64,000 nt of DNA from Odiellus spinosus (Eukaryota; Arthropoda; Arachnida; Opiliones; Phalangiidae). Below the pieces are notes generated by a model that saw only the letters and a program-made list of their open reading frames with translations, was not told the DNA's origin and searched no databases. Shown here piece after piece: positions 1 through 64,000 of this stretch. A program made the position numbers and the translations under genes. Location: positions 17,005,492-17,069,491 of the forward strand of contig OY987225.1 of NCBI GenBank assembly GCA_963920705.1, written 5' to 3'. The first letter of the stretch is position 1. Every line of letters begins with the position of its first letter.

Positions 1-629
1 AGTCCATTCTTCACAAAACCTTTCGAGGAACCCGCGTGAAGTACAATAAGTCTCTTTCCTTTACCAGAAGGGACTTTCGGACCAGATATATCGTCCGACT
101 GCCAACATTGTGATACCGTATGGTTTTCATTCACCCACGTCTCGTCAATAAAAATAACATTGTCCTTCAAATCAATATCTTTTACCGTTTTTAGAAATTG
201 CCGACGGCGAGCCACGACGTCAGTTCTTTCCATAAGATGCTTGCGACTATCGACCTTTTTACACTCGAAACCAAGTTGATTTTTAAGTACTTGTCGTAAT
301 GATTCACGACCACCGCTGAAAATGGCTTATTGCGTCACATCGTCGACTTGTCGAAGGGATTCCAGTAATTTCTCTACAGTGGGGAGCTCTTTGTCTAAGT
401 AGAATTGATGTAATCGACGTCTAATGGCTCAAGCTGAAAGCTATCTACCTCAGTTACGGGGGATGAACGTCTTCTAGACTTCCCGGGACTCTGGGCAACC
501 TCGGCGTATGACTTTCCTATCTGTTCGGCATCTTTCACTTCCTTCTGAATCCTTTTAACCGTTGTACAACTTACACCAGTTGCTTCTGCCTTGCGAACTT
601 GAACCTGTAAAGTAACTCGTAAAGGCGAC
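1..629 (-). pseudogene. IS630/Tc1-mariner-type transposase, N-terminal half, broken
   Basis: Read on the minus strand from about 629 towards 1. The product starts with a helix-turn-helix-like stretch (TGVSCTTVKRIQKEV), then a linker, then the start of a DDE endonuclease core. The first catalytic Asp is visible in IFIDETWVN (Asp codon at 144-146), followed by GKGKRLIVLHAGSS, a hallmark of the insect DDE_3 transposase group. It is broken: the frame changes near 390-400 and there is an in-frame TAA at 327-329. The protein runs off the window edge before the second Asp. The matching C-terminal part lies immediately next door on the opposite strand, so the gene was cut and one piece inverted. Family assignment is from motifs; calling it dead is a direct reading of stop and frameshift. 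Confidence 0.8.
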
Positions 630-1065
630 ATGCAGAAATGGCTCGACGACCACCACATTCCCTATGACAAAACCTCACTCAAAGCGGAACTCTATGAAAT
701 AATTAAACTTCACAAGTCAAGAACCCTGAGATATGAAATTGACAAGATTGCTGAAAGTAGAGGTCACAAAGTGGTGAGGCTTTCACCGTACCATTGCCAG
801 TTTAATCCAATTGAGTTGATATGGGCACAAGTGAAGAACGAAGTTGTCAAAGAAGAATTCTGGTTTCAAACTATCGACGGTCAAAGATACCACAGTAAGG
901 GCCATAGAACGTGTTACACCGGAAAATTGGATCAACGCGATTATGCATGTGGAAAAGGTACTTGAAGAGTACTGGGAAAAAGATCCCATCATCGAAACCG
1001 CGATTGAACCTTTTATTATCAACATGCAAGATGACAGCAAAGACTCCGATGAATATTCGAACTAA
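630..1065 (+). pseudogene. IS630/Tc1-mariner-type transposase, C-terminal part, broken
   Basis: Plus-strand continuation of the same transposase family, in opposite orientation to the N-terminal half. It begins in KWLDDHHIPYDKT, which in this family follows the second catalytic Asp, and carries LSPYHCQFNPIELIWAQVK with the third acidic residue (Glu of PIE). A frameshift near 845-855 moves the reading frame; the second frame continues to ENWINAIMHVEKVLEEYW and a short acidic tail ending at the stop near 1065. The segment with the second Asp is absent here and may lie left of the window. It cannot encode an active enzyme as it stands. Confidence 0.8.
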
Positions 1066-1617
1066 TCGGGCAAAGAGTGCTTGAATTCTAAGACAATTGC
1101 ATTAATTTTTGATTATATTTATGTTTTTTCACTAATGGTGTCTTTCCTTAAATATTCAATGTTTTTAAATTCAGAGGTTAATCGTAATAAACAAAAAACT
1201 AGTACTGGTGTACTTTCTAATGTTGCTTCGTTATGTTATGAATTATACAGAATACTTGATCGCAATAAACAAAATATAACAGCAAATACACTGCAAAAAG
1301 CCGACGTTCTATAACACCGAACTTATCCACTCAATCTCGATAGCAGACGATATTGCAGACAGACATCGCAAGAGAAAAACAAGTTGATTAATAACTATAG
1401 GGTCGATGGTGGCGACCCCATTTCGGACGTTTTTCTCAGGGCTCTTCTTTCGTTGGGGCGACTATAGCACATTTCATTCAATCGTTCAATCTAGAGAAGG
1501 GGTTGTCAAATGGTCGCTCACGAGCTGTCCATTGTTGATCACAAAGGGTGTTGGTTTGTAGGCATAAAATTAATGTTTAGGAATAAGACACATTATGGTC
1601 TTGGTGCTGAAATTTAT
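1066..1617. other. Spacer without recognised gene
   Basis: AT-rich flank of the transposase remnant. A 77-codon open frame at 1081-1314 (+) has no recognisable motif and biased composition. I see no RNA gene or clear repeat. It probably lies in an intron of the UBR gene whose exons begin at 5791. Confidence 0.4.
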
Positions 1618-3066
1618 GCTGGGTCATTTCATTCACCTAGGCATGCAACCATGGGTCGGCAGATCTTAATGAAATTTGGTACATTTGTTTCTATGCTTAA
1701 AAAACTAGGATTCCCAGATTTTAAGATGAAAATAAAAATAATTGAATTTTTGCGAAATTTTGAGTAAACCCCCAAGATTTTTAGAACGTCAGAGAAAAAA
1801 GATTATGCTCTTGCGAAAATACCAATATCTTACTGGCGCTTCGGTTTAGTCTTTGGAATTTACCCATGTTTATAGAGTAAAAGGCGAGGAATCCGATGGT
1901 CATCTCGAAATCGGTCTACCTCTTTTAGTTTTTTGGTTTTTAGATTTTATAAATTTCTGGGGGGACCTACACTGTGTCGTGTGACGTCATGTGGCCCAAC
2001 TTTTAAAAATTTTATTTTTACTTTATTCAAGACCCCGAGAACACTTCTTTCACCTAGTACATGTTTGGATCTTGGTATTTGTTTCGTATTTAACTGGTAA
2101 TCAAAAACAAAAGTTTCAAATTTTTGGAATTTTTATATTCATATTATATTTTATTATGCACAGGGTGTTTCGAAAATAGTGGTAGGACCGAGATACAGTG
2201 GGTTCTATGGGCCATTTTAATACAAAAATGTTCTCTGACATTATGTCGTACGGGGCGCCGTTTAAGAGTTACGAAATTAATCCTGTGAGGATGACCGGTA
2301 TACTCAATGGAAAAATTAATTTTTACAAAGCGCGTGCTTTTAAACGCATTTTATCGTTGAGTGTACGTTTATTAATGTACGTTAAGGGGGTCATCCGCAC
2401 ATGATTCCTTTCCCTCTTAAACGGCGCCCCTTACGACAAAACATCACAGAACATTTTCGTCTTAAAATGGCCCATAACAGATAACACCCACTGGAGCTCG
2501 ATCCTAACACCATTTTCGAAACACCCTGTACATAATATAAATACAAAAATTCCAAAAAATTTAAACTTTTGTTTTTGATTACCAGTTAGATACGAAAAAA
2601 ATACCAAGAACCAAATATATACTAGGTGAAAGATGTGACCTCGGGGTCTTGAATAAAGTTAAAATAAAAATTTTAAAAGTTGGGCCTCATGACGTCACAC
2701 GTCACAGTGTAAGACCCCCGCGAAATTTAAAAAAATAAAAACCAAAAAACTAAAAGAGGTAGACCATTTTCGAGATGACCATCGGATTCCTCGCCTTTTA
2801 CTCTATAAACACGAGAAAATTCCAAAGAATCAACCGAAGCGCCAGTAAGATATTGGTATTTTCGCAAGAGCATTATCTTTTTTCTCTGACGTTCTAAAAA
2901 TCTTGGGGTTTACTCTAAATTTCGCCAAAAATTCAATTATTTTTATTTTCATATTAAAATCTGGGAATCCTAGTTTTTTAAGCATAGAAACAAATGTACC
3001 AAATTTCATTAAGATCTGCCGACCCATGCTTGCATGCCTAGTTGAAACCATATGGAATGACCCTGC
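1618..3066. mobile_element. Long-inverted-repeat (foldback) element
   Basis: The sequence from about 1618 to 2300 is repeated in reverse complement from about 2385 to 3066. Matching landmarks are CATGGGTCGGCAGATCTTAA (1650 region, and inverted near 3020), the stretch around AGGCGAGGAATCCGATGG, and the GGATGACC pair at 2288 and 2390. Arms are roughly 680 bp with scattered substitutions and small indels, so the copy is old. The short open frames on each arm resemble each other only because the arms are copies. No transposase is present, so it is a non-autonomous palindromic element; the superfamily is unknown. Confidence 0.8.
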
Positions 3067-3495
3067 TAGATGTTTACAACGAGGGGTTCCTTTTCATTAA
3101 AATATAAAATCTGAATCTTTTTCCAAATTGTTTTTCATTGAGAGACATTTCTCGAATGTTTAAATGCCCTAATAATTTTTTTAATTGTAGATTTGATGGA
3201 AAATATAATTTTTTCTCTTTACCCTCACTTTAAGATAAAGAAAAAACTTCTACCAGGCATTCAACAACAGCACTGGGTCCTGTAAAAAGGTTTAGGAAGG
3301 TAGAATATGTTTAAACTGTAGCCGTGTTATAAATTGATCAAAAGGTAAGGGAAAAGTCAGGGAATTGAAAAATCAACCAAAAGGAGATTGAATAAAATTG
3401 GGCAAATGTTCAGGAATTAAGAAGACTGCCAAAAGGTAAGGAAAAGTTTAAAATGGGCCAAAGGATTTGCAAAAGTTCTGGAATTGGAACATTGG
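3067..3495. repeat. Spacer with degenerate AAAGGTAAGGGAAAAG repeats
   Basis: From about 3330 a loose repeat of about 30 bp recurs, with a core like AAAAGGTAAGGGAAAAGT followed by a GGAATTGAAAAA-type segment. The same degenerate repeat resumes at 5475 on the far side of the minisatellite element, which suggests that element inserted into this array. Nothing else is recognised from 3067 to 3330. Confidence 0.55.
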
Positions 3496-5474
3496 CTATA
3501 AGCAAGAATTTATCTATACCCACGCAGGAATAATGAACCGTACGCTATAGGTCCAGTACAACGCTAGTTACAAATGGGAGGAGCTTTAACGTAATATACT
3601 CTAGGGAAAAGCGTGTTCAATTTACTCCTATTTACACCTATAATTCGATTTTAAATTTCCTATTTTTCCTATTAAATTTAAATTTTTTTTCCCTGGTCAC
3701 CCAGATCTCCATTTCCATAGCGTTATCTCCATTTCCATAGCGTTATTTCCATTTCCATAGCGTTATCTCCGTCTCCATAGCGTTATCTCCGTCTCCATAG
3801 CGTTATCTCCGTCTCCATAGCGTTATCTCCGTCTCCATAGCGTTATCTCCGTCTCCATAGCGTTATCTCCGTCTCCATAGCGTTATCTCCGTCTCCATAG
3901 CGTTATCTCCGTCTCCATAGCGTTATCTCCGTCTCCATAGCGTTATCTCCGTCTCCATAGCGTTATCTCCGTCTCCATAGCGTTATCTCCGTCTCCATAG
4001 CGTTATCTCCGTCTCCATAGCGTTATCTCCGTCTCCATAGCGTTATCTCCGTCTCCATAGCGTTATCTCCGCCTCCATAGCGTTATCTCCGCCTCCATAG
4101 CGTTATCTCCGCCTCCATAGCGTTATCTCCGCCTCCATAGCGTTATCTCCGCCTCCATAGCGTTATCTCCGCCTCCATAGCGTTATCTCCGCCTCCATAG
4201 CGTTATCTCCGCCTCCATAGCGTTATCTCCGCCTCCATAGCGTTATCTCCGCCTCCATAGCGTTATCTCCGCCTCCATAGCGTTATCTCCGCCTCCATAG
4301 CGTTATCTCCGCCTCCATAGCGTTATCTCCGCCTCCATAGCGTTATCTCCGCCGCCATAGCGTTATCTCCGCCGCCATAGCGTTGTCGCCGCCGCCATAG
4401 CGTTGTCGCCGCCGCCATAGCGTTGTCGCCGCCTCCATAGCGTTGTCGCCGCCTCCATAGCGTTGTCGCCGCCTCCATAGCGTTGTCGCCGCCTCCATAG
4501 CGTTGTCGCCGCCTCCATAGCGTTGTCGCCGCCTCCATAGCGTTATCGCCGCCTCCATAGCGTTATCGCCGCCTCCATAGCGTTGTCGCCGCCTCCACGG
4601 CGTTGTCGCCGCCGCCACGGCGTTGTCGCCGCCGCCACGGCGTTGTCGCCGCCTCCACGGCGTTGTCGCCGCCTCCACGGCGTTGTCGCCGCCTCCACGG
4701 CGTTGTCGTCGCCTCCACGGCGTTGTCGCCGCCTCCATAGCGTTGTCGCCGCCTCCATGGCGTTATCGCCGCCTCCATGGCGTTATCGCCGCCTCCATGG
4801 CGTTGTCGCCGCCTCCATGGCATTGTCGCCGCCTCCATAGCGTGGTCGCCGCCTCCATAGCGTGGTCGCCGCCTCCATAGCGTGGTCGCCGCCTCCATAG
4901 CGTGGTCGCCGCCTCCATAGCGTGGTCGCCGCCTCCATAGCGTGGTCGCCGCCTCCACGGCGTTGTCGCCGCCTCCACGGCGTTGTCGCCGCCTCCACGG
5001 CGTTGTCGCCGCCTCCACGGCGTTGTCGCCGCCTCCACGGCGTTGTCGCCGCCTCCACGGCGTTGTCGCCGCCGCCACGGCGTTGTCGCCGCCGCCACGG
5101 CGTTGTCGCCGCCGCCACGGCGTTGTCGCCGCCGCCACGGCGTTGTCGCCGCCTCCACGGCGTTGTCGCCGCCGCCACGGCGTTGTCGCCGCCTCCACGG
5201 CGTTGTCGCCGCCTCCACGGCGTTGTCGTCGCCTCCATAGCGTTGTCGCCGCCTCCATAGCGTTGTCGCCGCCTCCATAGCGTTGTCGCCGCCTCCATAG
5301 CGTTATCGCCGCGTGTAAGCCGTGTTACGCCCTTACTGTAGAAAACGTTTCCTGTGCACGTGACAGCAGGCGGGGTTTATGGCCCAATAGGCTCTACCCG
5401 ATTGTATATAGCATGCATTCAAAGCTATACCTGTTCATTATTCTTGCGTGGTTTAGATGTATTCTTTCTAAAAG
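3496..5474. mobile_element. TIR element carrying a minisatellite
   Basis: The left end (3496-3538) and right end (5433-5474) are imperfect inverted repeats about 40 bp long. The shared core is CCACGC[AG][AG]GAATAATGAAC, preceded by an AAGAATNNATCTA-like stretch. Between them lie short unique flanks and a 1.6-kb array of a 20-bp GC-rich unit. No coding capacity. Sequence similar to the outside repeat occurs on both sides, consistent with insertion of the whole unit. I read it as a non-autonomous DNA element whose interior expanded as a minisatellite. Confidence 0.6.
3701..5312. repeat. 20-bp GC-rich minisatellite, about 80 copies
   Basis: Tandem unit of 20 bp, consensus CGTTATCTCCGYCTCCATAG at the left. 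Variants occur in blocks: TCTCCATTTCC, then TCTCCGTCTCC, TCTCCGCCTCC, TCTCCGCCGCC, then TCGCCGCCTCC with ATAG or ACGG endings, then a CGTGGTC block near 4840-4940, and back. Period 20 is not a multiple of 3, so all three frames are visited and the long open frames with WRRR/AATT or SPPP patterns are artefacts. GC content is far above that of the surroundings. Confidence 0.97.
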
Positions 5475-5620
5475 TTTAAGGAAAAGTTAGGGAATTGAAA
5501 AATTTACTAAAAGGTAAGGGAAAAGTTATGGAATTGGAAAAAAAATGGTCAAAGGGTCAAAAGCTCAGGGAATCGAAAAATTTGGCCAAAAGGTAAGGGA
5601 AAAGATAAGAAATTGTATCA
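5475..5620. repeat. Degenerate AAAGGTAAGGGAAAAG repeats, right flank
   Basis: Resumption of the loose 30-bp-type repeat seen at 3330-3495, with cores such as AAAAGGTAAGGGAAAAGTTA. The TIR element with the minisatellite lies between the two blocks. Confidence 0.5.
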
Positions 5621-5790
5621 AAAACTTGATATGTTTCTAAATGATGCCGTGAAAGAGAGACTGTTCATTCGGCATATTATTATTATTTTAGAATTACTCT
5701 GGCCGGGAATGTTTGATGAATAAATTCTGCTGTTTTGTAAATAAAATACTAGTTCTTTGAATTGAAATGTTTTATTGTATTGTATTTTAG

Positions 5791-6064
5791 CTTATTCCAT
5801 TGCCTGATGACTACAGTGAGTTAATAAACAATGTGTCTATGTTCACTTGTCCAAACTCTGAGGGTGATGATTGCCGTTCTCCAACAATGTGCTTGGTCTG
5901 CGGAGCTATTCTTTGTTCTCAGAGCTATTGCTGTCAAATAGAATTGGACAGTCATAATATGGTTGGAGCTTGTACGAATCATGCTATATCTTGCGGAGCT
6001 GGCACTGGGATATTTTTGAGAGTCAGAGATTGCAAGGTTTTACTCTTAACAAGTCTTACAAAAG
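5791..6064 (+). CDS. Ubr1: UBR1/UBR2-type E3 ubiquitin ligase, penultimate exon
   Basis: N-recognins of the UBR1/UBR2 family bind destabilising N-terminal residues and ubiquitinate the protein with a RAD6-type E2. This exon encodes part of the conserved C-terminal domain: LPDDYSELIN, then FTCPNS, TMCLVCGAILCSQSYCC, GACTNHAISCGAGTGIFL and VRDCKVLLL, with the expected Cys/His spacing. The acceptor is TGTATTTTAG just before 5791 and the donor is AAAG/GTAAAT after 6064. The exon holds 91 codons plus one base, and that G is completed by GT of the next exon to give Gly. The open frame that runs past 6064 is intron read-through. Earlier exons must lie left of the window. The symbol is by family; whether the orthologue is UBR1 or UBR2 cannot be settled here. 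Confidence 0.93.
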
Positions 6065-6899
6065 GTAAATTGTTTTTTAATAGAGCTTTTAACTGGCCTG
6101 CATTAAGGTGGGAGCACGTGACCTAGGCCCCACAAAATTTGCGGGCATGAAAATCCAAAAATTACGAATGTGTCTACTTGGGCTACTAGACTTTTTTTTT
6201 TTTGGTGTCCCAATAAATTAACTTTAGCAACTTAATAAGGGCTAATAGTGTGATCTTCATTCTAAAAATTATCATCAAAATTCAAGATAAAGAAGGAAAT
6301 TTTAATTTTATCCCTGTGAATAGCTGTAAAAATATAACTAAATAACTACGCATCACCTAGTAACGGATTCTAAATATAATGCTTAAGGGGGCGAACTAGG
6401 ACGCCGATGGCTTAGTGGGTTTCGTATTCAGGGAAGCTGAGTGCTAGATGGAGAATGCAGTTAGTTTTGGGTATCATCAACCATCTTTTATGATTATCAA
6501 TTATTTTCTGAAATACCTGTCAGCTGTTCATGTTCCTTTCTAGGTATGGAATTAAAGATGTAGCGTGTAACAGTTGTAGCGTTATCAATTATAAAACTAA
6601 TTAAAAAGGTCTCAACTAGTGAGATTAAGACGAGATTGTCTATTATCAGTTGTTTTTTTTTTTTATTTAAAAAAGAAACAGACCACCCCTGACTTGAGGA
6701 GATCAATATATCAAAAAAGTCAAGACAAAACGCATGTTACAAGATTTAAAGTTTAATATATTGGAATATAACATATTCTTGAGGAGGCTTTATTCAAAGC
6801 CTTGCTCTTACAACTGTAATTTATAGAACGGCTAGGACTGGCCCAATGGCCACACCATCCTGTCAAAAACTTTGCACTATTTACAAAACTATTAAATAG

Positions 6900-7870
6900 A
6901 CTTTATACACATTTTTTTACAACAAAATTTGATCCTCCTTAAGCCACTAACCTATCACAGTGGTGAGAGGGGAGAGGTAGTTGCAACTTCCCAGACCAAC
7001 TCATTCTCTCAACTCTTCCACCTGTATGAGGAACTTCCCGAGCTCCCTGCATTCATACTCCCCAAATCCCAGCTGTTCCTCTATGGTTTAATGTCATGCC
7101 CCAAGTCGCCCCATAAGTCAGACATTCATACACCAAATGCTCTAACATCTTCGCTCTCCAATCATTCACCGCCAAAGTCTTCCACTGCCCTTTAAAAAGC
7201 AATACCTCTACCAATTTCTTACACCCTAGAGCCCCGCCATCTTATGTGCCATGCCAACTTTTCCCCTGTCGTATGCCAATCCCCCCAGTCCTTATTAATT
7301 TCCCCAAACTCATCATCAGAGTTAGCCTAATGCTTCCACCATTGGGTTTCTACCCCTATCATCCACAAGCAGTCAAACAGTATCCTTGGCCACCGCGACA
7401 AGGACATAGTCCTGTACTGGCAGGCCATCTTCACCTTCCTAAAATCACCATCCTCCTCTTTCCACCATCAAAGGCCCCCTTATTGCGGCCCCAAAAATAA
7501 ACTGCCATAAATACAACATCATCCACAAAAAAGAGTGCAGGGATGGCTATTGCTCCTAAACCCACACCCTGGGCACTTTCTAAACGCGTATCCACTAGTT
7601 TCTTTACCTATAAAGCATAGAGTATAGGGGATAACACTCAGCTCTGCCTAAGCCCCTTCCCAGTCCTTATGCCATGCCCTCCTTATGGGGGTCCCATGCC
7701 ACGTTGAGAGTGGTCCCGTCATACAAAACACCTCGAAATGGCCCCTTTCTAGACCTTCTTCTCTAACGGTGGCCCACATCCCTCCATGCCAAACATTATC
7801 ATAGGCCTTTTGAACAGGAAAGCTATAACTCCCCTCTCCTCTTCCTCCCGTCAATTAAGACTTTAGAACA
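6900..7870 (-). pseudogene. Non-LTR retrotransposon reverse transcriptase remnant
   Basis: On the minus strand, from about 7855 downwards, the translation reads VQKAYDNVWHGGMWATVREEG, the motif A region of non-LTR reverse transcriptases, although the usual Asp in front of VQKAYD is replaced by Pro. Further on come GLRQ, a stop, VLSPILYAL and then LFFVDDVVFMA with the catalytic DD pair (codons near 7515-7526). Stops and frame changes interrupt it, so it is a dead fragment. The rest towards 6900 is GC-rich relative to the intron and probably the degraded C-terminal part. It lies antisense within the UBR intron. Confidence 0.7.
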
Positions 7871-7908
7871 AATAAGTTTTTAGTCACCCCCTCCCCTTTC
7901 TAAAGCCA

Positions 7909-8051
7909 TTTTGAAAAAGTTTGTCTGATCTGAAGAGGTCCTCAAGAACACTACAAAAGTCTTGGGGAAGTCTTTACGACTTCTCCAAGGCTTCTTGATA
8001 CGATGAAAGACTTACCCAAGACCTCTTAAGACTAACTTTTTTTGGTAAGGG
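7909..8051. mobile_element. Short MITE-like copy (GTCTTGGGGAAGTC family)
   Basis: Shares GATCTGAAGAGGTC, AAAAGTCTTGGGGAAGTCTT, GACCTCTTAAGACTAA and the terminal GGTAAGGG with the element at 9108-9348. Internal segments are inverted copies of one another, as in a foldback MITE. The left terminus is eroded. Confidence 0.65.
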
Positions 8052-8468
8052 CACTAATTGTATTATTGCCTTACAATATACCCATTAAGCGTCCAGCCAA
8101 AATTTTACAAAACAACTTTTCAAAGCTACTACTAAGTAGGATCCCACTGTAGTTGGCAAACTCCTTCTCCTTGCCCCCTTTATTCAATAAAATCCCCCGG
8201 CCGTCAGCCATAAGTGTTGTTTTCATACAAGAACAATAAAAATATTCAGGGAAACCAATGCATTTAATTCCTCGTCTAGGCCTTGTCCATGAATTAAACC
8301 CTTATTAGATCTGATTAAACTTTATATCTTGTTGTTTAGTGAAATATTACGCTGGCTTGGTAGTTTCTAAGTACATAACCTTAAAAAGGAAACTTTTATC
8401 TTTTAGGAATCCCTTGAACTCAAACCATCATTTATTCTAATATATAAATTTTTATTTTTGTTGTCTAG

Positions 8469-8668
8469 GTTGCTTTGTACCACCACCGTATGTTGATGCG
8501 TATGGGGAGACGGATCAAGGTTTACAACGGGGAAATCCTCTTCACTTGTGCCAGGATCGCTATAAAGATTTACATAGAATGTGGCTCAGCCATAGTATAC
8601 CGGAACAAATTGCGCACGCGTTAGAAATCTCAGCCGCGCTATCGGGGAATAATTGGCAACTTATGTGA
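8469..8668 (+). CDS. Ubr1: UBR1/UBR2-type E3 ubiquitin ligase, terminal exon
   Basis: Last coding exon of the same gene. It starts GT to complete the Gly codon, then encodes CFVPPPYVDAYGETDQG, LQRGNPLHLCQDRY and MWLSHSIPEQIAHALE, which are the conserved C-terminal motifs of UBR1/UBR2 proteins, and ends NNWQLM followed by TGA at 8666-8668. The acceptor TTGTTGTCTAG precedes 8469. A NWQ-type C-terminus fits the family. Length and phase agree exactly with the upstream exon, so this is the true 3' end of an apparently intact gene. No stop or frameshift is present. Confidence 0.94.
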
Positions 8669-8831
8669 ATTTATATCAAATATTTAATTAAAGCTTATTG
8701 AGTTTATATGGGATTATTCTACAAATACCCTTTGGTTTTTAGGTTCTTTGTGTAAAAAAAAAGCTATTAAAAAATTATTTAATTTTCCTGGAGATAATGT
8801 AAATGATGCGGAGATTCAAATTTTGATTTTA

Positions 8832-8837
8832 AATAAA
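8832..8837 (+). promoter_or_regulatory. Candidate poly(A) signal of the UBR gene
   Basis: AATAAA lies 164 bases after the UBR stop codon in an AT-rich 3' UTR-like stretch. Another AATAAA occurs near 8986. Which is used cannot be told from sequence alone. Confidence 0.4.
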
Positions 8838-9107
8838 TTTAGATAGTTCTCAGAACCGTTTTGTGATTATTTAAGTGAATTATTAGCATCATTGTGATGG
8901 GAACAGTGAGATGTACTAGCAATTTCCGAGAATGATGCTAAAAGATTCCCCCTTTTGAGGCTTTTAATTCTGCTGTGAAACTTTTAAATAAAGAGAAACC
9001 GCATGGAAGGAATACAGTTTATGGGGTGTAAATGGCCCGCAGTAAAAACAAGAGAGCTTTCGGCTCTGGAGTATTTATCAATCTAACAATATAATCTTAT
9101 AATCCAT

Positions 9108-9348
9108 CCCTTACCAAAAAAATTGAGTCTTAAGAGGTCTTGGGGAAGTCTTTCGGTTGTCTTATTTAGTCTTAAGTGGTCTTCCATTACGTCAGTAAGT
9201 CTTGGGGAAGTCTTTCGGGTGTCTTATTTAGTCTTAAGTGGTCTTCCATTACGTCAATAAGTCTTGGGGAAGTCTTAAAGACTTCCCCAAGACTTTTGCA
9301 GCGTTCTTGAAGACCTCTTCAGATCAGGCTAACTTTTTTCCGTAAGGG
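9108..9348. mobile_element. MITE with CCCTTAC termini
   Basis: Begins CCCTTACCAAAAAAATTGAG and ends CTAACTTTTTTCCGTAAGGG, so the ends are inverted repeats. The interior has three direct copies of TAAGTCTTGGGGAAGTCTT-like sequence separated by GTCTTATTTAGTCTTAAG, plus an inverted CTTCCCCAAGACTT copy near 9285. The two bases on each side are AT. No coding capacity. A shorter relative lies at 7909-8051. Confidence 0.7.
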
Positions 9349-9429
9349 ATACAGCGCAAATTTTAGCTGTTACATGAGACAGCCTGTTTTTTACAACGAT
9401 TGAAATGCTTGTCATTTAATACCCGCCAC

Positions 9430-9860
9430 ATCCCAGATTCTTCACACCCTCGTCTAAATTTAACTCTCCCTGTTTTTAATAAATAAACCCTCTATAAACT
9501 TCCGTTTATAAAACCCTTTTTCATCATATAAAATTTTCATACTATTGAGGCCAACATTACGACCCAACCCCTCCAACATGTGTTTTGCCAAATCATTACT
9601 TACATCACCTTTTTTTATACAGTTTTGATGTTCTTTAAACCGTTCCCCCATGGTTCTTTTTGTTTCCCTGATGTAACTTTTACCTCATTTGCATCTGATT
9701 TCGTATACAATACCTTGGTTATCAAATAGCAATTTTTCCCTCCTCAGATTTATTATTAACTAGTAATTTTTTAATTTGTTCCTCCCTTTATGAATTAAAG
9801 TTATTCCAAATGGTTTTAAAAGACGATTTGCTAATTCGCTATTTCCTTGCCAATATTTTT
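9430..9860 (-). pseudogene. Penelope-like retroelement, GIY-YIG endonuclease remnant
   Basis: Minus-strand translation from about 9860: NRLLKPFGITLIHK, a linker, then DNQGIVYEIRCK, a stop, GKSYIRETKRTMGERFKEHQN, and later ALAKH-like sequence (NDLAKHM) and FYKRKFIEGLFI. This is the order of the C-terminal GIY-YIG domain of Penelope-like elements (GVVYKI, YIGET, RIKEH, EAL.I). The in-frame TGA in the endonuclease and loss of the Gly in the YIG motif (YIR here) indicate a dead copy. The reverse transcriptase part would lie at higher coordinates but is not recognisable. Confidence 0.75.
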
Positions 9861-12800
9861 GACCTCATTATTGTTAAAAATGAAATCGATCAAATTCTGA
9901 TTCAAATTCCTCGTATTGTACCGATTTTATCCATAATTTTTCAACTGTTTCCAAGCTAATTGGACCTGTTAATTTTTCTAAGCCCTTGGATTTTGTATTT
10001 TTAGCGAATCGGAATAAATAAGCTGTTATTCGAAGTACGGTATTTACGCGCGCAGACGTTCTTTAATAATTTTGATGCCTAGGATCATCTAGAATTTCGA
10101 TTTGACCTCCCTTTGATAAAGGTCACGAACACGAGCGTGTCTGATGGCACCAAAAATTCGTGATAAAAATGGGTAGCGAGCTATAGAAGAACTTGACGTT
10201 TCTCAGATCCAATCGTCCTTTCCATCTTAGGAAGTTTTCCCATCTTAAAGCGAGTGTCGGCGCGATCCTTGCCCCTTGAGTTTGCTCCACCGCACGACGC
10301 TTAAAAACTGACTGAATGTGCTGCCATCTATATTTTTCAAGTTTGCAGTAACGGTTTTTTTTTCTAGCAGTCTTGGAAATAAGCCACTTTGTCTCCCCTC
10401 GCGTTTCACCCCCCCCCCCTACTCCCCGAGTAGAGGAATATCGCTAGGGCCCGCTTTTTAGGCCAATGGCGGGACATTAAGGGTTTTTTCTCGAGAACTA
10501 CAGTTTAGTTACGTTTAAACAAAAAAAAAAAAAAAACTCGTTTTGGTTAGTTTGATAAAGCTTCTTTATTACTTACTCCGAAATACAAAATAGTATATGA
10601 TTTAAACAGCCTTAGTAAAAAAAAATCGTCTCTTTATGTCTGCCTTGATTACACAAGCGCCCGAATGTGATGGTGAATAATAGAAATTAGTGGACTAAGT
10701 AATATTATGATATCGAATTTGCTTTTGATTACAATTACCGACCAAAACAAATCGATAATCCGGTAGCGTAATCAGATGTGTTACTTTCTGTGAGGTACAT
10801 TATACCTGCCGAGTCTTAAAACGGCTAAAGCCGGAACCTTAGCGCTATCAGCTAGATTATAAAAGAGCGTTTCAATCGCTAACGAATAAATTGCAGCCCG
10901 GCTACATTGAAAAAAGTTACAATCCCTCTCTGAAATATAAGCAGATGGATTAGTCGAATTATTACGCGTTATTATGTTAAATAAAAACAAACTTGATCAA
11001 TTTCCCGTCTTGAAAATAACGACGATTATATTCAAACCATTTTTTCATGGAAGATAATAATTATAATTTCTAGAAATCTGTATAGGAAAACAAAGGGCAC
11101 AAAGGGTTGTTGCGTATCGTTTTAAATTTTTTAAGAGGGAGCACTAAAACTGCTAAATGTTTACCGCTTAAAATATAATAATAATGTTTTTAATCAAACA
11201 CTAAAAATTTGCGAAATAATTATCAGTTCGTTTTTAATTGCCTTCTGAAATGCTTCCACAAGCTACTGACAGCCCTGGAATAAAGGAAAAGTTGTGTTAG
11301 AGGGCTTTGGATTTTATTATTATCCTTTATTGAAAAATATGTACAGCAGTCACTTTATATTTTAGTATTTTACAAAATAAAACAATTTCACAATTGTGCC
11401 CCCCCCCCCCCAATATGGAGGTGTTAAATGCGCATTTTTGGTGGGCAGTCAAGTGACGTCCTCACATCCCGCACGCGTCTGTATCAGGTCAAATTACAAC
11501 AGGCTAAATTCTAGCCGCCTTAGCACAATTTCTATAATTTTGGATTTTCTTTGACAAGAGACGAAAGGAGGAAAAGATTCGCGATAGTCAGTTTGTTTGG
11601 CCAAATGGGGGAAAATAAAAACGACTCGAGGAATTGGAGGGGAAAGCACAGTTTCAGAGGCTATGAACGACACGAATTATAACTTGTGGCCGCTCTTCAT
11701 GCCCCTTACCCTTACATTATAGAAAAATTGAGCAGGGAAACAACTTTAACTCCCCCCTCTAATGTGTAAACAGGTGTTAAAAAGCGAGTAAGGTGACTAA
11801 GGTCTATTTTCGCCTACTGTTCTATTTTTCCCCCCGCTATAGACATCTTGCGTTTATTTTGACCCCCTCGCCCCTCCAAAGGAGCTAAGCAACCTACAGA
11901 ATCAGACAAGCAAAGGGGGATGAAACATGGGCATGCGATCATCATTCCCCTTTACTGGTCTGATTCAGTGGGTTCCCTGCCCCCTTTTTGAAACTATGCC
12001 TACCCCCTTCTAAACTATTTACATCGCTCTTAGGAGTTTTATATTTTCCATATTTTCTCATGGATATTTTCCTGGCTACATTTCCGACTCCGTTTGGAAA
12101 TGCGCCTGTCTGGGGGAGGGGGGATTGAAAGGGTTTTTGTTACAATTTTATACGCATTTAGGTCAAATCCAAAAATAGTCTAAACGTTTATCCTTGATAA
12201 AATATTTTAAAAACTAATTTTCAATGATATCGGTCCCAATTGTACTTTTAATAATTCAGGGGAATATCTCACTAATCTGAGTTTTTTACACTTCGGGCGG
12301 TTGAAACATTTTCGGTATTTTCAATGAAAATACCGAAAATTCTTCCCAGGAAAGAAATAATTCTTACATGTTTCTGTAGGAAGTAATTTTTCAAGGAAAA
12401 ATATTTTAAGTATTTTTCTACATGATCTATTTCGAAAAATAGCGCCACGAAGTTCACGGCCTAAAATAAATGATAAGTGATGATAAAGATCTCATTTTGG
12501 TTTGGGGATGTCCAAAATAATTTAAGGGCGCTGAGTACCCTGTTAACCCTCATATAAGGGCTGGGAGGAGAGGGGAAATATAAGGTCTGGGAGGAGAGGG
12601 GAAATATAAGGTCTGTTATGACTTCAAAGACAATTGAGGGAGGGACGGTAATGTTTAAAAATCCGTAAGCCACCTGTGCCTTTTCGCCCAGTGGGGGCGG
12701 TGATAAAGCAGAAAAGCGCCCTTCCCCCCAACCGTTCTTGTTGGCTTACTTACTCTTTGCTTTATGCAAGGTTCCAACCATTATGTCCAATTTTAAACCC

Positions 12801-14033
12801 CACCCCTCTTTCTTACCCCAAAAATTACAAAAGGACCATAAAAAGCGTGTCAGATCAGGCTATTGCCCTTATTATCCATGAGAAAATAATCCAAAATGTG
12901 GCCCTTCAAAAAGACATTTGAGAAATCTTATTCCACAACGACAAATTGATGAAAATAGACCTCCCCGATAAAACTCTCTCTATCATAACTTCATTAGTTG
13001 CTGCAAGGTCACATTCCGTTTATTAGAGAGATAATTTTGTGAGGGCGCATGGTCTAAAAAATAGACAAGAAATTACTTTCCCTCATGGGAAGGGGAGAAT
13101 GGGGATTATATGGGTGAGAAAAGTAGGTGAAAATAGACCTTATACTGCTAAAATAACTCTTAAAAGAGACCATGTTATTTTCAAGGCCTCCTCCCCCATT
13201 CTCATTTTATACAAAAGAATAGAGAATATATAAAAAGGGGATTTCACAATCTGACTCAAATGCTTTCTTCAAGGTAAAACCGTTACCCAAATGATGAAAT
13301 TAAACATTCAGTGGGTTAAAATTCCATGACCTTTTCCTTGTTTTTCCTGACCTTTGGCAACCCTGATTATGAATTGATTCAAGATATCTTCAAATAGCCT
13401 ATTCTGATCAAAATGAGTCCCTTTCATTGGCTAGAACACCGGGACTTTATTACCCCTCAAACGATACTACTCTATTTTACGATTTTAAAGGAGTAATTTC
13501 ACAAAATAAGACTTTTAACCTAAAGGGGAGGGATAGGATACTATATTGTACTTGCATGTAGTAGTTTTTCCATGGAAAAGACAAAGCAAAAATGACGATA
13601 TTTTCGTTTCCATGAATCATAAAAATAAATTCGTACTTTTTTGGCTTTGGTATTTAAAATTTTAGATTTGCCGTCAGTTGCAATTACTTAATAATATAGT
13701 TAGAAAATTTATAGACTACCTATACATATGAAAATGTAATTATTTCCAGTATTAGCAACCTGTGTTCCCAAGAGTTACATTACTGTTAATAAAACTGTAA
13801 TATGGCTTTGTGGCTTGGCTCAATGATACTCTGAAGTTTCATTGTATTTCCTCAATGTTTTTTTTTTAGTAGACTGCTGTATTTACAGTATTGTGTTGAT
13901 ATAGATAGCCTATTTGTTTTTGAGATGATAGGGGTCTAAATCACTCATCCAATAAACAGTATGGTTAGATAATAATTATTTATCTATTCTCGGGCCCAAA
14001 GTCATGGAGTTGATTCGAGGTGGCGATGATTCA
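9861..14033. other. Long gene-poor stretch
   Basis: About 4.2 kb without a recognised gene. It holds poly(C) runs near 10408-10420 and 11400-11410, a moderately GC-rich block at 10080-10480, and C-rich stretches at 11700-12130. Short open frames at 10781-10990 (-), 12461-12673 (-) and 13039-13233 (+) have no motifs. Probably intergenic DNA with decayed repeats. Confidence 0.5.
12553..12614. repeat. 26-bp tandem repeat, about 2.4 copies
   Basis: The unit TATAAGGTCTGGGAGGAGAG plus GGGAAA is repeated at 12553, 12579 and, partially, 12605. One base differs in the first copy. Confidence 0.9.
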
Positions 14034-14391
14034 CCCGAAATCGCGAAAGTTTTCCCGAAACCGCGAAAGTTTTCCCGAAACCGCGAAAGTTTTCCCGAAA
14101 CCGCGAAAGTTTTCCCGAAATCGCGAAAGTTTTCCCGAAATCGCGAAAGTTTTCCCGAAATCGCGAAAGTTTTCCCGAAATCGCGAAAGTTTTCCCGAAA
14201 TCGCGAAAGTTTTCCCGAAATCGCGAAAGTTTTCCCGAAATCGCGAAAGTTTTCCCGAAATCGCGAAAGTTTTCCCGAAATCGCGAAAGTTTTCCCGAAA
14301 TCGCGAAAGTTTTCCCGAAATCGTGAAAAAGTTTTCCCGAAATCGCGAAAGTTTTCCCGAAATCGCGGAAGTTTTCCGAAATCGCGAAAGT
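14034..14391. repeat. 20-bp minisatellite, about 18 copies
   Basis: Tandem unit TCGCGAAAGTTTTCCCGAAA, with a few units reading CCGCGAAA near the left end. The last copies carry small indels. The unit contains self-complementary cores (TTCGCGAA-like across the junction, TTTCCCGAAA imperfect). Open frames reading KVFPKSRKFSRNRESF arise because three units make 60 bases without stops; there is no other sign of coding. Confidence 0.96.
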
Positions 14392-17300
14392 TACAGTATC
14401 ACTTTAATTTTGGAGTATAAAGGCCTGCTAATGAATCTTTTAGTTTTGAATTTCACAGCAATATTCCAGATTGATTTTCAAACCAATAATTAAGTTAATG
14501 ACGAATAAAAATTAAAAATAAGATATTAATTTGCTCTTTTGGTTAGTTAGTGTTTTTTTTTTACAGAATAGTTTGGTAGTAAACTGTTCTTTGTTAATCT
14601 AATATTCCAATTGATCTATATCAAAATACATTGGAAATAGAATGAGAAAAGTTTTACTCTCAAATTGGCAAAACAATTAAAACTTTACAAGAAAATTCAT
14701 AATAGCTGTCGAGCCTTGAGGAGAATTTTGCCTTTTTATCGTTGTTGCTAATGCGGGAAATAATTTTCTACTTTAGTTAATTTTTATCTACTCTCTTAAA
14801 AACAACATTATAAATCATTTGATTACGTAATTGGAACAAGGTAACAAAAAATATAAAGAGACCTATTTTGTGAGATTACTCCTTCAAAATCTTAAATGAG
14901 CAGCAATAACTGTTCTAGTAATTCGAAAAGAATTATTACCAATTTTATTGGCCAGATTTATTTTCGTCAATCTTTATTTATAAAGGCGTATTCTGTAATA
15001 TTATAATTTGTTTATATCTTAAGATTACATACCTTTATTACTAGCCTTTTTTAATAAAATTCTGAGAAAGATAGTAGAGATTCAGGAACTCTAGGGTCAA
15101 AATTTCAAAATTTTCCAAAACAATTTATAAGCCTAACAAATTCTTGGACTTTGAAGAAATCCTGGCTCCCGCCAAAGACTCTATGGGAATAAATTAGCAG
15201 AATCATTAATTAAATTATATTTAAATAAACATTAAAATACTTAAAATTACTTGAAAGAAGTAAAAACATTTTGATTTTCATGCTAAACTGCCTCGGCCCT
15301 CGTAAACCAAACTCCGGCGAAGGCTGCCTGCCGCGGCGGCGCGGAAACTCGGAGGCTGAAGTCGGCTAAGGCCCCTACCGCCCAAGTTTCAAGTTTTTAG
15401 AACATGGCCTACATATTAATAATCCTGACCACCATTCATTCAAAAGATTCTGCAAAATTTATTTGATTAGTATTTATATTGTTAATATATAGTTTAAATA
15501 TAATTTAGAAACTTACAAACAATTCGAATTTCATTCGTGGTATCGTAGCCGCGTAATAAGAGCGCCGCTGCCAGACCGATTTCAAAAGTAAAACTTAAAA
15601 CGGAAAGAGAGAAACAGCCGGTACAGCTGAGCTACCAAGACAGACGCGAGAAAACATGGACTGTTCAGCGAGACGCGTTAGCAGGCTACTGTTTTCATTA
15701 TGTTGTATGTCCCAGTTGAAGCCCCAGTCTAAGTTTTTGTATACACGTGACACATTTTATCCAATCATGGGACTTAGATGAAAAGGTCCATTTTTCAAAT
15801 TTACAAAAAAATTACTACATCTAGCGGTTGAAATCGTAACTAAATCGAGCAGACGCTCGCTTTAAACCCTCTATTCGAGCTGCAGAAATTCTTCTCTTCC
15901 CTTTTCTCGACGAATCGCCAGATAATCGGAAACATGATTTAAGGGAAAGGATAATGGACCTTATACCCAGGACTACGGAGAACGTCATTATCCTTGAACT
16001 CGTTAAGGCTGCTTTTCCGCCAAAAGTTACCGATTTAAAACACTAGATGGCGCTCTACATCGAACAGGGGATGCCTTTTTTGTTTGGATATCGAGAAGAA
16101 GAAAACACCTGACGGTCGGAACGCACGCCACACAAATGGGTCTTATCTATTGTAAAGAAAGGGTCTGAGTTCCCCTTTCTAAGCGGGAGAAAATATTTTC
16201 TCCATTTTGGAAACACCGTCTACCTCTGGCGGTTTTCATTCGGAACTAGGACTCTGGGTTAACTCAATCGAGAAATTAGAAGGGTGTATTTCATCCTACG
16301 GATATTTAAAATTAATCAAGTGTAATTTTATATTAACATCTAAAAAAAAAAAAGGTGTGATTTCGCTCTATGATTTGAGATTATTTTTACGATGATGCAG
16401 TATTTAGATATAAAATTACAGGCCAATAACTTGAACGTCAATTTTTCACAAAAGTTAAATTTTGACTTTTAAACCTATATATTTTTAAAAATAATAAAGA
16501 TAAAAGAATCAAAAAGTACTCAAATCATACGTACAAATGTTTTGAACAAAATGCCACATTTCGCAGCCCAATCGGTTTGCTAGTTCTACAAAACGGTAGG
16601 ATGAAAGGGAGTCATGTAAGGCCAAATCTTTATTGACTTTGGATAATTATAACTAATGATCCCGATATGTCATAAGAAAAAATCTAGTACCAATACATTA
16701 AGCAGACATTTTTCTATAATATTTGAAAGCCTGGTATTTCTAACTATAATAAACTGTATAAAAAGTTGATATAACCAAAGCACAAAAACGACGTTTTAAG
16801 GGAAGAAGAGCCTTAAGCAAAGCTTCAATTCGTAAATATTGCAGTTTGTAATAGAATTATAGCTTTCCTAATACCTCCATAAATTTTTCTTTTAGAATTT
16901 TGGATCAGGTATAATTAAGCCTAGTTGCCGCGACCTGGCTTTAATAAGATATACTGTTCTATATGTTAGTAATTGTATAATAAAAATTAAAATTAAAAAT
17001 GGAGTCACAAACCCTTTAGAACATGTTGATAAAAAGGTTCATTAAAAGGTGCTGGTCAACATTATTTCTCGTAATAACTTCAGAATCTCGAGAGACTTCA
17101 TCTAAAATGGTTTTTATGATCATCACGTTCATAATTTCATTAAATTTTACGTATTACGGGTAGGCTTTTGCTGCCTGAATGATAACTTATATTTTCTCCT
17201 TCATTGTCCGACCCTGGTTTCAGCCACTCATTTCTAGGTAAATAATGGTAGATTGGAAAAATATAAGGTGCCTGCTTCAAAAATATTATGTTACGATTTT

Positions 17301-17859
17301 TTTGGAAAATCTTTAAAAATATTGTAGTGAACTAATACAGTAGTTTCAAAAGTATTCTATAACCTTTTTTAATGTCTGTCCCTTTGCAGGTTTGATCCCA
17401 ATGAAGTAATTATCCTTTTTTTAAATTTTGTACTTTAAATTTAATATTTCAAAATATTCTTCGTTCTATAAAAATCAATATTGAAGCTGATCGCTCGAAT
17501 CTGTTAAGTATCACTCGTGTAAGATAAAATTGGACGTTTTAGAGCAAATGCAGGGTAAAAAATTAATTCAAAAACAAGTTAAAGGAGGGTAACTCTAATA
17601 GTTTCCACACAAAAAGTAGGGTACCCTTTTCCAGAAAAAGGTTTTAGGGAAAAAAATCTTTAAAAATGTAGAATTGACTAAAAATTTGTCGACTGCAGAG
17701 GCTTGAATATCATTGAAAAACTTTCTCTAGCTTTAAAAGTAGCTAACGAAGCGAACCGGATTCAATGAATGCCCAAAGGATTTTTTTTTTATCAAATTTG
17801 ATTTTTTCATTTATTTTGAAACTGACAATCCTTTTAGATAGTTAAATTTTTTTGGAAAA
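14392..17859. other. Gene-poor stretch with a GC-rich block
   Basis: AT-rich except for about 15290-15390 and 15530-16240, which are more GC-rich. On the + strand a 69-codon open stretch ending at a TAG near 16045 reads RAAEILLFPFLDESPDN and LRERIMDLIPRTTENV; it looks protein-like but I cannot assign it and see no convincing splice context. No other gene, RNA or array recognised. Confidence 0.4.
16040..16053 (+). promoter_or_regulatory. CTCF-like binding motif
   Basis: ACACTAGATGGCGC matches 13 of 14 positions of the commonly used CTCF core consensus CCASYAGRKGGCRS. It sits in a locally GC-rich block. A single motif match is weak evidence on its own. Confidence 0.35.
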
Positions 17860-19350
17860 ACTTATATTATTCTAGTATTATTTTAGTATCTGTTCTAGTA
17901 TTCTATTTATATTCTAGTATTCTATTTTATTATAGTATTCTTTTTTATTCTAGTATTTTATTTTTATTCTAGCATTCTATTTTTTTCTAGTAGTCTAATT
18001 TTACTCTAGTAATATTTTAGTATATTTCTAGTATCAATCTAGATTTTTAGTATTATTATTCTAGTATACTAGGATCATTCTAGTATTCTAGTATTCTTGT
18101 ATTCTAATATTATTTTAGTATCTTTCAAGCATTACTATTCTAGTATTCTTGTATTATTCTAATATTATTCTAGTATCATTCAAGCATTATTATAATCTAG
18201 TATCATTCAAGCATTATTATAATCTAGTATCATTCAAGCATTATTATAATCTAGTATCATTCAAGCATTATTATAATCTAGTATCATTCAAGCATTATTA
18301 TAATCTAGTATCATTCAAGCATTATTATAATCTAGTATCATTCAAGCATTATTATAATCTAGTATCATTCAAGCATTATTATAATCTAGTATCATTCAAG
18401 CATTATTATAATCTAGTATCATTCAAGCATTATTATAATCTAGTATCATTCAAGCATTATTATAATCTAGTATCATTCAAGCATTATTATAATCTAGTAT
18501 CATTCAAGCATTATTATAATCTAGTATCATTCAAGCATTATTATAATCTAGTATCATTCAAGCATTATTATAATCTAGTATCATTCAAGCATTATTATAA
18601 TCTAGTATCATTCAAGCATTATTATAATCTAGTATCATTCAAGCATTATTATAATCTAGTATCATTCAAGCATTATTATAATCTAGTATCATTCAAGCAT
18701 TATTATAATCTAGTATCATTCAAGCATTATTATAATCTAGTATCATTCAAGCATTATTATAATCTAGTATCATTCAAGCATTATTATAATCTAGTATCAT
18801 TCAAGCATTATTATAATCTAGTATCATTCAAGCATTATTATAATCTAGTATCATTCAAGCATTATTATAATCTAGTATCATTCAAGCATTATTATAATCT
18901 AGTATCATTCAAGCATTATTATAATCTAGTATCATTCAAGCATTATTATAATCTAGTATCATTCAAGCATTATTATAATCTAGTATCATTCAAGCATTAT
19001 TATAATCTAGTATCATTCAAGCATTATTATAATCTAGTATCATTCAAGCATTATTATTCTAGCATCTATTCTAGTAATATATTTTTATTCGGGTATTCTA
19101 GTATCCTAGTATTATATTTTATTTTAGTATCATTCTAGTGTTATTCTAGTATTATTCTAGTATTATTCTAGTATTATTCTAGTATCTATTTTTATTCTAG
19201 TACCTATTTTTATTCTAGCATCTATTTTTATTCTAGTATTCTATTTTATTTTAGTATCATTCTAGTGTTATTCTAGTAATATTCTAGTATTATATTTTTA
19301 GTATGTATTTTAGTGTTCTATTTTTATTCTAGTATCTTTCTAGTATTCGA
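17860..19350. repeat. TATTCTAG-rich degenerate repeat zone
   Basis: Both sides of the 27-bp satellite consist of degenerate units of about 11-13 bp with the core TTCTAGTATT. They occupy roughly 17860-18170 and 19058-19350. The 27-bp unit itself is made of the same material, so it seems to have grown out of this array. Confidence 0.85.
18170..19057. repeat. 27-bp satellite, about 33 near-identical copies
   Basis: Unit of 27 bp, starting CTAGTATCATTCAAGCATTA and ending TTATAAT, repeated about 33 times with essentially no visible variation. Because 27 is a multiple of 3 and the unit has no stop in one frame, it yields a 329-codon open frame of repeated LVSFKHYYN. The uniformity points to recent amplification or active homogenisation, not to a protein. 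Confidence 0.97.
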
Positions 19351-19382
19351 ATTTACATTTGTCATTTTACAATAATAAAAAA

Positions 19383-19448
19383 TAGCTTGCTGTGGGATTC
19401 GAACTCAGGGTGTTCCACGACCTAACACTCTACCACGAACTCACGAAT
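19383..19448 (-). pseudogene. tRNA-like sequence (SINE head or tRNA pseudogene)
   Basis: On the minus strand an A-box-like GTGGTAGAGTGTT is followed about 30 bases later by AGTTCGAATCCCAC, a good B-box match (GGTTCGANNCC type). Flanks pair poorly and no complete cloverleaf is evident. A degenerate second copy follows at 19488-19560, so a tRNA-derived repeat is likelier than a functional tRNA. Confidence 0.5.
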
Positions 19449-19487
19449 ACATTAATATTTCTTTACACTTTATAATAAGAAAACTGC

Positions 19488-19560
19488 TTGCTGCGGAGTC
19501 TGATATCGAGATCCACTGCACCGCGACCCAACACTCTGTCTCGATGACAAGAATTATATC
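19488..19560 (-). pseudogene. Second, more degenerate tRNA-like copy
   Basis: Minus strand reads ACAGAGTGTTGGGTCGCGGT and ends GACTCCGCAGCAAGC, parallel to the copy at 19383-19448 (AGAGTGTTAGGTCGTGG and CCCACAGCAAGC). The B box is lost. Confidence 0.45.
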
Positions 19561-20407
19561 CTGAATAGAAAAAAATATATTTTAGTTTTATCTCGAATAG
19601 CACAAAAAGATGTAATATCACAATTTTAGCTCGTATGTTTTTTGTTAAGTAACAGTTTTACAAATATATAGTTATATATGAAGAAGATGTAAAATTTAAG
19701 ATATAAGATTTTATTCTAAAAATGAAGAAAGCGATGATTGGATTAAGTCTGGATAAGTGTTTGCTTTTTAACAGCAGCGCTGACATGTTTATAAAAGGGA
19801 ATCTGTTCAAACCCTCTAACGAAAGCTTCTGAACAAACAGTCCAGGAGGCTCTGAATAAAGACACTACGCATTCTGTATAATTATCAAGTACTGAAAACT
19901 CAATGTGAAAAGTGACGGACTAGCTTTCAATATTTTCTCCTATCCAACTCACAATCTGTCCTCTTCAGTGTTTGCTCGCCCTAGCCATAGTCAAGTGTGT
20001 CAAAAAATAGAAATAAACCTCTACAAGTTTTATTATACGAAGTTTTTTTAGTTTCTTCGTGTACCTTTCACATTATATAATAGTGACGGCCAACTACGTG
20101 CGCCGTTAAATTAAAACTTAAACTTTATTAATAATTTTAAGGTGTTGAGAGTAAATTTAGATGAGAAAACAAAAAAGAAAATATTGATTAAAATATATAG
20201 TATGGCGGCTTTTCTCGCTGTATTGGATATGTATTCTATTCAAAATAAATTGGGATATCTTTACCGTACGTTGAAGGCATCTAATAATTGTGAAAAAATC
20301 TCGAAAACGTGTTTTGACATCGTGATTGCGAAAATAAATTCGAAAGCCGTTCCATTTTTAGCTCATAAATTGCCTTTAAGATTTTATAAATGTTTGTGAG
20401 ACTTAAC
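19561..20407. other. Spacer with one unassigned small open frame
   Basis: AT-rich. An 85-codon open frame at 20142-20399 (+) is Lys- and Ile-rich with no recognised motif and begins at an alternative codon. I do not support it as a gene. Confidence 0.3.
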
Positions 20408-20965
20408 TAGAGCTCGGAATTCGTATAACTTTTTTTAACTGAATAAGATCATCGTGAATGTCAATATGAAATTATCCATTCGCGAAAAAATGTCCTTTTC
20501 TTACTCGAGTTAACGAATAACTGAATTTAAGGCAAACTTTTTATTTGTACTCATTGTTATAGGAAATTGATACATTATTAGAGTTATTCAATCGCCGATA
20601 ATAAAAATTTAAACCCAAATTGAGGTATTAAAGCTAGAACGTAGGCATTAGTCGGTTCCTTTCAATTCAGATAAAAATATATTATATTTCTCTCTACACG
20701 GACTTCGATAAACGTGATATTTTTATCTTCGCATTATCCGTGCGAATAAACGTGTAATTTGGTTTATTATTCAAGCTTAAAGTTATATCTTCGGATAATT
20801 CGCATCCATTTGATACGCGTCTGTTCATATAATTTGTGTGTTTTTATACTAACAAACAATTTATCTGAGATTAAAATATCCGAAAAAAGGCTAGTTATCA
20901 ATGGATATCCTAAATTATTCATAATGGATTACCACGCAATGTCGTGTTTTCTGGTATGCCCGCTA
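20408..20965 (+). mobile_element. Dispersed repeat family A, long copy
   Basis: Begins AGCTCGGAATTCGTATAA, includes AGGCAAACTTTTTATTTGTA, GGTTCCTTTCAATTCAGAT and ATATTTTTATCTTCG, and ends CTAGTTATCAATGGATATCC. Closely related copies lie at 62952-63450 (same strand) and 21672-22120 and 61840-62230 (opposite strand). About 0.5 kb, no coding capacity. The terminal GAGCTCGGAAT motif occurs inverted at the other end in some copies, so it is probably a TIR element. Confidence 0.75.
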
Positions 20966-21671
20966 TCTTTTTTTTTTTTTTTTTTTTCATTTCTAATAAC
21001 TCCACCTATTGGTAAATGCTTATCTAATATAAGCTTGAGTTTTCGTTAGAATTGTGGAACTATCATTAACCCGAAAATATGCTTAGCGCGTCGTCTTATC
21101 CGCAAAAGAGCACGCAAAATCCATAATATCTTTCGGACTATTTTGTTAAACCTTTTGTTTGTATCTATTACTATATAGGACTGATGAATTTTAGGAATGT
21201 AAATTCCACTAGGAATTATATGGTGAAGAGATGCGGAAGGATCCACTTTCCACAACACAAATATTGATATTTTTATTCATTAAAATATTCTCTCGTTGTT
21301 ATGCTTTCTGGCCAAGCTTTCACATACTTTAGCTTATGAGGGAAGGAATTCTAATTTCCATTACAAGACTCCAAGTGGCTATAGTTTCCTCAAGTAAATA
21401 CCGTGGGGTTCTCATTCTTAGCCCAGAATATTTTTCATAATTTATATTTCAAGTAGAGAGGAACATTTTAACAAGTTTAATTATCAGCATTAATTCGGTA
21501 ATTCACTTAACTCTCGCTCTCTATGGCGCTATCGACTTTGGCAATTCTAAATTCTAGGTTATTGTTCAATTTATTTTAAGGTGTACATATCAAACAGGAA
21601 TATCGTCCTTACATGCTGGAATGTTTTTCGTAATCAACAGTAATGTGAATACGTAATACATATCAGTAATA

Positions 21672-22120
21672 ACTAAGCTCGGAATCGGATTGTGTTTTTT
21701 CAGACATTTTAATCTCGGATTTGTTAATTTAAAACCACTCATTATATAAACAGACATGCGAAGATAAAAATATGACTTTTATCGAAATCCGTGTAGAATG
21801 AAATAAAATAATTAAAATTTAATCAAAATTGAAAGGAACCGAATTAATGTCAGCATTCTAGCTTCGAGATCTCAATTTGGGTTAAAATCAGCGAAGAAAC
21901 TCGAGTTTCAAATCTTATTGGCGAATGAATAACTCGTATAACGAATCAATTTCCTGTAACAATGAGTACGAATAAAATTTATGCCTTACATTCGGATACG
22001 TTAACTCGAATAAGAAATGGATATTTTTTCGCGAAACGGATTATACTTAAATTTAACACTATAAATATTTTTCGCTTAAGCTTATCGTCTTTTTCCAATA
22101 ATATTTCTCCAAAAAGAAAA
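21672..22120 (-). mobile_element. Dispersed repeat family A, inverted copy
   Basis: Starts AGCTCGGAATCGGATTGTG on the + strand and runs as the reverse complement of the 20408 copy (landmarks CGAAGATAAAAATATGAC, TTGAAAGGAACCGA, GAGTACGAATAAAATTTATG). Followed by a run of about 30 A residues at 22119-22141. Forms a large inverted pair with the 20408 copy. Confidence 0.75.
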
Positions 22121-22794
22121 AAAAAAAAAAAAAAAAAAAAACGAACTAAGATTTAGTTTCTGGTTTTTATTACTTCTATAATCGAAACTTATTTCCACGC
22201 TTAAGGTATATGATTATATCTAGTTACTATGGTCAATACTTGATAACTTTTCAGAAGTCACTTCTTGGCGGAAAAACTTCTCGCGTTCGACCGTTCAATA
22301 GTCACAGGAGCCACTAGAGGATTAACCTAATCCCCGGTGGACTTGCCTAGCAGAAAAAAGGGGGAAGCCGAGATGGGGATTAGAGAAGATTTCCGCTTAG
22401 GGTAAACTTCTCCCCTTCAGGAACGACGATAGGGAAACCGGAACCGTTATCCAATTTCCCAGCTCGGGTCAACAACAAGGAGTACACCCGTTGCTGATTC
22501 AAGGATCTATTTAAGGCTTCGAGTCTCGAGCTATTTCCAAAGAAAGACGCGGTTATTTGATTCCGTACAAAAAACAAATATATAAGCAGTGACACAGGAT
22601 TGGCCTTTAGTTAATCTATTTGGGCTTTTCCAAACTAAACTTTTCTTATTCGACTTCCTAACTTATATAGTCGACAGAAATAAGCCCATTTCATTTTTTT
22701 ATCAAGCCAAGAGCATAAAATATTATTACCTACGATTTTAATGTATAAATGTGGAAATTTAAACGAATATATAAAAAATATATTTCTTTATGTA
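22121..22794. other. Poly(A) run and a GC-richer block, no gene recognised
   Basis: 22121-22141 is nearly pure A. 22290-22540 is more GC-rich than its surroundings; the minus strand has a 71-codon open frame (22380-22595) with no recognised motif. Possibly the remains of a retroelement. Confidence 0.35.
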
Positions 22795-22850
22795 TAGAGC
22801 TCGGAATCGGATAATGAATATATCCATTGATAACTAGGCTTTACTTCTAA
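22795..22850 (+). mobile_element. Family A terminal fragment
   Basis: AGAGCTCGGAATCGGATAATG followed by ATCCATTGATAACTAGGC, the terminal module of family A, without the body. Confidence 0.65.
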
Positions 22851-23059
22851 TATTTTAAGCTAGAATAAATTAAAAGCACAAAACTTTTAAGCTTGATTAA
22901 TAAACAAATTACGTGTTTATTCAAAAGTGTCTAGTCCCCCCACACACACGGGTGTGGGATGGAAGCAACTATGTAACAAAAGAACCACTTACTAAAAATT
23001 CCAAAAACATTCTAAGGGGTACCCCTCACTAAAAATTATAAAAAAAAGTAGACTTACCC

Positions 23060-23150
23060 TTACAAAAATTAACAAGTTGGGAAACCAAAATATAACCTCC
23101 CCGACCCCGACGTTAAGGTAATCTAACCTAACCTAACCCTACCTAAAATA
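23060..23150 (+). repeat. Repeat end with CCTAA motifs (family G)
   Basis: AACAAGTTGGGAAACCAAAA, then CCTCCCCGAC, then CTAACCTAACCTAACCCTAC and CTAAAATA. The reverse complement of the same series occurs at 33622-33700, so the short CCTAA run belongs to a dispersed element and is not by itself a telomere relic. Confidence 0.65.
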
Positions 23151-23274
23151 AAAGATGAAAAGAAATGTAGAGTATTGGATGAGTAGAGGAAACAGCGTGC
23201 ATTTCAATCATTATTATCTATTTTACGGAGTATAAGTATTTTCCCTTAACCTAAAGGATACAGAGAATGCAAAA

Positions 23275-23409
23275 GAATGCCATGCGTTACCCATAATTAT
23301 ATGCGGCAGGTCGTAGACTCTTTAATATACACACCAAATGAAATGTCCTGCGTTACCCATAATTATATGCGGCATGGCGTAGCTTTCATAATTGACACAC
23401 CAAATGAAA
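23275..23409. repeat. 67-bp tandem duplication
   Basis: Two copies of a segment containing GCGTTACCCATAATTATATG, CGGCA, and ACACACCAAATGAAAT. The copies differ at several positions. Confidence 0.85.
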
Positions 23410-24439
23410 TTTATTTTCTAAATAAATATGTAAAATACATGTTCTTATAATATAAATTATCATTACAGCATAGGCTGTACTGTGTGATTATCTTTGAGAT
23501 AATCCACTGATTTGATAAAGACGAAGGATTTAGTCTGGGATGGCAATGAAGACAAGGAGTTAAAACGACGAAGATTTTGTAGCAAGTTCCTCTTAGACAA
23601 ACCAAGAAATATTGTAGACTGAATGTTCCATTTACAACCCATTTTCGGTAGATGATCGGCAATTACTTCCGGTACAGTTTTCGTCTAAAATTCTTGTTTT
23701 GACGTACTAATAGAGGACCATTACTGATATTTTCATCATGCAAGTGATCCCAGTCATTGGAAGAATCAAAGGATTGAGCTGGTCGAGAGGGTATTTTCCA
23801 AACCGGCTGACAAGACGTTAGCTTCCACTCCTATGATAAAAAAAATATCTTGAATACTGAAATAGACTAATTTCCATACCGTTAATATTTATACTTGAAT
23901 AGCTCCTTTTATGTTTAGAATAACGAGGCCGTATGAAGAATTGTTGAGCTTTTACTGACTGTAAGAATCTCATATGTCGAGTCCGAAAACACTCACTGCT
24001 TGCATGTTTCAATTCTTCGTAGCCAGGCCGTCTCTTTCTGGTGATAAATGAAAGCCGTGTCGCTGCTCTGTTGACTTCAAATGGTGATGACATTCTGCGC
24101 TGGTTGATTTTCTCACTTATGTCACTATAGCTCTCTTTCGTCTGGTCTCGTCTTGTCTCGTCTCCTGGTCTGCTAACGAAGTTCACTCTACACGGCTTCT
24201 TTTGATTATGAAAATAATCGGAAATGTTTCTTGGTTTTATAGTGGAGAAATCTGAAGCCTATTTTTTTCCAACATCAGATAACCATTTTTTATTCAAAAC
24301 TGATGTTTTTTTAAACACGGGAAACCTACTGTACTTCTGTCCAAGGGGAGTTTTCACGACTATAATGTTTCTTAAGAGGTTTAACATTTTGTATCAATCC
24401 GCCTCAGCTTCAAATCTTATGTCGTTTCTATCTTGGATG
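23410..24439. other. Spacer with unassigned open frames
   Basis: Contains minus-strand open frames at 23411-23662 and 23818-24186 and a plus-strand one at 24224-24448. The 122-codon frame at 23818-24186 has internal RRMSSPFEVNRAATRLSFITR and RKRRPGYEELKHASSE and is the most protein-like, but I recognise no family, and no splice signals or neighbouring exons support it. Confidence 0.25.
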
Positions 24440-24889
24440 CCCGTGTAAACGTACCTTTATTTAGATTCTTCAATCCACCCCAAGTTTGCAGCAAGCCTTA
24501 ACCTATACTGCCCGTTATACCTTTGCTTTTTGGACTAAATGATATATAGAAAACAGCTTAGCGCGTGTTGCCAACTCAAGCTGGTATTAAACGGTCACAT
24601 TTCATTAAATTTTTGGAAAATTTCTTAAATAGCTTATCTACAGTTTAATAAATTAAATTTTTGTTCATCAATTTAGAACCACTTAATAAAGATCGCTAGG
24701 TTTATGTTTTAACCTTTTCGTAACCCATTCAGCCACCTTTCTCTCTATTACTTCATATACCTTATCAATCTTTCATTATAGAAATCTTTGTTTAACTAAG
24801 AGAAGCACTCGTAAACAATAAACTATACTTTCTCTCTTTTAGCTCGAATTCAATGGATATTCCTTATCATTCTACTGTTTAAAATAAAA
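24440..24889 (+). mobile_element. Dispersed repeat family B, partial copy
   Basis: Contains ATTCTTCAATCCACCCCAAG, TTTGCAGCAAGC, ACTGCCCGTTATACCTTTGC and AAACGGTCACATTTCATT, then a segment (from about 24650) shared with 57480-57660. Same module as 33900-34080 and, inverted and duplicated, 25730-25975. Confidence 0.7.
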
Positions 24890-25985
24890 TTTTTACCTCC
24901 CCGACTGAACTTTAGTTCAGGGGGAGGTTTTACACTGGTCGCATCTGTGTGTGTGTGTGTGTCTGTGTGTGTGTGTGTGTCACTTCCTGTGTAACCGGAT
25001 ATCCTGTGTACGCGGATATCACGTGACCTAGCTCGTAGAGCCAAAAGTCTAGAGACATTATCATACCAGCTTATCGTTCAATTCCGTTTAACGGGAATTA
25101 CCTCCTTTAAGCGTGGCTGCAACATTAAGTTTCAAGTGTCGTGCAATGATATGCAACAGGACGTCTCCAATTGCATATTATCACCTTCCACCATCCACTT
25201 TATGGTCAAACCTCGATGCTGGACAGTTGAAGGCGATTATACGCAATGGGACGTCTCCCACTGTTATAATCACCTCCGACCATCACACACCAAGGTCCAA
25301 CCACTAGTGTCGGATGTCAGCGGGCCATACTAGCGAGGCGTCCCTCACTAATATGGTCCACATCGACCCTCCACTCTCCAAACATCGCCCCCCAAGGGTA
25401 AATTGGCCGACACGTGAGCACTCAGGGTTACGACAAACGTCTGAGCATTGATAAGGTGGGATCTCCACCAGATCTTATCACAATCGGATACTGTATAATG
25501 GCATTCGATTCGCTTATATAGTCTCTTTGGAAGTATAGTACATTGTAGCATTATGGCGTGATATCTTTTAGTGAATTGAAACATAATATTAATTTAAAAT
25601 ATAATTCAAAATATTATAATTATGTCTCTTAATCTTATTAATAATGTAGCTGAAAATTAAATTTTAAATTGGCGATAGTTTTGAAGATATTTAAGAAATT
25701 CTCTAAATATTTGACCGTTTAATAGCAGCTTGAGTTGACAGCACGCGCTAAGCTATTTTCCATATATCATTTAGTTAAAATAGCTAAGGTATAAAGGGCC
25801 GTATAGGCTTAGGCTTGCTGCAAACTCGGGGTGGATTGAAAAATTTAAGCTTGAGTTGACAGCAAGCGCTAAGCTATTTTCCATATATCATTTAGTAAAA
25901 AAAGCCGAGGTATAACGGGCAGTATAGGTTTTGGCTTTCTGCAAACTCGGGGTGGATTGAAGAATTTAAATAACATTATAGACCA
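24890..25985 (+). mobile_element. Composite dispersed element (families C and B), about 1.1 kb
   Basis: Starts with a stem-loop-like CCTCCCCGACTGAACTTTAG and GTTCAGGGGGAGGT, a (TG)n tract, then landmarks CAACAGGACGTCTCC, GATGCTGGACAGTTGAAGGC and ACGTCTCCCACTGTTATAAT. It continues through GATATCTTTTAGTGAATTGAA to two tandem minus-oriented family B modules (about 25727-25848 and 25849-25975). The reverse complement of the same arrangement is at 33900-34722. No coding capacity. Confidence 0.75.
24946..24980. repeat. (TG)n microsatellite
   Basis: Nearly pure TG dinucleotides with one CTG interruption, inside the composite element. On the minus strand the (CA)n gives a THTHT-type open frame that is an artefact. 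Confidence 0.95.
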
Positions 25986-26374
25986 ATTTGTATACTTTTG
26001 TTTTTTATCTATTTTTGGTTAAAAAGTAGACTAGATATATTTTTTAACTTTGTATAAGCATCGCTTCTCGGGGTATAAATAAGCGAGATTATCATTTTTC
26101 CCACTCAATGATAACCTTGTGTAGGGCGAGGAGAGGTTCACGTTAGGCTTTCACGCTAGCGGTGTTGCCTCATTGATTCGGCAACGGCTCTTGGTTGCTA
26201 AGGCGGTGGTAAAACGCACCTATTATCACATATTTTGAGTAGTGTGTTTAAATAAGGCACGTACTTCTTGCAAGAACCCTTTGCAAGTACCTATTTTTCG
26301 GCGACTTGATTCGCAATTCTTAGACTGTAAGGCAAGTATGACTTTACAATAGGAAAAAAAAAATACGATCAAGT

Positions 26375-26560
26375 TGGACATCCTACACCAAGTGCTCAAT
26401 TATACTTAAAATCCTAATCTCTACTTTATTTATAAATGTATTTGAGTCCCGCGACTAGGATGTGCTATAGAGTATAGACCCAGACTTTAATAAATGGACA
26501 ACTACTCAATAGCAGCCCCATTCCTACTACTAGGATAGGCTATACGGTAATTAAGGTAGG
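26375..26560 (+). repeat. Dispersed repeat family E
   Basis: Landmarks CACCAAGTGCTCAATTATAC, CGACTAGGATGTGCTATAGA and ATGGACAACTACTCAATAGC are found as reverse complements at 56795-57000. Diverged, non-coding. Confidence 0.6.
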
Positions 26561-26582
26561 CAAGTTCAATAAGCCGCCACAC

Positions 26583-27053
26583 ACTTCCGGTCTGCAATTA
26601 GTTCACTAGAGTACTTGTTCGATTTGCGAACTTGCTTTAAGTTGTACAAACTTCGCAACTGTGATCCCGCGAAAAGATCGAGCCGGTTTACACTCGACAA
26701 GTTGCAAAAATTCTATAAGCGGATGCACAGAAGTTGTTCGAGAAATCAAATATGCTTGAAACTCGCGCGAGGGTTTAAATTTCGCGTGTGTCAGGAGAAG
26801 CGCTGGATTTGCAGTATAGTCCTGGTCGATTTCCAAAACCGGAAGTCTAGAGACCCTCGCGAAAATTTTGGCGGGGAAAACTTTTGTCACGTGATCGTCC
26901 GCCATCTTTTTGTAGTGTGAATATAGCGACAGACTAACCAACGCCTCCTATATTTTATCATATCGGAGGTGTTGGCCTAACAACTTGAATTTGGTTTGTG
27001 GGAAATAAAATTAGAAATAGTCTGGCAACCTGTTACTGCAAAAAGATGGCGGC
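26583..27053. promoter_or_regulatory. Promoter-like cluster of ETS, E-box and YY1 motifs
   Basis: ETS-type ACTTCCGG at 26583-26590 and CCGGAAGT at 26839-26846, an E box CACGTG at 26888-26893, an inverted YY1-type CCGCCATCTT at about 26899-26908 and a direct AAGATGGCGGC at 27043-27053. The block is GC-richer than its neighbours and has these sites facing both ways. This combination is typical of animal housekeeping, often bidirectional, promoters. No downstream gene could be identified on either side, and the 111-codon open frame at 26606-26941 (-) starting at the inverted ATGGCGGAC has no known motif. Confidence 0.4.
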
Positions 27054-27406
27054 GCGGCTATGAGACAAGCGCCCATTTCCGGCAAATCGGCGAAAGTCGC
27101 GCGAAGAACCAGGCCTTAAATATTTTGAAAAATATTCTAGTTAGTTTGTCGTCATATGACGTTGTTTCCCAACTTGGTGTAATTTTACTCTGATCTGTCC
27201 TGCCTTAAAAGAATATATTTTATTCTTCACTCACAGCCTTAATCCACAAAGAAGGTTAACTTAAAAAAAGGTTACTTAAAACTTTCTGTACAGACAAGTA
27301 GAGTATATGTAGACCGAGTAGCGCAAATAAGCGAAATTTTACATCGTAATTTTTAGTATAACCTGATATACGGAAAGCCAATGCGTTAGTTGTTTATTGA
27401 TAGGTT

Positions 27407-27565
27407 TATTAGGGTTGTGTTGTATACTGAAGCCATGTATAGGTTCAATGTGATATAACATTTTGCCTTTTCACGTTACTTGGTCTACAAATACTCTACA
27501 ACCGTCAAAATTCTGATATGGTTTTAAAAGAAGAACCTTGACCTTGTGTATTTAATCTCATATCG
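27407..27565 (+). repeat. Direct repeat, copy 1 (family F)
   Basis: Landmarks TTAGGGTTGTGTTG, AGGTTCAATGTGATATAA, CGTTACTTGGTCT and TTTTAAAAGAAGAACCTTGA are repeated at 28032-28190 in the same order with about 10-15 percent difference. The similarity seems to continue weakly downstream. Confidence 0.8.
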
Positions 27566-28031
27566 AGATTAAATGTTTTTCGCATCTAATTTTAATTGGT
27601 TTATCAATATGTTATTTGTATATATATATATTTTTAAGATTTTATATTTTTTAGATTAAAATAAATTTATTATTCAGGAAGATTTTGTAGAACCTAGTTC
27701 TCAGGACTACCGGTGTTGAAAATTTATTTTGCTAATGTTATCTTGATGTCTGTGTTTTCTGCCCGCTATTTGGTAGTGGTAAGATTAATATTTTTCATTT
27801 TAATTAATTGACTTATTTGGCGTTTATTTGATAATTTGCTTTACTTAAATTGTTCGTGTAAGGGCTATTTTACATATTACCAAAGGTTGCTAATTTCAGT
27901 TGTCTTAATTCTGACTTTTTTGTTTTAATACTGAATTATGGACTGGATTATTTATCTTGAAATCTATGTGGTTATATCTTATTTATTTTCCTTTTTTTCT
28001 CTAGTTAGGTTTGGTTTTAAGTAGAGAATTA

Positions 28032-28190
28032 TTTAGGGTTGTGTTGGTATACTGAAGAAATGCTTATAGGTTCAATGTGATATAATATTTTGCCTATTGG
28101 CGTTACTTGGTCTGCAAAAACTCTAGAGCCTTCAAAATTATTATATGGTTTTAAAAGAAGAACCTTGACCTTGCTTATTTTACTCGATAC
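28032..28190 (+). repeat. Direct repeat, copy 2 (family F)
   Basis: Second copy of the 27407-27565 segment. Non-coding; probably a local duplication or two copies of one transposon fragment. Confidence 0.8.
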
Positions 28191-29042
28191 GCATTTATAT
28201 TAAAATTAATTCATTATTCAGCAAAATTTTTTCCGACTCTGGTTCTCAAAATTTTATTTTGAATTAAGTTTGATTCTTTTGCATTCAAATTTATCTTGAT
28301 AAGAAGTATATTTTTGATCTGAATTATTGGTTTAATATATTTAGTGTTTAATTGAGATATTATTTCTTTTTGCTTTCAATCTTCGTCTTCCACAAATGCC
28401 ATAAAGAACAACAGCAACTCCCCATAAGAGTCTGGGTCCACGTAATGTTAAAAATTTTCGTCTCTTTTATGATAAATTCGTATTATATTATTAAAATAGG
28501 GTAGTTGGGGGATAATTTAAAGCTAAAATTCGAGCTCACAACTGTAAATTTTGGGAATTACAACGAATGGAAGGGTTCTTCCATAATGTAAATAATAGGA
28601 AGAATCTATGACTTCCGTGCCGGATATGAAAGCCTTCCCCCACACGAAAATCTTGAACGGTTATTATTTTAGATTCATAATTATGTTAGGAAAATATTAG
28701 GAAAGAATTATTTTGTAACTGCCACGGGTATAGTGCTGGCGGCAAAATGAAATTCGTATATTTTTGGTCTACTATGCCTCGAAATCCTCGAAAACGCCTG
28801 TAGAAGTGTTCCACTTGTCAAGCATTCATGCAGTAGGCTTTTGCTAGCTTTACAGGGGCCGTGCAAAGACTATATAGCTTACTTGAATAGTCTTTGGTGT
28901 ATAAGAAACTCGAAAAATAAATAGAGAAATCATACCAATTAGAAGATACTGGAGTAGTATCTTTAATTTTTATTTCATATTAAACAAAACACACTTGTAT
29001 AAAACGGACAAATTATTCATTTAACGCTAAGGTTTTCTACGT

Positions 29043-31199
29043 TTAACGTATGTCTGGTGGTTCAAGCTCAGTGGCATCTTCACACACTACACGCAATTTT
29101 GACTGGTACCAACTGCCTCGATCTTCATGGCGACGATAATCAAGATACCAGATTACGCTGCTAACGTGAACACAAGTACCTATCGTCAAACTACCACCTT
29201 TGCAATTGCAATACCAGCCTTTAATGGCATTTGCACCTGTCCCGTTCGGTACATAACGAATTAGAGCTTGGTGAACAGCTGAGGTGGAAAATTGACCAGG
29301 CACGCGTATACGAATTAAGTCATGTTCAACTTTGGACACTTCGACGCTGAAAGAGCCGGATTTCTCTATAGTCAACGCCACATAAGATTCAGCGCGTTTC
29401 GTTTTAAAGTCGCTCATTACCACCTCACGTACATCACTTTCACGAAGTACAGGGAAGTCTTGAAATTCACTATCCTCAATTCGTTGCCATTTAGACGGTT
29501 TGCGAAGCAGATTATCGCGCTCAACTACTTCCTTAAGAGGATTTTCTTTCGTAGAGACTGCCAGCATTTTTTCGACGGAGTCTTCCCAGGAACCTTTAAG
29601 ATGTAACTCCGGGTAGTTCCGGAACTAATGGTAACATATGCACAGGTATACGGTTTTGAAAAAAACGATACACCGTCTGCAAATGCCCATTCCTAACTTC
29701 AACCGGCCACCTGAGGTACGTTACTTGTCGGGAACGATTAACTTCTTGCGTGTTTACTTGCTTCTCGCCTTTAGACAAGAACGAAGGCATTTGTAAATCC
29801 ACACCCAGTTCAGTCAGTACGCTGTTGGAGTCTCGAAAACCGCGGTCTGCCAGTACAACGTCACCAACTTGAAAGAAAGACTGGAGTTCTTCTCTCTTTT
29901 TGATAGAATGGTTTAAAATGCGCGCGTCGTTATTGCGGCCATTAGCAAAGTAGGGTCCGATTATATCTATTATGTAACCCGTAGTTGTTACTATTAACAT
30001 TGGCTTGAGGATATGCTGGCCTTTGTGCACACAGAAGGATTTGTGAAGAACAGAATAGTCCTTGGATCTTCCAACCTTGATATAGGTGCCATCTACAATG
30101 GTAATAAGACAATTAGGCTAGTTGTTAGCAAAGCGTTTTACTGCTGCTCCAGATTGATGGTTTGTTATCAGATTGTCACGTGATAAGTGTTGCAGGCCAA
30201 AATGATGTGGCACGAAATGCTCCGATAAAGCCATAATAACCGCTTTTACCGTGTTTGATACCGATCTTTCAGTTAAATGAAATAAAGTTGATAACACCTT
30301 ATTGGAGATACCCAATCGTAATTTCACCAATAATACTGCTAGAGCTGTCTTCGACGAACAGCATCTGATGGTACGAATAATGTCCTCAATAGTCGAATGC
30401 AACTCTAGGAACTCGTGCAGGGACAATGAAGTTAATACTTTACAGTCTTCATCACTTTGTATGAAGTTGTCAAAGCTCCGCGTCCGTAGGTCGTTAACAC
30501 ATTCCCTGAGGTCCTGTAATAGTGCTCAATGTCCGTGGCAGTCATAATGGTTGATCTAGCGGAAACCTGAATTCCAGCAATTATTTCGGTGGGAAGCTCT
30601 CCGTTAACGAGATGCGTGGAGCACATTCGGTTGTCCCGATGAATAAATATGGCTCTTTCCACAAATATACTTGTTCTCACTTCGGCTTTTACCCTGGTTC
30701 GTGTACTAACACCGCAAATGAAGCAAGTCTTTGACATGGGCCGAACACAACTGTGCTTTATGGCAATAGTGTTTGATGACGTACGCTTTCGTGGTAATTG
30801 CGACGTTGATGGCTGAGGTATTGGTGACGGTGATGGATTAGATACTGTGGACTTTGTTGGTTCAGGTACTGTGGACGTTGATGGCTCAGGTACTGTTGAC
30901 GTTGATGGATTAGATACTTGCGTCATTTGTCTTCGTTTTTGTGGTGAAGACGATGACGTTGAAGAGCCATGATCACTACTGAAGGACGATTTGCTAGCAT
31001 TTAAGAACGTTTGAAACTTTCGTGACAGACCCGAGCACTTTAAACAAATCTTCGTTGTTTTGCTATTAATTACAAGTGGTAATAACCCTTTACTAAAACG
31101 AAGAAAACGAGCAAAGCCAGCCTTTACGTGAGTGCCTATACCTCTACTTGTACTATTGGTAACTTTCCGATTGCACGCGTAACATGTATTTGGAGCCAT
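29043..31199 (-). pseudogene. PIF/Harbinger-like (DDE_Tnp_4) transposase, left copy, disrupted
   Basis: Likely start is the ATG at 31197-31199 (MAPNTCYACNRKV). Order of domains: an N-terminal Cys-rich ZAD-like region (CYAC and CLKC), a Ser/Thr/Pro-rich linker with PSTSTVPEP repeats, a second C2CH-type motif (CFICG, then CSTHL), a helical region, a DDE core (TIVDGTYIKV, VVLADRGFRD, RWPVEVRNG) and a C-terminal SWIM-type motif (YCNCKGG, then CVH). Lesions: one base missing near 30524 compared with the right copy shifts frame; AAG to TAG creates a stop just before the first catalytic Asp (about 30118); and 35 bases are missing near 29625. It retains the N-terminus that the right copy lacks. The stop at 29043 follows PPDIR. 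Confidence 0.85.
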
Positions 31200-31351
31200 C
31201 TCCAAATTCCAAGTGACTCTCACATTGATGTTATTGATAAGGAAAGTTCTTAAGATCATGGTTCAAACCAGATATTACAATTTTTTTAATGTTTATAAAA
31301 GCAGGTTTAATTATTTTTCGCCAACCTGGCTGACAAAAAATATTAAAGACG

Positions 31352-32980
31352 TCGCCATCAACGTCGCAATTACCACGAAAGCGTACGTCATCAAACACTA
31401 TTGCCATAAAGCACAGTTGTGTTCGGCCCCTGCCAAGACTTGCTTCATTTGCGGTGTTAGTACACGAACCAGGGTAAAAGCCGAAGTGAGAACAAGTATA
31501 TTTGTGGAAAGAGCCATATTTATTCATCGGGACAACCGAATGTGCTCCACGCATCTCGTTAACGGAGAGCTTCCCACCGAAATAATTGCTGGAATTCAGG
31601 TTTCCGCTAGATCAACCATTATGACTGCCACGGACATTGAGCAACTATTACAGGACCTCAGGAAATGTGTTAATGGGTATCTCCAATAAGGTGTTATCAA
31701 CTTTATTTCATTTAACTGAAAGATCGGTATCAAACACGGTAAAAGCGGTTATTATGGCTTTATCGGAGCATTTCGTGCCACATCATTTTGGCCTGCAACA
31801 CTTATCACTTGACAATCTGATAACAAACCATCAATCTGGAGCAGCAGTAAAACTCTTTGCTAACAACAAGCCTAATTGTCTTATTACCATTGTAGATGGC
31901 ACCTATATCAAGGTTGGAAGATCCAAGGACTATACCGTTCTTCACAAATTCTTCTGTGTGCACAAAGGCCAGCATATCCTCAAGCCAATGTTAATGGTAA
32001 CAACTACGGGTTACATAATAGATATAATCGGACCCTACTTTGCTAATGGCCGCAATAACGACGCGCGCATTTTAAACCATTCTATCAAAAAGAGAGAAGA
32101 ACTCCAGTCTTTCTTTCAAGTTGGTGACGTTGTACTGGCAGACCGCGGTTTTCGAGACTCCAACAGCGTACTGACTGAACTGGGTGTGGATTTACAAATG
32201 CCTTCGTTCTTGTCTAAAGGCGAGAAGCAAGTAAACACGCAAGAAGTTAATCGTTCCCGACAAGTAACGTACCTCAGGTGGCCGGTTGAAGTTAGGAATG
32301 GGCATTTGCAGACGGTGTATCGTTTTTTTCAAAACCGTATACCTGTGCATATGTTACCATTAGTTCCGGAACTTCTTCAAATTGCTGCTGCGCTGTTGAA
32401 CGCCTACCACCCGGAGTTACATCTTAAAGGTTCCTGGGAAGACTCCGTCGAAAAAATGCTGGCAGTCTCTACGAAAGAAAATCCTCTTAAGGAAGTAGTT
32501 GAGCGCGATAATCTGCTTCGCAAACCGTCTAAATGGCAACGAATTGAGGATAGTGAATTTCAAGACTTCCCTGTACTTCGTGAAAGTGATGTACGTGAGG
32601 TGGTAATGAGCGACTTTAAAACGAAACGCGCTGAATCTTATGTGGCGTTGACTATAGAGAAATCCGGCTCTTTCAGCGTCGAAGTGTCCAAAGTCGAACA
32701 TGACTTAATTCGTATACGCGTGCCTGGTCAATTTTCCACCTCAGCTGTTCACCAAGCTCTAATTCGTTATGTACCGAACGGGACAGGTGCAAATGCCATT
32801 AAAGGCTGGTATTGCAATTGCAAAGGTGGTAGTTTGACGATAGGTACTTGTGTTCACGTTAGCAGCGTAATCTGGTATCTTGGTTATCGTCGCCATGAAG
32901 ATCGAGGCAGTTGGTGCCAGTCAAAATTGCGTGTAGTGTGTGAAGATGCCACTGAGCTTGAACTACCAGACATACGTTAA
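31352..32980 (+). pseudogene. PIF/Harbinger-like transposase, right copy, N-terminally truncated
   Basis: The arm starts at about 31352 inside the linker of the gene, so the ZAD-like region is absent. One frame carries CFICG to CSTHL and runs into a stop at about 31689; an internal deletion of about 180 bp then puts the catalytic part in another frame, open from 31637 to 32980. That frame has the three catalytic acids: Asp at 31895-31897 (VDGTYIKV), Asp of LADRGF (residue 169 of the open frame) and Glu of PVEVRNG (about residue 218), plus a SWIM motif C-x-C-x9-C-x-H at residues 393-407. The catalytic and C-terminal parts look undamaged, but the missing N-terminus and frame break make the gene defective. 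Confidence 0.88.
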
Positions 32981-33621
32981 ACGTAGAAAACCTTAGCGTT
33001 AAATGAATAATTTGTCTGTTTTATACAAGTGTGTTTTGTTTAATATGAAATAAAAATTAAAGATACTACTCCAGTATCTTCTAATTGGTATGATTTCTCT
33101 ATTTATTTTTCGAGTTTCTTATACACCAAAGACTATTCAAGTAAGCTATATAGTCTTTGCACGGCCCCTGTAAAGCTAGCAAAAGCCTACTGCATGAATG
33201 CTTGACAAGTGGAACACTTCTACAGGCGTTTTCGAGGATTTCGAGGCATAGTAGACCAAAAATATACGAATTTCATTTTGCCGCCAGCACTATACCCGTG
33301 GCAGTTACAAAATAATTCTTTCCTAATATTTTCCTAACATAATTATGAATCTAAAATAATAACCGTTCAAGATTTTCGTGTGGGGGAAGGCTTTCATATC
33401 CGGCACGGAAGTCATAGATTCTTCCTATTCTTTACATTATGGAAGAAACCTTCCATTCGTTGTAATTCCCAAAATTTACAGTTGTGAGCTCGAATTTTAG
33501 CTTTAAATTATCCCCCAACTACCCTATTTTAATAATATAATACGAATTTATCATAAAAGAGACGAAAATTTTTAACATTACGTGGACCCAGACTCTTATG
33601 GGGAGTTGCTGTTGTTCTTTT

Positions 33622-33700
33622 AATATTTTAGGTAAGGTTAGGTTAGTTAACATCACGTGGTTGTCGGGGAGGTATTATTTTGGTTTCCCAACTTGTTGTT
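33622..33700 (-). repeat. Repeat end with TTAGG motifs (family G)
   Basis: Reverse complement of the 23060-23150 series: ATATTTTAGGTAAGGTTAGG, GTCGGGGAGGT, TTTTGGTTTCCCAACTTGTT. It abuts the end of the inverted Harbinger-like element. Confidence 0.65.
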
Positions 33701-34722
33701 TATCATTTTGAAGCTAAGCTTATGATTTCACCCTTTTGTAACCAATTCAGGCACCTTACTCTCTATTACTTCATATAATTTATCAATATTTCATTATATA
33801 AATCTGTGTTTAACTAGAGAAACACTCGTACCGAAAGAAGTCTTATCATATTTTGTCAAAGTACCTTTGTCTGTATTAATTCGAATTCAGTGGACGGTGG
33901 GATACCCGTGTAAACGCACTTTTATTTAGATTCTTCAATCCACCCCAAGTTTGCAGCAAGACTAAGCCTATACTGCCCGTTATACCTTTGCTTTTTGGAC
34001 TTAATGATATATGGAAAACAGCTAAGCGCGTAGTGCCAACTCAAGCTGGTATTAAACGGTCACATTTCATTAAATTTTTGGGAAATTTCTTAAATATCTT
34101 CTAAACTATCTCGAATTTTTAATTGATTTTTCAGCTTCTTTATTAATTAGATTCAGTTTAACAATATTATTATATTAAATTAAAATTTAAATGAATTATA
34201 CGCTTCAATTCACTAAAAGATATCGCGGCATAAGGCCAAAATAGTTAGGGCATGGAAAAGGGGTATATATAGCTTTCGCTAACCTTTATTCACCGAGCGA
34301 GTAACCGAGAAGAGTTGGGGAAAACCCCCTTCTCAACGTCTAGACGTTAATCGTAACCCTAGGCATTCGGTAACTGCACCACAAAGACCTGTAGAGGGAG
34401 GAGATGACTGGAGTGGAAGGTTGATGTGGACTATATTAGTGAGGGACGCCTCGCTAATATGGCCCGCTGAGATCGGACACTAGAGGTTGGACCTTGGTGT
34501 GAGGATGGTCGGAGGTGATTATAACAGTGGGAGACGTCCCATTGCGTATAATCGCCTTCAACTGTCCAGCATCGAGGTTTGACCGTAAAGTGGATGGTGG
34601 CATGCGATAATATACAATTGGAGACGTCCTGTTGTATATAATTGCACGACACCTGAATCTCATTGTGGCAGCCTCGCTTAAAGGAGGTAATTCCCGACTA
34701 AAGTTCAGTCGGGGAGGTAAAA
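33701..34722 (-). mobile_element. Composite dispersed element (families C and B), inverted copy
   Basis: Reverse-complement relative of 24890-25985: family B landmarks (ATTCTTCAATCCACCCCAAG, ACTGCCCGTTATACCTTTGC) at 33930-34080, then CACTAAAAGATATCG, then CCATTGCGTATAATCGCCTT, CAACTGTCCAGCATCG and the terminal GTTCAGTCGGGGAGGTAA near 34715. The two copies lie inverted on either side of the 26-33.7 kb interval. Confidence 0.75.
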
Positions 34723-35114
34723 AGAAACGTTAGGGGTTCCCCTTTACAAAAAATTCAAAAAATGTAAGGGGTACCCCTTGTAAAAAATCAAAAAAATCTA
34801 AGTGTTACCCCTTACAAAAAATTCAAAAAAATTAGGGGTCCCCATTCAAAAATTCGAAAATATTTTGTATTTTTTTAAAAAGAGTACCCCTTGAAAATAT
34901 TTTCCCAGTGGTACCGCTTGCAATTTTTTTCCAAGGGCCAAACTTTTTAAATATTTTCGAAGTGGTACCCCTTGAAAATATTTCCAAGGAGTATCCCATC
35001 TAAAAATTTTCCAATGAGTACCCCTTGTAAAAAATCGAAAAATAAAAATAATTTTTTTACATGTAAAAAAAAAAAAAATCGATTTTATTTTAGATTTTTT
35101 TACAGGGGTTACCC
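34723..35114. repeat. GGGGTACCCC-type linker repeats, left border of the satellite
   Basis: Degenerate units with the palindromic core AGGGGTACCCCTTGTAAAA separated by A/T-rich ATTCAAAAAATT and TTTTAGATTTTTTTACA. Better preserved versions of this linker occur at 50206-50345, 52981-53140, 53511-53680 and 58259-58460, always at edges of the 30-bp satellite arrays. Confidence 0.8.
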
Positions 35115-37331
35115 CTTGTAAAATACAGGTGGTGTATTTGAAATTATTTATTTTACAGGTGGTGTATTTGAAATTATTTATTTTACAGGTGGTGTATTTG
35201 AAATTATTTATTTTACAGGGGGTTTATTAGATATTATTTATTTTACAGGGGTGAATTTGATATTATTTATTTTACAGGGGGTGTATTTGATATTTATTTT
35301 ACAGGGGGTGTATTTGATATTATTTATTTTACAGGGGTGTATTTGATATTATTTTACAGGGTTGTATTTGATATTATTTATTTTACAGGGGGTGTATTTG
35401 ATATTATTTATTTTACAGAGGGTGTATTAGATATTATTTATTTTACAGGGGTTGTATTTGATATTATTTATTTTACAGGGGTGAATTTGATATTATTTAT
35501 TTTACAAGGGGTGTATTTGATATTTATTTTACAGGGGGTGTATTTGAAATTATTTATTTTACAGGGGGTGTGTTTGATATTATTTATTTTACAGGGTCTG
35601 TATTTGATATTATTTATATTACAGGGGGTGTATTTGATATTATTTATATTACAGGGGGTGTATTTGATATTATTTATTTTACAGGGGTGTATTTGATATT
35701 ATTTATTTTACAGGGGGTGTATATGATATTATTTATTTTACAGGGTCTGTATTTGATATTATTTATATTACAGGGGGTGTATTTGATATTATTAATTTTA
35801 CAGGGGGTGTATTTGATATTATTTATTTTACAGGGGGTGTATTTGATATTATTTATTTTACAGGGGTGTATTAGATATTATTTATTTTACAGGGGTTGTA
35901 TTTGATATTATTTATTTTACAGGGGTGAATTTGATATAATTTATTTTACAAGGGGTGTATTTGATATTTATTTTACAGGGGTGAATTTAATATTATTTAT
36001 TTTACAGGGGGTGTATTTGATATTATTTATTTTACCGGGGGTGTATTTGATATTATTAATTTTACAGGGGGTGTATTTGATATTATTTATTTTACAGGGG
36101 GTGTATTTGATATTATTTATTTTACAGGGGGTGTATTTGATATTATTAATTTTACAGGGGGTGTATTTGATATTATTTATTTTACAGGGGGTGTATTTGA
36201 TATTATTAATTTTACAGGTGGTGTATTTGATATTATTTATTTTACAGGGGGTGTATTTGATATTATTTATTTTACAGGGTCTGTATTTGATATTATTTAT
36301 TTTACAGGGTCTGTATTTGATATTATTAATTTTACAGGGGTGAATTTAATATTATTTATTTTACCGGGGGTGTATTTGATATTATTTATTTTACCGGGGG
36401 TGTATTTGATATTATTTATTTTACAGGGGGTGTATTTGATATTATTTATTTTACAGGGGGTGTATTTGATATTATTTATTTTACAGGGGGTGTATTTGAT
36501 ATTATTAATTTTACAGGGGGTGTATTTGATATTATTTATTTTACAGGGGGTGTATTTGATATTATTAATTTTACAGGGGGTGTATTTGATATTATTTATT
36601 TTACAGGGGGTGTATTTGATATTATTTATTTTACAGGGGGTGTATTTGATATTATTTATTTTACAGGGGTGTATTTGATATTATTTATTTTACAGGGGGT
36701 GTATTTGATATTATTTATTTTACAGGGGGTGTATTTGATATTATTAATTTTACAGGGGTGTATTTGATATTATTTATTTTACAGGGGGTGTATTTGATAT
36801 TATTTATTTTACAGGGGGTGTATTTGATATTATTTATTTTACAGGCTCTGTATTTGATATTATTTATTTTACAGGCTCTGTATTTGATATTATTCATTTT
36901 ACAGGGGGTGTATTTGATATTATTAATTTTACAGGGGTGAATTTGATATTATTTATTTTACAGGGGGTGTATTTGATATTATTTATTTTACTGGGGTGTA
37001 TTTGATATTATTTATTTTACAGGGGGTGTACTTGATATTATTTATTTTACAGGGGAAAATTTGATATTATTTATTTTACCGGGGGTGTATTTAATATTAT
37101 TTATTTTACAGGGGGTGTATTTGATATTATTTATTTTAAAGGGGGTGTATTTGATATTATTTATTTTACAGGGGGTGTATTTGATATTATTAATTTTACA
37201 GGGGTGAATTTAATATTATTTATTTTACAGGGTCTGTATTTGATATTATTTATTTTACAGGGGGTGTATTTGATATTATTAATTTTACAGGGGGTGTATT
37301 TTATATTATTTATTTTACAGGGGTGTATTTG
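35115..37331 (+). repeat. 30-bp satellite, + orientation, about 74 units
   Basis: Unit about 30 bp, made of TTTTACAGGGGGTGTATTTG followed by ATATTATTTA, with 29-bp versions lacking one G. Variants include ACAGGTGG near the left edge, TTAATTTT, TCTGTATT and ACCGGGGG. Open frames reading YLILFILQGV or FDIIYFTGGV exist only because 30 is a multiple of 3. The array is interrupted at 37331 by the BEL/Pao insertion and resumes at 45626. Confidence 0.97.
37327..37331. other. Target-site duplication, left (ATTTG)
   Basis: ATTTG directly left of the first LTR, inside a satellite unit. The same five bases follow the third LTR at 45626-45630. A 5-bp duplication is the usual length for BEL/Pao elements. 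Confidence 0.92.
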
Positions 37332-37578
37332 TGTTGTAGACATTATTAGTTTTTTGTATCGCGGCTTCTACATTTTTTAACTGTAAGAAAGGGTCATACA
37401 TTTTTTAGAACTATAATTTTAATCGTATAAATATTAATTGAATAAAAGGGAAAAGGTCAGTCTAGCATCAGTCACGGAATGTTTACGTTCATACAAATTT
37501 TACCTGTTACTCTGTAATAAAGTTTTTATTGATTACTACGTACGACGGTGTTTTTATCTTGCTTCAAGTTCACGAACA
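37332..37578 (+). repeat. BEL/Pao LTR 1 (247 bp)
   Basis: Begins TGTTGTAGACATT and ends CACGAACA, so it has TG...CA termini. It appears identical to LTR 2 and differs at two positions from LTR 3, pointing to a young structure. Confidence 0.95.
37426..37461 (+). promoter_or_regulatory. Core promoter in LTR 1: TATA box and initiator
   Basis: TATAAAT at 37426-37432 and an arthropod-type initiator TCAGT at 37457-37461, about 31 bases apart. AATAAA follows at 37517-37522. Transcription would start near 37459, defining U3 as about 127 bases. The same motifs recur in LTR 2 (42902-42937) and LTR 3 (45473-45508). Confidence 0.65.
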
Positions 37579-37582
37579 TTTA

Positions 37583-37600
37583 TGGTCCGTCGAGCCGGAT
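37583..37600 (+). other. Primer-binding site, probably tRNA-Tyr
   Basis: TGGTCCGTCGAGCCGGAT starts four bases after the LTR. From memory, the complement of an insect tRNA-Tyr 3' end reads TGGTCCTTCGAGCCGGAT, so 17 of 18 bases agree. A second copy is at 43059-43076. Confidence 0.6.
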
Positions 37601-37726
37601 CGCTTTTAATCGCGGTTTAATTTACGCCTAAACCAGAAGTTGAAGAAAGCGTTCCGTCATTACAATATCTCGTGGGATACTTGGAGTCGATTACACTTCT
37701 CGTGGTAATTAAATATTTACGGCATC

Positions 37727-39052
37727 ATGGCATTGGAAGGAGGCATTAACAAACGCAGATGGATGAAGGGACAAGCAACAAGATATGAAAACATCCTCAG
37801 TAACCATGCCGAGGAAGATATCCGAGTTTCAGCCTTTGAGTTATACCTGTCGAAACTGAGACAACACTCAAGTAATCTGGAAACGACACATGAAGTCATC
37901 AATAACTTATGCAATGCCGAAGAGGTGGATCAGAACGATGAGGAGTTCAACGGAATCATTGAGCGGTTAGAAGCCTCAATCATTACCTTTCAATCGATGC
38001 TTAGTCAGAAATCACAATCCAATCGAGTCAGACAGACCGCCGAGATCAAGCTACCGAAAATAGAATTACCCGTCTTTGGAGGAAATTATACTGAATGGCT
38101 TTCCTTTCATGATCTGTTCAAGGCAACCGTTCATGACATCTCGGCTTTATCAGCAGGGCAGAAGTTTCAATATCTCAAGTCATCTCTTCGAAATGAAGCG
38201 GCACTTCTGATCCATTCCATTCCGGTAACGGACGACAATTACCCGGAAGCTTGGGATATCTTAATTAACCGATACAATAATACACGAGAAATTATCGACG
38301 CTCATATTCAACGATTATTCAACCAACCCAGCATTACCAACGAATCAAGCTCTGATCTGCGTCGACTCATAGACACAACTGCTGAATGCGTACGGGCGTT
38401 GAAGGTATTGAAGGAACCCGTTCAACACTGGGACTCGATTTTGGTACACTTAGTCAAGGAGAAATTGGACCAGGAGAGCCGCCGACAATGGCAACTTTCC
38501 CTGAAGGGTATAGCAAGACCTAAATATGCGGAACTCTCCACCTTCATCGATCAGCGAGCCAGAGCTCTGAGTGTTGCTGAAACAAGTATGACCGTCGCTC
38601 GATCAAAACCATCAGCAATATTCCCGATCAAGAAAGTTCATCACATTGACACGTCTCAAGAAAAATGTGTTATGTGCGGGGGAGCACATCCTATATTCGC
38701 CTGTTCAAGATTTCGAGCAGCGGCAACTCAAGAACGTTGGAATATCGTTCAAAAACACTCCATGTGTTTCAACTGTTTCAAAACTGACCATCGCTCTAAC
38801 AACTGCAAATCTGGCAAATGTAGGAGGTGTTCAGCCAAGCATAACACGTTACTTCATGAGGATGGTAAACATTCCAATATCAATAATCAAGTATTTCCAA
38901 CTGTCGAAGCTAAGAAGGCAATGACGTCAAAGGTTGCAACTGGAGTCTTACTAGCCACCGCTGTTGTTCAAGTAGTGGATTACGAAGGTCAAGCACACCC
39001 AGTACGAGCACTATTGGATTCAGGATCAGAGGCAAGCTTTATTACGGAATGA
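37727..39052 (+). CDS. gag: BEL/Pao gag with start of protease, copy 1
   Basis: 441 codons from an ATG in good context. Gag packages retrotransposon RNA in cytoplasmic particles. A helical N-terminal region is followed by a DUF1759-type segment (LPKIELPVFGGNYTEWLSF, about residue 108) and three Cys/His knuckles: CVMCGGAH with a later C (near 314), CFNCFKTDHRSNNC (347-360, the classical CX2CX4HX4C) and CRRCSAKHNTLLH. It then enters the protease active site, ALLDSGSEASFIT. The frame stops at TGA 39050-39052, only five residues after DSG...SFI. The rest of the protease lies downstream in a different frame that opens only at 39070. In most BEL/Pao elements gag and pol form one frame, so this is probably a lesion, although both copies share it. 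Confidence 0.9.
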   Translation: MALEGGINKRRWMKGQATRYENILSNHAEEDIRVSAFELYLSKLRQHSSNLETTHEVINNLCNAEEVDQNDEEFNGIIERLEASIITFQSMLSQKSQSNRVRQTAEIKLPKIELPVFGGNYTEWLSFHDLFKATVHDISALSAGQKFQYLKSSLRNEAALLIHSIPVTDDNYPEAWDILINRYNNTREIIDAHIQRLFNQPSITNESSSDLRRLIDTTAECVRALKVLKEPVQHWDSILVHLVKEKLDQESRRQWQLSLKGIARPKYAELSTFIDQRARALSVAETSMTVARSKPSAIFPIKKVHHIDTSQEKCVMCGGAHPIFACSRFRAAATQERWNIVQKHSMCFNCFKTDHRSNNCKSGKCRRCSAKHNTLLHEDGKHSNINNQVFPTVEAKKAMTSKVATGVLLATAVVQVVDYEGQAHPVRALLDSGSEASFITE

Positions 39053-39069
39053 TGCGCTCAAGGGCTTAA

Positions 39070-42000
39070 ATTGTCAATGTAACAATATCCGGAATCGGTG
39101 GAAATGGAGCTGGATCATCGCATAGCGTAACTACGCTCTCGGTCCTGTCAAGGCTCGATAAATCTGTTCAACTTACCGTAGAGGCTTTCGTTCTTCGAAG
39201 ATTAACAGGAAGGCTTCCAAGTAATACCGTTAACCCGAAAAACTGGTCACACCTCAAGAACCTGCAGTTGGCGGATCCCACCTTTTATAAAGCGGGAGAC
39301 ATTGACATCCTGCTTGGAGCCGATGTATTCGTTGACGTTATCCGGGACGGTCACCAGAAGGGTCCACGAGGGTTGCCAAGCGCTTTCAAAACCGTTTTTG
39401 GATGGGCAATCTCGGGACCAGTTGGTAAGATCGAAAATGAACAAGTGTCAATCCACCATTGTCACCTACTAGAAGATATTCAGAAGCTGTGGGAATTGGA
39501 AGAGTTCCCCCGACGAAAGGTTCTAACAACAACCGAGGCGGAATGTGAAGAGCATTTCAAGATAACACATATCCGTGATGAATCTGGAAGGTATACTGTA
39601 CGACTACCGTTTCGAAGTACCAACAAGCAACTTGGCAATTCAAGGGATGTTGCGATGCGCCAGTTTTTACAAACAGAACGTCGACTCCATTCAAATCCAA
39701 AACTCTACGACCAATATCGACAGTTCATGGATGAATACCTGACGCTTGGACACATGGAGTTGATTCCAGAAACGAGCAAAAATAAAGAGGCAGGAACCAA
39801 ATTTTATTTACCACATCATGGTGTTTTGAAGGAGGCCAGTACTACGACCAAATTGAGGGTTGTATTTAATGCGTCTGTCACAACGTCAAAAGGAAGATCT
39901 CTTAATGACACACTTTTAGTGGGTCCCAAACTTCAAGACGACCTTGTTAACTTATTGATCAGGTTTCGATTACCAGTCATAGCAATAACTGCCGACCTGG
40001 CAAAGATGTATAGACAAATCCGGATTCACCCGGAAGATTCTGACTACCAAAGAATTTTCTGGAGACGAAGTAAGAATGAACCTGTTCAAGAATACCGTTT
40101 GCTAACTGTCACGTATGGTACTGCGTCAGCACCGTATCAAGCAACCAAGGTCCTGCAGCAACTTGCCATAGACGAGGCGGAACGATTTCCTTTGGCAGCC
40201 AAGGTACATTCGAATGACTATTATATCGATGATCTTATGTCTGGTGCTGATTCAACTGAAGACGCGCTGGAGCTTCAATCACAATTACTTGGAATTACTA
40301 AGAGCGGAGGATTTGACCTTCGTAAATGGGCATCTAATAGTCAAGAATTGCTCGACTCCTTGCCGGTTGACCTAAGGGAGATAAAAGGCTCCTTGACGAT
40401 TGAAAGCGATGAGACGATTAAGACCCTTGGACTCAATTGGCACCCGGCATTAGACATATTCTTCTTTACCGTGTCATTTCCTCTGGATAAAACAGTGGTA
40501 ACGAAGCGTTCCATACTATCAGATATTACCAGGATTTTTGACCCCTTAGGGTTACTATCACCAATTACCATAAGAAATAAGATGTTAATACAAGAGATGT
40601 GGCGCGAGAAAATGGACTGGGATGAAGAGCTATCAATCAATTTGGTTCAGAAATGGCAGAACTTAAAAAATGAACTTCCGGAAATCGAAACAATCAAAAT
40701 TTCACGTCATATATCCCAGGCGATCCGGCAAGAAGTTAGTTTACACGGATTTTCCGACGCTTCTGAAAAGGCTTTCGCCGCATCTGTCTATCTTAGAACG
40801 GTTAACGAAGATGGTAGAATTAAAATACAATTGGTTGCAGCAAAAACTCGCGTGGCGCCGTTAAAAACTATCACGATTCCAAGACTCGAACTGTGTGGTG
40901 CAGTTCTTTTGGCCAAACTAATTACTCTAGTTTTAGAATCACTGAAGCTAGAAATCGAAGAGATTCATGCTTGGACAGATTCAACAGTTGTCTTGGCCTG
41001 GGTCAATTCACATCCCCAACGTTGGACAACATTTGTCGCCAATCGAGTCTCTGAAATTCAGCAGTTGGTTCCGACTACAAAGTGGCATCATGTAGCTGGT
41101 GAATTGAATCCAGCCGATTGTGCCTCCCGAGGAATAACTGTACAAGAACTCAAGGGCCTTGATCTCTGGTGGCAAGGACCTAAATTCCTGATGAATTCGA
41201 GATATGACATACAACCGACTATAACAGAACCAACGGAATGCAAGCAAGAAGAAAGACCTATTACACTAGCGGTAAATTGTATGAAACTTGACAATTCGAT
41301 ACTCATGACAACTTCTTCATTAAGGAAGCTCAAGCATGTTACAGCATATGTGTTTCCAATACACATATGTGTTGCCAATACACGAACCACGAAAGAATCT
41401 AGACGATATGGTCCGCTAACAAGCGAGGAGCTCGAAACCGCTATGACTCATTGGATCCGTATCACTCAAGAAGAGTATTTCGAACCAGAGATCAGTCTCT
41501 TGAGAGGGAACAAGCCTTTACCTAGTAAGAGCAAACTTCTCTCGCTGAACCCTTATTTAGCAACGAATGGAATCCTTCGTGTGGGAGGACGTCTCCGTCA
41601 CGCAAAATTATCAGTTGACCAAATGCACCCGATCATATTACCAAGACGAAGTAAACTCACTGACTTGCTAATTATTGATGGGCACGTTCGTAGTTTACAC
41701 GGTGGCTCTCAACTACTGATGACAACGCTTCAGAGGAAATTTTGGATTTTCGGCATTCGAGACGCTATCAGATACCACTTGCGAAGATGTATTCGATGCG
41801 TTCGCTTCCAAGCAAAGACAACAACGCAAATAATGGGGGATCTTCCCGCCTCACGAGTAAATCCAGCAAGAGCATTTCTTACGTGCGGGCCATTCCTCCT
41901 CCGAGTACTTAAGGGCCGTGGTCAAAAGATGTTTAAGGCCTATGTTGCCGTATTCGCCTGTTTTTCAACGAGAGCCATTCATTTGGAGCTGGTGAGCGAT

Positions 42001-42777
42001 CTCACGTCACACGCCTTCCTAGCAGCTCTTAAACGGTTCGTCGCTCGTCGGGGAAAGAGCAATGAGATCTTTAGTGACTGTGGGACGAATTTCATTGGCG
42101 CAGCTCGAGAAATGAAGGAATTCATGAAGATGGTAATCAAGACTGCAAATGAAGAGGAAGTGGCGAGATGGATGGCTGACGAGGGAATAACATGGCGCTT
42201 CAATCCACCGGCTGCACCCCACTTTGGAGGCCTATGGGAGGCAGGGGTTAAATCAGTAAAGTATCATTTAAAGAGAGTCATTGGCACCACCAATTTAAAT
42301 TATGAAGAAATGCAAACGCTCTTATGCCAGATTGAGGCATGTCTGAACTCCAGACCGCTAACGGCGCTTAGCACGAACTCGGATGATTTGGCCCCATTGA
42401 CCCCTGGACATTTCTTAATTGGTGGCCCGTTGACAGCGATCCCAGAGCCAGATTTGTCCTCGACCAAAACCAACCGGCTGTCAAGATGGCAAGTTGGTCA
42501 GCAACTTTTGCAGCATTTCTGGAAGCGATGGAGAAATGAATATCTCGCGCGGCTACAACAAAGACCCAAATGGGCAACAATCAAGGAAAAACTTGAAATC
42601 GGCGATTTGGTTATCATCAAGGACAATGACCTCCCTCCTACCAAATGGAAACTCGGACGAATCTTGGAGCTCCATCCCGGAAGTGATGGCAACGTACGCG
42701 TAGTCACGCTCAAAACCAGCGATCGAGAACACGTTAAAAGACCTATTGTAAAGTTGTGTAAATTACCATTAGATTAA
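39070..42777 (+). CDS. pol: BEL/Pao pol polyprotein, copy 1
   Basis: Open from 39070; first ATG at 39268. Order: remaining protease (ISGIGG, ILLGADVF), reverse transcriptase (LRVVFNASV, ITADLAKMYRQI, catalytic YIDD at 40222-40233), RNase H (LHGFSDAS, TIPRLELCGAVL, AWTDSTVVLAW), integrase zinc-binding region (H-H and CIRC), integrase core (SDCGTNFIGA and WEAGVKS with the second and third acids) and a DUF5641-type C-terminus. The integrase segment around 41881-41895 reads FLTCGPF, whereas the family normally has a short stretch with the first catalytic Asp between C/G and GPF. That residue seems to be missing through a small in-frame deletion, which would disable integration. No stop interrupts the 1169 codons after the ATG. 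Confidence 0.9.
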   Translation: MVNVTISGIGGNGAGSSHSVTTLSVLSRLDKSVQLTVEAFVLRRLTGRLPSNTVNPKNWSHLKNLQLADPTFYKAGDIDILLGADVFVDVIRDGHQKGPRGLPSAFKTVFGWAISGPVGKIENEQVSIHHCHLLEDIQKLWELEEFPRRKVLTTTEAECEEHFKITHIRDESGRYTVRLPFRSTNKQLGNSRDVAMRQFLQTERRLHSNPKLYDQYRQFMDEYLTLGHMELIPETSKNKEAGTKFYLPHHGVLKEASTTTKLRVVFNASVTTSKGRSLNDTLLVGPKLQDDLVNLLIRFRLPVIAITADLAKMYRQIRIHPEDSDYQRIFWRRSKNEPVQEYRLLTVTYGTASAPYQATKVLQQLAIDEAERFPLAAKVHSNDYYIDDLMSGADSTEDALELQSQLLGITKSGGFDLRKWASNSQELLDSLPVDLREIKGSLTIESDETIKTLGLNWHPALDIFFFTVSFPLDKTVVTKRSILSDITRIFDPLGLLSPITIRNKMLIQEMWREKMDWDEELSINLVQKWQNLKNELPEIETIKISRHISQAIRQEVSLHGFSDASEKAFAASVYLRTVNEDGRIKIQLVAAKTRVAPLKTITIPRLELCGAVLLAKLITLVLESLKLEIEEIHAWTDSTVVLAWVNSHPQRWTTFVANRVSEIQQLVPTTKWHHVAGELNPADCASRGITVQELKGLDLWWQGPKFLMNSRYDIQPTITEPTECKQEERPITLAVNCMKLDNSILMTTSSLRKLKHVTAYVFPIHICVANTRTTKESRRYGPLTSEELETAMTHWIRITQEEYFEPEISLLRGNKPLPSKSKLLSLNPYLATNGILRVGGRLRHAKLSVDQMHPIILPRRSKLTDLLIIDGHVRSLHGGSQLLMTTLQRKFWIFGIRDAIRYHLRRCIRCVRFQAKTTTQIMGDLPASRVNPARAFLTCGPFLLRVLKGRGQKMFKAYVAVFACFSTRAIHLELVSDLTSHAFLAALKRFVARRGKSNEIFSDCGTNFIGAAREMKEFMKMVIKTANEEEVARWMADEGITWRFNPPAAPHFGGLWEAGVKSVKYHLKRVIGTTNLNYEEMQTLLCQIEACLNSRPLTALSTNSDDLAPLTPGHFLIGGPLTAIPEPDLSSTKTNRLSRWQVGQQLLQHFWKRWRNEYLARLQQRPKWATIKEKLEIGDLVIIKDNDLPPTKWKLGRILELHPGSDGNVRVVTLKTSDREHVKRPIVKLCKLPLD

Positions 42778-42794
42778 CTTAAAATTGATAAATC

Positions 42795-42807
42795 AAGGCG
42801 AGCGGAA
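42795..42807 (+). other. Polypurine tract of the BEL/Pao element
   Basis: AAGGCGAGCGGAA lies immediately before LTR 2, as expected for plus-strand priming. It is interrupted by two C residues. The same sequence precedes LTR 3 at 45366-45378. Confidence 0.65.
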
Positions 42808-43054
42808 TGTTGTAGACATTATTAGTTTTTTGTATCGCGGCTTCTACATTTTTTAACTGTAAGAAAGGGTCATACATTTTTTAGAACTATAATTTTAATC
42901 GTATAAATATTAATTGAATAAAAGGGAAAAGGTCAGTCTAGCATCAGTCACGGAATGTTTACGTTCATACAAATTTTACCTGTTACTCTGTAATAAAGTT
43001 TTTATTGATTACTACGTACGACGGTGTTTTTATCTTGCTTCAAGTTCACGAACA
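42808..43054 (+). repeat. BEL/Pao LTR 2 (247 bp, shared internal LTR)
   Basis: Same length and, as far as I can see, the same sequence as LTR 1. It serves as the 3' LTR of the first unit and the 5' LTR of the second. Confidence 0.95.
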
Positions 43055-43202
43055 TTTATGGTCCGTCGAGCCGGATCGCTTTTAATCGCGGTTTAATTTA
43101 CGCCTAAACCAGAAGTTGAAGAAAGCGTTCCGTCATTACAATATCTCGTGGGATACTTGGAGTCGATTACACTTCTCGTGGTAATTAAATATTTACGGCA
43201 TC

Positions 43203-44528
43203 ATGGCATTGGAAGGAGGCATTAACAAACGCAGATGGATAAAGGGACAAGCAACAAGATATGAAAACATCCTCAGTAACCATGCCGAGGAAGATATCCG
43301 AGTTTCAGCCTTTGAGTTATACCTGTCGAAACTGAGACAACACTCAAGTAATCTGGAAACGACACATGAAGTCATCAATAACTTATGCAATGCCGAAGAG
43401 GTGGATCAGAACGATGAGGAGTTCAACGGAATCATTGAGCGGTTAGAAGCCTCAATCATTACCTTTCAATCGATGCTTAGTCAGAAATCACAATCCAATC
43501 GAGTCAGACAGACCGCCGAGATCAAGCTACCGAAAATAGAATTACCCGTCTTTGGAGGAAATTATACTGAATGGCTTTCCTTTCATGATCTGTTCAAGGC
43601 AACCGTTCATGACAACTCGGCTTTATCAGCAGGGCAGAAGTTTCAATATCTCAAGTCATCTCTTCGAAATGAAGCGGCACTTCTGATCCATTCCATTCCG
43701 GTAACGGACGACAATTACCCGGAAGCTTGGGATATCTTAATTAACCGATACAATAATACACGAGAAATTATCGACGCTCATATTCAACGATTATTCAACC
43801 AACCCAGCATTACCAACGAATCAAGCTCTGATCTGCGTCGACTCATAGACACAACTGCTGAATGCGTACGGGCGTTGAAGGTATTGAAGGAACCCGTTCA
43901 ACACTGGGACTCGATTTTGGTACACTTAGTCAAGGAGAAATTGGACCAGGAGAGCCGCCGACAATGGCAACTTTCCCTGAAGGGTATAGCAAGACCTAAA
44001 TATGCGGAACTCTCCACCTTCATCGATCAGCGAGCCAGAGCTCTGAGTGTTGCTGAAACAAGTATGACCGTCGCTCGATCAAAACCATCAGCAATATTCC
44101 CGATCAAGAAAGTTCATCACATTGACACGTCTCAAGAAAAATGTGTTATGTGCGGGGGAGCACATCCTATATTCGCCTGTTCAAGATTTCGAGCAGCGGC
44201 AACTCAAGAACGTTGGAATATCGTTCAAAAACACTCCATGTGTTTCAACTGTTTCAAAACTGACCATCGCTCTAACAACTGCAAATCTGGCAAATGTAGG
44301 AGGTGTTCAGCCAAGCATAACACGTTACTTCATGAGGATGGTAAACATTCCAATATCAATAATCAAGTATTTCCAACTGTCGAAGCTAAGAAGGCAATGA
44401 CGTCAAAGGTTGCAACTGGAGTCTTACTAGCCACCGCTGTTGTTCAAGTAGTGGATTACGAAGGTCAAGCACACCCAGTACGAGCACTATTGGATTCAGG
44501 ATCAGAGGCAAGCTTTATTACGGAATGA
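43203..44528 (+). CDS. gag: BEL/Pao gag with start of protease, copy 2
   Basis: 441 codons, nearly identical to copy 1: Met to Ile in the RRWMKGQ stretch and Ile to Asn in VHDISAL are the visible changes. It has the same three Cys/His knuckles and the same TGA directly after the DSG active site. It is followed by the same frame change, so both copies descend from one gag-pol sequence carrying these features. Confidence 0.9.
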   Translation: MALEGGINKRRWIKGQATRYENILSNHAEEDIRVSAFELYLSKLRQHSSNLETTHEVINNLCNAEEVDQNDEEFNGIIERLEASIITFQSMLSQKSQSNRVRQTAEIKLPKIELPVFGGNYTEWLSFHDLFKATVHDNSALSAGQKFQYLKSSLRNEAALLIHSIPVTDDNYPEAWDILINRYNNTREIIDAHIQRLFNQPSITNESSSDLRRLIDTTAECVRALKVLKEPVQHWDSILVHLVKEKLDQESRRQWQLSLKGIARPKYAELSTFIDQRARALSVAETSMTVARSKPSAIFPIKKVHHIDTSQEKCVMCGGAHPIFACSRFRAAATQERWNIVQKHSMCFNCFKTDHRSNNCKSGKCRRCSAKHNTLLHEDGKHSNINNQVFPTVEAKKAMTSKVATGVLLATAVVQVVDYEGQAHPVRALLDSGSEASFITE

Positions 44529-45348
44529 TGCGCTCAAGGGCTTAAATTGTTAATGTAACAATATCCGGAATCGGTGGAAATGGAGCTGGATCATCGCATA
44601 GCGTAACTACGCTCTCGGTCCTGTCAAGGCTCGATAAATCTGTTCAACTTACCGTAGAGGCTTTCGTTCTTCGAAGATTAACAGGAAGGCTTCCAAGTAA
44701 TACCGTTAACCCGAAAAACTGGTCACACCTCAAGAACCTGCAGTTGGCGGATCCCACCTTTTATAAAGCGGGAGACATTGACATCCTGCTTGGAGCCGAT
44801 GTATTCGTTGACGTTATCCGGGACGGTCACCAGAAGGGTCCACGAGGGTTGCCAAACGCTTTCATTTAAATTATGAAGAAATGCAAACGCTCTTATGCCA
44901 GATTGAGGCATGTCTGAACTCCAGACCGCTAACGGCGCTTAGCACGAACTCGGATGATTTGGCCCCATTGACCCCTGGACATTTCTTAATTGGTGGCCCG
45001 TTGACAGCGATCCCAGAGCCAGATTTGTCCTCGACCAAAACCAACCGGCTGTCAAGATGGCAAGTTGGTCAGCAACTTTTGCAGCATTTCTGGAAGCGAT
45101 GGAGAAATGAATATCTCGCGCGGCTACAACAAAGACCCAAATGGGCAACAATCAAGGAAAAACTTGAAATCGGCGATTTGGTTATCATCAAGGACAATGA
45201 CCTCCCTCCTACCAAATGGAAACTCGGACGAATCTTGGAGCTCCATCCCGGAAGTGATGGCAACGTACGCGTAGTCACGCTCAAAACCAGCGATCGAGAA
45301 CACGTTAAAAGACCTATTGTAAAGTTGTGTAAATTACCATTAGATTAA
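44529..45348 (+). pseudogene. pol: BEL/Pao pol, copy 2, with 2.9-kb internal deletion
   Basis: The protease remnant (ILLGADVFVDV) runs to about 44863 and then jumps directly to the C-terminal NYEEMQTLLCQIEACLNS. The missing block corresponds to about 39391-42291 of copy 1: all of RT, RNase H and nearly all of integrase. The junction GCTTTCATTTAAATT has at most one or two bases of microhomology. The C-terminal part from 44881 to 45348 stays open and matches copy 1. Confidence 0.93.
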
Positions 45349-45378
45349 CTTAAAATTGATAAATCAAGGCGAGCGGAA

Positions 45379-45625
45379 TGTTGTAGACATTATTAGTTTT
45401 TTGTATCGCGGCTTCTACATTTTTTAACTGTAAGAAAGGGTCATACATTTTTTAGAACTATAATTTTAATCGTATAAATATTAATTGAATAAAAGGGAAA
45501 AGGTCAGTCTAGCATCAGTCACGGAATGTTTACGTTCATACAAATTTTACTTGTTACTCTGTAATAAAGTTTTTATTGATTACTACGTACGACGGTGTTT
45601 TTATCTCGCTTCAAGTTCACGAACA
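45379..45625 (+). repeat. BEL/Pao LTR 3 (247 bp)
   Basis: Same 247-bp length, differing from LTRs 1 and 2 at ACTTGTTACT (C to T) and TATCTCGCTT (T to C). Followed by the ATTTG duplication at 45626-45630 and the resumed satellite. Confidence 0.95.
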
Positions 45626-48600
45626 ATTTGATATTATTTATTTTACAGGGGGTGTATTAGATATTATTTATTTTACAGGGGTTGTATTTGATATCATTTA
45701 TTTTACAGGGGTGTATTTGATATTTATTTTACAGGGGGTGTATTTGATATTATTTATTTTACAGGGGGTGTATTTGATATTATTTATTTTACAGGGTCTG
45801 TATTTGATATTATTCATCTTACAGGGGGTGTATTTGATATTATTAATTTTACAGGGGTGAATTTAATATTATTTATTTTACAGGGGGTGTATTTGATATT
45901 ATTTATTTTACCGGGGGTGTATTTGATATTATTTATTTTACAGGGGGTGTACTTGATATTATTTATTTTACAGGGTCTGTATTTGATATTATTTATTTTA
46001 CAGGGGGTGTATTTGATATTATTAATTTTACAGGGGGTGTATTTGATATTATTTATTTTACAGGGGTGTATTTGATATTATTTATTTTACAGGGGGTGTA
46101 TTTGATATTATTTATTTTACAGGGGGTGTATTTGATATTATTTATTTTACAGGGGGTGTATTAGATATTATTTTACAGGGGGTGTATTAGATATTATTTT
46201 ACAGGGGTTGTATTTGATATTATTTATTTTACAGGGGTGAATTTGATATTAATTATTTTACAGGGGGTGTATTTGATATTTATTTTACAGGGGGTGTATT
46301 TGATATTATTTATTTAACAGGGGGTGTATTTGATATTATTTATTTAACAGGGGGTGTGTTTGATATTATTTATTTTACAGGGGGTGTATTTGATATTTAT
46401 TTTACAGGGGGTGTATTTGATATTATTTATTTTACAGGGGGTGTATTTGATATTATTTATTTTACAGGGTCTGTATTTGATATTATTCATTTTACAGGGG
46501 GTGTATTTGATATTATTAATTTTACAGGGGTGAATTTAATATTATATATTTTACAGGGGGTGTATTTGATATTATTTATTTTACCGGGGGTGTATTTGAT
46601 ATTATTTATTTTACAGGGGGTGTACTTGATATTATTTATTTTACAGGGGGTGTATTTGATATTATTAATTTTACAGGGGGTGTATTTGATATTATTTATT
46701 TTACAGGGGGTGTATTTGATATTATTTATTTTACAGGGGGTGTATTTGATATTATTTATTTTACAGGGGGTGTATTTGATATTATTTATTTTACAGGGGG
46801 TGTATTTGATATTATTTATTTTACAGGGGTGTATTTGATATTATTTATTTTACAGGGGGTGTATTTGATATTATTTATTTTACAGGGGGTGTATTTGATA
46901 TTATTTATTTTACAGGGGGTCTATTTGATATTATTTATTTTACAGGGGGTGTATTAGATATTATTTATTTTACAGGGGGTGTATTTGATATTATTTATTT
47001 TACAGGGGGTGTATTTGATATTATTTATTTTACAGGGGTGTATTTGATATTATTTATTTTACAGGGGTGTATTTGATATTATTTATTTTTCAGGGGTGTA
47101 TTTGATATTATTTTACAGGGGGTGTATTTGATATTATTTATTTTACAGGGGGTGTATTTGATATTATTTATTTTCCAGGGGGTGTATTAGATATTATTTA
47201 TTTTACAGGTGTTGTATTTGATATTATTTATTTTACAGGGGTGAATTTGATATTATTTATTTAACACGGGGTGTGTTTGATATTATTTATTTTACAGGGG
47301 GGTGTATTTGATATTATTCATTTTACAGGGGGTGTATTTGATATTATTCATTTTACAGGGGGTGTATTTGATATTATTAATTTTACAGGGGTGAATTTAA
47401 TATTATTTATTTTACAGGGGGTGTATTTGTTATTATTTATTTTACCGGGGGTGTACTTGATATTATTTATTTTACAGGGTCTGTATTTGATATTATTTAT
47501 TTTACAGGGGGTGTATTTGATATTATTAATTTTACAGGGGGTGTATTTGATATTATTAATTTTACAGGGGGTGTATTTGATATTATTTATTTTCCAGGGG
47601 GTGTATTTGATATTATTTATTTTACAGGGGGTGTATTTGATATTATTTATTTTACAGGGGGTGTATTTGATATTATTTATTTTACGGGGGTGTATTTGAT
47701 ATTATTTATTTTACAGGGGGTGTATTTGATATTATTTATTTTACAGGGGGTGTATTTGATATTATTAATTTTACAGGGGTATATTTGATATTATTTATTT
47801 TACAGGGGGTGTATTTGATATTTATTTTACAGGGGGTGTATTTGATATTATTTATTTTACAGGGGTGTATTTGATATTATTTATTTTACAGGGGTGTATT
47901 TGATATTATTTATTTTACAGGGGTGTATTTGATATTATTTTACAGGGGGTGTATTAGATATTATTTATTTTACAGGGAGTGTATTTGATATTATTTATTT
48001 TCTAGGGGGTGTATTTGATATTATTTATTTTGCAGGGGGTGTATTAGATATTATTTATTTTACAGGTGTTGTATTTGATATTATTTATTTTACAGGGGTG
48101 AATTTGATATTATTTATTTTACAGGGGGTGTATTTGATATTTATTTTACAGGGGGTGTATTTGATATTATTTATTTAACACGGGGTGTGTTTGATATTAT
48201 TTATTTTACTAGGGGGTGTATTTGATATTGTTTATTTTACAGGGTCTGTATTTGATATTATTTATTTTACAGGGGGTGTATTTGATATTATTTATTTTAC
48301 AGGGGGTGTAATTGATATTATTTATTTTACAGGGTTGTATTTGATATTATTTATTTTACAGGGGGTGTATTTGATATTATTTATTTTACAGGGGTGTATT
48401 TGATATTATTTATTTTACAGGGGGTGTATTTGATATTATTTACTTTACAGGGGGTGTATTAGATATTATTTATTTTACAGGGGTTGTATTTGATATTATT
48501 TATTTTACAGGGGTGAATTTGATATTATTTATTTTACAGGGGGTGTATTTGATATTTATTTTACAGGGGGTGTATTTGATATTATTTATTTAACAGGGGG

Positions 48601-50205
48601 TGTGTTTGACATTATTTATTTTACAGGGGGTGTATTTGATATTTATTTTACAGTGGGTGTATTTGATATTATTTATTTTACAGGGTGTGTATTTGATATT
48701 ATTTATTTTACAGGGGGTGAATTTGATATTATTTATTTTACAGGGTGTGTATTTGATATTATTTATTTTACAGGGGTGTATTTGCTATTATTTATTTTAC
48801 AGGGGGTGTGTTTGATATTATTAATTTTACAGGGGTGTATTTGATATTATTTATTTTACAGGAGGTGTATTTGATATTATTTATATTACAGGGTGTGTAT
48901 TTGATGTTATTTATTTTACAGGGGTGTATTTGATGTTATTTATTTTACAGGGGTGTATTTGATATTATTTATTTTACAGGTGGTGTATTTGATATTTATT
49001 TTACAGGGGGTGTATTTGATATTATTTATTTAACAGGGGGTGTGTTTGATATTATTTATTTTACAGGGGGTGTGTTTGATATTTATTTTACAGGGGGTGT
49101 ATTTCATATTATTTATTTTACAGGGTGTGTATTTGATGTTATTTATTTTACAGGGGTGTATTTGATATTATTTATTTTGCAGGGGGTGTGTTTGATATTA
49201 TTTATTTTACAGGGGTGAATTTGATATTATTTATTTTACAGGGTGTGTATTTGATATTATTTATTTTACAGGGGCGTATTTGCTATTATTTATTTTACAG
49301 GGGGTGTAGTTGATATTATTAATTTTACAGGGGTGTTTTTATATTATTTATTTTACAGGGGCTGTATTTGATATTATTTATTTTACAGGGGGTGTAATTG
49401 ATATTATTTATTTTACAGGGGGTGTATTTGATATTATTTATTTTAAGGGGGTGTTTGATATTTATTTATTTTACAGGGGGTGTATTTGATATTATTTATT
49501 TTTCAGGGGGTGTATGTGATATTATTTATTTTTCAATGGGTGTATTTGATGTTATTTATTTTACAGGGGGTGTATTTGATATTATTTATTTTGCAGGGGG
49601 TGTATTTGATATTATTTATTTTACAGGGGGTGTATTTGATATTATTTATTTTACAGGGGGTGTGTTTGATATTATTTATTTTACAGGGGGTGTATGTGAT
49701 ATTATTTATTTTTCAATGGGTGTATTAGATATTATTTATTTTACAGGGAGTGTATTTGATATTATTTATTTTCCAGGGGGTGTATTTGATATTATTTATT
49801 TTACAGGGGGTGTATTAGATATTATTTATTTTACAGGTGTTGTATTTGATATTATTTATTTTACAGGGGTGAATTTGATATTATTTATTTTACAGGGGGT
49901 GTATTTGATATTATTTATTTTACAGGGGGTGTATTTAATATTATTTATTTTACAGGGGATGTATTTGATATTATTTATTTTACAGGGGGTGTATTTGAAA
50001 TTATTTATTTTACAGGGGGTGAATTTGATATTATTTATTTTACAGGGGGTGTATTTGATATTATTTATTTTACAGGGGGTGTATTTGATATTATTTATTT
50101 TACATGGGGTGTATTTGATTTTATTTATTTTACAGGGGGTGTATTTGATATTATTTATTTTACAAGGGGTGTATTTGATATTATTTATTTTACAGGGGGT
50201 GTAAT
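45626..50205 (+). repeat. 30-bp satellite, + orientation, about 154 units
   Basis: Continuation of the array broken by the retrotransposon. Same unit and variants, with shortened units where ATTATTTATTTTACAG loses 4-8 bases, and scattered substitutions. Some higher-order repetition is visible: a series with GTGAATTT, TATTTATTTAACA and GTGTGTTTGAT recurs near 46230-46400, 47230-47290, 48100-48200 and 48510-48610. Confidence 0.97.
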
Positions 50206-50345
50206 ATTTTTTTACAAGGGGTAAAATCTAAAAGAAAATCAACTTTTTTTACAAGGGATATCCCTTGTAAAAAAATCTAAAATAAAATCGATTTTTTTAC
50301 AAGGGTACCCCTTGGAAAAAAATCGAAAATAAATTCGATTTTTTA
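50206..50345. repeat. Linker repeat at the inversion point of the satellite
   Basis: Contains TTTTTTTACAAGGG, ATATCCCTTGTAAAAAAATC and AAGGGTACCCCTTGG, i.e. the palindromic linker. Left of it the satellite runs in + orientation, right of it in - orientation. Confidence 0.9.
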
Positions 50346-51775
50346 CACCCCCTGTAAAATAAATAATATCAAATACACCCCTGTAAAATTAATAATATCA
50401 ATTACACCCCCTGTAAAATAAATAATATCAAATACACCCCCTGTAAAGCAAATATTATCAAATGCATCCCCTGTAAAATAAATATATCATATATACCCCT
50501 GTAAAATAAATAATATCAAATACACCCCCTGTAAAATAAATAATATCAAATACACCCCAGTAAAATAAATAATATCAAATACACCCCTGTAAAATTAATA
50601 ATATCAAATACACCCCCTGTAAAATAAATAATATCAAATACACCCCCTGTAAAATAAATAATATCAAATACACCCCCTGTAAAATAAATAATATCAAATA
50701 CACCCCCTGTAAAATAAATAATATCAAATACACCCCCTATAAAATAAATAATATCAAATACACTCCCTGTAAAATAAATAATGTCAAATACACCTCCTGT
50801 AAAATAAATAATATCAAATACACCCCTGTAAAATTAATAATATCAATTACACCCCCTGTAAAATAAATAATATCAAATACACCCCCTGTAAAGCAAATAT
50901 TATCAAATACACCCCCTGTAAAATAAATAATATCATATACACCCCCTGTAAAATAAATAATATCAAATACACCCCTGTAAAATTAATATCAAATACACCA
51001 ATGTAAAATAAATAATTTCAAATACACCCCCTGTAAAATAAATAATATCAAATACACCCCCTGTAAAATAAATAATATCAAATACAACCATTGTAAAATA
51101 AATAATATCAAATACACCCCTGTAAAATTAATAATATCAAATACACCAATGTAAAATAAATAATTTCAAATACACCCCCGGTAAAATAAATGTCAAATAC
51201 ACCCCATGTAAAATAAATAATATCAAATACACGCCTGTAAAATTAACAATATCAAATACACCCCCTGTAAAATAAATAATATGAAATACACCCCTGTAAA
51301 GTAAATAATATCAAATACAGCCATTGTAAAATAAATAATATGAAATACACCCCCTGTAAAATAAATAATATCAAATACACGCCTGTAAAATTAACAATAT
51401 CAAATACACCCCCTGTAAAATAAATAATATCAAATACACCCCTGTAAAGTAAATAATATCAAATACACCCCCTGTAAAATAAATAATATCAAATACACCC
51501 CTGTAAAATTAATAATATCAAATACACCCCTGTAAAATTAATATCAAATACACCAATGTAAAATAAATAATTTCAAATACACCCCCTGTAAAATAAATAA
51601 TATCAAATACACCCCTGTAAAGTAAATAATATCAAATACACCCCCTGTAAAATAAATAATATCAAATACAACCATTGTAAAATAAATAATATGAAATACA
51701 CCCCCTGTAAAATAAATAATATCAAATTCACTCCCTGTAAAATAAATAATATCAAATAAACCCCTGTAAAATTAA
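50346..51775 (-). repeat. 30-bp satellite, - orientation
   Basis: Reverse complement of the same unit (CCCCCTGTAAAATAAATAAT, ATCAAATACA). More degenerate than the left half, with variants such as CCAATGTAAAAT and GCCTGTAAAATTAACAAT and visible higher-order repetition (50800-51000, 51230-51700). Confidence 0.95.
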
Positions 51776-52643
51776 GGTACTACCCCGATTCGCCCAAAAC
51801 ATTTGGCCCAATTCCCATTTCGCCCAATCTCGATTGGCCCAAACTCAATTGGCCCAAACTCAATTGGCCCAATCCCAACTGGCCCAATTCCCAATCAGCC
51901 CAATTTATTAGGCCCAATCCTATTTCGTCCAATCCCATTTCCCCTAATTCCCAATTCGCATAATTCCATTTTTGCCAAATTCTTATTTCGCCCAATCCAC
52001 ACCCAAGGCATATGCGAACAAAATCCTCTTGATCGGTTCCTTCGTCCTGTTTAATTATTTCTACACGCACTTCTTGATGTAACTAAACAATTTACTTTAT
52101 TAATTTTGGTAACCTAATTCAACCCAACCTACCTTAACCCAACCAACCCTAACCCAACAGAAGCTATAGAACAATTTTCTTTATTAGTTTTGGTAACCTA
52201 ACCTAACCTAACCCAAGCCAACCTAACCCAACCCAATCTTAAGAACTATTTTCTTTATTAATTTTGGTAACCTAACCCAACCCAATACAATCTATCTTAA
52301 CCCAACATAATCTACCTTAACCTAACCTAACCTAACCCAGCCTAACCCAACCCAATCTAAAGAACAATTTACTTTATTAGTTTTGGTAACCTAACCTAAC
52401 AATTTTAGGCGAAAAGGAATTTTAGGTTGAGCGAAATGGGAATAGATAATTCTTTATTAACTGATAAACCGATTAGGCGAAGTGGGATTGGGCGAATTGG
52501 GACAAGGAAATTTTGGTTTGGGTGAATTGGGAATCGATAATTTTGGGCCAAATGATAATACGTTTGGGTGAATTAAGATTGGGCGAAATGGGAATAGATA
52601 ATTTTGGGCCAAATATTTGGGCGAAATGGGAACAAACCAAAAT
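51776..52643. mobile_element. Microrepeat-armed foldback cassette A (GCCCAATT type)
   Basis: Left arm (about 51785-51995) is an array of units of 13-16 bp such as TTGGCCCAAACTCAA and TTCGCCCAATCCCAT; right arm (about 52430-52640) is the inverted type, GGGCGAATTGGGA and GGGCCAAATGATAA. The interior (52070-52405) is about four copies of an 80-110 bp unit made of CTTTATTARTTTTGGTAACC plus CCTAA/CCCAA runs. Satellite flanks both sides in the same orientation, consistent with insertion into it. Confidence 0.7.
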
Positions 52644-52980
52644 GGATAATATCAAATACACCCCTGTAAAATAAATAATATCAAATACACCCCCTGTAAA
52701 ATAAATAATATCAAATACACCCCCTGTAAAATAAATAATATCAAATACACCCCCTGTAAAATAAATAATATCAAATATACCCCCTGTAAAATAAATAATA
52801 TCAAATACACCCCCTGTAAAATATATAATATAAAATACACCCCCTGTAAAATAAATAATATCAAATACACCCCCTGTAAAATAAATAATATCAAATACAC
52901 CCCCTGTAAAATAAATAATATCAAATACACCCCCTGTAAAATAAATAATATCAAATACACCCCCTGTAAAATAAATAATA
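52644..52980 (-). repeat. 30-bp satellite, - orientation, about 11 units
   Basis: Regular 30-bp units between cassette A and the next linker; very uniform. Confidence 0.96.
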
Positions 52981-53140
52981 AGGGGTACCCCTTGTAAAAA
53001 AATCTAAAATAAAATCGATCTTTTTACAAGGGGACCCCTTGTAAATAAATCTAAAATAAAATTAATTTGTTTTACAAGGGGTACCCCCTGAAAAAAATCG
53101 AAAATAAAGTCGATTTTTTACAAGGGGTACCCCCTGTAAA
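52981..53140. repeat. Linker repeat (GGGGTACCCC type)
   Basis: AAGGGGTACCCCTTGTAAAA, then AAATCTAAAATAAAATCGAT and CTTTTTACAAGGGG, repeated about 2.5 times with a unit of about 60 bp. A nearly identical block occurs at 53511-53680, so the satellite-plus-linker module is itself duplicated. Confidence 0.88.
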
Positions 53141-53510
53141 ACAAATAATATCAAATACACCCCCTGTAAAATAAATAATATCAAATACACCCCCTGTAAA
53201 ATAAATAATATCAAATACACCCCCTGTAAAATAAATAATATCAAATACACCCCCTGTAAAATAAATAATATCAAATACACCCCCTGTAAAATAAAAAAGA
53301 TCAAATACAGCCCCTGTAAAATAAATAATATCAAATACACCCCCTGTAAAATAAATAATATCAAATATACCACCTGTAAAATAAATAATATCAAATACAC
53401 CCCCTGTAAAATACATAATATAAAATACACCCCCTGTAAAATAACTAATATCAAATACACCCCCTGTAAAATAAATAATATCAAATACACCCCCTGTAAA
53501 ATAAATAATA
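53141..53510 (-). repeat. 30-bp satellite, - orientation, about 12 units
   Basis: Regular units, a few with substitutions (AAAAAAGATC, ACTAATATC). It ends in the same AATAATAAGGGGTACCCC junction as the array that ends at 52980. Confidence 0.96.
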
Positions 53511-53685
53511 AGGGGTACCCCTTGTAAAAAAATCTAAAATAAAATCGATCTTTTTACAAGGGGACCCCTTGTAAATAAATCTAAAATAAAATGAATTGGT
53601 TTTACAAGGGGACCCCTTGTAAATAAATCTAAAATAAAATTAATTGGTTTTACAAGGGGTACCCCCTGTAAAACAAATAATCTCA
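53511..53685. repeat. Linker repeat (GGGGTACCCC type), second block
   Basis: About three 55-60 bp linker units, nearly identical to 52981-53140. Confidence 0.88.
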
Positions 53686-54266
53686 AAGACTTAGGTTCAT
53701 TTGCTCGACTTCAAATTGATCGACAAGGAGTCCGTTTGATCGACTACCGTTTGATCGACTCCCATTTGATCGACTCCCATTTGATCGACAAGCCATTCCA
53801 ATTGATCGACAGCCCAGTTTTTTAGCGAGTAACGAGTATAGGTCAGTTTTTTTGCAAGAAACTATTAAAGGTTAAATTATGGTATATAAATAAGAACTAA
53901 TTCAAATAATAATTATTCCGTGAAAATGGGGTCAGAGTACTCGTTTGTTAGGTTAGGTTAGGTTAGGTTTGGGTTAGGTTAGGTTGGTTAATCTATTTAT
54001 AATCGTTATTACGAAGTTGACCAATTGGGAAACGATCAAATGCACCCTTTGTTGTTGGTAATTTGGGATTAGGCATCAATCATTTTATCCCTTTGTCGAT
54101 CATTTGGGAGTCGATCAAGTGGACCCTTTGTCGATCATTTGGGAGTCGATCAAGTGGACCTCTTGTCGATCATTTGGGAGTCGATCAATTGTGAGTCGAT
54201 CATTTGGGTGTCGATCAAGTGGACCTCTTGTCGATCATTTGGGAGTCGATCAAGTGGACCCAAATC
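53686..54266. mobile_element. Microrepeat-armed foldback cassette B (GATCGAC type)
   Basis: Left arm (53700-53812) repeats TTTGATCGACTCCCA-like units; right arm (54080-54262) repeats the inverted GTCGATCATTTGGGA and GTCGATCAAGTGGAC. Between them is AT-rich sequence plus a TTAGG-type run at 53947-53990. No coding capacity. Same design as cassettes A, C and D. Confidence 0.7.
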
Positions 54267-54321
54267 ATATCAAATACACCCCCTGTAAAATAAATAATAT
54301 CAAATACACCCCCTGTAAAAT
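54267..54321 (-). repeat. 30-bp satellite, two units between cassettes
   Basis: Just under two units, ATCAAATACACCCCCTGTAA type, separating cassettes B and C. Confidence 0.93.
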
Positions 54322-55272
54322 CGGAACCGGACAATTGGGCGCCAACATTTGGGCGCTGGACATTTGGGCGCCGGACATTTGGGCGCCGCCACTTGGGCGC
54401 CGAACATTTGGACGCCTGGACATTTGGACGCCAAGCCATTTGGGCGCCGGGACATTTGGACGCCGTGCCATTTGGGCGCCAGGACATTTGGACGCCGTGC
54501 CATTTGGGCGCCGGGACATTTAGACGGCGAGCCATTTGGGCGCTGGGACATTTGGGCGCCTGGACATTTAGGCGCCGGGACATTTGAGCCACATTTTAGG
54601 TTAGGCTAAGCAATGATTATAACCACTGAGCAGGTTTTTCTTTCGAATGGGATTAAGCAGGATATTTCAATTAGATTAAACCGGTTCAAACCGCCTTTCT
54701 TGTAACCTTTTAGGTAAGGTTAGGTTAGATAATTACACAAACTAGCCCGTTCATCCAACTAGATAATATCTTCGGCTAGCCCGTTCGTCTTGTAATATTT
54801 TAGGTTAGGTTAGGTTAGATAATTATACGAACTAGCCCGTTCATCCAACTAGGTAATATCTTCGGCTAGCCCGTTCGTCTTGTAATATTTTAGGTTAGGT
54901 TGGCGTAAAGCGCACTAGGCGGCACTCAGCGGAGCCTGACCATGTGTAGGGAGGGCGCCGTTCAGCGCTCGGGTAAGGATACTATACGATCGGGTGCCTA
55001 AATGTCGTTCACGTTTTTCCGACTATTGCGCCCAAATGTCTCGGCGCCCAAATGTCTCGGCGGCCAAATGTCTCGTCACCCAAATGTCTCGGCGCCCAAA
55101 TGTCTCGGCGCCCAAATGTCTCGGCGCCCAAATGCCTCGGCGCCCAAATGTCTCGGCGCCCAAATGTCTCGGCGCCCAATTGTCCCGGCGCCCAAATGTC
55201 TCGGCGCCCAATTGTCCCGGCGCCCAATTGTCCCGGCGCCCAAGTGGCGGCGCCCAAATGTCGCGGATCGCT
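54322..55272. mobile_element. Microrepeat-armed foldback cassette C (GGCGCC type)
   Basis: Left arm (54325-54595) is about 17 units of 15-16 bp, consensus GGACATTTGGGCGCC; right arm (55025-55262) is about 16 inverted units, GGCGCCCAAATGTCT. The interior (54596-55020) contains two copies of a segment of about 100 bp with TAGGTTAGGTTAGATAATTA, CTAGCCCGTTCATCCAACTA and CTTCGGCTAGCCCGTTCGTC. Open frames with PKCLGAQMSRRPN-like repeats come from the arrays and are not genes. Confidence 0.75.
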
Positions 55273-55462
55273 ATAAATAAATAATATCAAATACACCCCC
55301 TGTAAAATAAATTATATCAAATACACCCCCTGTAAAATAAATTATATCAAATACACCCCTTGTAAAATAAATTATATCAAATACACCCCCTGTAAAATAA
55401 ATAATATCAAATACACCCCCTGTAAAATAAATAATATCAAATACACCCCCTGTAAAATAAAT
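55273..55462 (-). repeat. 30-bp satellite, - orientation, about 6 units
   Basis: Units with AAATTATATC variants. Ends exactly at the start of the perfect inverted repeat. Confidence 0.95.
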
Positions 55463-55974
55463 AATTATACAAAAAAGAGGTTGCTTCGCACCCTTAAAAA
55501 AAACTCTTTATCTAACTCGAATCAAACCCGTGAAGGGACAGAAATTATTTGTTAGAGAAAGAGCAATTTCATATCTTTAAAATTATAGTTAGTAGGTTTA
55601 GTCTACTACTTCAAAGATTTTATTACTATTATATATTTTCCAAAAAACGGATAAAGACGACCTAGGACTAATGATAAATATACATATACATTAAAGGAAC
55701 TCCATCTTTAGCTAATTTTATTAGTGATACTGATAGAATTTAAAATTAACATCAATGGGAGAGGAAGTTTAACTAGGTCGTCTTTATCCGTTTTTTGGAA
55801 AATATATAATAGTAATAAAATCTTTGAAGTAGTAGACTAAACCTACTAACTATAATTTTAAAGATATGAAATTGCTCTTTCTCTAACAAATAATTTCTGT
55901 CCCTTCACGGGTTTGATTCGAGTTAGATAAAGAGTTTTTTTTAAGGGTGCGAAGCAACCTCTTTTTTGTATAAT
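55463..55974. mobile_element. Perfect 202-bp inverted repeat (hairpin element)
   Basis: Left arm 55463-55664 and right arm 55773-55974 appear exactly reverse complementary over 202 bp, with a 108-bp spacer. Outer ends are ATTATACAAAAAAGAGGTTG and its complement. No coding capacity. Perfect arms imply a very young element, recent gene conversion between arms, or an assembly fold-back artefact. Confidence 0.93.
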
Positions 55975-56099
55975 TTCTGTCCTTTTTTCACCAAAAATAT
56001 ACACCTTTTCCACATTTCACTATTTTGCTTTATAGGTTTATTGAACCTTAATTCTTACTATTTAAAGCTGAATAAAAATTAAAGCGTTTAATTGAGGCT

Positions 56100-56610
56100 T
56101 CAATCTATTCGTAATTGAAACCCTGGTACAAATCTCGAAAGGCAGAGATTAACTAACCTAACCTTACCTAAGCTGTAAAACAGGGATGGGCTAGTTCAAT
56201 TGATTAACTAACCTAAACTAATCTTACCTAAAATACTACAAGATGAACGGGTTAGCCCGAGTTATAGGGATTACCTAGTTGGAGGGATGGGTTTTTCCAG
56301 GGTTTAATTAACCTAATTTAACCTTAAAGATTACTTGATGGAATGGGTAACCCGAGGGATTAACTAGTTGGAACGATGGGCTAATTCGAGGAATTAACTA
56401 ACCTAACCTAGCCTTACCTAAAATAATACAAATAGCCCGAGCTAAGGATTAACTAGTTGGAGGGATTGGCTAATTAGAGGGATTAACTAACCTAACCTCA
56501 CCTTAAAGATTACCAGATGGACGGGGGAGGTCGAGGGATTAACTAACCTAGCCTTACCTAAAATATTACAAGAGGGACGGGCTAGACCGAGCTAGAGATT
56601 AAATTTATAA
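56100..56610 (-). repeat. Degenerate 100-bp-type repeats related to the cassette C interior
   Basis: Four to five loose units with TTAACTAACCTAACC, TTACCTAAAATANTACAAG, GGACGGGCTAG and GGATTAACTAGTTGGA. These are reverse complements of the TAGGTTAGGTTAGATAAT and CTAGCCCGTTCATC modules inside cassette C. Confidence 0.7.
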
Positions 56611-56794
56611 TATTGAATCGCATCGACAAAAAATGAGCATGGAAAGCGAAACAATTCTTTAAAGCAAGAGAACATAATTCAGGAGACCAGAAGTATGTGG
56701 CCGTTTATTTAACTCGCCGACATCAATTTCCGTTTCGTACATCCTATTTAACATTCTAAATCTTTATTTTTTATTATACTTAAGTTAGACGTGC

Positions 56795-57000
56795 TTTAGA
56801 TACAGACTTCAATAATTGTCCAACTACTTAATAGCAACGTTATTACGTAGTAGTAATGACGAAGCTATTGGATCTAAAGCACATCCTAGTCGCAAAACTC
56901 AAGTATTTTACAAAATAGAGTAGAGATTGAGAACGTTAAACTATAAATTTCATGTGTAATCGAGCACTTGGCAGGATATGAAGTCCAACTCAAGTGATAT
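56795..57000 (-). repeat. Dispersed repeat family E, inverted copy
   Basis: Reverse-complement match to 26375-26560 (landmarks AAAGCACATCCTAGTCGC, AATCGAGCACTTGG). The stretch from 57001 to 57480 shows nothing recognisable. Confidence 0.6.
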
Positions 57001-57479
57001 TTAATCCCTAGAACTCTCATTGTGAAATGTTTTTACAGTGACTAAATATATTAAATTGGCCACATTTCTAGGTAATGCGATTTACATTCAATCGCCTCGC
57101 TTTATTCGAGTACTCTACCCAAAAGATCGTGAGAAATAGGTCTCTTATCACCGAAATATAGGTGAGAAACGATTGCCTAAACAATCAAGGACGTCACCAT
57201 TGCACAAACGAGAGGGTTCGCCACAATTTTATACGCTAAGTTAAACCACCCATTGGTACGGTGCATCTGTGAGTATTGAATCTGCAAATCTCGTTTATAT
57301 AGGCCGAGAAGAGATGTATTATTAAAGTTAAAAAATCAAATGATAAGAAAATCATGCCAACTTTTTAATTAGGGTGAATATAATGGGATACTCATGATAT
57401 GACATAATAGTCAAAATTAGACGGCTGAAGAGGGCTACCCTAGTAAAAGAACCCAATAAATGCAATTTTCCGTTAACGA

Positions 57480-57905
57480 TAAAAAATGCCATTAAAAAAA
57501 ACTTATCAACTGTTTAATAAAATCAATTTTTGTTTATCAATTTAAAGCCAATTAATAAAGCTTGGCTAGTTATATGTTTTACCCTTTTCGTCACCCATAC
57601 AGCCATCTGTCTCTCTATTAACTCGAATTCGATGGATATTCATTATCATTCTACTGTTTAAGAAATAAAATTTTGGTTTATCATTTTGAAGCAATTAGTA
57701 AAGCTCGGCTAAGCTTAAGATCTCACCCTTTTGCAACCCATTCAGGCACCTTACTTTCTATTACTTCGTATACTTAATCAACATTTCATTATTGAAATCT
57801 GTGTTTAACTAGAGATACTCTTGTACCCGAACGAAGTCTTATCAAATTTTTTCAAAAGTACCTTTGTCTGTATTAATTCGAATTCAGTGGACGGTGGGAA
57901 GAGGG
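57480..57905 (+). mobile_element. Dispersed repeat family B-related copy
   Basis: CACCCATACAGCCATCTGTC and TATCATTCTACTGTTTAA match 24650-24890; TTCAGGCACCTTACT, TGTGTTTAACTAGAGA and GAATTCAGTGGACGGTGGGA match 33710-33905. Two copies of the same module in tandem. Confidence 0.65.
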
Positions 57906-57966
57906 AAACGACGACGACGACGAAGATTTCAGTTTCTGATGAAATTCGAGTTTAGATAAAGGGATA

Positions 57967-57990
57967 AACACGAACGTGTTTATCCTAATA
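57967..57990. repeat. Short hairpin before the last satellite block
   Basis: GGATAAACACG and CGTGTTTATCC are separated by two A residues: an 11-bp stem directly beside the first satellite unit. Confidence 0.7.
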
Positions 57991-58258
57991 TCAAATACAC
58001 CCCCTGTAAAATAAATAATATCAAATACACCCCCTGTAAAATAAATAATATCAAATACACCCCCTGTAAATTAAATAATATCAAATACACCCCTTGTAAA
58101 ATAAATAATATCAAATACACCCCCTGTAAAATAAATAATGTCAAATACACCCCCTGTAAAATAAATAATATCAAATACCCCCCCTGTAAAATAAATAATA
58201 TCAAATACACCCCTTGTAAAATAAATAATATCAAATACACCCCCTGTAAAATAAATCA
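57991..58258 (-). repeat. 30-bp satellite, - orientation, about 9 units
   Basis: Last satellite block, regular units, separated from the others by about 2 kb of hairpin and dispersed repeats. Confidence 0.96.
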
Positions 58259-58460
58259 CCCCTAGTAAAACAAATCAATTTTATTTTAGATTTATTTAAA
58301 AGTGGTACCCTTTTAAAAAAGATCGATTTTATTTTATATTTTTTTACAAGGGGTATCCCTTGTAAAAAGATCGATTTTATTTTATATTTTTTTACAAGGG
58401 GTATCCCTTGTAAAAAGATCGATTTTTATATGAGATTTTTTTACAGGGGTACCCCTTGGA
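58259..58460. repeat. Linker repeat, right border of the satellite domain
   Basis: Three tandem units of about 55 bp, AAAAAGATCGATTTTATTTT plus ACAAGGGGTATCCCTTGTAA, the latter palindromic. Mirrors the linker at 34723-35114, so the whole satellite domain is bracketed by this sequence. Confidence 0.85.
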
Positions 58461-59779
58461 AAATATAGATTTTATTTTCATTTTATTGCAATTCCCAATA
58501 CATTTTCATATTTTTCGAGTCTCGACCTAAACATTTTCCCTTTATTTTGTCTGCAATGGCTTAGTTCGCGGTCAGGGTATTATAAAAGGATACTATATTC
58601 TAGAAATTAGCTATTAAAAATCGATTTGGGCTGTAGAAATATTTGTGAACTAATTCAGTTCACACAGGAGTATGCTATAACCAACCAAGGGGCTCTCAAA
58701 ATTCTTTCGAATGGGCCTCCAAATCCTCTTAAAATGGGCTTATTTCATTTTAAAAGTGGCCTACTTCATTCACATCCTAACTTAAAATAAACATCAAGCT
58801 AATCTTAAGCTTCTACCAACTAAAAAAAATGTTAAAAAAACAGCCAGAAACAACTGCTTTATTTCTACAAACAACATCAAATAAAAATGACCTTTTCAAC
58901 AACGTAATTTTAATTTTTACATAATAATATTTTTAACTATGATTTTTCTCTTACGGAACAAAAAAAAACATAAATTACAATGTTTTCTTGATGCGGACCA
59001 ACTTTTTATACAACGCTTTTTTAATAAAATTAAATTGGAAAATTATATTTTACATAAAATTTATATTATTAAGTATGATCGAAATATAAAATTAAAAGCA
59101 CTACACATCGATAATAATTCATAAATTAAAATAAATTATTATAACGTCCAAGTTAAGATCATCTTTACCTTTGAGAAGGTTAACATAAATTACACGTGTA
59201 TTTATTTCAAATATCTTCCTGAAACCTTCTAAACAGAACAAGCCCAAATCATTATTTTCCCATTTCAATTATACCATTTCTTAAATTAATTAAAAATGCA
59301 TCCGTAATGTTTGTATGACTAAGGCTGTCAAAATTAGTGACGTTGTTTAATTTATAAAATTAAGCGTGGTTTTTTCACGAGTGTTTATTACTTTGTGGTT
59401 GAAAAGGTTTAGTAGACTTAAGTTTTATTTCGTCTAAAAATATTGGGCGTTAAAATAATGTTACGTTACTTAGAGCAACTTTTTACTATAAACTATAAAT
59501 TTACTTTCGTAATCAAAATATATCTGTTGTATGTTTTTGATAGAACCACTTAAGGTACATTCTAAGTTAATAATTATTTTGGTGGAAGAAGAGCTATATA
59601 GAGGTTATAGGAATAACATTTTTTTGTTTTTTGTTCAAAAGTAATACAGTATTGTTTCTAACCGAATTACATACAGGTATTTTTTCTTTTTGGTTTTTCT
59701 ATAACAATAAATGTATGTCTCATTGAGAATATTTTTTTTTAATTTTACATAAGGTCAAGTCGGTTGTTCGTTTTCGTTT
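58461..59779. other. AT-rich spacer
   Basis: No recognised gene. A 61-codon Lys/Ile-rich open frame at 58939-59124 (+) has no motif. On the minus strand an ATTAAA near 59740 could serve as poly(A) signal for the candidate exon at 59780-59937. Confidence 0.4.
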
Positions 59780-59937
59780 TCATAAGAAGATAGTCATTTC
59801 ATTTTCCCCAAGATTGGAAAAGTCCCGCTCGTTGACACCTACAATTAGTTCCCCATAGGTTGCAGCGACACGCTGAATTGTAGCAACAGTCATTCGGTCG
59901 GTTATCGCAGCTTCCTCCTCGTCGAACGCAGCTTCTC
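59780..59937 (-). CDS. Candidate terminal exon of an unknown protein
   Basis: Minus strand: a T-rich stretch ending TTATTTGTTAG (acceptor-like) precedes 59937, then 51 codons without a stop reading AAFDEEEAAITDRMTVATIQ and VAATYGELIVGVNERDF and SNLGENEMTIFL, then TGA at 59780-59782. Composition is balanced and soluble-protein-like, unlike the Lys/Ile/Phe-rich chance frames around it, and third-base choice is not simply AT-driven. Two bases of a split codon would come from the previous exon. I recognise no family and could not find the upstream exon, so it may be part of a gene to the right or of a transposon. Treat as a candidate only. Confidence 0.35.
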
Positions 59938-60298
59938 CTAACAAATAAATCGCAATCACATATATTATAAAAGAACTTGTGGGTGCGACATCTTGTTCGA
60001 ATGTTGCTAACTACGTCACAAAATCACGTGGCATTAAAGTTATACAGGGCATTTATTTACGTTTTCATAAAACGCTAGGGGTCAGGCGGCTCAGAAGTCA
60101 CTCGGGAGAGACCCGACTGTGAGAGCTAACACGGATATAGAAAAAATAAGATTAAGAAATGCTCGGTGCTCACGAGCGCCATGAGCTTTACAATCCATGA
60201 CGTAGCTGATGACGTCGACGGCAACATTCCCTGAGTAAGCTCCCCCTCTTTTATGATTGCCGCTATTACGAATCAGTAATACACGCCACGTCTACTGA
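59938..60298. other. Spacer with CRE-like motifs
   Basis: TGACGTAG and GATGACGTCGAC at about 60197-60218 and CACGTGG near 60026. The short ATG frame MSFTIHDVADDVDGNIP (about 60181-60234) is followed closely by GTAAGC but ends in a stop; not enough to call a gene. Confidence 0.3.
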
Positions 60299-60390
60299 TA
60301 GAGCTCAGAATCGGATAATGAATAACTCAGAATATCCATTGATAACTAGGCGTTTTTTTTAGATAATTTTATCTCGGATAATTTTTTTGT
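60299..60390 (+). mobile_element. Family A terminal fragment
   Basis: AGAGCTCAGAATCGGATAAT, ATATCCATTGATAACTAGGC and AGATAATTTTATCTCGG: terminal module of family A. Confidence 0.65.
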
Positions 60391-60424
60391 TTCGAAAATG
60401 ACTAAATTTTAACGTATTTGTGAA

Positions 60425-61560
60425 GGGCTTAGTACCATTGGATCGAAATTCATTTGATCGACACAGGGTCCATTAGATCGAAATTCAATGGATCGACATG
60501 CAGAACCAAATGATCGACACTTAAAAAAAGAAGACTCAAATGATCGACAGGTAAAAAAGATTGAGTGGAATAGATATGAAGTACCATTGGATCGAAATTC
60601 ATTTGATTGACACAGGGTATATTAGATCGAAATTCAATGGATCGACATGCAGAACCAAATGATCGACACTTACAAAAAGAAGATTCAAATGATCGACAGT
60701 TAAAAAAGATTGAGTGGAATAGATATGAAGTACCATTGGATCGACATGCAGAACCAAATGATCGAAAATATCAAATATCAGTTTAAAAAAAGCCAAAAAA
60801 TCTTGAAGTTTGATCTTATGGGAAGTTAAAAAACGCATATATATAAAAAAAAAATAGAGTGAGGCTGTCATTATTTTAGAATGCCCATGGATTATTTAAT
60901 TATTATTTACATCTCTGGGTTGGTGTGGCTAAAAATTGAGGCGGTTGGGTACGTAATGTTTGTACTCGAGTTTACATAGAGTAACGACTTCAAAGATCAG
61001 ACTTCAAAGGCGGGTTTCATCTACCCCTGTCCAACATTATATATGACCTAACCCAAACTAACCTAACCTAACCCTACAAAACCCAATCATTTTATTTATT
61101 AACCAAATAATTTCGATTATTTAACACACCATTTTCACGATGCGGATTCAAACTCAGTATCTTTTTACAATCCATGCGGGCTATCCTTTCGGGCAACGGG
61201 TCACGGCATCTCAATTAAAACGAGAGAGACTGTCGATCAAATAAATTTCGATCAAATGGGGCTATTCCGTCGATCAAATGGGGCTATTCCGTCGATCAAA
61301 TGGGGCTATTCCGTCGATCAAATGGGGCTATTCCGTCGATCAAATGAGACACACTGTCGATCAGATAAATTTCGATCCAATGGACCCTTTGTCGATCGAA
61401 TGAATTTCTATCTATTGGTAAAAAAACGAGAGAGACTGTCCATCAAATAAATTTCGATCAAATGGGGCTATCCCGTCGATCAAATGAGACACACTGTCGA
61501 TCAGATAAATTTCGATCAAAAGGACCCTTTGTCGATCGGATGAATTTCTATCTATTAGTA
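60425..61560. mobile_element. Microrepeat-armed foldback cassette D (GATCGAAATT type)
   Basis: Left arm (60435-60775) consists of units such as TTGGATCGAAATTCATTTGA and ATGATCGACATGCAGAACCA, including a near-perfect 140-bp duplication (60430-60580 and 60580-60730). Right arm (61225-61555) has the inverted type: four tandem 20-bp GTCGATCAAATGGGGCTATT-like units, then GTCGATCAGATAAATTTCGA, again partly duplicated. The interior includes CTAACCTAACCTAACCCTAC near 61055-61075 and a tRNA-like stretch at 61139-61200 (minus strand, GAGTTTGAATCCGC). No coding capacity. Confidence 0.65.
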
Positions 61561-61597
61561 ATATCCCTTTGTGGCGAATGTCTTGTTTGATCCTAGG

Positions 61598-62240
61598 TAG
61601 AGCTCGGAATCAGATAACGAAAAACTTGGGATATCCATTGATAACTAGGCCTTTTTCAGATATTTTTTGGTATGTTGATATAATATCACTTGCCTCTTAA
61701 AACATCGTCACCAAAAGGGCGTTTATACCAAACAGTCTTATAATGATCAGATAGTTTAGTTTTTTAATAGAAACAGCCAGTGTTCTGTTTGTTAATATAA
61801 AACCACAAATAATATATTATTTGTGGTTTTATATTAACAAACAATTTATCAGAGATTCAAATATCTGAAAAAAAAGCCTAGTTATCAATGGATATATTTA
61901 GTTCAAAATCAAATGGATACTAATTATCCGGAGATAAAATTTTAAACTTGAGTAATAAACAAATTGCTCGTTTATTCAAACGTATAATGCGAAGGTAAAA
62001 ATATGACGTTTCTCGAAATCTGTGTGGAATGAAATATTATAATTATACTTTAATCTAAATTGAAAGCAACCGATTAAATGACTACATTCTAGCTTCGAGA
62101 TCTCAATTTGGGTTAAAATCAACGAAGAAACTCGATTTTCAAATTTTTTTATCGACGAATGTATAATTAGTACAACGTATCAATTTCTTATAAAAATTAG
62201 AATTAAATAAAAGTTCGCTAGAGCGGGCAAGAGAGGGCAA
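61598..62240 (-). mobile_element. Family A copy with palindromic insertion
   Basis: Starts TAGAGCTCGGAATCAGATAA and ATATCCATTGATAACTAGGC; the body from about 61920 to 62230 is the reverse complement of the 20408 and 62952 copies. A perfect 56-bp palindrome lies inside at 61787-61842. Confidence 0.7.
61787..61842. repeat. Perfect 56-bp palindrome
   Basis: GTTTGTTAATATAAAACCAC and AAATAATA, followed directly by the exact reverse complement with no spacer. It sits where two family A ends meet, so it may mark a head-to-head junction of two copies. Confidence 0.97.
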
Positions 62241-62951
62241 GAAATAACTTGAAGTTCAGAGTTCGTTTGAGTTCGTCTAAATTCATTAAAATCTAATCTT
62301 TTCGGTTTTTGAAACTGATGCCCTTTTCAATTGCAGTAATTGAATAGATTATCTAGATAATGTTGGACGCTTATTAATTGTGGGCGTTCACAACCTTGCT
62401 TAACTGGAAATCAACATAAATGCTGGTTCTCTAGGGAAATTGTCTACTATAAAATAGGTTTTTAACTGCTATAGTTGATTATATATGAAAAATAAGTGAC
62501 ACCTTTCATCTCAAAAAATATTACTTTAGTGGAGGGTCATGAAAAAAAATGACTTGTGGGACAGATTTCCAAGCCGAAAAAAGGATTGACGTAAATTTTT
62601 CCCATTTATTCTTTACGCTGAAGATTTACACAAAATGTATGGTTGGTTTAGCGCCGTTATATATTCTTCACCTGGTAAGCTATTGTCAAATTGACGTTTC
62701 TTATACATTGAAACTTGAAAGCAATTTCTGCATAGTATATATCTTAAAGAACGGGCTGACAAGCTCTTCTTACATCTTGAAAATACGATTAATTTTCCAT
62801 TGATGAATGACGTGAGCTCCCTTTATACGAAACACCACTTCGGTTTCATTCTCACACTAGCTTGTCAATATAATATTAATAAAAAAGTTTCAATGCAAAC
62901 CGTTTGATCGAAAAATATGAGTTAAATTTTTTTAGTTTAATTATACACTTA

Positions 62952-63450
62952 GATAGAGCTCGGGATTCGTATAATATTTGTTAATTAAATAAGACAATAA
63001 TGAATCAGAAATATACATTTCATATTCGAGTTAACGTATCCGAAATTCCGAATGTAAGGCAAACTTTTTATTCGTACTCATTGTTATAGGAAATTGATAC
63101 GTTATACGAGTTATTCATTCGCCGATAAGAAACATTTGAAACTCGAGTTTCTTCGCCGTTTTTAACCAAAATTGAGATCTCGAAGATAGAATGTAGTGAT
63201 TTAGTTGGTTCCTTTCAATTTAGATTAAAATATAATTATTATATTTCATTCTACGCGGATTTCGAGGAACGTCATATTTTTATCTTCGTATCCGTTTGAA
63301 TAAACGCGTAATTTGTTTATTAATCAAGCTTACATTTTATCTCCGGATAATTCGTATCCATTTTGATACGCGTCTGTTATTAACAAAGAATTTGTTTGAA
63401 TTAGAATATCAGAAAAAAGCCTAGTTATCAATGGATATCCTACGTTATTT
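62952..63450 (+). mobile_element. Dispersed repeat family A, long copy
   Basis: Starts TAGAGCTCGGGATTCGTATA, includes AAGGCAAACTTTTTATTCGT, GGTTCCTTTCAATTTAGAT and ATATTTTTATCTTCGTATCC, and ends CTAGTTATCAATGGATATCC. Same strand and layout as 20408-20965. Confidence 0.75.
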
Positions 63451-64000
63451 CGAATTAGTGTTCGGAATTTTACAGATAATGGTTAAATGAGTAGGGTTTA
63501 TCTGAAGATAAACGTTTGAATCTTTATCCATTAACAAGTTAAGCCTCGTATTAAAACGTATAACACTGGATAAGGAAATTTTCATTTTTTAGAATACTTA
63601 TAAAATAAACGAAATATAATTCAAATTCTCTTACAATTAGAAGAAAATAAAACAATAAAACAAAGCTTTTAGGTTTAAATTCTTAAATATTATTTTTTTT
63701 ATCCGAACCTAAATTTTTATCATCGGATAAGTTAATTGGAATGATAGTTTATTTTTAAGGAAACGGATATCTGTAGATCTATCCAATTAATAAAAGTTAT
63801 ACAAAACTTCGAACGTACTAATTAAAATGCATGTTGTTTCCTGAAATCTAAAGCTACGGTCACACTAGCATTTATTAATCGATTTGAAACGGTAAAATCA
63901 AACCGATATTCATATCGGCAGGAATAGTTTTAAGCGTCTTGAGTTCACACTTTATCTTTATAAATCGATTTATCGTAGCTTCATCTAACGGTTGTTGAAA
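63451..64000. other. Spacer at window end
   Basis: AT-rich, no gene recognised. The last 150 bases contain ACGGTCACACTAGC and two TCGATTT/AAATCGATTT-type segments that look like a decayed inverted repeat. Confidence 0.35.

Follow-up and report, generated by a model that had tools for sequence, protein, structure and literature searches.

Four families of gene-less Foldback-type transposons with TTAGG runs in Odiellus spinosus

Four cassettes (A, B, C and D) in a 64,000-nucleotide stretch of the Odiellus spinosus genome (the window) represent four families of short, gene-less, non-autonomous Foldback-type DNA transposons. These elements are very probably of the cut-and-paste type and moved in trans by Phantom-like transposases of the Mutator (MULE) superfamily. 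A run of the insect-type telomere repeat, TTAGG, is present in every family examined and is a notable, unexplained feature. A sequence-only reading of the window had proposed that the cassettes form a related but diversified Foldback-like group, and this proposal is borne out by dispersed copies, by definable ends and target duplications in A, B and C, by an empty site for a related fifth family (E) and by relatives with a transposase for C and E.

Layout, dispersal and ends of the four families

The cassettes lie where they had originally been placed, with boundaries displaced by a few bases at most (refined limits: A, 51776-52638; B, 53688-54266; C, 54322-55270; D, 60425 to ~61567, the last provisional). 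We scanned for clusters in which a 9-mer occurs at least three times within 200 bp and which have an inverted counterpart no more than 1.5 kb away. This array scan recovered A, B, C and D from the window, together with two satellite regions (48675-51772 and 53023-53623), and yielded 0 pairs from 20 dinucleotide shuffles. Three of the four cassettes are embedded in satellite, the nearby satellites having 30-bp and 48-bp repeats. The features of the four elements are as follows.

51768-51775, unstranded: left target duplication of A, AAAATTAA, inside the 30-bp satellite
51776-52638, + strand: element A, non-autonomous Foldback-type transposon, 863 bp, ends GGTACTACCCC (kin: GGTTCTACCCC) and GGTTTGTTCCC
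51784-51996, + strand: left arm of A, ~15-bp units CCCATTT[CG]GCCCAAT
52100-52400, - strand: interior of A, CCTAA runs, partly a 74-bp repeat
52400-52638, - strand: right arm of A, inverted, degenerate in part
52639-52646, unstranded: right target duplication of A, AAAATGGA, 6/8 identical to the left copy, satellite register kept
53680-53687, unstranded: left target duplication of B, ATCTCAAA
53688-54266, + strand: element B, 579 bp, ends GACTTAGGTTC (kin: GGCTTAGGTTC) and GATTTGGGTCC
53698-53810, + strand: left arm of B, 15- and 20-bp units, e.g. CCCATTTGATCGACT
53948-53990, + strand: interior TTAGG run of B
54025-54266, - strand: right arm of B, inverted, 15- and 20-bp units
54267-54274, unstranded: right target duplication of B, ATATCAAA, 7/8 against the left copy
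54313-54321, unstranded: left target duplication of C, CTGTAAAAT, degenerate pair, by eye
54322-55270, + strand: element C, 949 bp, ends CGGAACCGG and CGATCCGCG
54329-54589, + strand: left arm of C, 16-bp units GGACATTTGGGCGCCG
54596-54901, + strand: interior TTAGG runs of C, partly a 90-bp repeat
55028-55266, - strand: right arm of C, inverted 16-bp units
55271-55278, unstranded: right target duplication of C, CTATAAAT, degenerate pair, by eye
60417-60424, unstranded: candidate left target duplication of D, TTTGTGAA, provisional
60425-61567, + strand: element D, ~1143 bp, ends GGGCTTAGTACC (GGCTTAGTACC in copies L079 and L080) and GGGATATTACTA (provisional)
60425-60770, + strand: left arm of D, 15-21 bp units, e.g. 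GATCGAAATTCATTT, with a 149-bp block doubled
61046-61073, - strand: interior CCTAA run of D
61230-61567, - strand: right arm of D, inverted 15-22 bp units

The description of the arms as inverted arrays of short units holds, with measured unit lengths of 15-22 bp. Most units in all four cassettes are 15-16 bp long, and B and D contain 20-22 bp units besides, giving the long inverted arms of short tandem repeats seen in Foldback-type elements. The list of the 25 longest inverted repeats in the window includes the arms of B, C and D, paired with 71-86% complementarity, and lacks those of A; the one inverted pair found for A reaches 88% over 34 bases. Different palindromic cores had been assigned to the units, and those of B and D (GATC) and of C (GGCGCC) were confirmed, whereas A, read as GGCC, has a mixture of GGCC and CGCC. 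The further statement that the cassettes share little sequence was too strong: B and D have TTTGATCGAC and GATCGACAAAGGGTCC in common, and CATT gives a common register for the alignment of several consensus units. The CCTAA/TTAGG interiors had been noticed correctly, and 14 of the 15 matches to TTAGGTTAGG/CCTAACCTAA in the window lie inside the four cassettes.

Copies of all four families are dispersed, as the suggested whole-genome search revealed. First-look candidates in the 443-Mb genome numbered 1092 for A, 632 for B, 837 for C and 145 for D, and from these 40 copies per family were scored. For A, 35 of 92 match rows cover 727 or more of the 868 query bases; each of the 40 scored B copies matches over 536 or more of 581; and for D, 9 of 134 match rows span 1136 or more of 1151, the window copy being counted each time. 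A dimer of the B unit matches the genome 2129 times, and its reversed control 0 times. Array length varies strongly from copy to copy; another C copy, L043, has 61 matches to the right-type unit.

Families A, B and C have sharp, family-specific ends and target duplications of 8-9 bp. Allowing at most one mismatch, we scored 8-9 bp duplications at 3/8 A loci, 22/28 B loci and 16/20 C loci, compared with 0.00, 0.17 and 0.10, respectively, when flanks were exchanged. Exact 9-bp duplications were found at 3/28 B loci and 8/20 C loci, and A loci have 8-bp duplications only. Because some flanks are common to several B and C loci, the number of independent insertions is below the number of loci. The C copy in the window is among the 3/20 C loci scored as 'none'. 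D likewise has dispersed copies; its candidate duplication is provisional, since the right copy (TTTGTGGC) agrees with the left at 6/8 positions and was chosen by eye, and no target duplication was found where one was looked for in copies L079 and L080. A CATT-like word 9-10 bases past the first G (a position set by eye) occurs in 10 of 12 termini, a result equalled in 8 of 200,000 random-phase draws.

The satellite flanks of A and B show the sequence that preceded insertion. Furthermore, the proposed check for empty sites produced a filled and empty pair, though for the related family E: the filled site lies in locus L069 between 518 and 1045 with the repeat AATATCTTCG, and its empty counterpart is at 54759-54783 of the window, within the interior of C.

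TTAGG runs in the elements

All 38/38 copies of A and B that were inspected carry a TTAGG run. A density count, made for families A and B only and on copies that are related to each other, gave 71 runs in 24.0 kb of element versus 11 in 112.5 kb of flank. With loci L001 and L009 excluded, 3/3 flank runs sit in further A- or B-type cassettes, and a spanning inverted repeat was present at 9/69 run-free control positions. Runs also occur in C, D, E and three loci encoding a MULE transposase (see below). When the interiors of A, B, C, D, the E copy in L069 and the MULE loci L075 and L076 were compared, the short matches fell on TTAGG runs; those between the L069 E copy and L075 fell on E units common to both, and a 17-base match between D and L075 (E 0.02) was taken as chance.

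These runs could be mere background in a genome that is rich in short TTAGG runs, where any repeat would gain them. Consistent with this explanation, the 443-Mb genome contains 14,497 matches to TTAGGTTAGGTTAGG, with overlapping matches counted individually, and the density count is confined to related copies of two families. Three further runs, at window position 23127, L070:2544 and L080:888, have no inverted repeat spanning them, which defeats any rule that would confine TTAGG runs to these elements. However, the presence of a run in each A and B copy, its excess over the flanks, the location of the remaining flank runs in further cassettes and the recurrence of runs in C, D, E and the MULE loci make the background explanation improbable.

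A tentative alternative is that, instead of being cargo, the run has a function in this transposon clan or has been regained by it repeatedly. An excision break might be healed by telomerase-type TTAGG addition and then rejoined, which would leave a telomeric scar between the arms. By another route, the run might bind a host telomere-repeat protein that aids expression or the pairing of ends. Families with otherwise unrelated interiors each have a run, as do autonomous-type copies, and so the clan may be among the principal carriers of interstitial telomere-type sequence in this genome. Literature titles and abstract openings stated no link between TTAGG and Foldback, Mutator or inverted-repeat elements.

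Relatives with a MULE transposase

A survey of the genome for MULE domains gave 72 match rows, and we examined eight loci around the domain and a ninth in part. Three of the eight (L075, L076 and L077) combine E- or C-type units with a TTAGG run and with FLYWCH and MULE domains, which places the clan beside Phantom-like Mutator elements. Specifically, C-type units enclose both domains in L076, which has an exact 9-bp duplication, E-type units enclose them in L075 (the ends of both loci were set by eye), and L077 has E-type units on one side only. The FLYWCH zinc finger stands ahead of the MULE domain, as in the Phantom clade; its match exceeds the cut-off in L075 and L076 and falls 0.2 bits short in L077 (23.4 versus 23.6 bits). 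In the frames of these loci, no PHD finger was matched with an E value of 0.1 or lower. The other five of the eight loci lack such arms within flanks of ~1.5 kb per side (L070-L072) or 2.2-2.4 kb (L073 and L074).

The transposases of L075 and L077, both with E-type units, are 53% identical over 338 amino acids, and those of L075 (E) and L076 (C) are 30% identical over 244. Judged from these alignments, unit type goes with transposase lineage in the three loci compared. A larger relative with a transposase had been anticipated, and this expectation is realized for C- and E-type units; within A-, B- or D-type arms none was found among the eight loci and the partly examined ninth. Compared over 16 positions with the E unit, which encloses a MULE, the A and B units agree at 12 each and the D unit at 11; C units have no match to A or E units beyond chance.

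Other candidate partners were rejected. Among the matches listed, the sole B-unit dimer near a MULE match is at C3, where it is part of a separate B copy whose end falls between the dimer and the MULE; this MULE has its own unit, GGATTTTTTTACC, as an array on the right side (L082) and singly on the left (L081). A Copia-like gag/integrase/MBD element beside the C copy in L069 differs in its ends and its 23-bp units. Unit patterns and a transposase query found no match in viral contigs.

The duplications of 8-9 bp in A, B and C fall within the 8-11 bp given for Mutator elements in the part of PMC6446971 used here. For A, B and D, the MULE assignment is one that we infer. These three families might instead be moved by another superfamily, hAT or P/Galileo, with long arms that evolved independently. 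Elements of the hAT and P groups likewise make 8-bp duplications, and hAT target duplications are not known to exceed 8 bp. B and C exceed this length with their exact 9-bp duplications; A shows 8 bp only, and so duplication size does not separate A from hAT. The failure to find a MULE within A, B or D arms is also in keeping with such an origin, as is Galileo, a P element with Foldback-like arms (PMC3688188). Nevertheless, the agreement of A, B and D units with the E unit, and a single end grammar common to most ends and to C and E, leave this alternative decidedly unlikely. Local duplication without transposition, by which the array pairs arose in place like the surrounding satellites, is scarcely credible despite the satellite setting and the variable array lengths. 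It is refuted for A, B and C, whose copies keep their ends and 8-9 bp target duplications wherever they lie among unrelated flanks, and E has a filled and an empty site; for D, the dispersed copies speak against it.

If MULE transposases move all four families, each 15-16 bp unit would be a putative transposase binding site, and arrays may lengthen and shorten via slippage or unequal exchange. As the DNA-binding part of a transposase diverged, its array could be homogenized to a new core, which would give different palindromes in one scaffold. Copies in which the gene was lost would then persist as MITE-like elements. The interior TTAGG may have been inherited from the 5′ side of the transposase gene or captured in break repair.

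Comparison with known elements

The sequence-only reading had considered this design a candidate for something undescribed. Sea urchin TU elements, as described, resemble it in having 15-bp tandem arm units and 8-bp duplications. The closest published plan, likened by layout, is that of Tm1 from root-knot nematodes (Meloidogyne), which equals the one reported here (PMC3169594); given this plan and the Phantom-like relatives, the kind is already known. In the portion of that paper drawn on here, Tm1 has arrays of motifs mostly of 14 bp, with ranges of 8-17 bp in one species and 12-21 bp in another; motif number varies, the two end motifs differ, and duplications are of 9 bp. One form has FLYWCH and a MULE transposase, and many forms do not. 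A tandem short motif in the arms and two unlike end motifs are likewise found in our elements. The Tm1 core differs slightly between two nematode species (PMC3169594), and unit type tracks the transposase in our three loci, so several cores in one scaffold, thought unusual at first, are less odd. Unlike Tm1, there are several families with different cores in one genome here, duplications are of 8 or 9 bp, first-look copy counts exceed the 39 and 22 annotated Tm1 elements, and each family examined has a TTAGG run, on which the Tm1 description, in the portion used, is silent (PMC3169594).

The Phantom clade of MULEs, which includes arthropod hosts, shares FLYWCH and MULE domains, 8-10 bp duplications and inverted repeats (18-613 bp), a likeness by described features (PMC6446971). 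The Phantom table, in the part consulted, gives a minisatellite behind the transposase frame in aphids and lists neither short-unit arms nor a TTAGG run (PMC6446971). Rehavkus is similar in its 9-bp duplications, arthropod hosts and minisatellite but has a PHD finger where L075, L076 and L077 have FLYWCH (PMC6446971). Tetris, a Foldback element of Drosophila virilis, resembles A-D in its long tandem-repeat inverted arms, 8-10 bp duplications, link to satellite DNA and want of an open reading frame; it differs in its ~220 bp repeat and in that no transposase was found for it (PMC4079207). Galileo, with tandem repeats that carry extra transposase binding sites in Foldback-like arms, is the model for the unit function proposed here, and differs in belonging to the P-element superfamily with a THAP domain (PMC3688188).

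Our findings tie several Foldback-like families of one genome to FLYWCH-MULE transposases. The turnover of unit arrays can be traced across copies, and hence the view of arms as evolving arrays of transposase binding sites can be tested directly. Should the TTAGG link hold across the genome, these transposons would be a source of interstitial telomeric repeats besides chromosome fusion.

Unit arrays of the four cassettes

The sequence-only reading had proposed four Foldback-related cassettes, each consisting of two inverted arms of short tandem units around an interior with a TTAGG/CCTAA run, and re-inspection of the window bore out all four positions. A scan for inverted 9-mer clusters returned these cassettes and two satellite regions, with none in 20 dinucleotide shuffles.

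Cassettes A to D of the window and the related family E, with unit words aligned on CATT and, for A to D, flanking duplication pairs.
A, 51776-52638: unit CCCATTTCGCCCAATT; pair AAAATTAA/AAAATGGA, in 30-bp satellite
B, 53688-54266: unit CCCATTTGATCGACTC; pair ATCTCAAA/ATATCAAA, in 30-bp satellite
C, 54322-55270: unit GACATTTGGGCGCCGG; pair CTGTAAAAT/CTATAAAT, degenerate, scored as 'none'
D, 60425 to about 61567 (provisional): unit TTCATTTGATCGAAAT; candidate pair TTTGTGAA/TTTGTGGC
E, from related loci: unit CCCATTCGACCGAATT

Compared in register, units agree at 12 of 16 positions for A-E and B-E, 11 for B-D and D-E, 10 for A-B, 9 for A-D and B-C, and 8 for C-D, identities matched by 0.02-1.9% of shuffle draws; A-C and C-E (7/16 each) were no better than chance (12% and 19% of shuffles), all these percentages being a guide only because the unit words were written down from the arrays. 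Judged from these pairwise unit identities, A, B, D and E are linked, and C is attached to them only through B and D.

The window, at G000:C1:17005492-17069491, also contains a Peptidase_A17 (BEL/Pao) frame and DDE_Tnp_4 frames, which together with the TTAGG repeats point to an arthropod. Two BEL/Pao copies lie in the same orientation at 37709-45348, the second without most of its middle, and two DDE_Tnp_4 transposase copies with closely similar frames lie in opposite orientation at 29043-32980. A tandem array of a 20-bp unit (about 80 copies, 97% matches) occupies 3714-5312. The inverted repeat at 55463-55975, with 203-nt arms that are 100% complementary and a 107-nt spacer, is perhaps a very young insertion. 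At 45626-51772, a 30-bp satellite flips orientation around 50203-50344, passing through a 47-bp unit akin to a GGTACC-cored 48-bp satellite; by analogy with Tetris, it may represent overgrown Foldback arms. Element D is flanked by direct copies of one repeat (TAGAGCTC..GATAACTAGGC; 60297-60351 and 61598-61655), and a similar stretch occurs near 22,800.

Dispersed copies, ends and target duplications

Further copies of all four families were found in the genome searched (443 Mb, 286 contigs), with 40 candidates scored per family and window copies counted in. The best 40 of 1092 first-look candidates for A gave 92 match rows, 35 of them covering at least 727 of 868 query bases. For B (best 40 of 632 candidates; 137 match rows), all 40 scored copies matched over at least 536 of 581 bases, and for D (best 40 of 145; 134 match rows), nine rows span at least 1136 of 1151. 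For C there were 201 matches (best 40 of 837), and among the matches listed the window copy alone aligns unbroken over its full length, since C arms vary. With gap columns excluded, median pairwise identity is 0.95 among 8 A copies and 0.96 among 30 B copies, the latter including an outlier (L024) with 0.565 identity to the majority. The B-unit dimer has 2129 genome matches at no more than two mismatches, and its reversed control has none.

Anchoring on the terminal 20-22 bases revealed definable ends and target duplications for A, B and C. The eight A loci comprise one exact 8-mer, two with one mismatch, four with two and one with none. In B (28 of 30 loci; L012 and L024, without a left anchor, were left out), eight 8-mers and three 9-mers are exact, eight 8-mers and three 9-mers have one mismatch, five have two and one locus has none. 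In C (20 of 30 loci; the other ten did not show both ends within the stretch retrieved), three 8-mers and eight 9-mers are exact, one 8-mer and four 9-mers have one mismatch, one has two and three loci have none. Thus 3/8 A, 22/28 B and 16/20 C loci show at most one mismatch, against exchanged-flank means of 0.00, 0.17 and 0.10 (maxima in 2000 draws 0, 3 and 1). Some loci have common flanks (e.g. L032/L033, L046/L057/L058, L053/L059, L054/L055 and L065/L066), each such set representing a single insertion, and the loci therefore outnumber the independent events. Mean duplication identity is highest at 8 bases (A, 0.77; B, 0.72). The window copies of A and B are both inserted in the 30-bp satellite, whose register gives the pre-insertion sequence. 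The D candidate found no confirmation in two further loci, L079 and L080.

A CATT-like word (at least 3/4) lies 9 or 10 bases past the first G in 10 of 12 ends (A, B, C, D, L075, L076); in A1 it lies at 11 bases, and D2 lacks it there. Ten ends in register arose in 8 of 200,000 draws with phase random per family, a result somewhat favoured by the choice of first G, which was read off the target duplications and, for C, placed one base in from the end.

An empty site was found for family E. Inside the C copy of locus L069, an extra cassette between 518 and 1045 carries E units and its own CCTAA runs, with AATATCTTCG repeated in both flanks, and its uninterrupted counterpart is the window C copy at 54759. 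At least one empty-like site occurs in 28 of 30 C loci, two of which also have the filled form (L062, overlapping L069, and L049, where the flank is the same); L063 and L067 have neither. This filled and empty pair is direct evidence that the E family moved by insertion.

The L069 stretch (G000:C107:2159000-2165999) also holds, at 1563-6143, about 4.6 kb in which inverted arms of about 370-400 bp with 23-bp repeats enclose Copia-type gag, integrase and SH3 domains and a methyl-CpG-binding domain; no reverse transcriptase match was present in the three frames scanned. It is possibly a DNA transposon assembled from Copia parts.

Transposase-bearing relatives and TTAGG runs

A search with the Mutator-like (MULE) transposase family PF10551 gave 72 match rows (114 candidates, all scored), and eight loci were inspected, L070-L072 from this search and L073-L077 fetched. 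The larger relative with a transposase envisaged by the sequence-only reading was found with C-type (L076) and E-type (L075; L077, right side) units. L075 spans 2639 bp; its E-type units (5 matches on one side, 11 on the other) enclose one FLYWCH and one MULE frame, and there is a possible 9-bp duplication (7/9). In L076, ten C-type units stand on the left and the right arm is short and degenerate; between them lies a 408-aa FLYWCH and MULE frame, followed by a second frame that overlaps it. This element covers 2064 bp and is flanked by an exact 9-bp duplication, ATTTAAACT. The ends of both loci were placed by eye. L077 has four E-type units on the right only, plus one adjoining in opposite sense. 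The flanks covered at the other five loci (L070-L074) held no such arms, L073 having a lone unit match at 4451.

The E-type transposases of L075 and L077 are 53% identical over 338 aa, and L075 is 30% identical to the C-type transposase over 244 aa; judged by these identities, the type of unit goes with the lineage of the transposase in the three loci compared. A, B and D probably belong to the MULEs, judged from how their units, ends and duplication lengths relate (for D, units and ends) rather than from a gene. A ninth MULE match, on contig C3, has a B-unit dimer 720 bp away, the only such pair noticed among the first 100 places listed; it was rejected as an autonomous B element, since the B element stops short of the MULE, whose own unit differs. 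This MULE match (L081 and L082, G000:C3:3752500-3754950) has on the right the unit GGATTTTTTTACC, about 15-16 bp long, and is perhaps a further family on the same plan.

Interiors compared have little in common beyond the TTAGG run. At least one run occurs in all 38 A and B copies, and run counts are 71 over 24.0 kb of element sequence versus 11 over 112.5 kb of flanks, a tally in which the L001 and L009 flanks contain the window's own cassettes; leaving out these two and merging runs less than 150 bp apart, three flank runs are left, all inside other A- or B-type cassettes, and at control positions in run-free flanks a spanning inverted repeat was present in 9 of 69 cases. L075 and L076 each have a run between left end and gene; in L077 a run lies upstream of the gene. 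Among the runs tallied in the window and L069-L080, those at window 23127, L070:2544, L080:888 and in L077 have no spanning inverted repeat. The 15-mer TTAGGTTAGGTTAGG has 14,497 genome matches, overlapping ones counted separately. From its density in elements, the TTAGG run is strongly tied to the clan, where it occurs in either orientation, but the runs lacking a spanning inverted repeat show that it is not exclusive to it.

Comparison with known systems and proposed mechanism

Element plan and transposase domains agree with those of Tm1 as described in PMC3169594. Phantom, in Table 1 of PMC6446971, has duplications of 8-10 bp, inverted repeats of 18-613 bp and fingers that include FLYWCH, and can be set beside the present elements by that description.

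We infer a binding role for the units, mobilisation in trans and an origin for the TTAGG runs; in primates and rodents, telomeric repeats are reported to have been inserted as breaks were repaired (PMC7215372). The model is Galileo, whose arms are repetitive and contain several transposase binding sites according to PMC3688188: the units here would likewise be sites for binding the FLYWCH-MULE protein, recruiting it and assisting the pairing of both ends. Unit arrays expand freely, compare the 61 right-type unit matches in one C copy (L043) and the approximately 370 bp covered by consecutive B-unit dimers at C4:22587428-22587798. Insertion generates the 8-9 bp duplications, which fall inside the 8-11 bp range reported for MULEs in PMC6446971.
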